Shown: positions 1-40,859 of the stretch, piece after piece
Numbering within the stretch: position 1 is the stretch's first letter
Layout of the letters: each line of letters starts with the position of its first letter
Source: Alphaproteobacteria bacterium
GTDB lineage: Bacteria > Pseudomonadota > Alphaproteobacteria > Bin65
Assembly (NCBI GenBank): GCA_021776685.1
Contig: JAJFFJ010000158.1
Coordinates: 1 to 40,859, forward strand
Direction of reading: 5' to 3'
Length of the DNA: 40,859 bases
Notes under the pieces: model-generated
Told to the model about the DNA's origin: nothing
Database searches by the model: none
The model's input: the letters and a program-made list of their open reading frames with translations, nothing else
Program-made: the position numbers and the translations under genes

Positions 1-414
1 GATGTCTGGGACGAGCTCTGGGGCGCCTATCTGGCGTTCTACGACACCGATCTGCCCGATGGACAGTATGAGCTGACCTGGCAGCGGATCATGGACGGCG
101 AGGGGATTTTTGCTGTCCTTGCCGTGGACGACGAGGGCGGGCCGGGGGAGCAGGTGGTGGGCCTGATGCACTATATGTACCACCCCTCCACCTGGACCGA
201 GGGCCCCTACTGCTATTTGCAGGACCTTTATGTGGTCCAGGACGTGCGGGGCGGCGGCGTCGGCCGGGCGCTGATCGAGGAGCTCTATAGCGTTGCCGAG
301 GAAGAAGGCGCCTCCCAGGTCTACTGGCTGACCCAGGGCTTCAACGAGACGGCGCGGTACCTGTATGATCGGGTTGGGGAGTTGACGCCCTTTATCAAAT
401 ACAAGAACCGGTGA
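1..414 (+). CDS. GNAT-family N-acetyltransferase, 5' end cut by window
   Basis: The frame is open from base 1 with no convincing start, so the N-terminus lies outside the window; the first ATG (base 91) falls inside the domain. The visible 137 residues show the GNAT pattern: an aromatic helix (WDELWGAYLAFY), a beta strand leading to YLQDLYVVQDVRGGGVGRALIEEL, which is the acetyl-CoA pyrophosphate-binding motif A (R/Q-x-x-G-x-G/A), and a C-terminal segment ending in a YDRVG turn. GNAT enzymes transfer acetyl from acetyl-CoA to an amine; the substrate here cannot be told. The stop codon overlaps the GTG start of the next gene by four bases (GTGA), suggesting translational coupling. Confidence 0.85.
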   Translation, partial: DVWDELWGAYLAFYDTDLPDGQYELTWQRIMDGEGIFAVLAVDDEGGPGEQVVGLMHYMYHPSTWTEGPYCYLQDLYVVQDVRGGGVGRALIEELYSVAEEEGASQVYWLTQGFNETARYLYDRVGELTPFIKYKNR

Positions 415-1019
415 CGACCATGGCCGACAGCGCAACCCTGGAATCCCTCGCTCCCCCGGACCGGACCATTGACGAGCCCGGCATGGGCCTGCTGGAAATC
501 TGGGACATCCCCACGGATGAGCCGACGCTCGAAGCGATGCTGCGGGATGTCTTCGACAACTGGTGGGAAGAGATCTATTTCGGCATTCTGATTCAGGGTG
601 CGGCCTGGGAAATCCGCGCGCCCAATGGGCCGACCCGCATGGGTATGCTCGACGGCTATATCACCGTGGATTTCGGCCCGTGGCACTTCCACCTGTGCAT
701 CGGCGAAACCAAGGGCACGCCCCGTACGCCCACCCCGCCGGAGCTGGCCAAACACCGGCGAACCCACCGGGCGGAGCTTTACCGGCAACTCCAGGACAGA
801 GCCGGCACCCCCAACAGCTGGGGCCTGCGCCTGTTCAATGGCGCCGACGAGCAGCAGCTCATGGTCTATCTGCCGAGCCCGTTTCTCAGCACAGAGATGC
901 AGCTCCTGAACCCGCCGGAATATGGCCGCCTGGCCATGTGGGACCACCTGCGGCAGGCCTATCTCGGTCTGCCGCCTGACCCCAAGGACCGCAGCGGCAC
1001 GGGATTCGTCCACGGCTAA
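411..1019 (+). CDS. conserved hypothetical protein coupled to the GNAT gene
   Basis: A 202-residue protein that I do not recognise with certainty; it resembles short proteobacterial proteins annotated only as a domain of unknown function (possibly DUF7676). It is soluble, with no signal peptide or membrane segment, and rich in Trp and Tyr. The core holds WDIPTDEPTLEAML, DNWWEEIYFG, a DFGPWHFHLCIGE strand with closely spaced His residues, and a C-terminal GLRLFNGADEQQLMVYLP strand pair. The GTG at 411 overlaps the upstream stop codon; an in-frame ATG at 420 is the alternative start. Pairing with an acetyltransferase suggests a shared transcript but does not give a function. Confidence 0.7.
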   Translation: MTTMADSATLESLAPPDRTIDEPGMGLLEIWDIPTDEPTLEAMLRDVFDNWWEEIYFGILIQGAAWEIRAPNGPTRMGMLDGYITVDFGPWHFHLCIGETKGTPRTPTPPELAKHRRTHRAELYRQLQDRAGTPNSWGLRLFNGADEQQLMVYLPSPFLSTEMQLLNPPEYGRLAMWDHLRQAYLGLPPDPKDRSGTGFVHG

Positions 1020-1033
1020 CCTTTACGATTGGC

Positions 1034-1816
1034 CTACATCAGGGATCCGCGGTTGCAGTAGCCGCCGTCGACCGTCACCACCGTGCCGGAGGTGTAGGCA
1101 GAGCGGGGTGAGGCAAGGAAGGCGACAGCATCGGCGACTTCCTCCACCGTGGCGGCGCGGCCTTCGGGCAGCGTGTCCCACAGCTCGCGCCAGCGGTCCG
1201 GGTCGCCCAGCTTCTCCGCGGCGGAGCCTTTGGTCAGCTCGATCAGCCGTTCCGTGGCCACCGGGCCGGGATTGACCGCCACCACCCGGATACCGTCCAT
1301 CATGCTGTCGCCGCCCAGCGCCATGGAGAAAGACATGAGCGCCGTGTTGGCCGTGGCGCCGCAGATATAGTTGGACTTGGGCCGTTCGCCGCTGGCGCCG
1401 CAGATGTTGATGATGACCCCGCCGCCCTTCGCCTTCATGGGATCGTAAAGGGCGCGGGTCATGTTGATATAGCCGAACAGCTTCACCTCCCAAACGGCGC
1501 GCCACTGATCCTCGGCGATGTCCTGGAGGCGGCCCGCGGGGATTGCGCCGGCATTGTTGATCAGGATGTCGATATCGCCGGCCTGTTCTGCGAGCGCGGT
1601 AACGCTGCCCGCCTCGGACAGGTCCAGGCCCAGGGTTTCGGCGGTGACGCCGTGGGCGCTTTCGATCTCGGCCTTGAGGGCGTCGAGATTGGCCTGGTTA
1701 CGGGCGGTGAGCAGCAGATCGCAGCCCTCCGCCGCCAGGTTGCGGGCAACGGCCGCACCGATGCCCTGGGAGGCGCCGGTGACCAGTGCACGCTTGCCGG
1801 TAAGATTAAGGTCCAT
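1034..1816 (-). CDS. SDR-family oxidoreductase with atypical active site
   Basis: A short-chain dehydrogenase/reductase of 260 residues, the usual family length. The Rossmann nucleotide-binding motif TGASQGIG is near the N-terminus, NNAG follows strand 4, and a VNPGP segment and a C-terminal TVDGGY complete the fold. The catalytic tetrad is altered: the Tyr is present (SNYICGATA), but the Lys expected four residues later is Ala, and Ser is absent from the usual position about 13 residues before the Tyr. The ATG at 1816 is chosen because GGGGAG lies just upstream; an in-frame ATG at 1834 would add six residues and has no good ribosome site. It is transcribed away from the cupin gene. The substrate is unknown. 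Confidence 0.85.
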   Translation of the reverse strand: MDLNLTGKRALVTGASQGIGAAVARNLAAEGCDLLLTARNQANLDALKAEIESAHGVTAETLGLDLSEAGSVTALAEQAGDIDILINNAGAIPAGRLQDIAEDQWRAVWEVKLFGYINMTRALYDPMKAKGGGVIINICGASGERPKSNYICGATANTALMSFSMALGGDSMMDGIRVVAVNPGPVATERLIELTKGSAAEKLGDPDRWRELWDTLPEGRAATVEEVADAVAFLASPRSAYTSGTVVTVDGGYCNRGSLM

Positions 1817-1920
1817 GGACTCCCCGCTGAACATTTTTGACCGTTCGATTGCCGCCGCGGCGGCTCTGTGAGAACATGGCCCGGATTTAACCCGTACACC
1901 ATCATTTCGGGAGGCAGAAC

Positions 1921-2394
1921 ATGCCTGACGGACAGGACGCCCCAGGCGCGCAAGAAAAGCGCGTCGCCAAACTGATCGAACAGCGTGAGCCCCATCGGGT
2001 TGTCCACGAGGATGACCTTGAATGGCGGAAGATCCGCTGGCCCGGAGAATGGGGCAAGATTGCCTTCCATCCCACGGAAGACGACCCCACCACGCCTCTC
2101 TTCGGTGTTACCAAGTTCGAGCCGGGCGGATGGTTCCCTGACCATGCCCATGAGTTCGCCCAGATCTGGTATGTGCTGGAGGGGGAGTGCACGGTGAATG
2201 GCGAGACCTGCCGCGCGGGCAGCTTTGTCTATCACCCGGACCCCCATGTGGAGCGCGAACTGAAGACCGAAAACGGCGTCTCCATCGTCTTCTGTCAGTA
2301 TCCGGGACCCAACACCGGGGAGCGGCCGATCTATCACGACCGGTTCGATATCGACGAGCGCAAGGATGTGGATGTCGAACCCACCACCTACTGA
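1921..2394 (+). CDS. cupin-domain protein
   Basis: A single-domain cupin of 157 residues. The first cupin motif reads PDHAHEFAQIWYVLEGECTV (residues about 68-87), with the His-x-His and downstream Glu/Gln expected to bind a metal; the second motif is GSFVYHPDPHVERE, supplying a third His. Such proteins bind Fe, Mn or Zn and act as dioxygenases, isomerases or sugar or ligand binders; the sequence does not say which. GGGAGG sits about 7 bases before the ATG. It is divergent from the SDR gene across about 100 bases, and they may share a promoter region. Confidence 0.8.
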   Translation: MPDGQDAPGAQEKRVAKLIEQREPHRVVHEDDLEWRKIRWPGEWGKIAFHPTEDDPTTPLFGVTKFEPGGWFPDHAHEFAQIWYVLEGECTVNGETCRAGSFVYHPDPHVERELKTENGVSIVFCQYPGPNTGERPIYHDRFDIDERKDVDVEPTTY

Positions 2395-2536
2395 GCGGCT
2401 ATCCGGCTATTGCTTCTGCCGGCTCCCACGTCTTTGATCAGGATCACAGCGCCCTGCCGCCACCCCCGATAGGCTCCGGGATAGCCTGCAGGAATGACGA
2501 GCCGGCGGCGCCGGCAAAATATGGAGAGTGCTGACT

Positions 2537-3406
2537 GTGTCTGCCCGCGCCCAGGTCCACACCTTCTTTCATGACGCCACCAATACCGCACAGCATCTGG
2601 TCTGGTGCCCGGAAACCCGCCAAGCCGCGATTATCGATCCTGCGCTGGATTTCGACGCCAAGGCAGGCCGCACCTGGTGCGAGGCGGCGGATGAGATCAT
2701 CGCTTTTATCTATGAGAACGACCTCAAGGCCGCCTGGGTCCTGGAAACCCATGTGCACGCGGATCACCTGACGGCCGCGCCCTATCTGAAGGACAAACTG
2801 GGCGTGCCTGTGGGCATCGGCGCCGGGGTGCGGGATGTGCAGGCTACCTTCAGCGCGCTGTTCAATCTGGAACCCGAGTTCAGCCCCGACGGGTCGCAGT
2901 TCAACCATCTTTTCGAGGATGGCGAGGCCTTCTCGGTCGGCAGTTTGTCCTGCCGTGTCATTCACACTCCCGGCCACACGCCCGCCTGCGTCACCTATCT
3001 GATCGGCGACACGGCCTTTTGCGGCGACACCATCTTCATGCCGGACTTCGGGACGGCGCGCTGCGACTTCCCTGGCGGCGACGCGGCGACCCTCTATGGG
3101 TCGATCCAGAAAATCCTGGCGCTCCCCGGCGAGACACGCCTGTTTGTGGGCCATGACTACAAGACCAAAGGCCGTGACAGCTTTATGTGGGAGACGACCG
3201 TTGCGGCAGAGCGTGACGACAATGTCCATGTGGGCGGTGGCGCAACGCAAGGAGACTTCGTGACCATGCGGGAGGGCCGCGACGCCGGTCTGCCGGTACC
3301 CATGCTGATGTTGCCTGCAGTTCAGGTGAACATTCGTGGCGGCGCATTTCCACCTGCGGAGCCGAATGGTGTTTCCTATCTGAAGGTGCCGCTTAACGCG
3401 TTATAG
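2537..3406 (+). CDS. MBL-fold metallo-hydrolase, ETHE1/Blh-like persulfide dioxygenase
   Basis: A metallo-beta-lactamase-fold protein of about 289 residues. The signature HVHADH follows a THxHAD pattern, then HTPGHTPAC, CGDTIFMPDFGTARCDFPGGD and GHDYK supply the remaining metal ligands. The segment from GDT through RCDFPGG is typical of the ETHE1-like group, which oxidises glutathione persulfide to sulfite using one iron and O2. Two GTG starts are possible, 2528 and 2537; the second has GGAGAG eight bases upstream, while for the first the site touches the codon. No rhodanese or sulfide-quinone reductase gene is next to it, so the sulfur role rests on family membership alone. Confidence 0.8.
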   Translation: MSARAQVHTFFHDATNTAQHLVWCPETRQAAIIDPALDFDAKAGRTWCEAADEIIAFIYENDLKAAWVLETHVHADHLTAAPYLKDKLGVPVGIGAGVRDVQATFSALFNLEPEFSPDGSQFNHLFEDGEAFSVGSLSCRVIHTPGHTPACVTYLIGDTAFCGDTIFMPDFGTARCDFPGGDAATLYGSIQKILALPGETRLFVGHDYKTKGRDSFMWETTVAAERDDNVHVGGGATQGDFVTMREGRDAGLPVPMLMLPAVQVNIRGGAFPPAEPNGVSYLKVPLNAL

Positions 3407-3511
3407 TCGGCCTCACAGTCAGGGCTGAATTTGGGGCAAATTGGGGAACGCCGGTCCCGCATGGCCGTAAACACTGATATCCGGCCGTTCCCATAAAAGA
3501 GGAGAGATGAC

Positions 3512-4843
3512 ATGCGCGGAGCTTTTCTGGTGCCGAGCGCTGCAGGCGTAGTCGCGGGTCTCATGTCCGTACAGGCTATCGCCCAGTCGATCGAATTTCC
3601 CGCTACCCAGTGGAATAAGCTCAATCCCGCCTATACCGGGAATCAGGCCGATCTGGTGACCTCCTTCAACCGCCGGTCGCCCAATTTCGAGCTGATCGTC
3701 AATTTCTCCAAGCGCAACCGTTACCGCAAGCTCTCCGAACCTGTGGGGCGGATCGAAATTCTGATGCAGAAGCCGGATGGCCGGCGCGGCGTCAGCTTCT
3801 GTACCGGCACATTGATCTCGCCGCGCTATATCCTGACCAACAATCACTGCATCCCAGGTAAGAAGTTCAAGGTATTGAGGGCGCAGATCCGGTTTGGCTA
3901 CCTGACGCGCCAGTCCCGGGGACGGGTATTTCCGCTGGCAATCGAGCCGGTCGAAACCAATCCCAATCTCGATTATTCCATCGTTCGCGTGGGCGGCAAC
4001 CCGGCCGCTATCTTCGGCCATATCAAGATCCGGGCCAAAGCCGCGGAAGCGGGTGAGGAACTCTTTATCATTCACCATCCGCTGGGCCAGCCAAAGCGGC
4101 TGACCCGCAAGGACTGCCGCGCCAGCCCGCAACGACATTTCCGGAAGCAGGTATTGCGCCATCGCTGCGACACAGAGGGTGGCAGTTCGGGCTCGCTGAT
4201 CTTTTCTGATATTTCGCTTAACCTGGTGGGGCTGCATTTCGCAGGTGGCCTGAATCGCAACAATCCCAACAGCTCGAACCACGCCATCCGCATCAGCCTG
4301 CTGGTGCAGCACAGCCCGATTCTGCGGGCGTTGTCCAAGGGCAAGAAGGTAGCGGCCCGAGGGCCTAAACCAAGCGGTGGCCTGGCTCCCGGCTCGACAA
4401 CGCCCGGCAGGACCCCTGGCTCAGCTCCCGGTACGGCCCCCGGGACGACGCCAGGATTTAGGCCCGGTCGGGGGCCAACTCCAGCGCCTTCTGCGCCGGG
4501 CACGGGCGCTCTCAACAACCGTCCGGTGGACGTGCGTATCGCGCGTTTTCTGATTGGCGACTGGCGGGGACGGATGAACAACGGCCGGCTGATGCGCATG
4601 CGCTTCCATGCGTCAGGCACATTTGCACTTGCGGATCTGACCCGGCGCGTGGCCGTTGGCGGGCGCTGGCGGGTCTCCCGCGGGCGGGTCCTGTTGCGGG
4701 CGACCAAGGTATGCAGGTCGACCGGCTGCCGCAACATGCCCCAGCCGCGGAACAGCTGGTTCCGGTTTCGCGTAATCAGCGCCAACACCATGCAAACCAA
4801 AAACGGCGTGTTTCAGCGGAAGCGCAAAGCCAGCACATTCTGA
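3512..4843 (+). CDS. secreted trypsin-like serine protease with Pro/Gly linker and C-terminal domain
   Basis: A 443-residue protein with an N-terminal signal sequence (hydrophobic stretch to about residue 24, AIAQ end). The S1-type catalytic triad is readable: His112 in LTNNHC, Asp154 in LDYSIV and Ser226 in GGSSGS. Cys97 and Cys113, and Cys202 and Cys219, could form disulfides. After the protease domain (about residues 60-275) comes a Pro/Gly/Thr-rich linker (about 285-335), then a basic C-terminal domain of about 105 residues (IGDWRGRMNNGRLMRMRF) that I do not recognise; it may bind a surface or cap the enzyme. AGAGGAGAG lies 5-13 bases before the ATG. The protein is probably exported to the periplasm or outside. 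Confidence 0.85.
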   Translation: MRGAFLVPSAAGVVAGLMSVQAIAQSIEFPATQWNKLNPAYTGNQADLVTSFNRRSPNFELIVNFSKRNRYRKLSEPVGRIEILMQKPDGRRGVSFCTGTLISPRYILTNNHCIPGKKFKVLRAQIRFGYLTRQSRGRVFPLAIEPVETNPNLDYSIVRVGGNPAAIFGHIKIRAKAAEAGEELFIIHHPLGQPKRLTRKDCRASPQRHFRKQVLRHRCDTEGGSSGSLIFSDISLNLVGLHFAGGLNRNNPNSSNHAIRISLLVQHSPILRALSKGKKVAARGPKPSGGLAPGSTTPGRTPGSAPGTAPGTTPGFRPGRGPTPAPSAPGTGALNNRPVDVRIARFLIGDWRGRMNNGRLMRMRFHASGTFALADLTRRVAVGGRWRVSRGRVLLRATKVCRSTGCRNMPQPRNSWFRFRVISANTMQTKNGVFQRKRKASTF

Positions 4844-4873
4844 TCTGCCGTTCGCGGGCAAGTCGCCGAAAAA

Positions 4874-5503
4874 TCAGGCGCCGGGGAAACCTGGATAAAG
4901 ATCGCCGTGATTGCCGCCATGGTTGTCCATGCCGGGCCTGGTCAGGCAGCCCTTTTGAGGATTGGCGTAGCTGAAGATCTCCCGCCGTGGCTTCTCGTGC
5001 CATGTCAGGTTGAAGGCAGCGAGTTTCGGAAAGAAGTACATGTCGGAATAAGGCAGATGGTCGTGGATGAACCAGGCCAGCGGCCGCCAATCGCCCGTGC
5101 GCTCGAAATGCGGGATATACCAGGGGATGATGATGCACGCGGTGGCGCCCATGCAGCCCTCAGCGTCCCGGTGGTCCCAGATGTGCCGGGCATAGTCCTT
5201 TTCGTTGCTGGCGCAGTTCAGGCCATTCTTGTTGCCAAAATCGTTGACCGCGGCGCATCGGAAGGCGGAGCGGATGGTAACATGGCCGAAGATGTCTTTC
5301 AGCGGTTCCAGCAGGTTTTTGCACAGTGCGGCCCCGGCGGCGATGGCCAGATCGGGGTCGTCCGGGACATTGGGAATACCGTGCCAGGCAGAAATTTCCG
5401 AATACATGAAATCCCGCATGAAGAAGGTGTCGGACAGGCGGACACGGCCGAACTCCTCAAGCGCCTTCATCGACCCTGGTTTACGTCTTGCCATGCGCGT
5501 CAT
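4874..5503 (-). CDS. conserved hypothetical protein, possibly M15-like fold
   Basis: A 209-residue protein without a signal peptide. The pattern [21 protein letters not shown], then [20 protein letters not shown] and AVNDFG, follows the start of D-Ala-D-Ala carboxypeptidase-like (M15) proteins, where a similar stretch reads S-x-x-A-x-x-x-G-I-x-N-x-P and ends with S-G-Y-R-S-x-x-x-N. The expected zinc motif S-x-H-x-x-G-x-A-x-D is not clean: here it is [18 protein letters not shown] followed by [12 protein letters not shown] later WHEKP could give a His. It may be an inactive or divergent relative. It is convergent with the protease gene and divergent from mmsA; the ribosome site is weak. Confidence 0.6.
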
Positions 5504-5598
5504 CGAATCCCGTTGAGAATTGCATCGGACCGGGCCAGTCTACGCCTTCAACCGCCCAGGGGAAATGGTGGCGGTACAGATATGCGGGAGACAGGGTC

Positions 5599-7110
5599 AT
5601 GGATGCATCGGCTAGCGGCCAAATTATCGGACATTTTATTGGCGGCAGCCTGAGCGAGGGCGATGGCGGCCGCTTTGGCCCCGTTTTCAATCCGGCCACT
5701 GGCGAACAGAGCGCCCAGGTGGCGCTGGCCTCAAAATCCACGGTGGAGCAGGCCATAACCACTGCCCAAGAGGCCTTTCCCGCATGGGCCAAGGCCTCGC
5801 CGCTGCGACGCGCCCGGGTCATGTTCAAGTTCAAGGCGCTGATTGAAGACCGCATGGATGATCTGGCGCGCGCCATCAGCGCCCAGCACGGCAAGCTGCA
5901 TGACGATGCCGTGGGCGAGGTGACCCGCGGGCTGGAAGTGGTGGAATTCGCCTGTGGTGCGCCGCATCTGCTCAAGGGCGAGTTTACGGACCAGGTGGGC
6001 CCGGAGATCGACAGTTTTTCCATGCGTAAGCCGTTGGGCGTTTGCGCCGGGATCACGCCGTTCAATTTTCCGGCCATGGTGCCCATGTGGATGTTTCCGG
6101 TGGCGCTGGTGTGCGGCAACTGTTTCATCCTGAAACCATCCGAACGCGACCCCAGTGTTTCGCTGATGCTTGCCGAACTGCTGAAGGAGGCCGGATTGCC
6201 GGACGGCGTCTTCAGTGTGGTGCAGGGCGATAAGGAAGCAGTGGATACGCTGCTGACCGACCCGCGGGTGCAATCCATCAGCTTTGTCGGCTCGACGCCG
6301 ATTGCCGAATACATCTACTCGACCGGCACGGCCCACGGGAAACGGGTGCAGGCGCTCGGCGGCGCCAAGAACCATATGATTGTCATGCCGGATGCCGACA
6401 TGGACCAGGCCACCGACGCCCTGATTGGCGCGGCCTATGGTTCAGCAGGCGAACGGTGCATGGCGGTCTCGGTCGCCGTGCCCGTGGGCGATGCTGCCGG
6501 TCCGCTGGTTGAACGGCTGATTGAGCGGGTGCGTGGCGTCAAGGTGGGGGCGGCTGGCGATCCGGACGCAGACATGGGTCCGCTGGTCACCCGTGAACAC
6601 CAGCAGAAGGTGCTCGGCTACATCGACAAAGGTGTGGAAGAAGGCGCGGACCTGCTGGTGGATGGCCGGGGCATGTCCCTGCAGGGCTATGAAGATGGAT
6701 TCTTCGTTGGCCCGACTCTGTTCGACAATGTCCAGTCGGACATGTCGATCTATAAAGAAGAGATCTTTGGCCCGGTACTGTCCGTGGTGCGGGCAGAGAC
6801 CTATGACCAGGCGGTTGGCCTGATCAATGACCATGAGTATGGCAACGGCACCGCGGTGTTCACCCGCGACGGCGACACGGCTCGGGCCTTCGCCAACGAC
6901 ATCCAGGCGGGCATGGTCGGCATCAATGTGCCGATCCCTGTGCCGATGGCCTTTCATAGCTTTGGCGGCTGGAAGCGCTCCCTGTTCGGCGACCACTTCA
7001 TGCACGGACCGGAGGGGATTCGTTTCTTCACCCGGCTGAAGACTGTGACCGTACGCTGGCCGGAAGGAATCCGCGCCGGGGCCTCCTTTGTCATGCCAAC
7101 CCTGGGATAG
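5599..7110 (+). CDS. mmsA: CoA-acylating methylmalonate-semialdehyde dehydrogenase
   Basis: A 503-residue aldehyde dehydrogenase of the MmsA type, converting (methyl)malonate semialdehyde with NAD+ and CoA to propionyl-CoA or acetyl-CoA in valine, inositol or beta-alanine breakdown. Visible marks are [14 protein letters not shown], the KPSERDP cofactor loop, [18 protein letters not shown] and the catalytic Cys287 in SAGERCMA, which is characteristic of this subfamily. The usual ALDH general-base Glu (ELGG) is replaced by ALGG, as expected for CoA-acylating members. The ATG at 5599 has GGGAG eight bases upstream and gives the normal family length; longer starts would add residues that do not belong to the family. 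It appears to be a single-gene unit. Confidence 0.95.
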
Positions 7111-7174
7111 CGCACACCAAAAAAATTGTCCTGTGGGATTTGACAGGCGCGCCTGGCCGGCCCATTTTTGGCCT

Positions 7175-8176
7175 ATGACCGAGTCTCTTGACCGCCGCCT
7201 GTCTGTGGCGCCGATGATGGACTGCACCGACCGGTTCTACCGGTATCTGGCGCGGCTCCTGACCCGGCGCACGCTTCTCTATACAGAGATGGTGACCACC
7301 GGCGCCGTGATCCATGGTGGCCGGGAAAAGCTGTTGGGGTTCGATTCGACCGAACATCCGGTGGCGCTGCAACTGGGCGGTTCGGACGCCGACGATCTGG
7401 CGAAGGCGGCGCGGATCGGCGAAGACCTGGGTTATGATGAAATCAATCTGAATGTGGGCTGCCCCAGTGACCGGGTGCAGTCCGGCCGCTTCGGTGCGTG
7501 TCTGATGGCCGAACCGGACGTGGTTGCCGCCGGCGTACGCGCCATGCGGGACGCGGTCGAAATCCCCGTAACGGTCAAGACCCGCATCGGCATTGACGAC
7601 CGCGACAGTTTCGGCGAGCTCGTGGACTTCGTCGATCGTGTATCCGATGCAGGATGCCGGTCATTCGCAATCCATGCCCGGAAAGCCTGGCTGAGCGGGC
7701 TAAGCCCGAAACAGAATCGTGATGTGCCGCCGCTGCGCCATGATGTTGTCCAGCGCCTGAAGGCGACTTTCCCTGATCTTGAGATTGTGCTGAACGGCGG
7801 TATCCAGAACATTGACGACGCCCGGGCACACCTCAACTGGGCTGATGGTGTGATGATCGGGCGCGCTGCCTTCCATAATCCATGGATTCTGGCGGAAGCC
7901 GACGAAGCAATTTTCGGCGCGCCGCCCCACCGGGCATCGCGGGTCGACGTGGTTGCACAATATCTCGCATTTGCTGAGCCCTGGTATGTCCAGGGCATAT
8001 CGTGGAGCCGTGTGGTCCGGCCGCTGATCGGTCTGTTTCATGGCCAACCGGGTGGCCGCATCTGGCGTCAGCGGCTGTCCACAGGCGGGCGGGGCGCCGC
8101 TGATCTGTCGGCGATCCACGACGCTGTGGTGGAATTCCGCGGTCTACAGGTGGACAGGCGCCAGCAAGCAGCCTGA
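7175..8176 (+). CDS. dusA: tRNA-dihydrouridine(20/20a) synthase DusA
   Basis: A 333-residue FMN-dependent TIM-barrel enzyme that reduces uridine in the tRNA D-loop. It shows APMMDCTDRFYRYL, LYTEMVTTGA, LNVGCPSDRVQSGRFGACLM with the catalytic Cys109, KTRIGIDD, IHARKAWLSGLSPKQNR and MIGRAAFHNPW; the last two are typical of DusA rather than DusB or DusC. The ATG at 7175 matches the family N-terminus. No Shine-Dalgarno sequence is seen before it; a TTGACA at 7140-7145 with a weak CATTTT 17 bases later would put transcription at the start codon, so a leaderless message is possible but unproven. Confidence 0.95.
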   Translation: MTESLDRRLSVAPMMDCTDRFYRYLARLLTRRTLLYTEMVTTGAVIHGGREKLLGFDSTEHPVALQLGGSDADDLAKAARIGEDLGYDEINLNVGCPSDRVQSGRFGACLMAEPDVVAAGVRAMRDAVEIPVTVKTRIGIDDRDSFGELVDFVDRVSDAGCRSFAIHARKAWLSGLSPKQNRDVPPLRHDVVQRLKATFPDLEIVLNGGIQNIDDARAHLNWADGVMIGRAAFHNPWILAEADEAIFGAPPHRASRVDVVAQYLAFAEPWYVQGISWSRVVRPLIGLFHGQPGGRIWRQRLSTGGRGAADLSAIHDAVVEFRGLQVDRRQQAA

Positions 8177-8229
8177 AACGCGGCCAGCATTGTGGATGAA
8201 CCGGTAAGTGGCATGTGTGCTGCGTAGTT

Positions 8230-8256
8230 CACGCGTTAAACGCGTGTTAGAGTTAA
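8230..8256. promoter_or_regulatory. inverted repeat and CtrA-like box upstream of the kinase operon
   Basis: CACGCG (8230-8235) and CGCGTG (8241-8246) form a perfect 6-bp inverted repeat around TTAAA. The same stretch contains TTAA (8236-8239), seven bases, then TTAG (8247-8250), one base off the CtrA consensus TTAA-N7-TTAA, and a further GTTAAC (8252-8257). It lies about 75 bases upstream of the receiver-kinase start. It could be an operator for the kinase pair, but the match is short. Confidence 0.35.
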
Positions 8257-8326
8257 CGGGAAATTCACCCAAATTGGCGATACTTCGGCTGTCTAACGGA
8301 TGCCTAGTCGGCCGCGGAGGGCCGAT

Positions 8327-9445
8327 ATGTCGCGAATTTTCATTGTTGATGACCGAAGAACCAACCGGCGGATTCTGGGCGAGCTTGCTCGCCAGGTAGA
8401 GGAGTCTGTTGAAGTGTCGGATTATGAGGATCCGCGCAACGCGTTGCTGGCAGCCAGCGACTCGGTGCCGGACCTGATCATCACGGACTTCAATATGCCG
8501 GAGATGGATGGCGCTACCTTCGTGGACAGTTTCCGCGCGCTGCCGGGATGTGCCGATATCCCGGTTATCGTCGTCACTGCCTACGAAGACAGGGAATACC
8601 GCTACCGGGCGCTAGAGGCTGGCGCGACGGATTTCCTGCTCAGCCCTGTCGATCATCACGAATTCATCACCCGGGCGCGCAATTTGTTGAACCTGCGGCG
8701 CCAGATCATCGCGCGGGAAGCGGCGGAAACAGCCAACGAGGCAAAGACGGCATTTCTGGCCAATATGAGTCACGAACTGCGTACGCCTCTGAACGCCATC
8801 ATCGGTTTTGCCGAGGTGATGCAGAACGAGACGCTCGGTCCCATTGGAACGCCCAAGTATCTTGAATATTCGGCCCATATCTCGGAAAGCGCTGAGCAGC
8901 TGCGTGCGATTATCCAGAACATCCTCGACATCACACTGATCGAGGAGGGCAAGCTGGCTCTGAATCTGGAGGAGATTGATGCGGCCAAGGCACTGCAGGC
9001 GGCGACATTCATGCTGGCGCTTGACGCGTCCCAAAAAGACATTGTGTTGAATGCGGACTTGCCTGCCGACATGCCGCCAATCCATGTGGACAAGGGCAAA
9101 TTCTCACAGATATTCCTGAACCTGATCGCCAATGCGATCAAGTTCACGCCCGAAGGCGGCAACGTGACCGTTTCTGCCGAGCAGGTTGCGGACGGCCTGA
9201 ATATCAGAGTTGCAGACACGGGCATCGGGATGTCCCGTGATGACCAGAACCTCGCAATTCAGCGGTTTGGACAGGTTTCCAACAATCCGCACAACAAAAA
9301 ATACGCTGGCGCCGGGCTCGGCCTGACGCTGGCCATCAATCTGATCGAACTTCATGGTGGCAGCCTCAGCATCGACAGTGCCGAGGGAAAAGGCACAAAT
9401 GTACAGGTGTTCTTTCCCTTGGTGGTGATGCGGCAGACAGCCTGA
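8327..9445 (+). CDS. receiver-first hybrid histidine kinase (REC-HisKA-HATPase)
   Basis: A 372-residue soluble two-component protein. The N-terminal receiver (residues 1-122) has the acidic pair Asp8-Asp9, phospho-acceptor Asp54 in [12 protein letters not shown] and Thr84, but the conserved Lys of the K-P motif is Ser106 (LLSPVD). After a short helix comes HisKA with His149 in [13 protein letters not shown], then HATPase with the N box (NLIANAIKF), DTGIGM and AGAGLGL. There is no membrane segment, so its signal probably arrives through the receiver. GGAGGG stands five bases before the ATG at 8327; an upstream in-frame ATG at 8300 has no such site. The stop lies four bases before the rpfC-like gene, so the two are translated together and it may work in DSF signalling. 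Confidence 0.9.
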
Positions 9446-9449
9446 TCCC

Positions 9450-12302
9450 GTGACAGCCCAGCCGACCCCGTCTGAGGAAAGCGGCACCCCGGTGGCAGCC
9501 GACATCCCCGCTGAACCATCAGTCGAGGCGGCGGAACCGGCTGCGCGCGAAACAGTGTCAGCGCCGAAGCGGTCGCTTCTCAGAACCCAGATATTGTGCT
9601 CACTGATGGTGTTGACTGGCGCCTGGTGCGTCGGCGCCTACTTCTCGGCGTTGCGGGGTCCACATTTCGCCGGACAGTACCCTCTGGTTTATTGGGGGCT
9701 GTTTGCAGTTCTGGTTATTTGCATGGGGTGCCTTCTGGGCACCATCGCGGTCCAGGGCTTCCGGCGTATTGCAGATACATTTGCGGCACGCACAGACACC
9801 GAGCACCAACAGGCGATGTTGCGGCAGGTGCTGGCAAGCCTGGTGCTGGCGTTTTCGGCGTTGGCCACCGCGTTTGGCGCCACCGGCGCCGGCCTGTACT
9901 GGGCCATTTTCATCATGTCTGCCGGCATGTGCATGTCGGCACTGATCCTGTTCCATATCCTGTGGCGGCCGGCGGCTTCGCCGGTTCGGCGTGTGATTGC
10001 CGCCGTGTCCGAAACGCTGATGATGTGCTTCATCATGTATGTCGGCGGTGAAGGCACCTCGCTCCTCTATCCGCTGCTGCTGTTCGTGGTCTTCGGACAC
10101 GGTTTCAGGTTTGGCCTGCACTATCTGCTCGCTTCTGCATCGTTCGCGACAGTGGGCTTTGGGGTCATGATCATGGTGACCCCATTCTGGCAGGCGATTC
10201 CAGCGGTGGCCTATAGCCTGCTGGCAGGATTGATTGTCCTGCCGGCCTACGCGGCCACCCTGATTACCGCGCTCACGCGTGCGAAGGCGGAAGCTGAAGC
10301 GGCGAATCAGGCCAAATCACGGTTTCTTGCCACGATCAGCCACGAGCTGCGGACGCCGCTGACCGCGGTGATCGGCCTGAGCGGCCTGATTACCAATACG
10401 GAACTTGATTCCGAACAGCGGGGAATGGTGCGGTCGATCCGATCTTCCGCCCGGGCGCTGCTGTCGCTGATCAACAACATTCTGGATTTTTCCAAATACG
10501 AGGCCGGCAACATTGCGCTGAGCGCGGTCAAATTCGACCTGTGCGCGCTGCTGGCGGAAATCGACTCGATGTTCGCCGTCCAGGCTCGCGCCAAGGGCGT
10601 GCGATTCCAGATTCATCTGGCCGGCGATGTACCGGCAGGTCTGATGGGCGATGCTGACCACCTGCGCGATATCTTGATCAACCTCATCGGCAACGCGATG
10701 AAGTTCACGGAGGCGGGGCGGATCGCGGTTCGGGTCTCCGCCCAGGCCACGGATCGGCGGATACAGCTCAATGTCGATGTATCTGATAGCGGCATCGGAA
10801 TCCCCGAAAGCCAGCAGGACCGCATTTTCGAGCAGTTCAGTCAGGCTGACGAAACCACCAACCGCCGCTATGGCGGTACAGGTCTGGGGCTCGCGATCGT
10901 CCGCCATCTGGTCAACGCAATGGGCGGCACGCTTGGTCTGACCAGCGAGGAAGGCAAAGGCAGTACCTTCCATGTGAGCCTGCCGTTCGATCTCCATGAC
11001 GAGATCACCACCACAGCTTCTCGCCAGGTCGGGCATCAGGTGTTTCTGGTGGCGCTGCAGGAGCAGGAAGCAGGGGTTCTTTGCGACGGGATCGAAGCCC
11101 GTCAGGAACGTCCTGTTGTCCTCGAGAGCGCGGCCAAGTTTCTTGCCCTTGTCAAATCCGGGGCGCTGCCGCGGCGTCCTGTGATCGTCTTTGACGAGCG
11201 CCAATCCGATCTCGGACCCCTTGAATTTGCCCGCCTCGCCTATGGCCAGAGCGACCGGGTGACGCCTGTTCTTGTGCGTGTTGCAGATGGGCGCCAACCG
11301 GCCGGAGAAATCGATATGGACGCTGACAGCTATTACGCCGCCCGCATGGACGCGCCGCTTGACAGTGCGAACGTTGACCAGATCCTGCACTTTTCAGACT
11401 TTCTGGCCGGTGGCGTTGCCGCGGAGTCCGACGGAGAGGAACGCCCGGCAACCGTGCGGCCACTGAATGTGCTGCTGGCCGAGGACAATCCTGTCAACCA
11501 GAAGGTACTGGGCAAGATTCTCGAAAGCGCCGGCCACGAGGTCACGATCGTGGGCGCAGGTGACGATGCGCTTGATGCCTTGGGAGACGGCGGCTTTGAC
11601 ATCGCGCTGATGGATATGAACATGCCCGGCATGGGCGGTGCTGAAGCGGTCAAGTTGTACCGGTTCGAGGCGATGGGCGAGCCCCATCTGCCGATCATCG
11701 CCCTGACGGCGGATGCCACTGCCGAAAGTCGACAGGATGCGTCGGACGCCGGCATGGACGGCTATCTGACCAAGCCGATTGAGCCGGAAGATTTGTTGAG
11801 CGCTCTTGAGAAATATTGTGCGACAGAGGAAGCGGAGCAGGCGCCGGTGGTAGTTGGTGGCGAACCTGAACAGCTTCCAGATCTGCCGCAGGAGCCGGAG
11901 ATCGCTGCCCATCCACGGCGCGAGACAGCGCTGCCGCCGATTGTCGATCACAATGCGGTGGAAAGCCTGAAGGCGCTGGGCGGAACGGACTTCTATCAGG
12001 ATCTTCTGGAGGAATTCCTGACCGATAGCAGCAGGATCATGACCCGCGTGGCAGCCGCGATCGAATCAGCCGACGCCCGCGAGGTGAGAGACTCCACCCA
12101 CGCGATGCGAAGTGCGGCGGCTCACTTTGGCGCACGCAGGCTGCACAAGCTCTGCATGTCTGTCAGCAAGATTACCGAAGATGAAGTGCGGGACCGGGGC
12201 GCCGGATTCCTGGAAGAGCTGACCACTGAACTCGACCTCGTGTCGCGCGAACTGAAGGCTAACCCGAAACGCCCCGCGGCCGTCGCTGGTCTGCACGGCT
12301 GA
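9450..12302 (+). CDS. rpfC: RpfC-like membrane hybrid sensor kinase (TM-HisKA-HATPase-REC-Hpt)
   Basis: A 950-residue hybrid kinase. A Pro/Ala/Glu-rich tail (1-40) precedes about seven membrane helices (about 43-275), whose segment [10 protein letters not shown]...[26 protein letters not shown] resembles the DSF-sensing region of Xanthomonas RpfC. HisKA follows with His298 ([13 protein letters not shown]), HATPase with DSGIGIPES and GTGLGLAI, an ill-conserved receiver-like region (about 527-655), a true receiver (about 668-790, phospho-Asp722, Lys in TKPIEP) and a C-terminal Hpt domain with His884 ([13 protein letters not shown]). The GTG start lies four bases after the previous stop, and no separate ribosome site is evident. 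It converges on the rpfF-like gene with 11 bases between them, matching the convergent rpfC/rpfF layout I recall from Xanthomonas. RpfG is not in the window. Confidence 0.85.
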
Positions 12303-12313
12303 GCGAGATATCC

Positions 12314-13318
12314 TCAGGACGTGGTGCGTGACCCGCGGCGCACCTGGGCGGCCGCCAGGCGGCGCATCTTCTTCAGATCGCTGGGTGACAGCTTCAGGGC
12401 CGTTTCGACCCAGGCATCCACCACTGCTTCAAGTTCCTGATAAGTGATCGGATTGACGATATGCCGTGTCTGGTAGATCGCCCGATGAGCGTGATAGCGC
12501 GGCTCGTTGCGCTCCACATATTCGATCAGCGCTTCCCGGCCAAAGCCATCATCGGCGACTTCGTCCACAAGGCCCATCTCGTGCAGTTCCTCGGCGCTGT
12601 AGATTTTGCCCGACTTGATCATGCGCTCTGCGCCAACCGTGCCCAGTCTGCGTGACAGGAAGGAATAGGCGCCCATTCCCGGGAACAGGCCAAAAAGAAT
12701 TTCCGGCAGGCCGAATTTGGCGCTTTTCTCTGCAATGATCACGTCGCTGCTCAGCGCCTGTTCAAAGCCGCCGCCCAGTGCATCGCCCTGCACAAGTGAA
12801 ATGGTGCTGACCGGCAGATCCAGATGGCTTGAATGGGCAAACACGCAGTCAATGCACAGCTTGGCATATTGCAGGAGGCCGGAGCGGTCTTCAGCTTCGA
12901 CCGCGGAAGCGAACAATTCCAGATGTCCGCCCATGTTGAAGATACCGGGGATATAGGAGCCAACGACGAGATAGCGGACCGGCTCGCGACCGTTGCCCGC
13001 ATCGGCGAAGCTTTGCCGTACGGCAGTCTGGGCCGCGCGAATTTCCTTGAGCAGATCGGTGGTGAAGCAGGGGCGTTCTGACGGGTTCATGAACGACCAC
13101 AGAATCTGACGCTCCGCATCCAGCTCGACGCTCAGCTCGCGAAACCCGGTCCGCGCCATGGGGCCATCCATGGGAGAGTCGATGCCATCGATCTTGCGGT
13201 AACCCCGGCGCGCTGTTGGCGCTACGGGCAACGGCATTTCCGCTCTGGTCATGCTGGAACCAGTTCGGTCGTTGCGCGATGTCGTCGGCGTTTTTGCCAG
13301 CTCCAGGCCATCATTCAT
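12314..13318 (-). CDS. rpfF: RpfF-like DSF synthase (enoyl-CoA hydratase family)
   Basis: A crotonase-fold protein of 334 residues. It matches RpfF closely: YLVVGSYIPGIFNMGGHLELF, ISLVQGDALGGGFEQALSSDVIIAE and FGLPEILFGLFPGMGAYSFLSRR. The two glutamates needed for dehydratase and thioesterase activity in Xanthomonas RpfF (Glu141 and Glu161) correspond to Glu186 and Glu206, with the same 20-residue spacing. The family reaction makes cis-2-unsaturated fatty acids (DSF) from 3-hydroxyacyl-ACP. The N-terminus is about 45 residues longer than Xanthomonas RpfF and looks disordered. The ATG at 13318 is preferred because GGGAG lies eight bases upstream; a TTG at 13333 is the alternative. The promoter region holds the GTTAAC array shared with the divergent hydrolase gene. 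Confidence 0.9.
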   Translation of the reverse strand: MNDGLELAKTPTTSRNDRTGSSMTRAEMPLPVAPTARRGYRKIDGIDSPMDGPMARTGFRELSVELDAERQILWSFMNPSERPCFTTDLLKEIRAAQTAVRQSFADAGNGREPVRYLVVGSYIPGIFNMGGHLELFASAVEAEDRSGLLQYAKLCIDCVFAHSSHLDLPVSTISLVQGDALGGGFEQALSSDVIIAEKSAKFGLPEILFGLFPGMGAYSFLSRRLGTVGAERMIKSGKIYSAEELHEMGLVDEVADDGFGREALIEYVERNEPRYHAHRAIYQTRHIVNPITYQELEAVVDAWVETALKLSPSDLKKMRRLAAAQVRRGSRTTS

Positions 13319-13405
13319 GCCCGTTTCTCCCAAGCATTTTTCATTTACTTTTTGTTAAGAATTGGACAATGCCAAGTAATCAGGAAAAATTCAAGTATTA
13401 CGTGC

Positions 13406-13457
13406 GTTAACGATTTGTTAACTATTTGTTAACTGTTTGTTAACCATATTTTTTAAC
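13406..13457. promoter_or_regulatory. phased GTTAAC array, candidate CtrA binding sites
   Basis: GTTAAC occurs at 13406, 13417, 13428 and 13439, a strict 11-base period, and a fifth TTAACC begins at 13453. Adjacent boxes read TTAA-N7-TTAAC, which is the published consensus for the cell-cycle regulator CtrA in alphaproteobacteria, so the array holds three overlapping full sites. The last box extends to TTAACCAT, the eight-base half-site also reported for CtrA in Caulobacter. The array lies midway in an AT-rich 214-base gap, about 90 bases from the rpfF start and 90-130 bases from the hydrolase start. Which gene it controls is not decided by the sequence. Confidence 0.7.
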
Positions 13458-13466
13458 CAATATATT
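13437..13466 (+). promoter_or_regulatory. possible promoter of the alpha/beta hydrolase gene
   Basis: TTGTTA (13437-13442) and TATATT (13461-13466) with an 18-base spacer resemble a housekeeping promoter. The -35 element overlaps the last GTTAAC box, the usual position for CtrA-activated promoters. Transcription would begin near 13473, about 60 bases before the ATG. Confidence 0.4.
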
Positions 13467-13532
13467 TTGCTTTATTTCTCCAACTGCTACTTGTCTCTTG
13501 AACTTACTTGGGTTTTTCGGTGAGTTGGTCTG

Positions 13533-14354
13533 ATGCCTTTGGTTGAATCGGCGGGGCTTCGGGCCCATTACCTGGAGCGGGGACGAGGGGGTGAGCGAGA
13601 GCCGGCGGCGCTCTTGCTGCACAGCGCTGGTCTGGGCGCAGGTCAATGGCGTCAACTTATGGGCGCGCTGGAGCACGATATCTGGACCATTGCGCCCAAT
13701 CTGCGCGGTTATGGACGTACATCGCCCTGGCCCGCAGACGAACCCATGAACCCCGAGGCGGAACTGGATCTGATTGATCTGGTCTTGGCCGGTTTGCCGG
13801 CTGAGGTTCATTTAATTGGACATTCCCTCGGCGCCTGGCTCGCGCTGCTGGCGTGCCGGCGCCATCCCGGGCGTTTCAAATCCCTTGTGCTGGTTGAACC
13901 TGTAACCTTGGGGATTTTGCATGTGGCCAGCGAATCGGCGGCGCGCGAGGAGGTCGGCACGATGATCGGCGATTTCATGGACCGCTTTGGCGCGGGTGAT
14001 ATCGCCGGGGCGATGGAGCGTTTTACCGACTATTGGTATGGCAACGGAGCTTGGGCGGCGATCCCGGCGGCGCAGCGGCTGCCGATATTTGCGCGGGCGG
14101 GAAAGATGGCCGCAGATATCAAAGCCGCGTGGGCAGATCGCCTGCCGCTGGCCCATTATGCATCCAGTATTGGCGATGCACTGGTGCTGGGCGCGGAGAA
14201 TACATCTTTAGCGGCACGCAGGATGGCCGCCCTGTTGGCGGATACGCTGCCCGGGGCGACCTGCATCCAGATCGACGGCGCGGGGCACCTGGCGCCCGCG
14301 ACCCATCCTGATGAGGTTGCCGCGTTGATTCGGGGTCACCTGGCTCGCCCGTGA
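13533..14354 (+). CDS. alpha/beta-fold hydrolase next to rpfF
   Basis: A 273-residue hydrolase with the nucleophile elbow GHSLGAW (Ser98), an oxyanion-side motif LLLHSAGLGAGQW, and the catalytic His252 in GAGHLAP. The acid is less clear: Glu222 in VLGAENTS lies where the family Asp is expected. No signal peptide is present, so it is cytoplasmic. GGTGAG lies about 8 bases before the ATG. It is divergent from rpfF and upstream of the acyl-CoA ligase with 110 bases between them. A role in thioester or lipid-signal hydrolysis would fit the context, but many family members act on unrelated esters. Confidence 0.85.
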   Translation: MPLVESAGLRAHYLERGRGGEREPAALLLHSAGLGAGQWRQLMGALEHDIWTIAPNLRGYGRTSPWPADEPMNPEAELDLIDLVLAGLPAEVHLIGHSLGAWLALLACRRHPGRFKSLVLVEPVTLGILHVASESAAREEVGTMIGDFMDRFGAGDIAGAMERFTDYWYGNGAWAAIPAAQRLPIFARAGKMAADIKAAWADRLPLAHYASSIGDALVLGAENTSLAARRMAALLADTLPGATCIQIDGAGHLAPATHPDEVAALIRGHLARP

Positions 14355-14464
14355 TGGCACCTCGGGAATAGTCTATCGGGTCCGCACGGGCGGATAATGG
14401 GTTGCCTGCAGGCCCTCCGGTCACGCACAATCCCGGCCCAAATTCGCTTTGCAGGGAGTGGGGC

Positions 14465-16180
14465 ATGTCCGAAGACGGAGCCGGCGCGGTGGCGCCCGGG
14501 ACAACCAGCGATCAGCCGTTCCTCAATAAGTATCCGGAGGGTGTCAGCTGGCAATTCGATGTGCCCGCACAACCCGTGCCAGCAATTCTGGACCGCGCGG
14601 TGTCACGCTGGCCGGATGGCAATATGACCGATTTCCTCGGCAAGCGGCTGACCTATCGGGAGGTCAACGACCTTGTGAACCGGGCCGCAAAGGGTTTGCA
14701 GGATCTGGGGGTCACCAAGGGCACAAAGGTGGGCCTGTTCCTGCCAAACTGCCCCTATCACATCATCTTTTACTACGCGGTGCTGCGCGCCGGCGGCACG
14801 GTGGTGAACTACAACCCTCTCTACGTCGAGAAGGAGCTGGTGCACCAGATTGAGGATTCCCACACCGACATCATCGTTACACTCGATATCAAGGTCCTGT
14901 TCGAAAAGATGCAGACAATGCTGGCCGAAACCCGGCTGAAGCATATCATCGTCTGCCGCATGGCGGACGCGCTCGGCGGAATCAAGAAGTTGCTTTTCCC
15001 GATCGCGCGACGCAAGGACCTCGCCAAAATCCAATATGGCAGTGACGTTGTGAAATACGCGGACGTCATTTCCAACAATGGCGCCTATACGCGGGTGGAC
15101 ATCGATCCGGAGGAGGATGTCGCTGTCCTGCAATATACCGGCGGCACCACGGGCGTGCCCAAGGGCGCCATGCTGACCCATGCCAACCTGTATCTGAACA
15201 CGGCGCAGACGGATGCCTGGTTCGCCTATCGGGAGGACAATGGCGGCGAGAAGACGTTGGCGATTCTGCCGTTCTTCCACGTCTATGGCATGACCGCGAT
15301 CATGAATTTCGGCATCTGGCGAGGGGCGGAAATGATCCTTCTGCCCCGGTTTGAAATCGACAATGTGGTCGACGTGATCGACAAGCAGAAGCTGAGCCTG
15401 ATGGCGGGCGTGCCGACCATGTACAGCGCCCTCCTGCACCATCCGAAGTCCCGTGAAATCGACTGGTCATCGTTCCAGTTCTTCAGTTCCGGAGGCGCCC
15501 CCCTGCCGGTCGAGACGCTGCGGGCGTTCCAGGAGCTGACAGGCCGGCAGATCTGCGAGGGTTATGGCCTGACCGAGACCTCGCCGGTCGCTTGCGCAAT
15601 CCCGGAAACGGGGGTCTACAAGCCGGCGTCTATCGGGCTGCCGGTGCCCGGCACGCTGGTCGAGATTGTCGACATGGACGATCCCTCGAAGCTTATGCCG
15701 CAGGGAGAAAAGGGCGAACTGACAATCAGCGGGCCGCAGGTGATGAAGGGCTATTGGGGCCGGCCTGAGGCGACGGCCGAATCAATTCATAACGGCCGCT
15801 TGCTTACCGGCGACATCGGCTATCAGGATGAAGATGGCTACACCTTCATTGTCGACCGCAAGAAAGAGATGATCATTGCGAGCGGCTACAATGTCTATCC
15901 GCGCCATGTGGAGGAAGCCATCTATGAGCATCCGGCGGTGGAGGAAGTCGCAGTTGTCGGCCTGCCGGACGAATACCGCGGTCAGACCGTGAAGGCCTAC
16001 ATCAAGCTCAAAGACGGTGCTGAGCTGACCGACAGCAAGCTCGAGGAATTCCTCAAGGACCGGTTGTCGCCGATTCAACTTCCCAAGATCGTCGAATTCC
16101 GCGGCGAGTTGCCGAAGTCAGCCATCGGCAAAATCCTCAAGAAAGAACTGCTTGAGGAAGAAGCCGCCCGGAAAATATAG
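14465..16180 (+). CDS. fadD: long-chain fatty-acid CoA ligase (FadD/RpfB-like)
   Basis: A 571-residue AMP-binding enzyme that activates fatty acids with ATP and CoA. The P-loop-like motif YTGGTTGVPKGAMLTH, the GYGLTETSP motif, TGDIGYQDEDGY with FIVDRKKEMIIASGYNVYPRHVEE (the FACS signature), and the catalytic Lys in PKSAIGKILKKEL are all present. AGGGAG six bases before the ATG at 14465 sets the start; an upstream in-frame ATG at 14402 is poor. In Xanthomonas, RpfB is a FadD-type ligase next to rpfF and takes part in DSF turnover; the position here suggests a similar role, though general fatty-acid use is equally possible. The stop codon is inside a perfect palindrome. Confidence 0.92.
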   Translation: MSEDGAGAVAPGTTSDQPFLNKYPEGVSWQFDVPAQPVPAILDRAVSRWPDGNMTDFLGKRLTYREVNDLVNRAAKGLQDLGVTKGTKVGLFLPNCPYHIIFYYAVLRAGGTVVNYNPLYVEKELVHQIEDSHTDIIVTLDIKVLFEKMQTMLAETRLKHIIVCRMADALGGIKKLLFPIARRKDLAKIQYGSDVVKYADVISNNGAYTRVDIDPEEDVAVLQYTGGTTGVPKGAMLTHANLYLNTAQTDAWFAYREDNGGEKTLAILPFFHVYGMTAIMNFGIWRGAEMILLPRFEIDNVVDVIDKQKLSLMAGVPTMYSALLHHPKSREIDWSSFQFFSSGGAPLPVETLRAFQELTGRQICEGYGLTETSPVACAIPETGVYKPASIGLPVPGTLVEIVDMDDPSKLMPQGEKGELTISGPQVMKGYWGRPEATAESIHNGRLLTGDIGYQDEDGYTFIVDRKKEMIIASGYNVYPRHVEEAIYEHPAVEEVAVVGLPDEYRGQTVKAYIKLKDGAELTDSKLEEFLKDRLSPIQLPKIVEFRGELPKSAIGKILKKELLEEEAARKI

Positions 16181-16200
16181 CGCCAAATTTGGCGCTATAT
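16175..16200. terminator. perfect 26-bp palindrome between convergent genes
   Basis: The half ATATAGCGCCAAA (16175-16187) is followed directly by its exact reverse complement (16188-16200). As RNA it folds into a 10-bp stem with an AAAUUU loop on either strand. It contains the TAG stop of the acyl-CoA ligase and sits before the end of the convergent gene, so a bidirectional terminator is likely, although a U-rich tail is lacking. Confidence 0.6.
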
Positions 16201-16211
16201 CCGGCCGGAAA

Positions 16212-17006
16212 TCAGCGCCCGACCCGCCGCCAAGGGCGCGCGCAATAAAGGGTGTAGGGCGGCTTTCGGTTGGACGCGCAAACGCGATAGCTGCGCCGCA
16301 CCTGGACCGAAGGCTTTTGAAACCGGAACTGGGTGCGGACCCAGACCTGACCACGGGGTGGCACAGGCGGGACGATGCCGGGCCATTCCTTGTCCAACAC
16401 CGTCTGACGTGACCGTGGCGCGACGCGGCGAAACAGCCTCAGATGCTTTTTGGTGGAAGGCTGGGTGCCGCGGTTGAAAAACAGCACCTCGATATTCATG
16501 CCGACGGTCTCCGGACCCTGCCGGATCGGGCGCAGGCGCCATAGACGGACCCTCAAGTCCGGTCCCGGCCCACGCGGAACAATCACACGCCGAACCGGCG
16601 AACAGTTGTTGCGGGTGCGAACCTCGCCCGGTACTGCCTCAAAACACACATAATAGTAATAGGCGCCCGGCCGCCGAGGGCCGTCAAAAGCAATGGAGCG
16701 CAGGCGTTTGGGGCGGAAGCCGGCGCGTCCGGGAACATCTTCCTCAAACTTGTATCTGCGGACCACAGCATCGTCCTGCGGCGTCGTCCGGCGTGCGTCA
16801 GGGGTGCGATAGACCCGAACATGTGGCCGCCGCGCGTTGCCTCGTCCCCAGTTCGCGTACCAGTAGGTCAGCACCACCTTGGGCGCCCGCCATCGGGCGC
16901 GCATCTGGTAGATACGCAGATCGGGCGCCTGGGCCGCCGCGGCTCCAGCTTCAACAATTCCCGCCATCGCAAGACAGATCGCAATGGCTGTTGTTTTCAT
17001 GGTCAT
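16212..17006 (-). CDS. secreted protein with two CARDB-like repeats
   Basis: A 264-residue protein with a clear signal peptide (residues 1-26, ending AAAAQA). The mature part is very rich in Arg and Pro and has two similar segments that each begin PDLR: one with VVLTYWYANWGRGNARRPHVRVYR, the other with MNIEVLFFNRGTQPSTKKHLRLFRR. Beta strands followed by a WGRG/NRGT turn are typical of CARDB-type Ig-like domains found in surface proteins. Paired Cys residues (CFEAV...NNC and CASN...YC) suggest disulfides. No catalytic motif is seen. AAGGGAAAG lies about 7 bases upstream of the ATG. It follows the DUF2207 gene by 26 bases on the same strand and may belong to that transcript. Confidence 0.65.
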   Translation of the reverse strand: MTMKTTAIAICLAMAGIVEAGAAAAQAPDLRIYQMRARWRAPKVVLTYWYANWGRGNARRPHVRVYRTPDARRTTPQDDAVVRRYKFEEDVPGRAGFRPKRLRSIAFDGPRRPGAYYYYVCFEAVPGEVRTRNNCSPVRRVIVPRGPGPDLRVRLWRLRPIRQGPETVGMNIEVLFFNRGTQPSTKKHLRLFRRVAPRSRQTVLDKEWPGIVPPVPPRGQVWVRTQFRFQKPSVQVRRSYRVCASNRKPPYTLYCARPWRRVGR

Positions 17007-17032
17007 GGTTTTTCTTTCCCTTCTTGCCGACC

Positions 17033-18973
17033 CTACCAGCCGCCGCCACCACCGCCACCGCCGCCGCCGCCGGAAAATCCGCCGCCGCCGCCACCGGAAC
17101 TTGAACCCGGCGCGGTAGATGCTGAGCTGATGGCGCCGGTGAGGCCGGCACCGATCGAGCTGCCGAAATCATTGGCGCTAAACTGGTTCCAGTGAAGTCC
17201 ATAATACCACGCTGGCGTGTAATCCGCCCCGTTCTTTGACGCTGACGCCAACACGCTGGCAAACTGCTCGGCCCACTTGTTCTCCACGTTGAGTGCAAGG
17301 GCAAAAGGCAGGAGCCGCTCAAATAGTTCGGGTGTCTGTTTAGGTGGATTCAACAGGTTCAGCCGGTCCTTTTCCGCCACCGACATATACATTTTCAGGC
17401 CGTCAATCTCGTCCATCACCCTGCGGCCGTCGCTTGTGGGCGCCTTGATGTAGATCTGGAACAGGCTGTGGATCAGCGCGAGGCAGGCGAGGAGAACAAT
17501 CGTCAGCAATGTCAGGTCGGTACTCTCGTTGGTGGCATAGGCGATGCCGATGATTGCGGCCCCGCCGACGGCAAAGCTGCCGTAGAGTGCCGCCTTTCCC
17601 TGGTTGCCCAGGCGCAGATAGTCAACGGTCGTGATCAGGAGCCGGGCGCCCACGTACAACATCACACCCAGAACCAGCACCACCCAGAAAGTGTCCATCG
17701 ACAGGCTGAAGGCCACGGCGACATAGGCCGCGACCGCGATGGCGAATCCTGCGAAATGCCATTTCGCATTGCGCAGGAAATAGGCGCTTTCGTAGTCAGA
17801 TGTGAGCGATGTTTCGAGTGCGCTGACGGCGCTTGAGAAGGTTTTGTGGTTTTCCTGTTTCATGTGGATGCTGTCACGCCCGAACTGGAACATCTTCTTC
17901 GAGACGGCTTTCTCACCGCGTGAGAGCTTCGCGGTGTCCTTGCTCACCCGGTGCAGCTTGTATTCCTTGCCTTCCAATTGCTCGATGCGGATGTGCCCTT
18001 TGACCGCCATGCTGACCAGCGCGGCAGCAAAGCTTTTGTCATCGAAATCCATCTCGCTGACAAAGCGGCAAGCCGCGGGGGTGAAGCCTTTGGGCGGATG
18101 AAATCGCGGGATGATGGTCCCGCGGGCCGGGTCGCGTCCCACAAGAATCCACGCGATCAGGAAATAGAGACAGCCGACGATCAGGCCGACGGCGGCAGCA
18201 AGCGAGCCAGGGCTGTCGAGGAAAAACCACCACAGTCTCGTACTGAATCTGGGCGCCGTGACCACACCTTTCGGGAAGGACACAAAGACCGTCATGCCCT
18301 GGCGTGGACGGAGCGGCTGGGTCAGCGTGAAGACCGGGTTGCCGTTGTCATCCGTACTGTTGGTGACATTCTGAGCGCGGCCGCCACGGTAGCCTGTCCA
18401 GGCATTCACCTTCCCGGCTTTCACGCCCTTGGGCAGGCGCACGGTCACCTGGGCCTCGACAATTGGGAAGCGCCAGCCGTGGCCGATGGCGTTCCAGTAC
18501 AGTTCATCATGTTTCTCGAAGAACCCGAGGGCCCGCCGTACTCGCCAGACAATGGTGTAGGTATAGTCGCGGCCGCGCGTCAGGAGCGTGTCTGCATCGC
18601 CGATATAGAGCGCTTTGCCATTGGATCGGCCACGGGTGTGCCAGGGTTCGGGCCGGCCGTCGCGCAACACCTTGATCACGTCAAAGCCGATGGAGATCCG
18701 GCGCCCATGGGTGCCGCGGTAGGTCGTGGGGATTTCCCGGAAGATACCCCGGCGAATGGCGCGGCCCCGGGCGTGGACAGTGATCGTTTCCGTTACAGTC
18801 AGGGACGCATCGCGGCCGACCACCAGAAGCACTTGGTATTTTTTGATGCGTTCGGGCTCAAAGTTCGATTGCGCGTGCGCCGCCCCGGCAAAGCCGACAA
18901 ACAGGAAGATGGCTGCCAACAGGGGGAACAGTTGTAGCCCCATGGCCCGGGGGGATGTCCTCATCGTCGTCAT
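17033..18973 (-). CDS. DUF2207-domain membrane protein with Gly-rich tail
   Basis: A 646-residue protein with a signal peptide (hydrophobic stretch ending AGAAHAQ, about residue 35). The exported N-terminal domain (about 40-235) matches DUF2207: ITVHARGRAIRRGIFREIPT and a YTYTIVWRVRRALGFF strand. A membrane helix near 250-275 precedes a cytoplasmic stretch, then two membrane-helix pairs (about 410-455 and 475-520). The C-terminus ends in a run of Gly broken by Ser and a final Trp, as is common in this family. Its start is one base after the lemA stop, so the two are co-translated; LemA/DUF2207 pairs are widespread. The function is unknown, perhaps in the cell envelope. Confidence 0.85.
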   Translation of the reverse strand: MTTMRTSPRAMGLQLFPLLAAIFLFVGFAGAAHAQSNFEPERIKKYQVLLVVGRDASLTVTETITVHARGRAIRRGIFREIPTTYRGTHGRRISIGFDVIKVLRDGRPEPWHTRGRSNGKALYIGDADTLLTRGRDYTYTIVWRVRRALGFFEKHDELYWNAIGHGWRFPIVEAQVTVRLPKGVKAGKVNAWTGYRGGRAQNVTNSTDDNGNPVFTLTQPLRPRQGMTVFVSFPKGVVTAPRFSTRLWWFFLDSPGSLAAAVGLIVGCLYFLIAWILVGRDPARGTIIPRFHPPKGFTPAACRFVSEMDFDDKSFAAALVSMAVKGHIRIEQLEGKEYKLHRVSKDTAKLSRGEKAVSKKMFQFGRDSIHMKQENHKTFSSAVSALETSLTSDYESAYFLRNAKWHFAGFAIAVAAYVAVAFSLSMDTFWVVLVLGVMLYVGARLLITTVDYLRLGNQGKAALYGSFAVGGAAIIGIAYATNESTDLTLLTIVLLACLALIHSLFQIYIKAPTSDGRRVMDEIDGLKMYMSVAEKDRLNLLNPPKQTPELFERLLPFALALNVENKWAEQFASVLASASKNGADYTPAWYYGLHWNQFSANDFGSSIGAGLTGAISSASTAPGSSSGGGGGGFSGGGGGGGGGGGW

Positions 18974-18974
18974 A

Positions 18975-19544
18975 TCATCCTTCTACCTGCGGCACTTGCC
19001 GGGCCTGCTCATCTATCTGGAAGAATTCCGCCTCCCGAAAGCGAAACCAGCCGGCGACCATTGAGTTGGGAAAAATCTGAACACTGGTATTCAGGTTTCG
19101 CACCGTACCGTTGTAGTAGCGCCGCGCCATCTGCAGTTCGTCCTCCACCGTGGTCAAATCCTTCTGGAGGTTGAGGTAAACATCGCTGGCCTTGAGATCG
19201 GGGTAGTTTTCCGCCACGGCGAACAGTTCGACCAGCGCCCGTTGAAGTTTGCTTTCCGCCTCGCCGATCTTCGCCACGCCGCCGGCGTGTTCGGATTCGG
19301 CCCGGGTTTGGGTGATGCGGGTCAGTACATTGGCTTCGTGGATACGATAGGCTTCTGCCACCTGCACCAGATTGGGCACCAGGTCGTGCCGCCGCCGGAG
19401 CTGGACATCGATCCCGCTCCACCCCTCAGAGACGAAGTTGCGCAGGCGCACCAAGCGGTTGTAGGTGAGCAGGAGCCAGCCCAACCCCAGCACTGCCACA
19501 CCGATAGCGATCCAGAGATAGATCAAGAATTTGCCCCCACTCAC
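18975..19544 (-). CDS. lemA: LemA family protein
   Basis: A 189-residue LemA protein. One N-terminal membrane helix (about residues 6-26, IYLWIAIGVAVLGLGWLLLTY) is followed by the family's helical domain: YNRLVRLRNFVSEGWSGIDVQLRRRHDLVPNLV, then EAESKLQRALVELFAVAENYPDLKASDVYLNLQKDL and ARRYYNGTVRNLNTSVQIFPNSMVAGWF. The length and both motifs are standard. The first gene of a minus-strand unit with the DUF2207 gene and possibly the CARDB-like gene; the biochemical role of LemA is not established. Confidence 0.93.
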   Translation of the reverse strand: MSGGKFLIYLWIAIGVAVLGLGWLLLTYNRLVRLRNFVSEGWSGIDVQLRRRHDLVPNLVQVAEAYRIHEANVLTRITQTRAESEHAGGVAKIGEAESKLQRALVELFAVAENYPDLKASDVYLNLQKDLTTVEDELQMARRYYNGTVRNLNTSVQIFPNSMVAGWFRFREAEFFQIDEQARQVPQVEG

Positions 19545-19626
19545 GCCGGCCCTGAAGCCACTGCCGCAAGTCTATATTATTGCCGGCGGGCGTTAACGCC
19601 TCATTTCCGGCTTCGGCTATCCCATT

Positions 19627-19654
19627 TTGGATCCACCGACAGATGTGCTATTAT
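19627..19654 (+). promoter_or_regulatory. possible promoter before the leader peptide and hairpin block
   Basis: TTGGAT (19627-19632) and TATTAT (19649-19654) with a 16-base spacer. A transcript would start near 19661 with a 20-base leader containing GGAGG. Confidence 0.35.
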
Positions 19655-19680
19655 CAGCTTCTACGATGGAGGTTACGACA

Positions 19681-19719
19681 ATGACCCCGCCTGACAGTCC
19701 CCAGGGACACACAACCTGA
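19681..19719 (+). CDS. possible 12-codon leader peptide
   Basis: ATG at 19681 opens a 12-residue frame, MTPPDSPQGHTT, with GGAGG (19668-19672) eight bases upstream, one of the better ribosome sites in the window; an in-frame ATG at 19666 would give 17 residues. It ends nine bases before a series of hairpins. It may be a leader peptide or chance; three Pro, three Thr and one His show no clear attenuator run. Confidence 0.3.
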   Translation: MTPPDSPQGHTT

Positions 19720-19727
19720 AATTCCGA

Positions 19728-19828
19728 TACGTGAAAACGTAGCGCCCGGCCTGGACCGGGCGGTGGCTCCGAGCCACACCAGATACAACCCCGCCGCGGC
19801 GCAAGCGCCTTAAACTCGGCGGGGTTGT
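19728..19828 (+). ncRNA. structured RNA candidate, four consecutive hairpins
   Basis: Four perfect stems follow each other within 101 bases: TACGT-GAAA-ACGTA (19728-19741), CGCCCGG with CCGGGCG (19743-19762), GTGGCT-CCG-AGCCAC (19763-19777), and a 12-bp stem ACAACCCCGCCG with CGGCGGGGTTGT (19785-19828) that contains a smaller GGCG/CGCC hairpin. I do not recognise a known riboswitch or sRNA. No U-run follows on the plus strand. The strand is chosen because of the upstream promoter-like pair and the GAAA tetraloop; the minus strand could form the same stems. Confidence 0.45.
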
Positions 19829-19911
19829 TGCGTTCCAAGCCATCTAACTTCCCGAAAATTCGCCAAATTCGACCTATGTGAGTCCCATCTGGTCGCAGGA
19901 TCTCAAACGTC

Positions 19912-19940
19912 TTGACGGTCTCCGAAGGCGTCCCTATATT
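19912..19940 (+). promoter_or_regulatory. tetR promoter
   Basis: TTGACG (19912-19917) and TATATT (19935-19940) are separated by 17 bases, close to the consensus. Transcription would start near 19947, inside the inverted repeat that follows, and 30 bases before the tetR ATG. Confidence 0.6.
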
Positions 19941-19966
19941 TTCTCAAACGACCGTTTGGTTGAGAA
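19941..19966. promoter_or_regulatory. probable TetR operator
   Basis: TTCTCAA (19941-19947) is matched by TTGAGAA (19960-19966), and inside it CAAACG (19945-19950) and CGTTTG (19953-19958) form a second inverted repeat. It covers the predicted transcription start, so binding by the encoded TetR protein would repress its own gene and perhaps the fad genes behind it. Confidence 0.55.
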
Positions 19967-19976
19967 AGATCAAAGA

Positions 19977-20567
19977 ATGGCTGTGAAGAAGACCGACCGC
20001 GACGCTGTGATGGAGGCGGCCATGAACCTTTTCCGGGTGAAGGGCTATCACCATACATCAATGGCGGATATCGCGGAGGGGTGTGGCCTGCTGAAAGGCA
20101 GCGTCTACCACTACTTTTCAGGAAAAAAGGACATGGCGCTGGCCGTGCTGGACAACCTGATTGAGGATGCCCGCCGCAAGCTGTTCGCCGAGGCGAAAGA
20201 CACGTCGGTGCCGGCCGCTGACCGGCTGCGCACATTGGTGGAGGCGGTCGAGGGCTATTTCGTCGGCCGCGAAGGTGGATGCCTGATGGGCAATCTGGCC
20301 CTGGAACTGGGCAACGCCGATGCTGATTTCGCCAACCGCATCCGCACCTATTTCAATGACTGGAAAGATGCCCTGGCGGTCGTACTGGCCGAGGAGCATG
20401 GCATGAAGCGGGCCGAGGCACTGGCGGAGGACGCCATCGCACGGGCCCAGGGCGCCATCATGATGATGGGTCTGTATCGCGACGATGCCGTCTTCCGGCG
20501 CGCTGGCGTAGACACGCTGGCGCTGCTGGGCCTGGGCACGTCACCAGCCGCCAAGGCCGCGGCGTGA
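19977..20567 (+). CDS. TetR/AcrR-family regulator of the beta-oxidation genes
   Basis: A 196-residue TetR-type repressor. The N-terminal helix-turn-helix reads AAMNLFRVKGYHHTSMADIAEGCGLLKGSVYHYFSGKKDM (about residues 14-53), the family DNA-binding domain; the C-terminal half (about 60-190) would bind a ligand, plausibly an acyl-CoA given the neighbours. The ATG at 19977 directly precedes the domain; an upstream in-frame ATG at 19878 would translate through the promoter and operator and is rejected. It stands 91 bases before the thiolase gene on the same strand. Confidence 0.9.
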   Translation: MAVKKTDRDAVMEAAMNLFRVKGYHHTSMADIAEGCGLLKGSVYHYFSGKKDMALAVLDNLIEDARRKLFAEAKDTSVPAADRLRTLVEAVEGYFVGREGGCLMGNLALELGNADADFANRIRTYFNDWKDALAVVLAEEHGMKRAEALAEDAIARAQGAIMMMGLYRDDAVFRRAGVDTLALLGLGTSPAAKAAA

Positions 20568-20605
20568 ACCCGGGACAGAAATCACTGTCTAGCTGAAACA
20601 ACTCT

Positions 20606-20632
20606 GCCGGACCCGGAAAGACCCGGTTCGGC
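20606..20632 (+). terminator. hairpin between tetR and the thiolase gene
   Basis: GCCGGACCCGG and CCCGGTTCGGC pair over 11 positions with one mismatch around an AAAGA loop. It could end part of the tetR transcript or protect the downstream message. No U-run follows; the thiolase ribosome site (GGAGGA) begins about 15 bases later. Confidence 0.4.
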
Positions 20633-20658
20633 ATCCAAAGGACCCCTGGAGGAAAATC

Positions 20659-21801
20659 ATGACCGATGTCGTCATCGCCGGATACAAGCGTTCCCCATTT
20701 CATTTCGCCCACAAAGGGCACCTGACAAAAGTACGGCCCGATGATCTGGTCGCCAACACGATCAAGGCGCTGATTGCGGACACCGGCGTCAACAAGGACG
20801 ATATCGAGGATGTCTTCCTCGGCAACGCCGTGCCGGAAGGAGAGCAGGGGATGAACATGGGCCGCTATGTGGCCTTCCTGTCAGACCTGCCGATCACCAC
20901 CGGCGGCACCACCATCAACCGCTGGTGCGGCTCCTCCATGCAGGCGATTCATATGGCAGCCGGCGCCGCCAAATGGCGAGCGGGCGAAGCCTTCGTCGCT
21001 GCTGGCATCGAAAGCATGACCCGCGTGCCGATGACCGGCTTCAACCCGTCGCCCAACCCGGCGCTGGCGAAGTCCTGGCCAGAGACCTACTATTCCATGG
21101 GTCAGACCGCGGAAGAGGTTGCCAAGAAATATCAGGTGACCCGCGACGCACAGCAGGAGTTCGCGGCTAAGAGCCAGCAGAAGGCAGCCGATGCTGCCGG
21201 CAGCGGCCGATTCAAGGACGAGATCGTTCCCATCGAGACGCCGGACCATGGCGTGGTCGACAGCGACGGCACCATCCGCGCGGACACGACGGCAGAGGGC
21301 CTGTCGGGTCTTAAGCCGGCCTTCAGTGCCGACGGCACGGTAACTGCAGGCACTTCATCGCCCCTGACCGATGGCGCGTCTGCGGTCCTCGTTTGCACCC
21401 GTGAGTATGCCGACAAGAACAACCTGCCGATCCTGGCTCAGATCAAGTCCTTCGCGGGCACCGGGCTGGAGCCGGAGATCATGGGCATGGGCCCGGTCGA
21501 ATCCACCCGCAAGGCGCTGGCGCGCGCCGGCCTGACCGTTCAGGACATCGATGTCTTCGAGATCAACGAGGCGTTCGCCTCCCAGGCCCTCGCCTGCATC
21601 CATGAACTGGGCATCGACCCGGCGAAGGTGAACCTGGATGGCGGCGCTATCGCCCTTGGCCATCCGCTCGGCGCCTCCGGCGCCCGCATCACGGGCAAGG
21701 CAGCGGCCAACCTGAAGCGCGAGGGCGGCAAATATGCGGTCGCCACCATGTGCATCGGCGGCGGGCAGGGCATCGCTACGGTGTTGGAAGCGGTCAACTA
21801 G
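20659..21801 (+). CDS. fadA: acetyl-CoA acyltransferase (thiolase)
   Basis: A 380-residue thiolase catalysing the last beta-oxidation step, CoA-dependent cleavage of 3-ketoacyl-CoA. The acyl-accepting Cys90 is in [11 protein letters not shown], His335 in [16 protein letters not shown], and the second catalytic Cys365 in CIGGGQG. NEAFA supplies the third family motif. GGAGG lies 7 bases before the ATG. It is followed after 20 bases by the hydroxyacyl-CoA dehydrogenase gene, and the acyl-CoA dehydrogenase gene comes next, so this is a fatty-acid oxidation operon under the TetR regulator. A biosynthetic thiolase role is less likely in this context. Confidence 0.92.
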
Positions 21802-21821
21802 GCGCCTGGCGGGAGAGAGAT

Positions 21822-24143
21822 ATGGAAATCAAGCAAGCAGCCGTTATCGGCTCGGGCGTCATGGGCAGCGGCATCGCCGCCCATCTCGCCAATGCAGGCG
21901 TGCCCGTCACGCTCCTCGACATCGTGCCGGACGGCGCGAACAACCGGAATACGCTGGCGGAAGGCGCGATCCAGAAGCTGTTGAAGCAGGATCCCGCGCC
22001 TCTGATGCACAAGCGCAATGCGCGCCTCATCACTGCCGGCAATACCGAAGACGACATGGACAAGCTGGCCGAGGCCGACTGGATCGTTGAGGTCGTGATC
22101 GAGCGCCTTGATATCAAGCATGATGTCTTCCAGAAGATCGAGGCGAACCGCAAACCCGGGTCGATCGTGACGTCCAACACGTCGACGATCCCGCTGGCCC
22201 AGCTGATGGATGGCATGCCGGATAGCCTGGCCCAGGATTTTGCCATCACCCACTTCTTCAATCCGCCACGCTATTTGCGCTTGCTGGAGCTGGTGGGCGG
22301 CCCACAAACACGGCCGGAAGTAATCGATACCCTGCAAGAATTCTGCGACGTGCGCCTGGGGAAGGGCGTGGTCACCGCCAAAGATACGCCTGGCTTCATT
22401 GCCAATCGGATCGGCACGCTGTGGATGCAATCCGCGGTCAACGCCACCATCGACCACGGCCTGACGGTCGAAGAGGCGGACCAGGTTGGTGGCAAGCCCA
22501 TGGGCGTTCCCAAGACCGGCATCTTCGGCTTAATCGACCTTGTCGGCGTTGATTTGATGCCCCACGTGGCCGCGAGCATGAATGCGGCCTTGTCGGCAGA
22601 CGATCCCTATGTCCAGGAATACCGGGAATCGGCTCTGGTTCAGAAGATGATCGACGAAGGCTATACCGGCCGCAAGGGCAAGGGAGGCTTCTACCGCCTG
22701 AACAAAGAGGGCGGCAAACGGATCAAGGAATCCATCGACCTTTCCACGGGCGAATATAGCCCGTCACGCAGGGCGCAGCTGGAAAGCGTCAGCGCCGCCG
22801 GCCGCAATCTGCAAGCACTTGTCGAATTCGACGACAAAGGCGGCGCCTGGGCCTGGGATGTGCTTTCCAAGACCCTCAGCTACAGCGCTCAGTTGGTGCC
22901 GGAAATCGCCGACACCATCGTCGATGTGGATGACGGCATGACCCTCGGCTATGCGTGGAAGTGGGGGCCATTTGAACTGCTCGACAAGATTGGCGCGAAA
23001 TATGTGGCCGACCGCTTGCGCGACGAAGGCCGCCCGGTACCGCCGCTGCTCGACCAAGTAGGCGAGGGCAGTTTTTACCGGGTCGAAGACGGCCAGCTGC
23101 AGTTCTTTGGCACTGACGGCCAATATCACGACATCGTTCGTCCCGAGGGCGTGTTGCTTCTGGAGGACGTGAAGCGCCGCAGCGAGCCGGTCATCAGAAA
23201 TGGCTCCGCAAGTCTTTGGGATATTGGTGACGGCGTCGTCTGCTTCGAGATTCACACAAAGATGAATGCGCTCGACCCGGACGTGGTGGCGCTGATCGAG
23301 AAGTCCATCGGCCTCGTCGAAAAAGACTACAAGGCTTTGGTGTTCTACAATGAGGGCAGCAACTTCTCCGTTGGCGCCAACATTGGCCTTGCTCTTTTTG
23401 CCGCCAACGTCGGCGTCTGGCCCATGATCGAGACCATGATCGAAGGCGGCCAGAATGCGCTCAAGAAGATCAAGTTCGCGCCGTTCCCGACCGTGGCGGC
23501 GCCCGCCAACATGGCGTTGGGGGGCGGTTGCGAAATTGTCTTGAACTCCAGCGCAATTCAGGCCCATGCGGAAACCTACACCGGCCTCGTCGAGGTTGGC
23601 GTCGGCGTGGTGCCGGGCTGGGGCGGGTGCAAGGAAATGCTGCTGCGCTGGCAGACCCATCCCAAGACACCGAAAGGTCCGATGCCGGCCGTGGCCAAGG
23701 TCTTCGAATATATCTCCACCGCCCAGGTGGCCAAGTCCGCCCAGGAAGCCCAGGAAATGCTGATCCTGCGGGACGGCGACGGCATCTCCATGAACCGCGA
23801 CCGGCTGCTGTATGACGCCAAACAGAAGGCACTCGCCATGGTGGACGGTTATCAACCGCCGGAGGAGGCGGAAATTCGCCTGCCGGGCGGCGGCGGACGT
23901 GCGGCGTTGGATCTCGCGGTTGACGGTTTCCACCAGCAGGGACTGGCGACGGACCATGACGTGGTCGTTTCAGGTGAGGTCGCCAACATCCTGACCGGTG
24001 GCGAGGCCGACCTGACAGACACACTGAGCGAGGCCGACATGCTCAAGCTTGAGCGCGATGCATTCATCAAGCTCTTGAAGACGCCGGCGACGCTCGCTCG
24101 CATTGAACACATGCTGACCACCGGCAAGCCGCTGCGCAATTAG
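21822..24143 (+). CDS. 3-hydroxyacyl-CoA dehydrogenase/enoyl-CoA hydratase fusion
   Basis: A 773-residue bifunctional beta-oxidation enzyme. The dehydrogenase comes first: NAD-binding VIGSGVMGSGIAAHL (residues 9-23), THFFNPPRYLRLLELV with the catalytic His and Glu, and a C-terminal dehydrogenase domain to about 440. The crotonase domain is at the end (about 465-680), with FSVGANIG, ANMALGGGCEIVLNS and GLVEVGVGVVPGWGG. This order is the reverse of E. coli FadB and fits the FadN-like type. It would hydrate enoyl-CoA and oxidise the 3-hydroxyacyl-CoA for the thiolase just upstream. GGGAGAGAG precedes the ATG at 21822. Confidence 0.92.
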   Translation: MEIKQAAVIGSGVMGSGIAAHLANAGVPVTLLDIVPDGANNRNTLAEGAIQKLLKQDPAPLMHKRNARLITAGNTEDDMDKLAEADWIVEVVIERLDIKHDVFQKIEANRKPGSIVTSNTSTIPLAQLMDGMPDSLAQDFAITHFFNPPRYLRLLELVGGPQTRPEVIDTLQEFCDVRLGKGVVTAKDTPGFIANRIGTLWMQSAVNATIDHGLTVEEADQVGGKPMGVPKTGIFGLIDLVGVDLMPHVAASMNAALSADDPYVQEYRESALVQKMIDEGYTGRKGKGGFYRLNKEGGKRIKESIDLSTGEYSPSRRAQLESVSAAGRNLQALVEFDDKGGAWAWDVLSKTLSYSAQLVPEIADTIVDVDDGMTLGYAWKWGPFELLDKIGAKYVADRLRDEGRPVPPLLDQVGEGSFYRVEDGQLQFFGTDGQYHDIVRPEGVLLLEDVKRRSEPVIRNGSASLWDIGDGVVCFEIHTKMNALDPDVVALIEKSIGLVEKDYKALVFYNEGSNFSVGANIGLALFAANVGVWPMIETMIEGGQNALKKIKFAPFPTVAAPANMALGGGCEIVLNSSAIQAHAETYTGLVEVGVGVVPGWGGCKEMLLRWQTHPKTPKGPMPAVAKVFEYISTAQVAKSAQEAQEMLILRDGDGISMNRDRLLYDAKQKALAMVDGYQPPEEAEIRLPGGGGRAALDLAVDGFHQQGLATDHDVVVSGEVANILTGGEADLTDTLSEADMLKLERDAFIKLLKTPATLARIEHMLTTGKPLRN

Positions 24144-24168
24144 GCCGGACCAGGGAAGGATACAGATA

Positions 24169-25965
24169 ATGCCGATTTACAACGCACCGCTTCGTGACAT
24201 GCGTTTCGTGCTGACGGAGGTCTTCGACTACGAGAATGATGTGGCGAGCCTGCCGGGATATGAGGAGGCGTCGCTCGACCTAGTCGATGCGATCCTCGAA
24301 GAAGCTGCCAAGTTCTGCGAAAACGAGCTGCAGCCCTTGAATCTCTCCGGCGATGAAGAAGGCTGCCACTACGAAAATGGCGTGGTGCGCACGCCCAAGG
24401 GATTCAAAGAGGCCTATGACAAATTTCGGGAGGCCGGCTGGACGTCGCTTGCCAACGATCCGAAATATGGCGGGCAGGGTCTGCCCCATGTGGTCGGCTT
24501 CGCGGTTGAGGAGATGATCTGCTCCTCCAACATGGCCTTTGGCATGTATCCGGGTCTGACCCAGGGCGCTTACCGTGCCATCGAGCGCTGGGCCAGTGAC
24601 GACCTTAAGGACCTCTATTTGCCGAAAATGACGGACGGCACCTGGTCCGGCACCATGTGCCTGACCGAGCCCCACTCCGGCACCGATCTCGGCATGATCC
24701 GCACAAAGGCGGAGCCGAATGATGACGGCAGCTACGCGATCACCGGCACCAAGATATTCATCTCCGCCGGCGAGCATGATCTCACCGAAAACATCATCCA
24801 TCTGGTTCTGGCGAAACTTCCCGATGCCCCTCCGGGCATCAAGGGCATCAGTCTGTTTTTGGTGCCGAAATTCCTGCCCAAGGAAGAGGGGGGCGAGGTG
24901 GTGCCCGGCCCGTCCAACGGCGCCCGTTGCGGCTCCATCGAGCACAAGATGGGCATCAAGGCCTCATCCACCTGCGTGATGAATTTCGACAATGCTCAAG
25001 GCTGGCTTGTGGGCGATGCGCACAAGGGCATGCGCGCCATGTTTGCGATGATGAATGCCGCCCGCCTGGGGGTTGGCATGCAGGGCCTGGGCCTTGCCGA
25101 GGTGGCCTATCAGAACGCCGCCGCCTACGCAAAGGAACGCATTCAGGGCCGCTCCCTGACCGGCACCAAGGAGCCTGAGAAGGCAGCGGATTCGATCATC
25201 GTCCACCCGGACGTGCGGCGGATGCTGCTGAAATCGAAGTCGCTGACCGAAGGCGCGCGGGCGCTGGCCTATTGGGCCGGCATGCTGCTCGACCGACAGC
25301 ATCGGCACCCGGATGAAGCCGAACGTGCGGAAGCCGATGATTTCGTTGCCTTGATCACCCCGGTGATTAAGGCTGTGTTTACTGACCATGGCTCGGACGC
25401 GGCCAACCTCGCCGTTCAGGTCCATGGCGGCCACGGCTACATCCACGAATATGGCGTCGAGCAGTTCGTGCGCGACGCCCGGATTACGCAGATCTACGAA
25501 GGCACCAACGGCATCCAGGCCTTGGACATGATCGGCCGCAAGCTGCCGGAAGGTGGCGGCCGGCTGCTACGCCGGTTCTTCCATCCCATGCAGGACTTCC
25601 TGATGGAGAATATGGCGGACCCGGAAATGGCGGAGTTCGTCAAGCCGCTGTTCAAATCCTTCGGGCAGCTCCAGCAGTTGACCCTGCATATCGCCCAAAA
25701 GGGCATGGCCGACCCGGAAGAGGCAGGCGCTGCAGCTACCGAATATCTCCGGTTCTTTGGTCTGGTCGCTATCGGCTGGATGTGGGCCCGCATGGTCAAG
25801 GTGGCCAAGGACAAGGTGGAGGGTGATGACACCGGTTTTTACCGCGCCAAACTCGCCACTGCCCGCTTCTACATGACCCGTGTGCTGCCGGAGACAGCGT
25901 CCCTTGGCCTCGCGATCATGGCCGGCAAGAAGCCGCTGATGGAGCTGGAAGAGGCGGCATTCTGA
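24169..25965 (+). CDS. acyl-CoA dehydrogenase
   Basis: A 598-residue FAD-linked acyl-CoA dehydrogenase performing the first beta-oxidation step. It has the short N-terminal family extension (YNAPLRDMRFVLTEVFDY), the FAD and substrate motifs MCLTEPHSGTDLG and ITGTKIFISAGEHDL, and IYEGTNGIQALDMIGRKL with the catalytic Glu444. A C-terminal helical domain of about 120 residues makes it longer than the usual 380-residue enzymes, as in the 600-residue subgroup. A GGGAAGGA site precedes the ATG; the gene follows the fusion gene by 25 bases. An electron-transfer flavoprotein would be the acceptor; its genes are not in the window. Confidence 0.93.
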   Translation: MPIYNAPLRDMRFVLTEVFDYENDVASLPGYEEASLDLVDAILEEAAKFCENELQPLNLSGDEEGCHYENGVVRTPKGFKEAYDKFREAGWTSLANDPKYGGQGLPHVVGFAVEEMICSSNMAFGMYPGLTQGAYRAIERWASDDLKDLYLPKMTDGTWSGTMCLTEPHSGTDLGMIRTKAEPNDDGSYAITGTKIFISAGEHDLTENIIHLVLAKLPDAPPGIKGISLFLVPKFLPKEEGGEVVPGPSNGARCGSIEHKMGIKASSTCVMNFDNAQGWLVGDAHKGMRAMFAMMNAARLGVGMQGLGLAEVAYQNAAAYAKERIQGRSLTGTKEPEKAADSIIVHPDVRRMLLKSKSLTEGARALAYWAGMLLDRQHRHPDEAERAEADDFVALITPVIKAVFTDHGSDAANLAVQVHGGHGYIHEYGVEQFVRDARITQIYEGTNGIQALDMIGRKLPEGGGRLLRRFFHPMQDFLMENMADPEMAEFVKPLFKSFGQLQQLTLHIAQKGMADPEEAGAAATEYLRFFGLVAIGWMWARMVKVAKDKVEGDDTGFYRAKLATARFYMTRVLPETASLGLAIMAGKKPLMELEEAAF

Positions 25966-25983
25966 TCTGTAAGGCAATTTTGT

Positions 25984-26014
25984 CCCCGGCCAGGTGTGGA
26001 TAGCCTGGCCGGGG
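25984..26014 (+). terminator. strong hairpin after the beta-oxidation operon
   Basis: CCCCGGCCAGG (25984-25994) and CCTGGCCGGGG (26004-26014) form an 11-bp perfect stem with a nine-base loop, 19 bases after the acyl-CoA dehydrogenase stop. Only CTTCG follows, so it is not a textbook U-tailed terminator. Confidence 0.65.
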
Positions 26015-26137
26015 CTTCGATCCGCGCCGCGAAAGGTGGAAACCCGCCGCCGATCTGTCGTATGATTTTATGAAGGCCTTGCACAAAGGGCCGCGCGGGA
26101 CTGTCCGCATCAACGTCTGTTCAGGGAGGCCCGTCGC

Positions 26138-26470
26138 ATGACGACCATGCGCGAGGCAAAATTTGAGATTGGCCAGGTGGTGAAGCACCGGGTGTACCCG
26201 TTCCGCGGGGTGATTTTCGACGTCGACCCGGAATTCAACAACACCGAGGAATGGTGGGAGTCGATCCCGGAAGATATTCGTCCGCACAAGGAACAGCCCT
26301 ACTATCATCTGTTCGCGGAGAATGAGCAGACCACCTATATCGCCTACGTGTCCGAGCAAAATCTCCTGCCGGACGGAACCGGCAATCCTGTAGCCCATCC
26401 GCAGATCACGGAACTTTTCGGCGACCTGAAAGACGGCTGCTACGAACTGCGCTACCGGCTCGGCAACTAG
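26138..26470 (+). CDS. hspQ: heat shock protein HspQ
   Basis: A 110-residue hemimethylated-DNA-binding/HspQ-family protein. The pattern AKFEIGQVVKHRVYPFRGVIFDVDPEF, EWWESIP, KEQPYYHLFAENEQTTYIAYVSEQNLL is diagnostic. In enterobacteria HspQ is a heat-induced specificity factor that promotes degradation by Lon. GGAGG stands about eight bases before the ATG at 26138; an ATG three codons later is an alternative. It is convergent with the HlyD genes with nine bases between the stops. No heat-shock promoter was recognised. Confidence 0.93.
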   Translation: MTTMREAKFEIGQVVKHRVYPFRGVIFDVDPEFNNTEEWWESIPEDIRPHKEQPYYHLFAENEQTTYIAYVSEQNLLPDGTGNPVAHPQITELFGDLKDGCYELRYRLGN

Positions 26471-26479
26471 GCCGAACGC

Positions 26480-27886
26480 CTAGCGTTCCCGCAGAGATTC
26501 GTTGATGATTTTGGCAATCGGCTCGAAGAGGTAGTCGAGGACTGTCTTCTTGCCTGTCTTGATGTCCACCGAGGCGGTCATGCCCGGAATAATTGGCAGC
26601 CGCCGCCCTTGATAAAGCAGGTGATTGATGTTGGTCCGGATGCGAATCCGGTAGTAGGTCTCGCCTTGTTTCTTGTCGTCGTCGATGGCGTCCGCGCTGA
26701 TATCGATGACCTTGCCTTCCAGGCCGCCATAGATCGAGAAATCATAGGCGCTGAGCTTGACCGTCGCCGCCTGGTTTGGCCGCAGGAAGGCGCGGTCCTT
26801 GGGTTTGATTTTGGCCTCAACCATCAGGGTGTCATCCACCGGGACGATTTCGATAAGCGCCTGGCCGGGCTTAACGACGCCGCCAATGGTGCTGACGCCG
26901 ATCTGCTTGATGATACCGCGCACCGGCGCACGAAGATCGGTCCGGCGCACCCGCTCCTGGCTCGCGCCGATGCTGGGCTCAAGGGCCGCGATCTGGCTCA
27001 GGATAAGAGACAGGTCCTTGCGCACGTCCGCGAGGAAGGCTGCCTTCTTGTCCCGGACTTTTGCTTGTACTTCCCGTAGTGCTGACTGGGAGCGGCGCAC
27101 TGCAATTGTCTCCGTGCGCAGCTGGCCGGATGCCTTGTTGGTCTCGCGGCGGATCTGCTCAAGTTCCGACCGGGATACGGCGCCATTCTTGTAATCGCCT
27201 TCCGTTTCCCGAAGTTCCTGGCGCAGCGACGCCACACGTCGAGTCAGGGTCGATACCTTGCTGCGTGCCTCTGCATATTGCTGGCGGCGCTGGCTGACCT
27301 GCTGCGTCAACACATTCACTTCCGACTTGTGGCGAACCTGCCGGGAGGTAAACAGGCGGCGTTGCTCTGCTGCTTCCCGCGCGGCGTTCTGCAAAACACG
27401 CGGCGGAAAGGCGATGCGTTTGTGACCCTCTGCCTCGGCCCGCAGGCGCGCAGCGGCGGCCCGCAGCGAATAGTATTTCGCCAGCTTTTCACGGAACTGC
27501 GAATCTGAAACCGTGCTGTCGATGCGCATCAGCACCTGGCCACGCTCCACGCGCTGGCCTTCGCGAACCATAATGGCGGCCACAATACCGCCCTCCAAAT
27601 GCTGCACCACTTTGTTCTGGCCGGTTGGGATCACCTTGCCGTCGCCGCGGGTGATTTCGTCCAAAGTGGCGTAGTTGGCCCAGCCGAAAAACACGATCAG
27701 GAAGGCGCCGATCACCAGACACATATAAATACCGAACCGCCGCGCGCCCGCCTTGGCGACCAGGTCGGTGCTGGAGATCATGAATTCCGGATTGCTCAGG
27801 TCAGCGGAATCCGGGCCGAGCGGGCTGCCGGCCGGCCCCACGGCATGGTCCTGGGCTTTTTCTTCCTTGGTTCTGCGGCCGAACAT
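26480..27886 (-). CDS. HlyD-family type I secretion adaptor, second copy
   Basis: A 468-residue periplasmic adaptor. A cytoplasmic tail (1-50) precedes one membrane helix (51-70). Then come the barrel-sandwich half GDGKVIPTGQNKVVQHLEGGIVAAIMVREGQRVERGQ, a long alpha-helical hairpin (about 130-310) and the second half TDLRAPVRGIIKQIGVSTIGGVVKPGQALIEIVP, followed by a beta-barrel and LPIIPGMTASVDIKTGKKTVLDYLFEPI, the HlyD family end signature. It would bridge the ABC exporter and the TolC protein. It starts three bases after the stop of a second, related HlyD gene, so the two are co-translated; the pair probably arose by duplication. Confidence 0.93.
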   Translation of the reverse strand: MFGRRTKEEKAQDHAVGPAGSPLGPDSADLSNPEFMISSTDLVAKAGARRFGIYMCLVIGAFLIVFFGWANYATLDEITRGDGKVIPTGQNKVVQHLEGGIVAAIMVREGQRVERGQVLMRIDSTVSDSQFREKLAKYYSLRAAAARLRAEAEGHKRIAFPPRVLQNAAREAAEQRRLFTSRQVRHKSEVNVLTQQVSQRRQQYAEARSKVSTLTRRVASLRQELRETEGDYKNGAVSRSELEQIRRETNKASGQLRTETIAVRRSQSALREVQAKVRDKKAAFLADVRKDLSLILSQIAALEPSIGASQERVRRTDLRAPVRGIIKQIGVSTIGGVVKPGQALIEIVPVDDTLMVEAKIKPKDRAFLRPNQAATVKLSAYDFSIYGGLEGKVIDISADAIDDDKKQGETYYRIRIRTNINHLLYQGRRLPIIPGMTASVDIKTGKKTVLDYLFEPIAKIINESLRER

Positions 27887-27889
27887 CTC

Positions 27890-29233
27890 TTACTGCTCGA
27901 CCGTAGCGCGATTGTTGCTCTGGCTCTTGGTGATCGGCTTCATGATGTAGTCGAGCACGGATTTTTCCGTCCCCGTCATGATGTTCACTACCGCCGTCAT
28001 GCCAGGGATGATGGGTAGGCGCTTGCCGTTCTTTTCCAGGAAGCTACGTGATGTGCGCACCTGTACCTTGTAGAAGGCATCGTCGGGCCGATTGCTTTCT
28101 TCGATGGTGTCGGCGCTGACGCTGACCACCTTGCCTTTGAGCCCGCCATAGATCGCGTAGTCATAGGCGGTAATCTTTATCACTGCTGCCTGACCAATCT
28201 TCAGGAAGGCGCGGTCCGACGGGCGGATTTTGGCTTCGATCAGCAGCGAATCTTCCAGCGGGACGATTTCCACAAGCGGTTCGCCGGGCTTGACCACGCC
28301 ACCCCGTGTACTGATCCGCAGCTGTTTTATGGTGCCGCGTACCGGAGAACGGACTTCCGTACGGCTGACCTCGAAGTAAAGCTGCCGCATCCGCTGCTCA
28401 AGCTCGGACATCTTGCTGCGCACTTCGGTCAGTTCCTGCAGCACCTTTGAGCGGCTTTCATTGCGCTTGTCCTGAACCTTCTGGCGGGATTCGCGGATGC
28501 CTGCCTGATAGCGCGGAATTTTCAACGACTCGGTGCGGTGCTCGCCGCGCGCGTCACTCAGATCGCGTTGCAGGCGCAGAAATTCCAGTCTCGATACCGC
28601 CCCACGCTGCACCATCGGCCTGGCGCGGGCGACTTCAGCAGACAAGGATGCCACCCGTTTGGTCATGCTCGCTACCATGCTGCGCTGTTCTTTCAGCAAC
28701 TGTTCGCGCTGCCGCAATTGCTGGCGCAGGACGCCCAGTTCCGCTTCCACTTGCAATCGGCGGGTGCGGAAGACATTGCGCTGCTGGTTGGCGAATTTCG
28801 GCGCCTCGCGCAATACGGTGCGGGTGAACTTGATTTTCTTTCTACCCTTCGCCTGTGCCTCCAGGCGTGACGACCGGGCGGAGAGACTCAGATATTCCGA
28901 CCGCTTCTCTTCATAATCCGCTTTGCCGTCACGATTCTGAATGCGCAGCAAGACTTGGCCGGCTTTGACGATGTCGCCTTCTTTGACGAGGATCGCGGTG
29001 ACGATGCCACCGCGAATATGCTGCACGATCTGGTTCTGGCGGGACGGGATCACTTTGCCTTCGCCTTTGGTGACTTCCGGCAGGTTGGTCATCGACGCCC
29101 AGATCACGAACATCGCGAGCAGGGCGCCGATCAGGATAAGCCCCCACTTGGCGAGCTTGTGGGGTCGGCTGATCTGCGCAGCTGTCAGGTCCGACACCAG
29201 GTCCATATCATCGCGATGGCGCATGAGATCCAT
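27890..29233 (-). CDS. HlyD-family type I secretion adaptor, first copy
   Basis: A 447-residue adaptor with a short tail, a membrane helix (about 30-48), the lipoyl-like half GEGKVIPSRQNQIVQHIRGGIVTAILVKEGD, a long coiled-coil hairpin (about 110-295) and RSPVRGTIKQLRISTRGGVVKPGEPLVEIVP. It ends with LPIIPGMTAVVNIMTGTEKSVLDYIMKPI. It is collinear with the following HlyD gene yet clearly diverged, especially in the hairpin. Seventeen bases separate it from the exporter gene, with GGCGGA as its ribosome site. Most type I systems have one adaptor gene, so two may form a mixed complex or serve different states. Confidence 0.93.
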   Translation of the reverse strand: MDLMRHRDDMDLVSDLTAAQISRPHKLAKWGLILIGALLAMFVIWASMTNLPEVTKGEGKVIPSRQNQIVQHIRGGIVTAILVKEGDIVKAGQVLLRIQNRDGKADYEEKRSEYLSLSARSSRLEAQAKGRKKIKFTRTVLREAPKFANQQRNVFRTRRLQVEAELGVLRQQLRQREQLLKEQRSMVASMTKRVASLSAEVARARPMVQRGAVSRLEFLRLQRDLSDARGEHRTESLKIPRYQAGIRESRQKVQDKRNESRSKVLQELTEVRSKMSELEQRMRQLYFEVSRTEVRSPVRGTIKQLRISTRGGVVKPGEPLVEIVPLEDSLLIEAKIRPSDRAFLKIGQAAVIKITAYDYAIYGGLKGKVVSVSADTIEESNRPDDAFYKVQVRTSRSFLEKNGKRLPIIPGMTAVVNIMTGTEKSVLDYIMKPITKSQSNNRATVEQ

Positions 29234-29250
29234 TGGGGGTTTCCGCCGGA

Positions 29251-32200
29251 TCAGTCTGTCGCGCCGCGGATCTGTCCGCGCGCAAGCGTCTCGATGACAC
29301 TGTCGCGCGGTCCGTCCGCCACGACCCTGCCGCCATCCATGACGATCAGGCGGTCCACCAGGGTCAGCAGCGAGACCCGCTGGGTGACCACAATCAGCGT
29401 CCGGCCTTCCAATGTCTCTTTCAGGCGCGAGATGAACCAGTCCTCGGATCCCTTGTCCATGGCGCTGGTCGGCTCATCCAGGATCAGGATCGACGGGTCG
29501 CGAACCAGCGCACGTGCGATCGCGATCGACTGGCGTTGACCACCGGACAGGTTTTCACCGCGCTCGCCCACCTGAAGGTCGAACCCGTGCGGGTGCTTGC
29601 TGATGAAGCTGTCCACGCCGGAGATACGCGCGGCGCGAAGGATCGCCGCGTCGTCCACATAGGGCGCGCCCATGGCGATGTTGTCTTTCACCGATCCGAA
29701 AAACAGGAAAATGTCCTGAGCCACATAGCCGATGTTGCGGCGAAGGTCGGCCGGGTCGACCTGTTTGATATCCGTGCCGTCGATGCGAATTGACCCTTCC
29801 CCTGGCGGATAGAGGCCCAGGATCAGCTTCTCGATGGTGCTCTTGCCCGACCCGATCTTGCCGATGACGCCCACACGTTCACCGGGCTTGATGGCGAAGG
29901 AGGCGTTCTCGACTGCAAGGATTTCCTGGTTGGGGTAGGTAAAGGAAACGTCGCGGAATTCGATGGCGCCACGGAGATTTGGGCGGTGAACGAATTGTTT
30001 CCCGGCCGGCCGTTCGATCGGCATGTTCATGACATTGTCGAGGGTTCTGAGCGACACCATCGACTGGTTGAAGCGAGTGAGGATACCCGCCACCTGGCTG
30101 AGCGGCGCCATGGCGCGGCCGGTCAGGATTGTGCAGGCGATCAGCGCGCCCACGGTCAGCTCGCCGTCGAAAATCAGGAAGACGCCAACGATGACAACGG
30201 CGATGGTGGTCAGCTGGGTTGTCAGCGACGTCAGGAACATGGCCAGTTGGGAGAGCGAGCGCGCTTTCTTGGAACTCTTCGAAGTCATGCCAACGAAGCG
30301 TTCCCAGTTGCGCTGCGTGCGGCCTTCAGCGCCCAGGCTCTTGATCGTTTCGAGACCGACGATGCTTTCCACAAGCAGCGCGTGCTTCTGCGCAGATTCC
30401 CGTGCCGTCTTGGCAACAACTTTGGTCAGCGGCAGTTGCAGGATCAGGCCCGCACCAATCACGACAGGCACCGCCGCAAGGGGCACAAAGCCCACCGGTC
30501 CACCAATCATGAAGACCACGCCGATAAAGAGAATGATGAAGGGCAGGTCGACCAAAGCCACCAGAGTGGCGGAGGTAAAGAAGTCGCGAAGTGTTTCAAA
30601 CTCGCGCAACTGGTTGGCAAATGCGCCGGCGGAGGCCGGCCGGGCGCCCATCTGGATGCCCAGGATCTGTTGGAAGATTGTGCTCGCCATGATGACGTCT
30701 GCGGACTGTCCGGCGGTATCGACGAAATAGGCACGCAGGTTTCGCAGTATGAATTCAAACGCAAAGATTGTGAGTACACCGAGCACAAGGACCCACAAGG
30801 TTTCATGCGCCTTTGTCGGCACGACCCGGTCATAGACGTTCATCACGAACAATGGGGTCGCCAGTGCAAACAGGTTGATGAACAGCGCGGCGACGATCAC
30901 TTGGGCGTAGATGCGCCAGAATTTGGCCAGCGTGCCCCAGAACCAGCTCTTGGTCGGTTTGATCTCTGTGGCTTCAGAGCGAGCATCGAACTGAAACTCG
31001 GGCCGGGCAAAGATGGTGTAGCCGGTATAGCGGGCCTTGAGCTGTTCCACCGGAACTTCGCTGATGCCGTGCCCGGATTCGGGCATGATGACATGGGCCG
31101 TCTTCTTGTCCTTGAGGCGCACCAGGACACAGGCTTTGGAATCGCCCAACAGCAGGACGGCCGGGAGTGATAGATCGGAGACATCGTCGAGATCGCGCTT
31201 GACGATGCGGGCGGAAAGGTCAGCGCGGGCGGCTGCACGCAGGAACAACTCCGGCGTCAGCCGGTCGTTGACCAACGGCAGGCCTGCCGTCAGGGCTTCC
31301 GCAGAATGGGGCCGTTCGAAAATCGCCGTCAGAACGACCAGCGAATCCAGCAGCGGGTCGTCTCGCCGGGACAAGCCTGCCGGCAGGCGCCAGGCGGCCC
31401 CAGGTGCTGCTGCTGGCGCATCGGGTGGCGGCGCCGGTGTATTCAGGTTCAGGGTTTCAGGGCCAGGCGCGGCACCTTGGGGTGGCAGCGCCTGGTCCAT
31501 TGTTAGCTCAATCGGGCCGCCGCCATTGTCCAGGGCAGGGCCGGCGGCAGGCGGTATGGGCTGTTGCGGAGGGGCAGGGCGCGCATTTGGAGCCGTCGCG
31601 GGCTGCGCGTGCTCATCCGGGACTCTTGCTTGCGCCGGCGGTTGCGCGGGCCGGCCCATCAGGCTCGGTGGCGGGGTCCTGCGTATCTCGGCAAACCTCG
31701 GATCGTTTTGCGGGTTTGCTTGGGCAGCGGCGCCTGCTCCCTGTGTTGGCGGCGGTACTGCCGCGGGTGACTGGCCCTGCATAGAAGGATTGGCGGCGGC
31801 AGCCGGTTGTGCTGATTGCGTTGAGCCTGCTGCGCGCGGCCCAGTTGGTGCGCTCGCTTGCGTCTGGCTGAATTCGTCGTCTTCTCGCCCACCCAGGGCG
31901 ATGGGCTGGATATTGGCCGTCCGTGGTGCGGCTGCGCGCTGTGCTGGCGCTGCAACAACGGCTGGTCGGCCCCCGGGGGCCGCGGGAGAAGGGCTGGGCT
32001 GTATGGCAGCGCGTGCGGCCTGGGGGTTGGCCATTGCGGCATTGGCCGCCGGCCGGGGAGGTTGCGCTACGTGAATTGGGGGAGGCGCCGATGCGGATGG
32101 CGCCGCGGGTCTTGGGGGCGGGGCAGCCGTCGGGCCACCCACCGTGGTGTCGGTCGGTGCGCCGGCGGGTTTGAGCCTGATTGGCGGCCCTGCATAGTCT

Positions 32201-32397
32201 GAGGAAGGCGCCAGGGGCGATGGTGCGGGCGCAGACGGAGACGCCCCACCCGCCAATTGGCGCATGGGGTGTCCGGCACCAGGCGGCGGCGCATTTGGAA
32301 TTGGCGCAGGCTGTCCGCTGAAATTGCCAGAAAACTCACCTGCCGGCCCAGGCGCCGGGGGAGAGTCGCTGTTGTTTTTTTTCGACTTCCAAAACAA
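29251..32397 (-). CDS. LapB-like type I secretion ABC exporter with Pro/Ala-rich N-terminus
   Basis: A 1048-residue exporter. About 340 residues of Pro/Ala/Gln-rich, probably unfolded sequence come first, then a C39-like domain (about 345-470) without the catalytic Cys, as in exporters of uncleaved substrates. Membrane helices lie in about 490-790, and the ATPase domain in about 809-1048: Walker A GKIGSGKST (Lys852), Q-loop AQDIFLF, signature LSGGQRQ and Walker B ILILDEPTSAMD. The H-loop His is replaced by Gln1006 (VVTQRVSLL). The start is TTG with GGAGGAG ten bases upstream. The two HlyD genes follow, and the likely substrate is the giant adhesin encoded downstream of the divergent tolC-like gene. 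Confidence 0.93.
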   Translation of the reverse strand: MFWKSKKNNSDSPPAPGPAGEFSGNFSGQPAPIPNAPPPGAGHPMRQLAGGASPSAPAPSPLAPSSDYAGPPIRLKPAGAPTDTTVGGPTAAPPPRPAAPSASAPPPIHVAQPPRPAANAAMANPQAARAAIQPSPSPAAPGGRPAVVAAPAQRAAAPRTANIQPIALGGREDDEFSQTQASAPTGPRAAGSTQSAQPAAAANPSMQGQSPAAVPPPTQGAGAAAQANPQNDPRFAEIRRTPPPSLMGRPAQPPAQARVPDEHAQPATAPNARPAPPQQPIPPAAGPALDNGGGPIELTMDQALPPQGAAPGPETLNLNTPAPPPDAPAAAPGAAWRLPAGLSRRDDPLLDSLVVLTAIFERPHSAEALTAGLPLVNDRLTPELFLRAAARADLSARIVKRDLDDVSDLSLPAVLLLGDSKACVLVRLKDKKTAHVIMPESGHGISEVPVEQLKARYTGYTIFARPEFQFDARSEATEIKPTKSWFWGTLAKFWRIYAQVIVAALFINLFALATPLFVMNVYDRVVPTKAHETLWVLVLGVLTIFAFEFILRNLRAYFVDTAGQSADVIMASTIFQQILGIQMGARPASAGAFANQLREFETLRDFFTSATLVALVDLPFIILFIGVVFMIGGPVGFVPLAAVPVVIGAGLILQLPLTKVVAKTARESAQKHALLVESIVGLETIKSLGAEGRTQRNWERFVGMTSKSSKKARSLSQLAMFLTSLTTQLTTIAVVIVGVFLIFDGELTVGALIACTILTGRAMAPLSQVAGILTRFNQSMVSLRTLDNVMNMPIERPAGKQFVHRPNLRGAIEFRDVSFTYPNQEILAVENASFAIKPGERVGVIGKIGSGKSTIEKLILGLYPPGEGSIRIDGTDIKQVDPADLRRNIGYVAQDIFLFFGSVKDNIAMGAPYVDDAAILRAARISGVDSFISKHPHGFDLQVGERGENLSGGQRQSIAIARALVRDPSILILDEPTSAMDKGSEDWFISRLKETLEGRTLIVVTQRVSLLTLVDRLIVMDGGRVVADGPRDSVIETLARGQIRGATD

Positions 32398-33105
32398 AGC
32401 GGCGGAACTCCTCCGAATTCATCCGGTTAATCTATTGATTCTAGCAGATTGCTCTACGCAGTCCAAATAATCAATGCGTCTTATTTTGACACTACTGGCA
32501 AAAATTGCATTTGATTACATGAATGCGTCGGCGCTGGCTGCCCTTTGCGGTTTTGTTGGGCGAAGTGTGACCGCGCGGGGTTAAGAACGCGTTTATGTTT
32601 ACGTAGCTGATGGCAAAATTATGCCTGAATTTTAACGCGCACCCTGGCTTTGTTTCACTGGGCTACCAGCGCGAACAGGATGCAGCGCACTCAGATTTTT
32701 CCGCCTGAACGGGCAACAGCAGCCATGGCCGAGCCAAGTGATGTATAGTGTGTTTGCTTTATGTTTATATTAACCATATTTCCTTATGGTAAACCTTTAC
32801 TGATTATTTACTTGTAAAAGATATCGAGAGCATGCAATGTGCAAGAGCAAATGTGAGTATGTGTTTTTCCATAAATTCGTTTGGTCATATTTGTTGCTTG
32901 AAGACCCGATTGCTTGGCGCTGTATGCACAGGTGGCCGCTGTGTCGTTGTTGAATGGTTCATCAACGCCAGATTGGGTTGAAAATTGCCGGCGGCCTGAA
33001 GATGTTTGGCCGTCCTGGGGATTCACAAAGCGGACTCTCTGTCATATGGTGGAGACGACGCACGGAAGGCGAATGGGAATGACAGGCACCAGCGGGAACA
33101 CCCAC
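32398..33105. other. 708-base gap between the divergent exporter and tolC-like genes
   Basis: No protein gene is supported. The middle (about 32460-32900) is much poorer in GC than its surroundings, as expected for a regulated promoter region. It holds an inverted repeat with TTAACCAT at 32770, a TTAA-N7-TTTA near-match to the CtrA box at 32581, and the leader of the tolC-like gene. An in-frame extension of that gene up to 32914 has no family similarity. Confidence 0.55.
32770..32793. promoter_or_regulatory. inverted repeat with CtrA-like TTAACCAT half-site
   Basis: TTAACCATA (32770-32778) and TATGGTAAA (32785-32793) are reverse complements at eight of nine positions around TTTCCT. The left arm contains TTAACCAT, the reported CtrA half-site, and its first 12 bases TTAACCATATTT also occur at 13440 in the rpfF region. 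Confidence 0.5.
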
Positions 33106-34578
33106 ATGCGCATTCAATCGGTTATCAAGGCGTCGGCGGTTGCCGCGACCATCGCTTTGGCGGCAGGCCTTGCCGGGACGGCGGGAGCACTGACCCTGAA
33201 GGAAGCGGTCCAGCGTGCGATCACGACCCATCCTGAGGTGGGCGCTATCCGGGCCAACCGGCGGGCGATCGAACAAGAGCTTCGACAGGCGCGGGGTCAG
33301 TATCTGCCGTCCATCGACGCACGGGGCGCCTTCGGCCATGAGTTCAGCAATAATCCGACAACGCGGGGACGCGCGGGCCGGACCAACGGCGAAAGCGGCT
33401 GGATAGATATGAACCGCTTCGAGGCGGGCGTCAGCTTGCGTCAGCTGGTTTATGATGGCCTCGGCACCGTGTATGACATCAGGCGTCAGCAAGGCCGGGC
33501 TGAATCGGCGCAATACAGAGTCGCTGATACAGCCCAGGCGATTGGGCTCCGTGCAGTCGAGGCGTTCCTCGAGGTTCAGCGCACACGGCTGATTATCGCA
33601 ATTGCCGAGCGCAATGTGAAAATCCACGAACAGATCCTGCAGCGTGTGCGGGCCCGGTCCACAAGTGGCCGCGGACCGCGGTCGGACGTCGACCAGGCGC
33701 TGGCGCGTGTGGCTGCGCAGAAGGCTGCGCTGGCCCAGGCGCGGGGCCGTTTTGAAGATGCGATTGCCGCCTACATCCAGGCTGTTGGCGAGAAGCCGCC
33801 GGCATCCCTGACCAGCGTGGCCGCGCCCGAGAGTGACCTTCCGTCCAATATTGACGAGGCTGTTGCCATGTCGCGGGAGAAGGCTCCGTCGATCATGGCG
33901 GCGGCGGCTGACATCCGTTCCGCGGCTGCTGCCGTGGGTGTGGCCGATTCCCGATTCATGCCAACTGTGACGATCGAAGCATCCTACAACTGGCTCTATA
34001 ACGTGGACGGTGTTCGCGGTCCGAATCAGGAATTTATCGCCATGGTTGTGGGTCGGTGGAATCTGTATCGGGGCGGCATCGACCTTGCCCGCCGCCGGGA
34101 AGCGGTCCACCGCATGTTTGAGGCGCGCAACAATCTGGGCCGGACCCAGCGCGAAGTCGCCCAGCAGGTGCGCCAGTCCTGGAATGCTCTGAATGCTGCA
34201 CGCGAGCGTCGGGTGGCGATTCGCCAGCAACTGGCGGCCAATTCACGTGTCCGGGTGGCCTATTCCCGCCAATTTGACCGTGGTCGCCGCACATTGCTTG
34301 ATCTCCTGGACATCCAGAACGAAATCTTCACCAGCGAAACCGCGCTGATTACTGAAGAGTTCACCATCAAGTTCGGCGTCTATCGCGTCCTCGCCACCAT
34401 GGGCATCCTGGTGCAGAAGATGGGCCTGAAATTGCCAGTGGAGGCAACCCGGGCTCCGGCACGTACATTCTTCAAGGACATTGCAGACGGTGACCAGTTC
34501 GCCAAACAGAAGGGCGTTGGCCGTGATACCAGAGGTATCATCCGCTCAAACACCCGCTGGCCCCGTTCGCGCCCCTAG
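33106..34578 (+). CDS. TolC-family outer-membrane protein of the type I system
   Basis: A 490-residue outer-membrane efflux protein. A signal peptide (MRIQSVIKASAVAATIALA to about residue 28) is followed by two TolC repeats: LTLKEAVQRAITTHPEVGAIRANRRAIEQ with ARGQYLPSIDARG, and NIDEAVAMSREKAPSIMAAAADI with ADSRFMPTVTIEASY. Both repeats have the expected long helices. The ATG at 33106 places the signal peptide at the very N-terminus, with GGGAA eight bases upstream; ATGs at 33073 and 33079 are alternatives. It is divergent from the exporter operon and upstream of the adhesin, and would be the outer-membrane exit channel (LapE-like). Confidence 0.9.
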   Translation: MRIQSVIKASAVAATIALAAGLAGTAGALTLKEAVQRAITTHPEVGAIRANRRAIEQELRQARGQYLPSIDARGAFGHEFSNNPTTRGRAGRTNGESGWIDMNRFEAGVSLRQLVYDGLGTVYDIRRQQGRAESAQYRVADTAQAIGLRAVEAFLEVQRTRLIIAIAERNVKIHEQILQRVRARSTSGRGPRSDVDQALARVAAQKAALAQARGRFEDAIAAYIQAVGEKPPASLTSVAAPESDLPSNIDEAVAMSREKAPSIMAAAADIRSAAAAVGVADSRFMPTVTIEASYNWLYNVDGVRGPNQEFIAMVVGRWNLYRGGIDLARRREAVHRMFEARNNLGRTQREVAQQVRQSWNALNAARERRVAIRQQLAANSRVRVAYSRQFDRGRRTLLDLLDIQNEIFTSETALITEEFTIKFGVYRVLATMGILVQKMGLKLPVEATRAPARTFFKDIADGDQFAKQKGVGRDTRGIIRSNTRWPRSRP

Positions 34579-35033
34579 AAAGGCGCACCCCCGGACAGTT
34601 GGAAAGGCCGCTGGCTTAACCAATTAACCCGATATTTCTTGATTTTGCGGCGCACTTTCTTCATGGTGCGCCGCAGTCATCTTCAGGGTTACCGCGACAC
34701 CCTCTGCGGCAACCAAGTTCCTGAAGAAACCGGAGGCCTCTCACCGAGGCCGCCATCGCAGGCGCCCCAACCGCGAACAGGATGCGGGAGGGCGGTCACC
34801 CCTAAAGGCACAGGGGACAGACCGGGGCGGCAGCGATGGCTCAAAAGCAGACACAGCAAATTCAGCTACCCGGGCGCGCCGTAGGTGCGCACCGTGGTTT
34901 TTGCTGTGCGCCTGCCGCCAGCCACACACCCTTTGACATCGAATTGAACCCGCGGGTTGGCATCATTGCCGGCCGCACCGTCCGCGTGGCCTGAAACCGC
35001 CACGCAGACGCTCATTGAGTAAAAGGAAACGTC
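34579..35033 (+). other. 455-base gap ahead of the adhesin gene
   Basis: No gene is supported. It begins with TTAACC repeated at 34616 and 34624 and a strong hairpin (34646-34675). Further hairpins are GGCCTC/GAGGCC (34735-34751) and CCCCT/AGGGG near 34800. A perfect 12-bp palindrome, AACCCGCGGGTT, lies at 34947-34958 close to a TTGACA (34933-34938) that lacks a good -10 partner. AAAAGGAAA precedes the adhesin ATG by 5 bases. Confidence 0.5.
34646..34675 (+). terminator. hairpin downstream of the tolC-like gene
   Basis: TGCGGCGCAC (34646-34655) pairs perfectly with GTGCGCCGCA (34666-34675) over a ten-base loop, 68 bases after the stop. GTCATCTT follows instead of a U-run. It probably ends or attenuates transcription between the tolC-like and adhesin genes. 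Confidence 0.55.
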
Positions 35034-38000
35034 ATGGCTGCTCATAACGACTCCACTCCGGGCACCCCGAACAGCAACGGCAACGAGACTGCCGAAAATC
35101 GCAGTTCGGAAAGCGTCGGCGACATGTTCGCCCAGAAGGTATCGACCATTACGGTGCCGGCGCCGGATGCCAACAAGGTGATCACCATCAAGGTGGAAGC
35201 CGGGCGCACCCTGCAGCTCAAATTCAACAACCCCGACGTGGTCAAGCGCGAGGTCGTCGACGATGACCTGGTGCTGCTGTTCAAGAATGGCGGCAAGGTT
35301 GTCCTGCAGGACTATATGGAAGCCTTCGGCCTGATGGCCGACATCCCCACCAAGGTTGTCCAGGCCGATGGCAAGAGCTTCCTGCTGCCGGATCTGCTGG
35401 ATGTGGCGTCTGGCCCGGGCAAGCCGTCGACCCCCTCCGGCCGTTCAGATACGGCCGACGTTGTCAGCACGCCCATCACTGTCGACCGGCCCGGCGAAGG
35501 CCAGGACAAGGTCGTCACCATGCGCTTCGGGCGCGGTGTTAAATTCAATTTCAATTCCGGGGACGTTGCCGCCTCAAAACTTGACAGCGACGGCAATCTG
35601 ACCCTCAGCTTCAATGACGGCGGGTCGATCAAGCTGGTGGGCTGGCAGGCCGTTGCCGCCAAGGCGTCGCTCACGGCGATCTTCAATGACAAGTCCATTG
35701 CGCTGATTGAACTGCCGAATACAGCCGCAGGCGATGACCTGGCGCTGGATGGCACCAACAATTTCGGCGCCGCGGACGTGGGCGCCATTGGCCCTGGCAT
35801 CGACCATCTGGGGCCCCTGGGCAATGAATTGCTCCGCTTCGGCACAGTCGATCCTGATCCGACGATCTTCGGAACTCCGGGACCGCGCACGCCGCCGCCT
35901 CCGGGTGCTAACCCGCCGGTGGTGCTGCCACCAGTGATTGGTGGTGGGCCTGTGGTCGCGCCACCCGTCATCGTCATCAACTCGCCGATTGCGGAAGATG
36001 CGCAGCCGGGCGCGCCGTCGCCGGTGACGTTCACGCTCAACACGCAGAATGTGGACGACGAGCTGGTCTTTTTCCGCATGGGAAATATCGAGGGCGACTG
36101 GACCGTCGTCAGCACCTCAGCCAATGTGGCGACCAGTAGCATTGTTGTCGGCGTGGACCCGAACAACGCGGGCAAGCAGCAGGTTGTCTTCACCTTCGAC
36201 CTGGGTGCAAATCCCGGTCTTGATACCGCGGAAGTCACCGTCAACTTTGCCCTGACGGCCGTTTCAATTCAAGATTCTGATGTGGATGACGGGGTCATCC
36301 TGCACGCCCAGACGCGGGACACGACCAGTCCTGCGGTCGTCGCCAATACCTATGGCTCACATGTCATCCAGATTGATGCGATCCTGGATCATTTTGTCGA
36401 TCCTCTGCAGACGGCAGTGCCGACCACGAATACCAACGGCGCCGTCGCCATCGACCTGAATCTGGATTCAAACGGAACAATGACGGCCTTTACCGGCGCC
36501 AACAACGGTGGCTTTGACACCGATGGTTCCGAGCGGGTGACGAGCCTCAAGATCACGATTTCCGATACAGCCGGAACTGTTTCGCTGGGCGCAGGCGCGC
36601 CGGCCGGCGTATTCCAGATCGACAATCTGGGCGGCGGCGTATTTGAACTCAAGGCCCTGGGTGGCGGCGCGCTGACCACAGTCACAATCGCAAATGTCAT
36701 GGATGCCATCGACGACCTGGAATACCAGGCGTCGGCTGGTTTCGGCGGCACCATGAACGGCACGCTGGAAGTCACCACAGCGGAAACTCTGACAGGCGCG
36801 GGCAGTGTCTTTTCACCCCTGCCGCCGGCCCCACCGACTCCGGGTACAGAGGGTATTCCCGGTGTGGTTCCCGCAGGCGACATCGTGGCCTCCTTCGGCC
36901 CCGCTGTGACGGAAGAAAACCTGCTTGACGATTCGGTCACGGACTCGGTGAACTTCCAGGTCAATGTCCGTCAGCCGGAATGGACCATTATGGGCCCCGG
37001 CACGGTGACCGAGGGGACGCTGCTGGCGCCGCTCTATACCCTGGACGTTGCCAACCTGACCCCCAATCTGCTGGGCGCAGGCGAAACGATCTCGCTCGAC
37101 CTGACGCTTAATCTGCCAGGTGGCGTTGCAGGCGCGGAGGCGGCCGATTTCATTCAGTCCTTTGTGGCCGATGTGACCACCGCGCTTGGCCCGCTCAATG
37201 TGGGTGTCGCCGATCTTGGTGGCGGTCTGAATCTGCGGCTGACTTTCAACAATACAGTTGCCGTGAATTCCTTCCCGTTCGATTTGCCGACATTCGATGA
37301 CACAATCTTCGAGGGCAACGAGAATTTCTCCGTCACAATCTCGAACCCAATGGTCAATGCCGGCGCCGGCGGCGCGATTGTTGGCGGCCCGACGATCAAC
37401 ACCACGATCATCGACAATGATGGGGCGCCCATCGTCACCATTGGCGACGCGACGGTTGTCGAGGGCGCCAATCTCGATTTCACAGTCACATTGTCGAATC
37501 CGAGCGCGGAAACCATCACCCTCAACATGGGCACAACCAATGGCACGGCCACGGGTGGTGTCGATTTCCTGACTCTGCCGATGCAGATCAATGTTGCAGG
37601 TGGCGGGTTTGTGCCGACTACGGCGATCACATTCGCCCCCGGGGAAACCTCCGCCGTTGTGCGCATCAACAGCTTCGACGATGCTTTCGTGGAAGGCGAC
37701 GAGACTTTCACACTACAGGTGAATTCCGTTGGCGTCGGCACAGTTGGCAATTCGTCGGACACCGGGCTCGGTACGATTCAGGACAATGATGTTCTGACGC
37801 CTGACGTGGCGATTTCGGACGCCGCCAATACCGAAGGCGGCTTCCTCGACTTTAACGTCACTCTCACTCAGTCGCCGGCCGCGGCCGTGACGCTGCAGAT
37901 GGCGCTCGCGGATGTGACCGCAACAGGTGGCGCCGCGCCATTAGTCTTCCCTGAGGACTATCAGAACACTAACGTTCTGGTCAGCGTGAATGGCGGCCCA

Positions 38001-40859
38001 TTCGTAGCAACTGCACTCAATCAGGTAACCTTCGGCGCAGGACAGCAGAATGCCATCGTCCGCATCGCCACAAACGACGACACGGTCTTTGAAGGCAACG
38101 AAACCCTGACACTTAGTGTCAGCAACGTGGTTGCCGGCACCGTCGGAAACTTTGCCGACACTGGGACCGGCACGATCCTCGACAACGACGGTGCGCCGGA
38201 CTTCACAATTGGCGACGCCCAGGCAATTGAGGGCAATCCCCTCGATTTCGCCGTCACCATGTCGAACGCGAGCGCCACGCCGATCCAGCTGACATTTGGC
38301 ACCTTCAATGGCTCAGCCACCGCCGGTCTGGATTTCGATGCAGTTAATCTGGATGTCAGCTTCGACGCTGGCGCAACATTCGTAAATCTTGTGGGTGGCC
38401 AGGTTACGATTCCTGCGCTGACCACCAGCTTCATCATCCGGGTCGACTCGCTGACCGACATGCTGGTCGAAGGCAATGAGAATTTCTCCCTGGGGATCAC
38501 AGGCGTCATCAGCGGTACAGTTGGCAGCACCGCGGATACCGGAGCAGGTACGATTGTCGATGCGCCCAATGTGACCATTGGCGATGCGGCGATCACGGAA
38601 GGTGGCTTCCTGGATTTCGCCGTGACGCTTTCGAGCGCATCAACGGCTGTCATCGATCTCGAAATGATCGCCAACGATCTGACGGCGACCGGCGGCACCG
38701 CGCCATTGGCCTTCCCCGAAGATTTTGACAGGACGTTATTCCAGGTCAGCTTCGACGGCGGCGCCACATTTAATCCTTCGCCTGGCGGCAACCGGATCAC
38801 TTTCGCCGCCGGCCAGACCGCGGCGATCCTTCGAGTTGCCACCAATGACGACAACGTCTTCGAAGGCGCCTTCGAGACCATGCAGTTGGCCGTCAACAAT
38901 GTGCTTCTCGGCACCGTGGGCTCAAGTGCGGACACCGGCACCGGCTTTATCATCGACAATGACACGGCGCCGGTCGTGACAATTGGCAATGCGTTGGCGA
39001 CAGAAGGCAATCCGCTCGACTTCTCCGTCAATCTGTCCAATCCCAGCCAGCAGGCGATCACGCTGCAGATGGGCACGGTCGATGGCACGGCCACCGGCGG
39101 CCCGGTTAACGCTCCGCCAAATACATTCGACTTCGAAAACATCAATTTCGAAGTCAGCCTCGACGGTGGCACGACCTTCAATCCTGCGCCAGGCGGCAAT
39201 CAGCTGACCTTCCCGTCCGGTATGACGTCGGCCATCGTGCGCGTCGATTCCTTCACGGACACGCTCTCGGAACTGGATGAAGCATTCATTCTGAGGGTCG
39301 AAAGTGTGGTTGCTGGTACGATCGGTAGCTCAAACGTCGGCATCGGTACGATCCCGTCTGTGCAGCCGCCGGTTATCGTCATCAACAGCCCGATTGCGGA
39401 AGACGCGCAACCGGGTTCGCCGTCTGCGGTGACCTTCACCATCAGCACTCAGACGCCCGATGACGAACTCGTCTTCTTCCGGATGGGTAACATCGAGGGC
39501 GACTGGGACGTCGTCAGCACGTCCTCCAACGTTGCGACGACGAGCATTGTCACGGGCGTAGATCCCAACAATGCCGGTAAGCAAGAGGTCGTATTCACCT
39601 TCGATCTGGGCGCAAGTCCGGGCCTGGATTCCGCTGAAGTGACGGTCAATTTCGCCTTGGTCGATCTGACGATCCAGGATTCGGATATCGACGACGAGGT
39701 GATTCTGCACGCGCAGACGCGGGACGAAAATGCGCCGACAATCCTGGCCAATACTTATGCGTCGCACGTTATCCAAATCGACGCGATTTTGGATGACTAT
39801 GTCGATGTTTCGCAGGCTGGTGCTCCGGTCACGACATCCGGGTCGACGGTTGCTTTGGGCCTGTCTTCAGCACTCGCTGGTACTGGCTTCACCGGGGCCG
39901 GCAATGGCGGGCTGGACACCGATGGTTCGGAGCGGGTGACCGGTGTGGCAATCACTTTGTCGGACGTGGCTGGCACGGTTGTTCTTGGCGCTGGTACGCC
40001 TGCAGGTACCTTCCAGATCAACAACAACGGCGGCGGCAACTTCGAGCTCCGTGCGCTTGGCGGCGGCACGCTCGACACGATTACTGTTGCTGATGTTCAG
40101 TCGGCGATCGCCAACCTGGAATACATGGCGTCAGGTGGCTTTGCCGGCGTCATGAACGGTACGATCAACACGACCACATCGGAAGTACGTACAGGCGCCA
40201 GCATATTCAGTCCGCTGCCGCCGGCAGCGCCGACGCCTGGGACGGACGGCGTGCCAAATCCCCTGGGCCCGGACGATATTTCCGTTTCCGCGGGACCTGC
40301 TGTCGATGAGGAAAATACGCTCGACGACAGCTTCGTCGATAACCAGGCGTTCTCGGTGACGGTGAACTCGGCTGTTACACCAGTGTTCACGATCAACGAC
40401 GTGATCGTTGACGAGAGCGCAGGAACGGCGACGTTCACGGTGTTCCGCGCGGGCGACCTGACGGCGGCCTCCTCGGTGAACTTCACCACCAATGACAGCA
40501 CGGCGACGCAGCCTGGCGATTACACGACGGTCATAAACACACTGAACTTTGGTGCGGGTGTTGGCTCGCTGACGATCACGGTGCCGATCATCGACGATGT
40601 GATCGCGGAAGCAACTGAGCAGTTTACTATTGATCTGTCGGGCGCCGTGAATGGGACGATTGTGGACAGCCAGGGCGTGGGCGTCATTCTTGACGACGAT
40701 GCAGCGGTGCTGCCGCGTATCTTCATCTCCGACGCGGTTGCGCTGGAGAATGCCGGCACGATGACGTTCACGGTGACGCGGACGGGTACTGTTGGCCAGC
40801 TGAACCAGGCGTCGAGCGTTGACCTGACGACGGTTGAAGGCAGCGCCACGGATCCTGAG
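35034..40859 (+). CDS. giant LapA-like Calx-beta adhesin, 3' end outside window
   Basis: The frame is open from the ATG at 35034 to the last base, 1942 codons, with no stop. There is no Sec signal peptide, as expected for a type I substrate. Residues 48-99 and 159-210 are two copies of a beta module (KVITIKVEAGRTLQL and KVVTMRFGRGVKF). Thr230-Ala-Ala-Gly233 follows, matching the TAAG site cut by LapG in LapA, then a Pro-rich linker (about 281-312). Next comes a ~297-residue module present twice, a degenerate Calx-beta-like unit and five clear Calx-beta domains between the copies (marks: VEGNExF, GTVGxxADTGxGTIxDND), and two more Calx-beta domains at the end. Calx-beta repeats bind Ca2+. It was probably kept on the cell surface by the TolC and HlyD proteins encoded nearby. 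The C-terminal secretion signal is not visible. Confidence 0.88.
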   Translation, partial: MAAHNDSTPGTPNSNGNETAENRSSESVGDMFAQKVSTITVPAPDANKVITIKVEAGRTLQLKFNNPDVVKREVVDDDLVLLFKNGGKVVLQDYMEAFGLMADIPTKVVQADGKSFLLPDLLDVASGPGKPSTPSGRSDTADVVSTPITVDRPGEGQDKVVTMRFGRGVKFNFNSGDVAASKLDSDGNLTLSFNDGGSIKLVGWQAVAAKASLTAIFNDKSIALIELPNTAAGDDLALDGTNNFGAADVGAIGPGIDHLGPLGNELLRFGTVDPDPTIFGTPGPRTPPPPGANPPVVLPPVIGGGPVVAPPVIVINSPIAEDAQPGAPSPVTFTLNTQNVDDELVFFRMGNIEGDWTVVSTSANVATSSIVVGVDPNNAGKQQVVFTFDLGANPGLDTAEVTVNFALTAVSIQDSDVDDGVILHAQTRDTTSPAVVANTYGSHVIQIDAILDHFVDPLQTAVPTTNTNGAVAIDLNLDSNGTMTAFTGANNGGFDTDGSERVTSLKITISDTAGTVSLGAGAPAGVFQIDNLGGGVFELKALGGGALTTVTIANVMDAIDDLEYQASAGFGGTMNGTLEVTTAETLTGAGSVFSPLPPAPPTPGTEGIPGVVPAGDIVASFGPAVTEENLLDDSVTDSVNFQVNVRQPEWTIMGPGTVTEGTLLAPLYTLDVANLTPNLLGAGETISLDLTLNLPGGVAGAEAADFIQSFVADVTTALGPLNVGVADLGGGLNLRLTFNNTVAVNSFPFDLPTFDDTIFEGNENFSVTISNPMVNAGAGGAIVGGPTINTTIIDNDGAPIVTIGDATVVEGANLDFTVTLSNPSAETITLNMGTTNGTATGGVDFLTLPMQINVAGGGFVPTTAITFAPGETSAVVRINSFDDAFVEGDETFTLQVNSVGVGTVGNSSDTGLGTIQDNDVLTPDVAISDAANTEGGFLDFNVTLTQSPAAAVTLQMALADVTATGGAAPLVFPEDYQNTNVLVSVNGGPFVATALNQVTFGAGQQNAIVRIATNDDTVFEGNETLTLSVSNVVAGTVGNFADTGTGTILDNDGAPDFTIGDAQAIEGNPLDFAVTMSNASATPIQLTFGTFNGSATAGLDFDAVNLDVSFDAGATFVNLVGGQVTIPALTTSFIIRVDSLTDMLVEGNENFSLGITGVISGTVGSTADTGAGTIVDAPNVTIGDAAITEGGFLDFAVTLSSASTAVIDLEMIANDLTATGGTAPLAFPEDFDRTLFQVSFDGGATFNPSPGGNRITFAAGQTAAILRVATNDDNVFEGAFETMQLAVNNVLLGTVGSSADTGTGFIIDNDTAPVVTIGNALATEGNPLDFSVNLSNPSQQAITLQMGTVDGTATGGPVNAPPNTFDFENINFEVSLDGGTTFNPAPGGNQLTFPSGMTSAIVRVDSFTDTLSELDEAFILRVESVVAGTIGSSNVGIGTIPSVQPPVIVINSPIAEDAQPGSPSAVTFTISTQTPDDELVFFRMGNIEGDWDVVSTSSNVATTSIVTGVDPNNAGKQEVVFTFDLGASPGLDSAEVTVNFALVDLTIQDSDIDDEVILHAQTRDENAPTILANTYASHVIQIDAILDDYVDVSQAGAPVTTSGSTVALGLSSALAGTGFTGAGNGGLDTDGSERVTGVAITLSDVAGTVVLGAGTPAGTFQINNNGGGNFELRALGGGTLDTITVADVQSAIANLEYMASGGFAGVMNGTINTTTSEVRTGASIFSPLPPAAPTPGTDGVPNPLGPDDISVSAGPAVDEENTLDDSFVDNQAFSVTVNSAVTPVFTINDVIVDESAGTATFTVFRAGDLTAASSVNFTTNDSTATQPGDYTTVINTLNFGAGVGSLTITVPIIDDVIAEATEQFTIDLSGAVNGTIVDSQGVGVILDDDAAVLPRIFISDAVALENAGTMTFTVTRTGTVGQLNQASSVDLTTVEGSATDPE
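35964..36860 (+). repeat. ~299-residue adhesin module, copy 1
   Basis: It runs from PVIVINSPIAEDAQPG to SPLPPAPPTPGTEGIP. The same module recurs at 39369-40256. Marker stretches shared by both are DDELVFFRMGNIEGDW, GVDPNNAGKQ, AEVTVNFAL and SHVIQIDAILD. Many codons differ synonymously between the copies. Confidence 0.85.
37425..39365 (+). repeat. five tandem Calx-beta domains
   Basis: Units start at about 37425, 37798, 38196, 38569 and 38970, each near 125-135 residues. Each opens with (V/F)(T/A)I(G/S)(D/N)A followed by (T/I)EG, and closes with GT(V/I)G, DTG and in most cases DND. Alternate units share features: units 2 and 4 have TEGGFLDF and a FPED insert, units 3 and 5 have EGNPLDF. Confidence 0.85.
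39369..40256 (+). repeat. ~296-residue adhesin module, copy 2
   Basis: It matches copy 1 from PVIVINSPIAEDAQPG to SPLPPAAPTPGTDGVP and is three residues shorter. The distance between the copies is 3405 bases. A full-length protein could contain more such superunits beyond the window. Confidence 0.85.

Follow-up and report, generated by a model that had tools for sequence, protein, structure and literature searches.

A predicted array of overlapping CtrA sites in the promoter region of an rpfF-like gene of an alphaproteobacterium

Operators of the PhoB/OmpR type are built from tandem 11-bp direct repeats, in which contiguous half-sites lie one helical turn apart. CtrA control of AHL quorum-sensing genes has already been published (Wang 2014; PMC4046655): AHL synthase operons carry CtrA sites and show CtrA-dependent expression, and such sites have been predicted in several Rhizobiales and Rhodobacterales (PMC4046655). 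CtrA sites at AHL promoters are scattered over the Alphaproteobacteria and are thought to have evolved several times (PMC4046655). Promoters with multiple CtrA sites can delay or tune expression (PMC11264516), and in the DSF system of Xanthomonas campestris the rpfC and rpfF genes are convergent (PMC3749722). Here we analyze a stretch of alphaproteobacterial DNA of 40,859 nucleotides (the window), in which a dense row of predicted CtrA boxes lies beside a gene for an RpfF-like crotonase.

The array, its neighboring genes and CtrA in the same genome

The array can be read directly from the sequence. GTTAAC begins at positions 13406, 13417, 13428 and 13439, at exact 11-bp steps as the preliminary description had claimed, and the four repeats (GTTAACgattt, GTTAACtattt, GTTAACtgttt and GTTAACcatat) form three overlapping TTAA-N7-TTAA sites (N7 sites) with starts at 13407, 13418 and 13429, which agrees with its reading of them as the CtrA consensus. 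Across the array (13406-13444, assigned to neither strand) 24 of 24 box bases are identical and the spacers differ (GATTT, TATTT and TGTTT). Against the three N7 sites observed, shuffling of the window predicts 0.05, and none of 100 shuffles reached three. The fourth box reads TTAACCAT (13440-13447, plus strand), an extended CtrA half-site that closes the array and was also assessed by a permutation count, and an extra TTAACC box (13453-13458, plus strand) follows 13 bp (N9) after the fourth box and does not keep the register.

The placement of the array between a DSF-synthase-like gene and a hydrolase gene is likewise borne out, at 88 and 89 bp from the two start codons. It sits within an intergenic promoter region whose promoter hexamers are weak consensus matches and in which a promoter scan returned three elements against 0.7 expected. 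Toward rpfF, a promoter-like element (13394-13421, minus strand) has its -35-like TTAACA inside the array and its -10-like AATACT outside; toward the hydrolase, another (13437-13466, plus strand) has a -35-like TTGTTA that overlaps box 4 and a -10-like TATATT. Both are weak (9/12) and were called purely by their match to the consensus.

The rpfF-like gene, a putative DSF synthase gene, occupies 12314-13333 on the minus strand, with a likely start at ATG 13318 preceded by GGGAGA. Its product is a crotonase by profile match and not of the luxI/luxR type. Among solved chains, Xanthomonas RpfF 3m6m ranks first (E 4e-52), ahead of 7zq7 and 6dgn, and generic crotonases score no better than about 1e-16. 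The catalytic glutamate pair of Xanthomonas RpfF, which we take to be Glu141 and Glu161 of the Xcc enzyme, is aligned in the protein, and GGGFE and GLPE are conserved. The protein passes the wider PRK08788 cut-off and misses the NCBIfam RpfF equivalog cut-off (NF053515; 212 vs 550 bits), and because of this miss we name it only RpfF-like. On these similarities the enzyme likely makes DSF.

Convergent with rpfF lies a gene for an RpfC-like hybrid kinase (9450-12302, plus strand) with a hydrophobic N-terminus and HisKA-HATPase-REC-Hpt domains, a label drawn from domain order and orientation, with DSF sensing putative; this convergent layout is seen at several relatives too. A REC-HisKA-HATPase kinase gene (8300-9445, plus strand) adjoins it. 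On the other side of the array, which lies in the common intergenic region, an alpha/beta hydrolase gene (13533-14354, plus strand, ATG 13533) is divergent from rpfF, with a gene for a long-chain fatty acyl-CoA ligase of the FadD/RpfB-like kind (14402-16180, plus strand) downstream of it. No gene for an RpfG of REC-HD-GYP architecture was found beside rpfF; the only HD-GYP gene of the genome is on contig C131, and the domain search of its product found no receiver domain.

Elsewhere in the window, positions 19878-25965 hold a TetR regulator gene and then genes for a thiolase, a 3-hydroxyacyl-CoA dehydrogenase that also weakly matches enoyl-CoA hydratase, and an acyl-CoA dehydrogenase; this row of fatty-acid oxidation genes is close to the putative DSF genes. 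Positions 26480-34578 hold what looks like a full type I secretion set: a pair of HlyD-type adaptors, an ABC transporter whose N-terminus has a weak C39-like match, and a divergent OEP outer-membrane protein. Two minus-strand open reading frames, at 35312-36244 (310 codons) and 38021-39199 (392 codons), gave no Pfam match.

The preliminary description had named absence of ctrA as a refutation of its reading, and a canonical ctrA is present on contig C35 of the genome (G000; 4.54 Mb in 158 contigs). Its product passes the NCBIfam CtrA cut-off (421 vs 350 bits) and is 69% identical over 227 residues to the Caulobacter CtrA sequence used as query, with an identical C-terminal recognition region. 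The genome also encodes several other full-length members of the OmpR/PhoB family, with 27-36% identity to CtrA. A genome-wide pattern search, proposed earlier as a way to see whether the array is an outlier, returned 18 N7 sites in 4.54 Mb, with overlapping sites at the array only. The promoter of the genome's own ctrA carries GTTTGTTAACCA, common to it and box 4 of the array, together with a GTTAAAC box. N7 sites also lie upstream of mraZ-rsmH, topA, rodZ, a gene for an RlpA-like lytic transglycosylase (rlpA) and an HTH-metK pair; the site at this pair, TTAACTATTTGTTAA, matches the array's middle site letter for letter. The remaining sites adjoin metabolic or unassigned genes. Such a composition, with genes of division, envelope and DNA, would be expected of a CtrA regulon.

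One more N7 CtrA-type site, at G000:C131:25983-25997 (L188:2184-2198), is found between the sole HD-GYP gene and the divergent gene of a BTLCP-type cysteine protease. The HD-GYP protein, of the c-di-GMP phosphodiesterase type, has 713 aa, a PAS-HD-GYP architecture and a weak Cache match. A CtrA site at this gene would connect c-di-GMP turnover with CtrA.

Recurrence of the boxes upstream of rpfF-like genes

Alphaproteobacterial rpfF-like loci were collected by contig and whole-genome searches, the 500 bp upstream of each tblastn match were taken, and near-identical upstream regions were collapsed, which left 80 non-redundant loci including that of the window. N7 spacing accounts for 17 sites in 10 of the 80 loci, compared with a mean of 1.9 loci and a maximum of 4 for 30 control spacings in the same loci (Poisson p about 3e-5 for the excess, a value that, like the other p-value for recurrence, ignores shared ancestry beyond the collapse). 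Most of the loci (70/80) are without an N7 site; Rhizobium sp. SL86 (L026) is an example of a cultivable alphaproteobacterium that has one at rpfF. The extended half-site TTAACCAT occurs in 18 of the 80 and ranks first among 560 letter permutations (mean 0.78); the runners-up reach 7, 6 and 6 loci, partly through overlap with TTAACCAT itself, and then 5. Outside the class, N7 was found once in 27 rpfF-like loci from other groups. Among 30 loci of the class, the longest about 12.9 kb, N7 sites number three in the 15 kb that precede rpfF and zero in the remaining 346 kb; TTAACCAT occurs six times before rpfF and twice elsewhere.

The boxes are also commoner in genomes with canonical CtrA. N7 or TTAACCAT is present upstream of rpfF in 23/44 genomes with canonical CtrA versus 1/9 without (p = 0.026), a comparison that uses earlier upstream coordinates than the counts in 80 loci and is uncorrected for shared ancestry. 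Canonical CtrA is absent from genome G204, yet one N7 site lies at its rpfF. For genome G408, an incomplete assembly may explain the missing CtrA; an 84% identical fragment is present in G409.

Conservation in relatives, which had been put forward as a check, gives a mixed result: the exact N7 spacing is enriched across alphaproteobacterial rpfF-like loci, but N7 sites are missing from three rpfF-bearing genomes of the window's own family (rpfF-like genes 44-47% identical). Half-sites occur in two of these three, and no congener of the window's genome was found. As a separate observation, three loci of one order (L025, L117 and L137) carry TTAACCATWTTTTAAGCA some 50 bp ahead of the rpfF start, almost unchanged from species to species.

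Arrays of three TTAAC boxes at 11-bp steps are present in 14 of 385 alphaproteobacterial genomes, with the reversed control pattern in about nine, and an rpfF-like gene is present in only 24 of the 385. Array and gene coincide in two of the 14, G000 and G088, each with its array upstream of rpfF. The array of G088, whose order is represented by that one genome, lies at its rpfF locus (L126, G088:C32); its TTAA boxes keep the 11-bp step, its spacers are different, and it includes a duplicated stretch, GTGTTAACGAAGGTTTAATTGGTTAACAATA. The difference between the spacers of the two genomes suggests separate origins of the arrays. The other three-box arrays have varied neighbor genes, among which, judged by eye, no second recurring target was seen.

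A proposed role for CtrA and the competing explanations

We consider it probable that the array represents head-to-tail CtrA sites, as predicted from sequence, in the promoter region common to rpfF and the divergent hydrolase-fadD genes. CtrA~P belongs to the OmpR/PhoB family of regulators and recognizes direct repeats of 11 bp. On this array it would fill two to four adjoining half-sites, and the most likely effect would be that transcription of rpfF is activated, or timed, when CtrA~P is high. We favor activation or timing on account of the weak -35-like hexamers that the array contains for each direction. The extra boxes may add affinity, cooperativity or delay, in the manner of the multi-site pilA promoter of Caulobacter (PMC11264516). 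CtrA binding, the sign of regulation and the choice of rpfF over the hydrolase gene as chief target are inferred.

The array could instead chiefly control the divergent hydrolase-fadD genes, its nearness to rpfF being incidental. The boxes are equidistant from both start codons and a promoter-like element does face the hydrolase, but in relatives the genes beyond the boxes appear, by eye, to differ, while the boxes recur upstream of rpfF, and we hold this assignment to be unlikely. The whole OmpR/PhoB family binds such repeats, so that one of the additional full-length members in this genome, reading 11-bp direct repeats in place of CtrA, might be the cognate regulator, and the N7 site at rpfF of G204 would fit this. 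The half-site, however, is that of CtrA, TTAAC(CAT), related boxes stand at the genome's own ctrA promoter and at cell-cycle genes, and the boxes at rpfF-like genes are commoner where CtrA is canonical, all of which makes another regulator rather improbable.

We give very little credence to an array born of chance or slippage, an 11-bp tandem repeat in an A+T-rich spacer with no regulatory role. The four 11-mers are similar overall, and the reversed control pattern does arise by chance in about nine genomes; set against this, all 24 box bases are kept while the spacers vary, the shuffles predict only 0.05 sites, the recurrence at rpfF-like genes is specific to N7, and rpfF of G088 is preceded by another array whose spacers differ. 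No replication genes were found beside the array, on which ground iterons and a replication origin were rejected; a plain microsatellite and xenogeneic A+T-rich DNA were both rejected on the exactness of the boxes and of their register.

The earlier proposal of cell-cycle control over quorum-signal production is supported as a prediction, and the recurring boxes suggest that the alphaproteobacteria bearing them couple signal production to the cell cycle. A broader and more speculative model, which we think possible but would not bet on, is that CtrA directly times DSF-type synthesis in many alphaproteobacteria and here also controls the sole HD-GYP gene, such that DSF sensing, c-di-GMP and the CckA-CtrA relay would form one feedback loop coupling the cell cycle to population signaling.

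Comparison with known systems

The preliminary description knew of no account of cell-cycle control over quorum-signal production; such control is described for AHL synthases (PMC4046655), and for DSF none was found as far as our searches reach. Since CtrA control is known for the former, novelty would lie with DSF. The literature search turned up nothing that connects CtrA with a DSF synthase, its matches being two c-di-GMP reviews that name CtrA one and three times, and a wider search, judged by title or abstract, added none; both covered few subscription journals, so novelty is not proven. What our analysis supports as new is the predicted CtrA control of a DSF-type quorum-signal gene through an unusually dense array. 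If true, alphaproteobacterial cell-cycle control of quorum signaling would reach beyond AHL to fatty-acid signals of the DSF type, a form of signaling that appears little studied in the Alphaproteobacteria, and the array offers a concrete, testable promoter together with a list of further species for testing.

Like luxR2I2 of Dinoroseobacter shibae and others (PMC4046655), the locus presents CtrA consensus sites before a putative signal-synthase gene; unlike the AHL systems with LuxI/LuxR (PMC4046655), its predicted target encodes an RpfF-like crotonase and its sites form an overlapping array. Several CtrA-type sites at a single promoter, one of them at -35, recall the pilA promoter of Caulobacter (PMC11264516), from which the locus differs in the overlap of its sites in a continuous 11-bp register and in having a quorum-signal gene as predicted target. 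With PhoB/OmpR-type operators the array shares the layout of contiguous half-sites, and its box sequence is that of CtrA. The gene neighborhood resembles the rpf/DSF locus of Xanthomonas campestris (PMC3749722) in the convergent RpfC-type hybrid kinase, in both catalytic glutamates and in the nearby acyl-CoA ligase, and departs from it in having no adjacent rpfG, with the sole HD-GYP gene elsewhere and no receiver domain found in its product, and in a fadD that is divergent where Xanthomonas campestris has an rpfB-rpfF operon.

Follow-up and report, generated by a model that had tools for sequence, protein, structure and literature searches.

The giant adhesin gene at the end of the window (the whole 40,859-nucleotide stretch of DNA analysed here, which is the entire contig C66 of a 4.54 Mb genome that is 98.9% complete) probably encodes a surface protein whose release is gated by c-di-GMP in a Dvh-like manner, with a LapG-type protease cutting a TAAG site and an HD-GYP protein restraining that protease. 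The initial annotation had proposed a releasable adhesin controlled through LapD and LapG; the protease side of that proposal stands, but LapD does not, and a DvhD-like HD-GYP protein is the likelier receptor. Release of surface adhesins is poorly known outside the Gammaproteobacteria, and one HD-GYP-based system has been described, in sulfate reducers (Font et al. 2026, PMC13090378). On our reading, a related release circuit can now be placed in many Alphaproteobacteria, with a cleavage site that is testable by one protease assay and a receptor family whose conserved residues show where to mutate.

Work on the Lap and Dvh systems has established that the adhesin is held in a TolC-type channel by its N-terminal domain, which remains in the periplasm, that a LapG-type protease cuts between two alanines, and that at high c-di-GMP a membrane receptor restrains the protease (PMC13090378). 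In the Dvh system of Desulfovibrio vulgaris, made up of DvhA (DVU1545), DvhG and DvhD, DvhG cuts [T/A/P]AAG and DvhD gates DvhG (Font et al. 2026, PMC13090378). For the present genome we infer retention, cleavage, c-di-GMP binding, the direction of control and the role of this adhesin as substrate. Two tandem BapA_N-like beta domains would stay periplasmic and hold the adhesin in a TolC-type pore on the cell surface, and the linker would be cut between A231 and A232 by a periplasmic cysteine protease of LapG type, whose gene is on contig C131, so that the adhesin slips off. A divergently encoded dCache-PAS-HD-GYP protein would bind c-di-GMP without hydrolysing it and, at high c-di-GMP, would restrain the protease in the way that DvhD restrains DvhG in Desulfovibrio. 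The protease-receptor pair (C131) and the adhesin (C66) lie on separate contigs, and the pair is not in the operon of the adhesin and its type I secretion system (T1SS).

The adhesin and its secretion genes

The adhesin frame begins with an ATG at 35034 on the forward strand and is still open at the contig end (35034-40859), giving an N-terminal portion of 1942 amino acids with a body of Calx-beta repeats (Pfam, 163.6 bits). A tight profile of this adhesin (A2) has four named relatives, metagenome-assembled genomes labelled Alphaproteobacteria or Candidatus Odyssella. At the locus, Rfam gave zero families above threshold, and scans for promoters and terminators yielded no usable prediction.

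A full type I secretion set adjoins the gene. It comprises a TolC-type outer-membrane protein with a LapE-like role (32914-34578, forward strand; TIGR01844, 290 bits against a cutoff of 225), an LssB/LapB-type ABC exporter (29251-32397, reverse strand) and two HlyD-type adaptors, also on the reverse strand (27890-29233 and 26480-27886; TIGR01843, 373 and 398 bits against a cutoff of 209). Adhesin exporters of the LapB kind have a C39-like domain that lacks the catalytic cysteine. The present exporter has such a cysteine-less domain and scores 989 bits with TIGR03375 (cutoff 693), which bears out its earlier description as LapB-like. About 340 residues rich in proline and alanine precede the C39-like domain in this frame, and the start (TTG) is uncertain. 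Most type I systems have one HlyD-type adaptor gene; here two stand in tandem (26480-29233) downstream of the single exporter gene.

AlphaFold2 places two beta domains at the adhesin N-terminus, at about residues 38-123 (35145-35402) and 146-210 (35469-35663), with pLDDT mostly 70-90; the second is also apparent from alignment with relatives. The first domain is BapA_N-like by a weak, local match (residues 53-96, E 0.008) that lies below both cutoffs (PF22783, 16.3 bits against 27; NF033677, 14.6 against 35). Residues 210-295, which include the TAAG site, have pLDDT below 50. The model as a whole is weak (mean pLDDT 55, pTM 0.32), built on a shallow alignment of 5 sequences; it nonetheless predicts that TAAG sits in a disordered linker with no sign of burial. 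The order of parts in the initial annotation, with TAAG after a folded N-terminal region and before a Pro-rich linker (about residues 282-313, 35877-35972), is thus recovered. Structural comparison named no relative for the retention domain: the top Foldseek hits in the PDB, at TM below 0.25, were not meaningful, and VIA-align reached a middling Z of 6.8 at best, matching portions of large proteins that are unrelated.

Further adhesin pieces are present in the same genome. A second giant adhesin on contig C68 (L115:6658-17496) has at least 3613 amino acids and is open at the contig end; it shares the segment GxGIxHLxxLGNExLxFG, ahead of which stands DVESSG and no [TPS]AAG. The start of contig C58 falls within the C-terminal half of an adhesin (L114:2-4861; 1620 aa), in which Calx-beta and vWFA are found along with RTX-like repeats and a tract rich in Gly, Thr and Lys. 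This piece may continue either the C66 or the C68 adhesin: its end does not overlap that of the C66 gene, and the C68 adhesin also runs off its contig end.

The candidate cleavage site

The TAAG at residues 230-233 (35721-35732, forward strand), a candidate LapG-type site with cleavage expected at A231|A232, was located as originally reported and is the only [TAP]AAG in the 1942 residues. Other xAA[GV] tetrapeptides are AAAV at 949, FAAG at 1257 and DAAV at 1889. By composition shuffling, TAAG would occur somewhere in residues 1-320 with P 0.017 and the looser [TAP]AA[GV] with P 0.12. With so modest a P value, and with TAAG also found twice in the C58 adhesin fragment, well away from any N-terminal linker, the four residues taken alone are weak evidence.

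Its position says more. We gathered homologous N-termini from relatives in the family and the class and read them in frame. Most share a G-P-L-x-x-[T/E]-x-L-x-[F/Y] segment after the beta domain or domains, which in the present adhesin is GPGIDHLGPLGNELLRFG (residues 253-270, 35790-35843), a downstream landmark. [TPS]AAG occurs in the 60 residues before this segment in 15 of 24 linkers, against 1.25 +/- 1.07 in shuffled linkers (maximum 6 in 3000), counted with an anchor pattern that was hand-written after viewing these same sequences and among homologues that are not independent. Control motifs made by permutation, among them [TPS]AGA and [TPS]GAA, occur in 0 or 1 of the same 24. In 13 of these 15 linkers, the distance from the start of the last [TPS]AAG to the segment is 30-36 residues (30 in this adhesin), and the site is often preceded by I/V/L and then E/D/Q (IEPAAG, IQTAAG). 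Nine of the 24 linkers have no [TPS]AAG, the C68 adhesin included. Eleven matches with no recognisable anchor were left out of the count, and two of these (L007 and L008) have PAAG. Positional conservation in sequence thus lifts the site above chance, and the initial suggestion of a LapA-style T1SS adhesin, with an N-terminus of the retention type and a site of the LapG type, is supported.

Two sites lie 4-25 residues apart in 8 of the 15 [TPS]AAG-bearing linkers. Paired [T/P]AAG in one linker (L009, L015, L027, L029, L031, L033, L034 and L035; for example IEPAAGDDIANTLANIEPAAG) are possibly duplicated cleavage sites.

The LapG-type protease

A search for a LapG homologue, suggested by the initial annotation, found one. 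The genome holds a single Peptidase_C93 (BTLCP) gene, on C131, whose product of 245 amino acids matches PF06035 with E 1.6e-20 (74 bits, cutoff 27) and has a hydrophobic N-terminus, the motifs GDCED, AHAVL and ILDNQ, and an intact C-H-D triad and D-C-E calcium motif (DCED). Among solved structures it is nearest to the LapGs 4u65 (E 5.5e-22) and 4fgo. Against the LapG equivalog NF045674 the protein scores 107 bits (cutoff 320); by sequence it is LapG-like and not a LapG equivalog. In a midpoint-rooted tree of 73 sequences, it groups with alphaproteobacterial proteases that adjoin HD-GYP genes, next to two LapGs (the node joining LapG has support of only 0.62); the strong-scoring PF06035 proteins found in the class fall elsewhere in the tree.

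A protease of this family could have another target altogether and the TAAG could be incidental, as might be expected if the protein acted like HvyA, a BTLCP protein that controls capsulation in Caulobacter (PMC4241560). The stray copies and P value of TAAG fit that reading, as does the frequency of C93 proteins in the class, where 114 of the 385 genomes surveyed have one. It is set against the fixed position of the site, the co-occurrence of adhesin and protease described below and the place of the C131 protease in the tree; moreover, the adhesin occurs in 0 of 21 genomes that have only strong-scoring PF06035 proteins, a count that bears on HvyA only if HvyA belongs to that group. We regard an incidental TAAG as unlikely and retain the C131 protease as the candidate that would cut it.

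The receptor candidate

Directly divergent from the protease gene lies a gene for a protein of 713 amino acids with two hydrophobic segments. PAS_4 and HD_5 score above cutoff, and dCache_1 is sub-threshold (E 4.7e-5; 23.5 bits against 45). Its best PDB relatives, 9rc0 (E 2.9e-45) and 9rbz, are both DvhD of D. vulgaris, and other solved HD-GYP proteins match it far less well. In DvhD numbering (Font et al.), the metal ligands have changed from HD to LN, HH to AR, the third His to Ala and the metal Asp to Asn, with one His kept. The protein is apparently enzyme-dead, HD-GYP catalysis having been lost to judge from these residues. Loss of these ligands extends almost without exception to 26 relatives whose genes lie close to a C93 gene. 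All 26 have L577, R650 and an Arg at position 520; P567 is found in 25 of them, and an aromatic residue stands at position 523 in 24. With ligands lost and pocket residues kept, these relatives look as non-catalytic cyclic-dinucleotide receptors would be expected to. The present candidate keeps L577, R650, P567 and a basic residue at 520, and differs from DvhD at the c-di-GMP contacts Y523N, K582M, Y621R and Y652H; being less typical at these four positions, it can be credited with c-di-GMP binding by inference only. With six GGDEF domains and one EAL domain encoded, this genome is likely to use c-di-GMP signalling, and the candidate probably reads c-di-GMP in place of LapD.

The canonical alternative, in which a true LapD controls LapG as the initial annotation had it, draws on the joint presence of a LapG-type protease, a LapB-type exporter and TAAG. 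The receptor it calls for did not appear: LapD_MoxY_N has no match at E 10 in this nearly complete genome, the sole EAL protein is a PAS-GGDEF-EAL protein, and among the 385 class genomes LapD_N and this adhesin type never overlap (0 of 10 LapD_N-bearing genomes have the adhesin). Canonical Lap control with LapD is largely refuted by sequence, and we give it very little chance; the HD-GYP protein is the receptor that we carry forward.

Linkage and co-occurrence in Alphaproteobacteria

The 385 genomes contain 59 strong matches to the receptor, 44 of them no more than 3 kb from a listed C93 gene and 40 of those divergent from it. A second receptor type, in which HD is mostly replaced by SQ as in DvhD, adjoins a C93 gene with the same orientation in 10 of 11 cases, and seven loci of this type (L062, L067, L070, L075, L081, L090 and L092) have the order exporter-adaptor-protease-receptor. 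L062 and L070 hold both receptor types. In some relatives (L062, L070, L099 and L103), T1SS genes neighbour the protease-receptor pair.

C93 proteins are found in 26 of 28 genomes with this adhesin and 88 of 357 without it (p 4e-13), and, when taxonomic families are counted, in 15 of 16 with the adhesin and 45 of 157 without it (p 4e-7); both are Fisher tests that ignore finer phylogeny. The two adhesin genomes that have no C93 protein (G103 and G308) have no AAG in the linker, and G308 has TASG there. In the family of the present genome, two relatives have both adhesin and C93, one relative, 74% complete, has the adhesin without C93, and seven genomes of a sister genus have neither.

The HD-GYP receptor is not universal among adhesin genomes. 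It was not detected in five genomes of the class that have both adhesin and C93 (G088, G145, G241, G245 and G326) or in the relatives G001 and G003. Beside the protease genes of receptor-less adhesin genomes, a search for an alternative receptor lent that idea no support: of five neighbours tested, four are housekeeping genes (PfkB kinases, Tex) and one has no Pfam match. LapG-like protease genes with no adjoining HD-GYP receptor also occur in adhesin-bearing genomes at L055, L060, L065, L066, L074 and L134-L137.

It is conceivable that TAAG is cut by the protease without HD-GYP gating, release being constitutive, controlled by calcium or governed by another receptor. The receptor-less adhesin genomes and the c-di-GMP contacts missing from our own candidate would agree with this, but the linkage of protease and receptor is strong in both the 40 divergent loci and the same-strand type, the receptor family has lost its catalytic residues while conserving other pocket residues, and DvhD provides a precedent (PMC13090378). 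We hold ungated release to be improbable, if somewhat less so than an incidental TAAG, and favour gating by the HD-GYP protein.

Beyond this genome, it seems somewhat likelier than its opposite that a widespread LapD-independent circuit exists in which a dead dCache-PAS-HD-GYP subfamily, encoded divergently from a LapG-type protease, controls BapA_N-like T1SS adhesins with [T/P]AAG sites. The subfamily is defined by [M/L]N replacing HD and Asn in place of the metal Asp, and the adhesins by [T/P]AAG sites that are positionally fixed and often in tandem. If this is true, HD-GYP control would not be peculiar to Desulfovibrio and would commonly take the place of LapD. In the open-licence literature, the Dvh work was the sole precedent for LapG with TAAG, LapG with HD-GYP or BapA with LapG. 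The word Alphaproteobacteria is absent from the main text of that paper, and its figure 9b, which gives a class-level distribution, may already document part of this spread (PMC13090378).

Comparison with known systems

The system is best described as Lap-like in its working and, by the LapD test, not canonical Lap; it would be a Dvh-like variant in Alphaproteobacteria. With Dvh it shares a T1SS adhesin with a beta-rich N-terminal domain and a [T/A/P]AAG site, a LapG-type protease and a dCache-PAS-HD-GYP protein with a dead HD-GYP domain, which matches the DvhD PAS/HD-GYP structure as noted above; the metal Asp is Asn in both DvhD and the receptor candidate. It differs in that the pair is divergent and on a separate contig, whereas the Dvh pair is in the T1SS operon, and in that HD has become LN here (MN in most relatives) and SQ in DvhD. 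Other c-di-GMP contacts have also changed in the receptor candidate, and the present adhesin has tandem BapA_N-like retention domains with the site 230 residues in.

The Lap system of Pseudomonas fluorescens (LapA, LapG and LapD) has the same protease family, site motif, exporter type and overall logic. LapA substrates have a DP motif before TAAG (PMC13090378), whereas here no DP precedes the site, no LapD was found and the retention domain is another one. The BapA_N prefix of alphaproteobacterial and enterobacterial T1SS adhesins (PF22783, NF033677) is likewise a short beta-rich N-terminal domain, but the present adhesin scores below both cutoffs and has two copies in tandem. HvyA of Caulobacter belongs to the same Peptidase_C93 family and has the C-H-D triad, but it acts in capsule control, and linkage to an adhesin and an HD-GYP protein is not described for it (PMC4241560). 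Dvh is the nearest described counterpart of the circuit proposed here.
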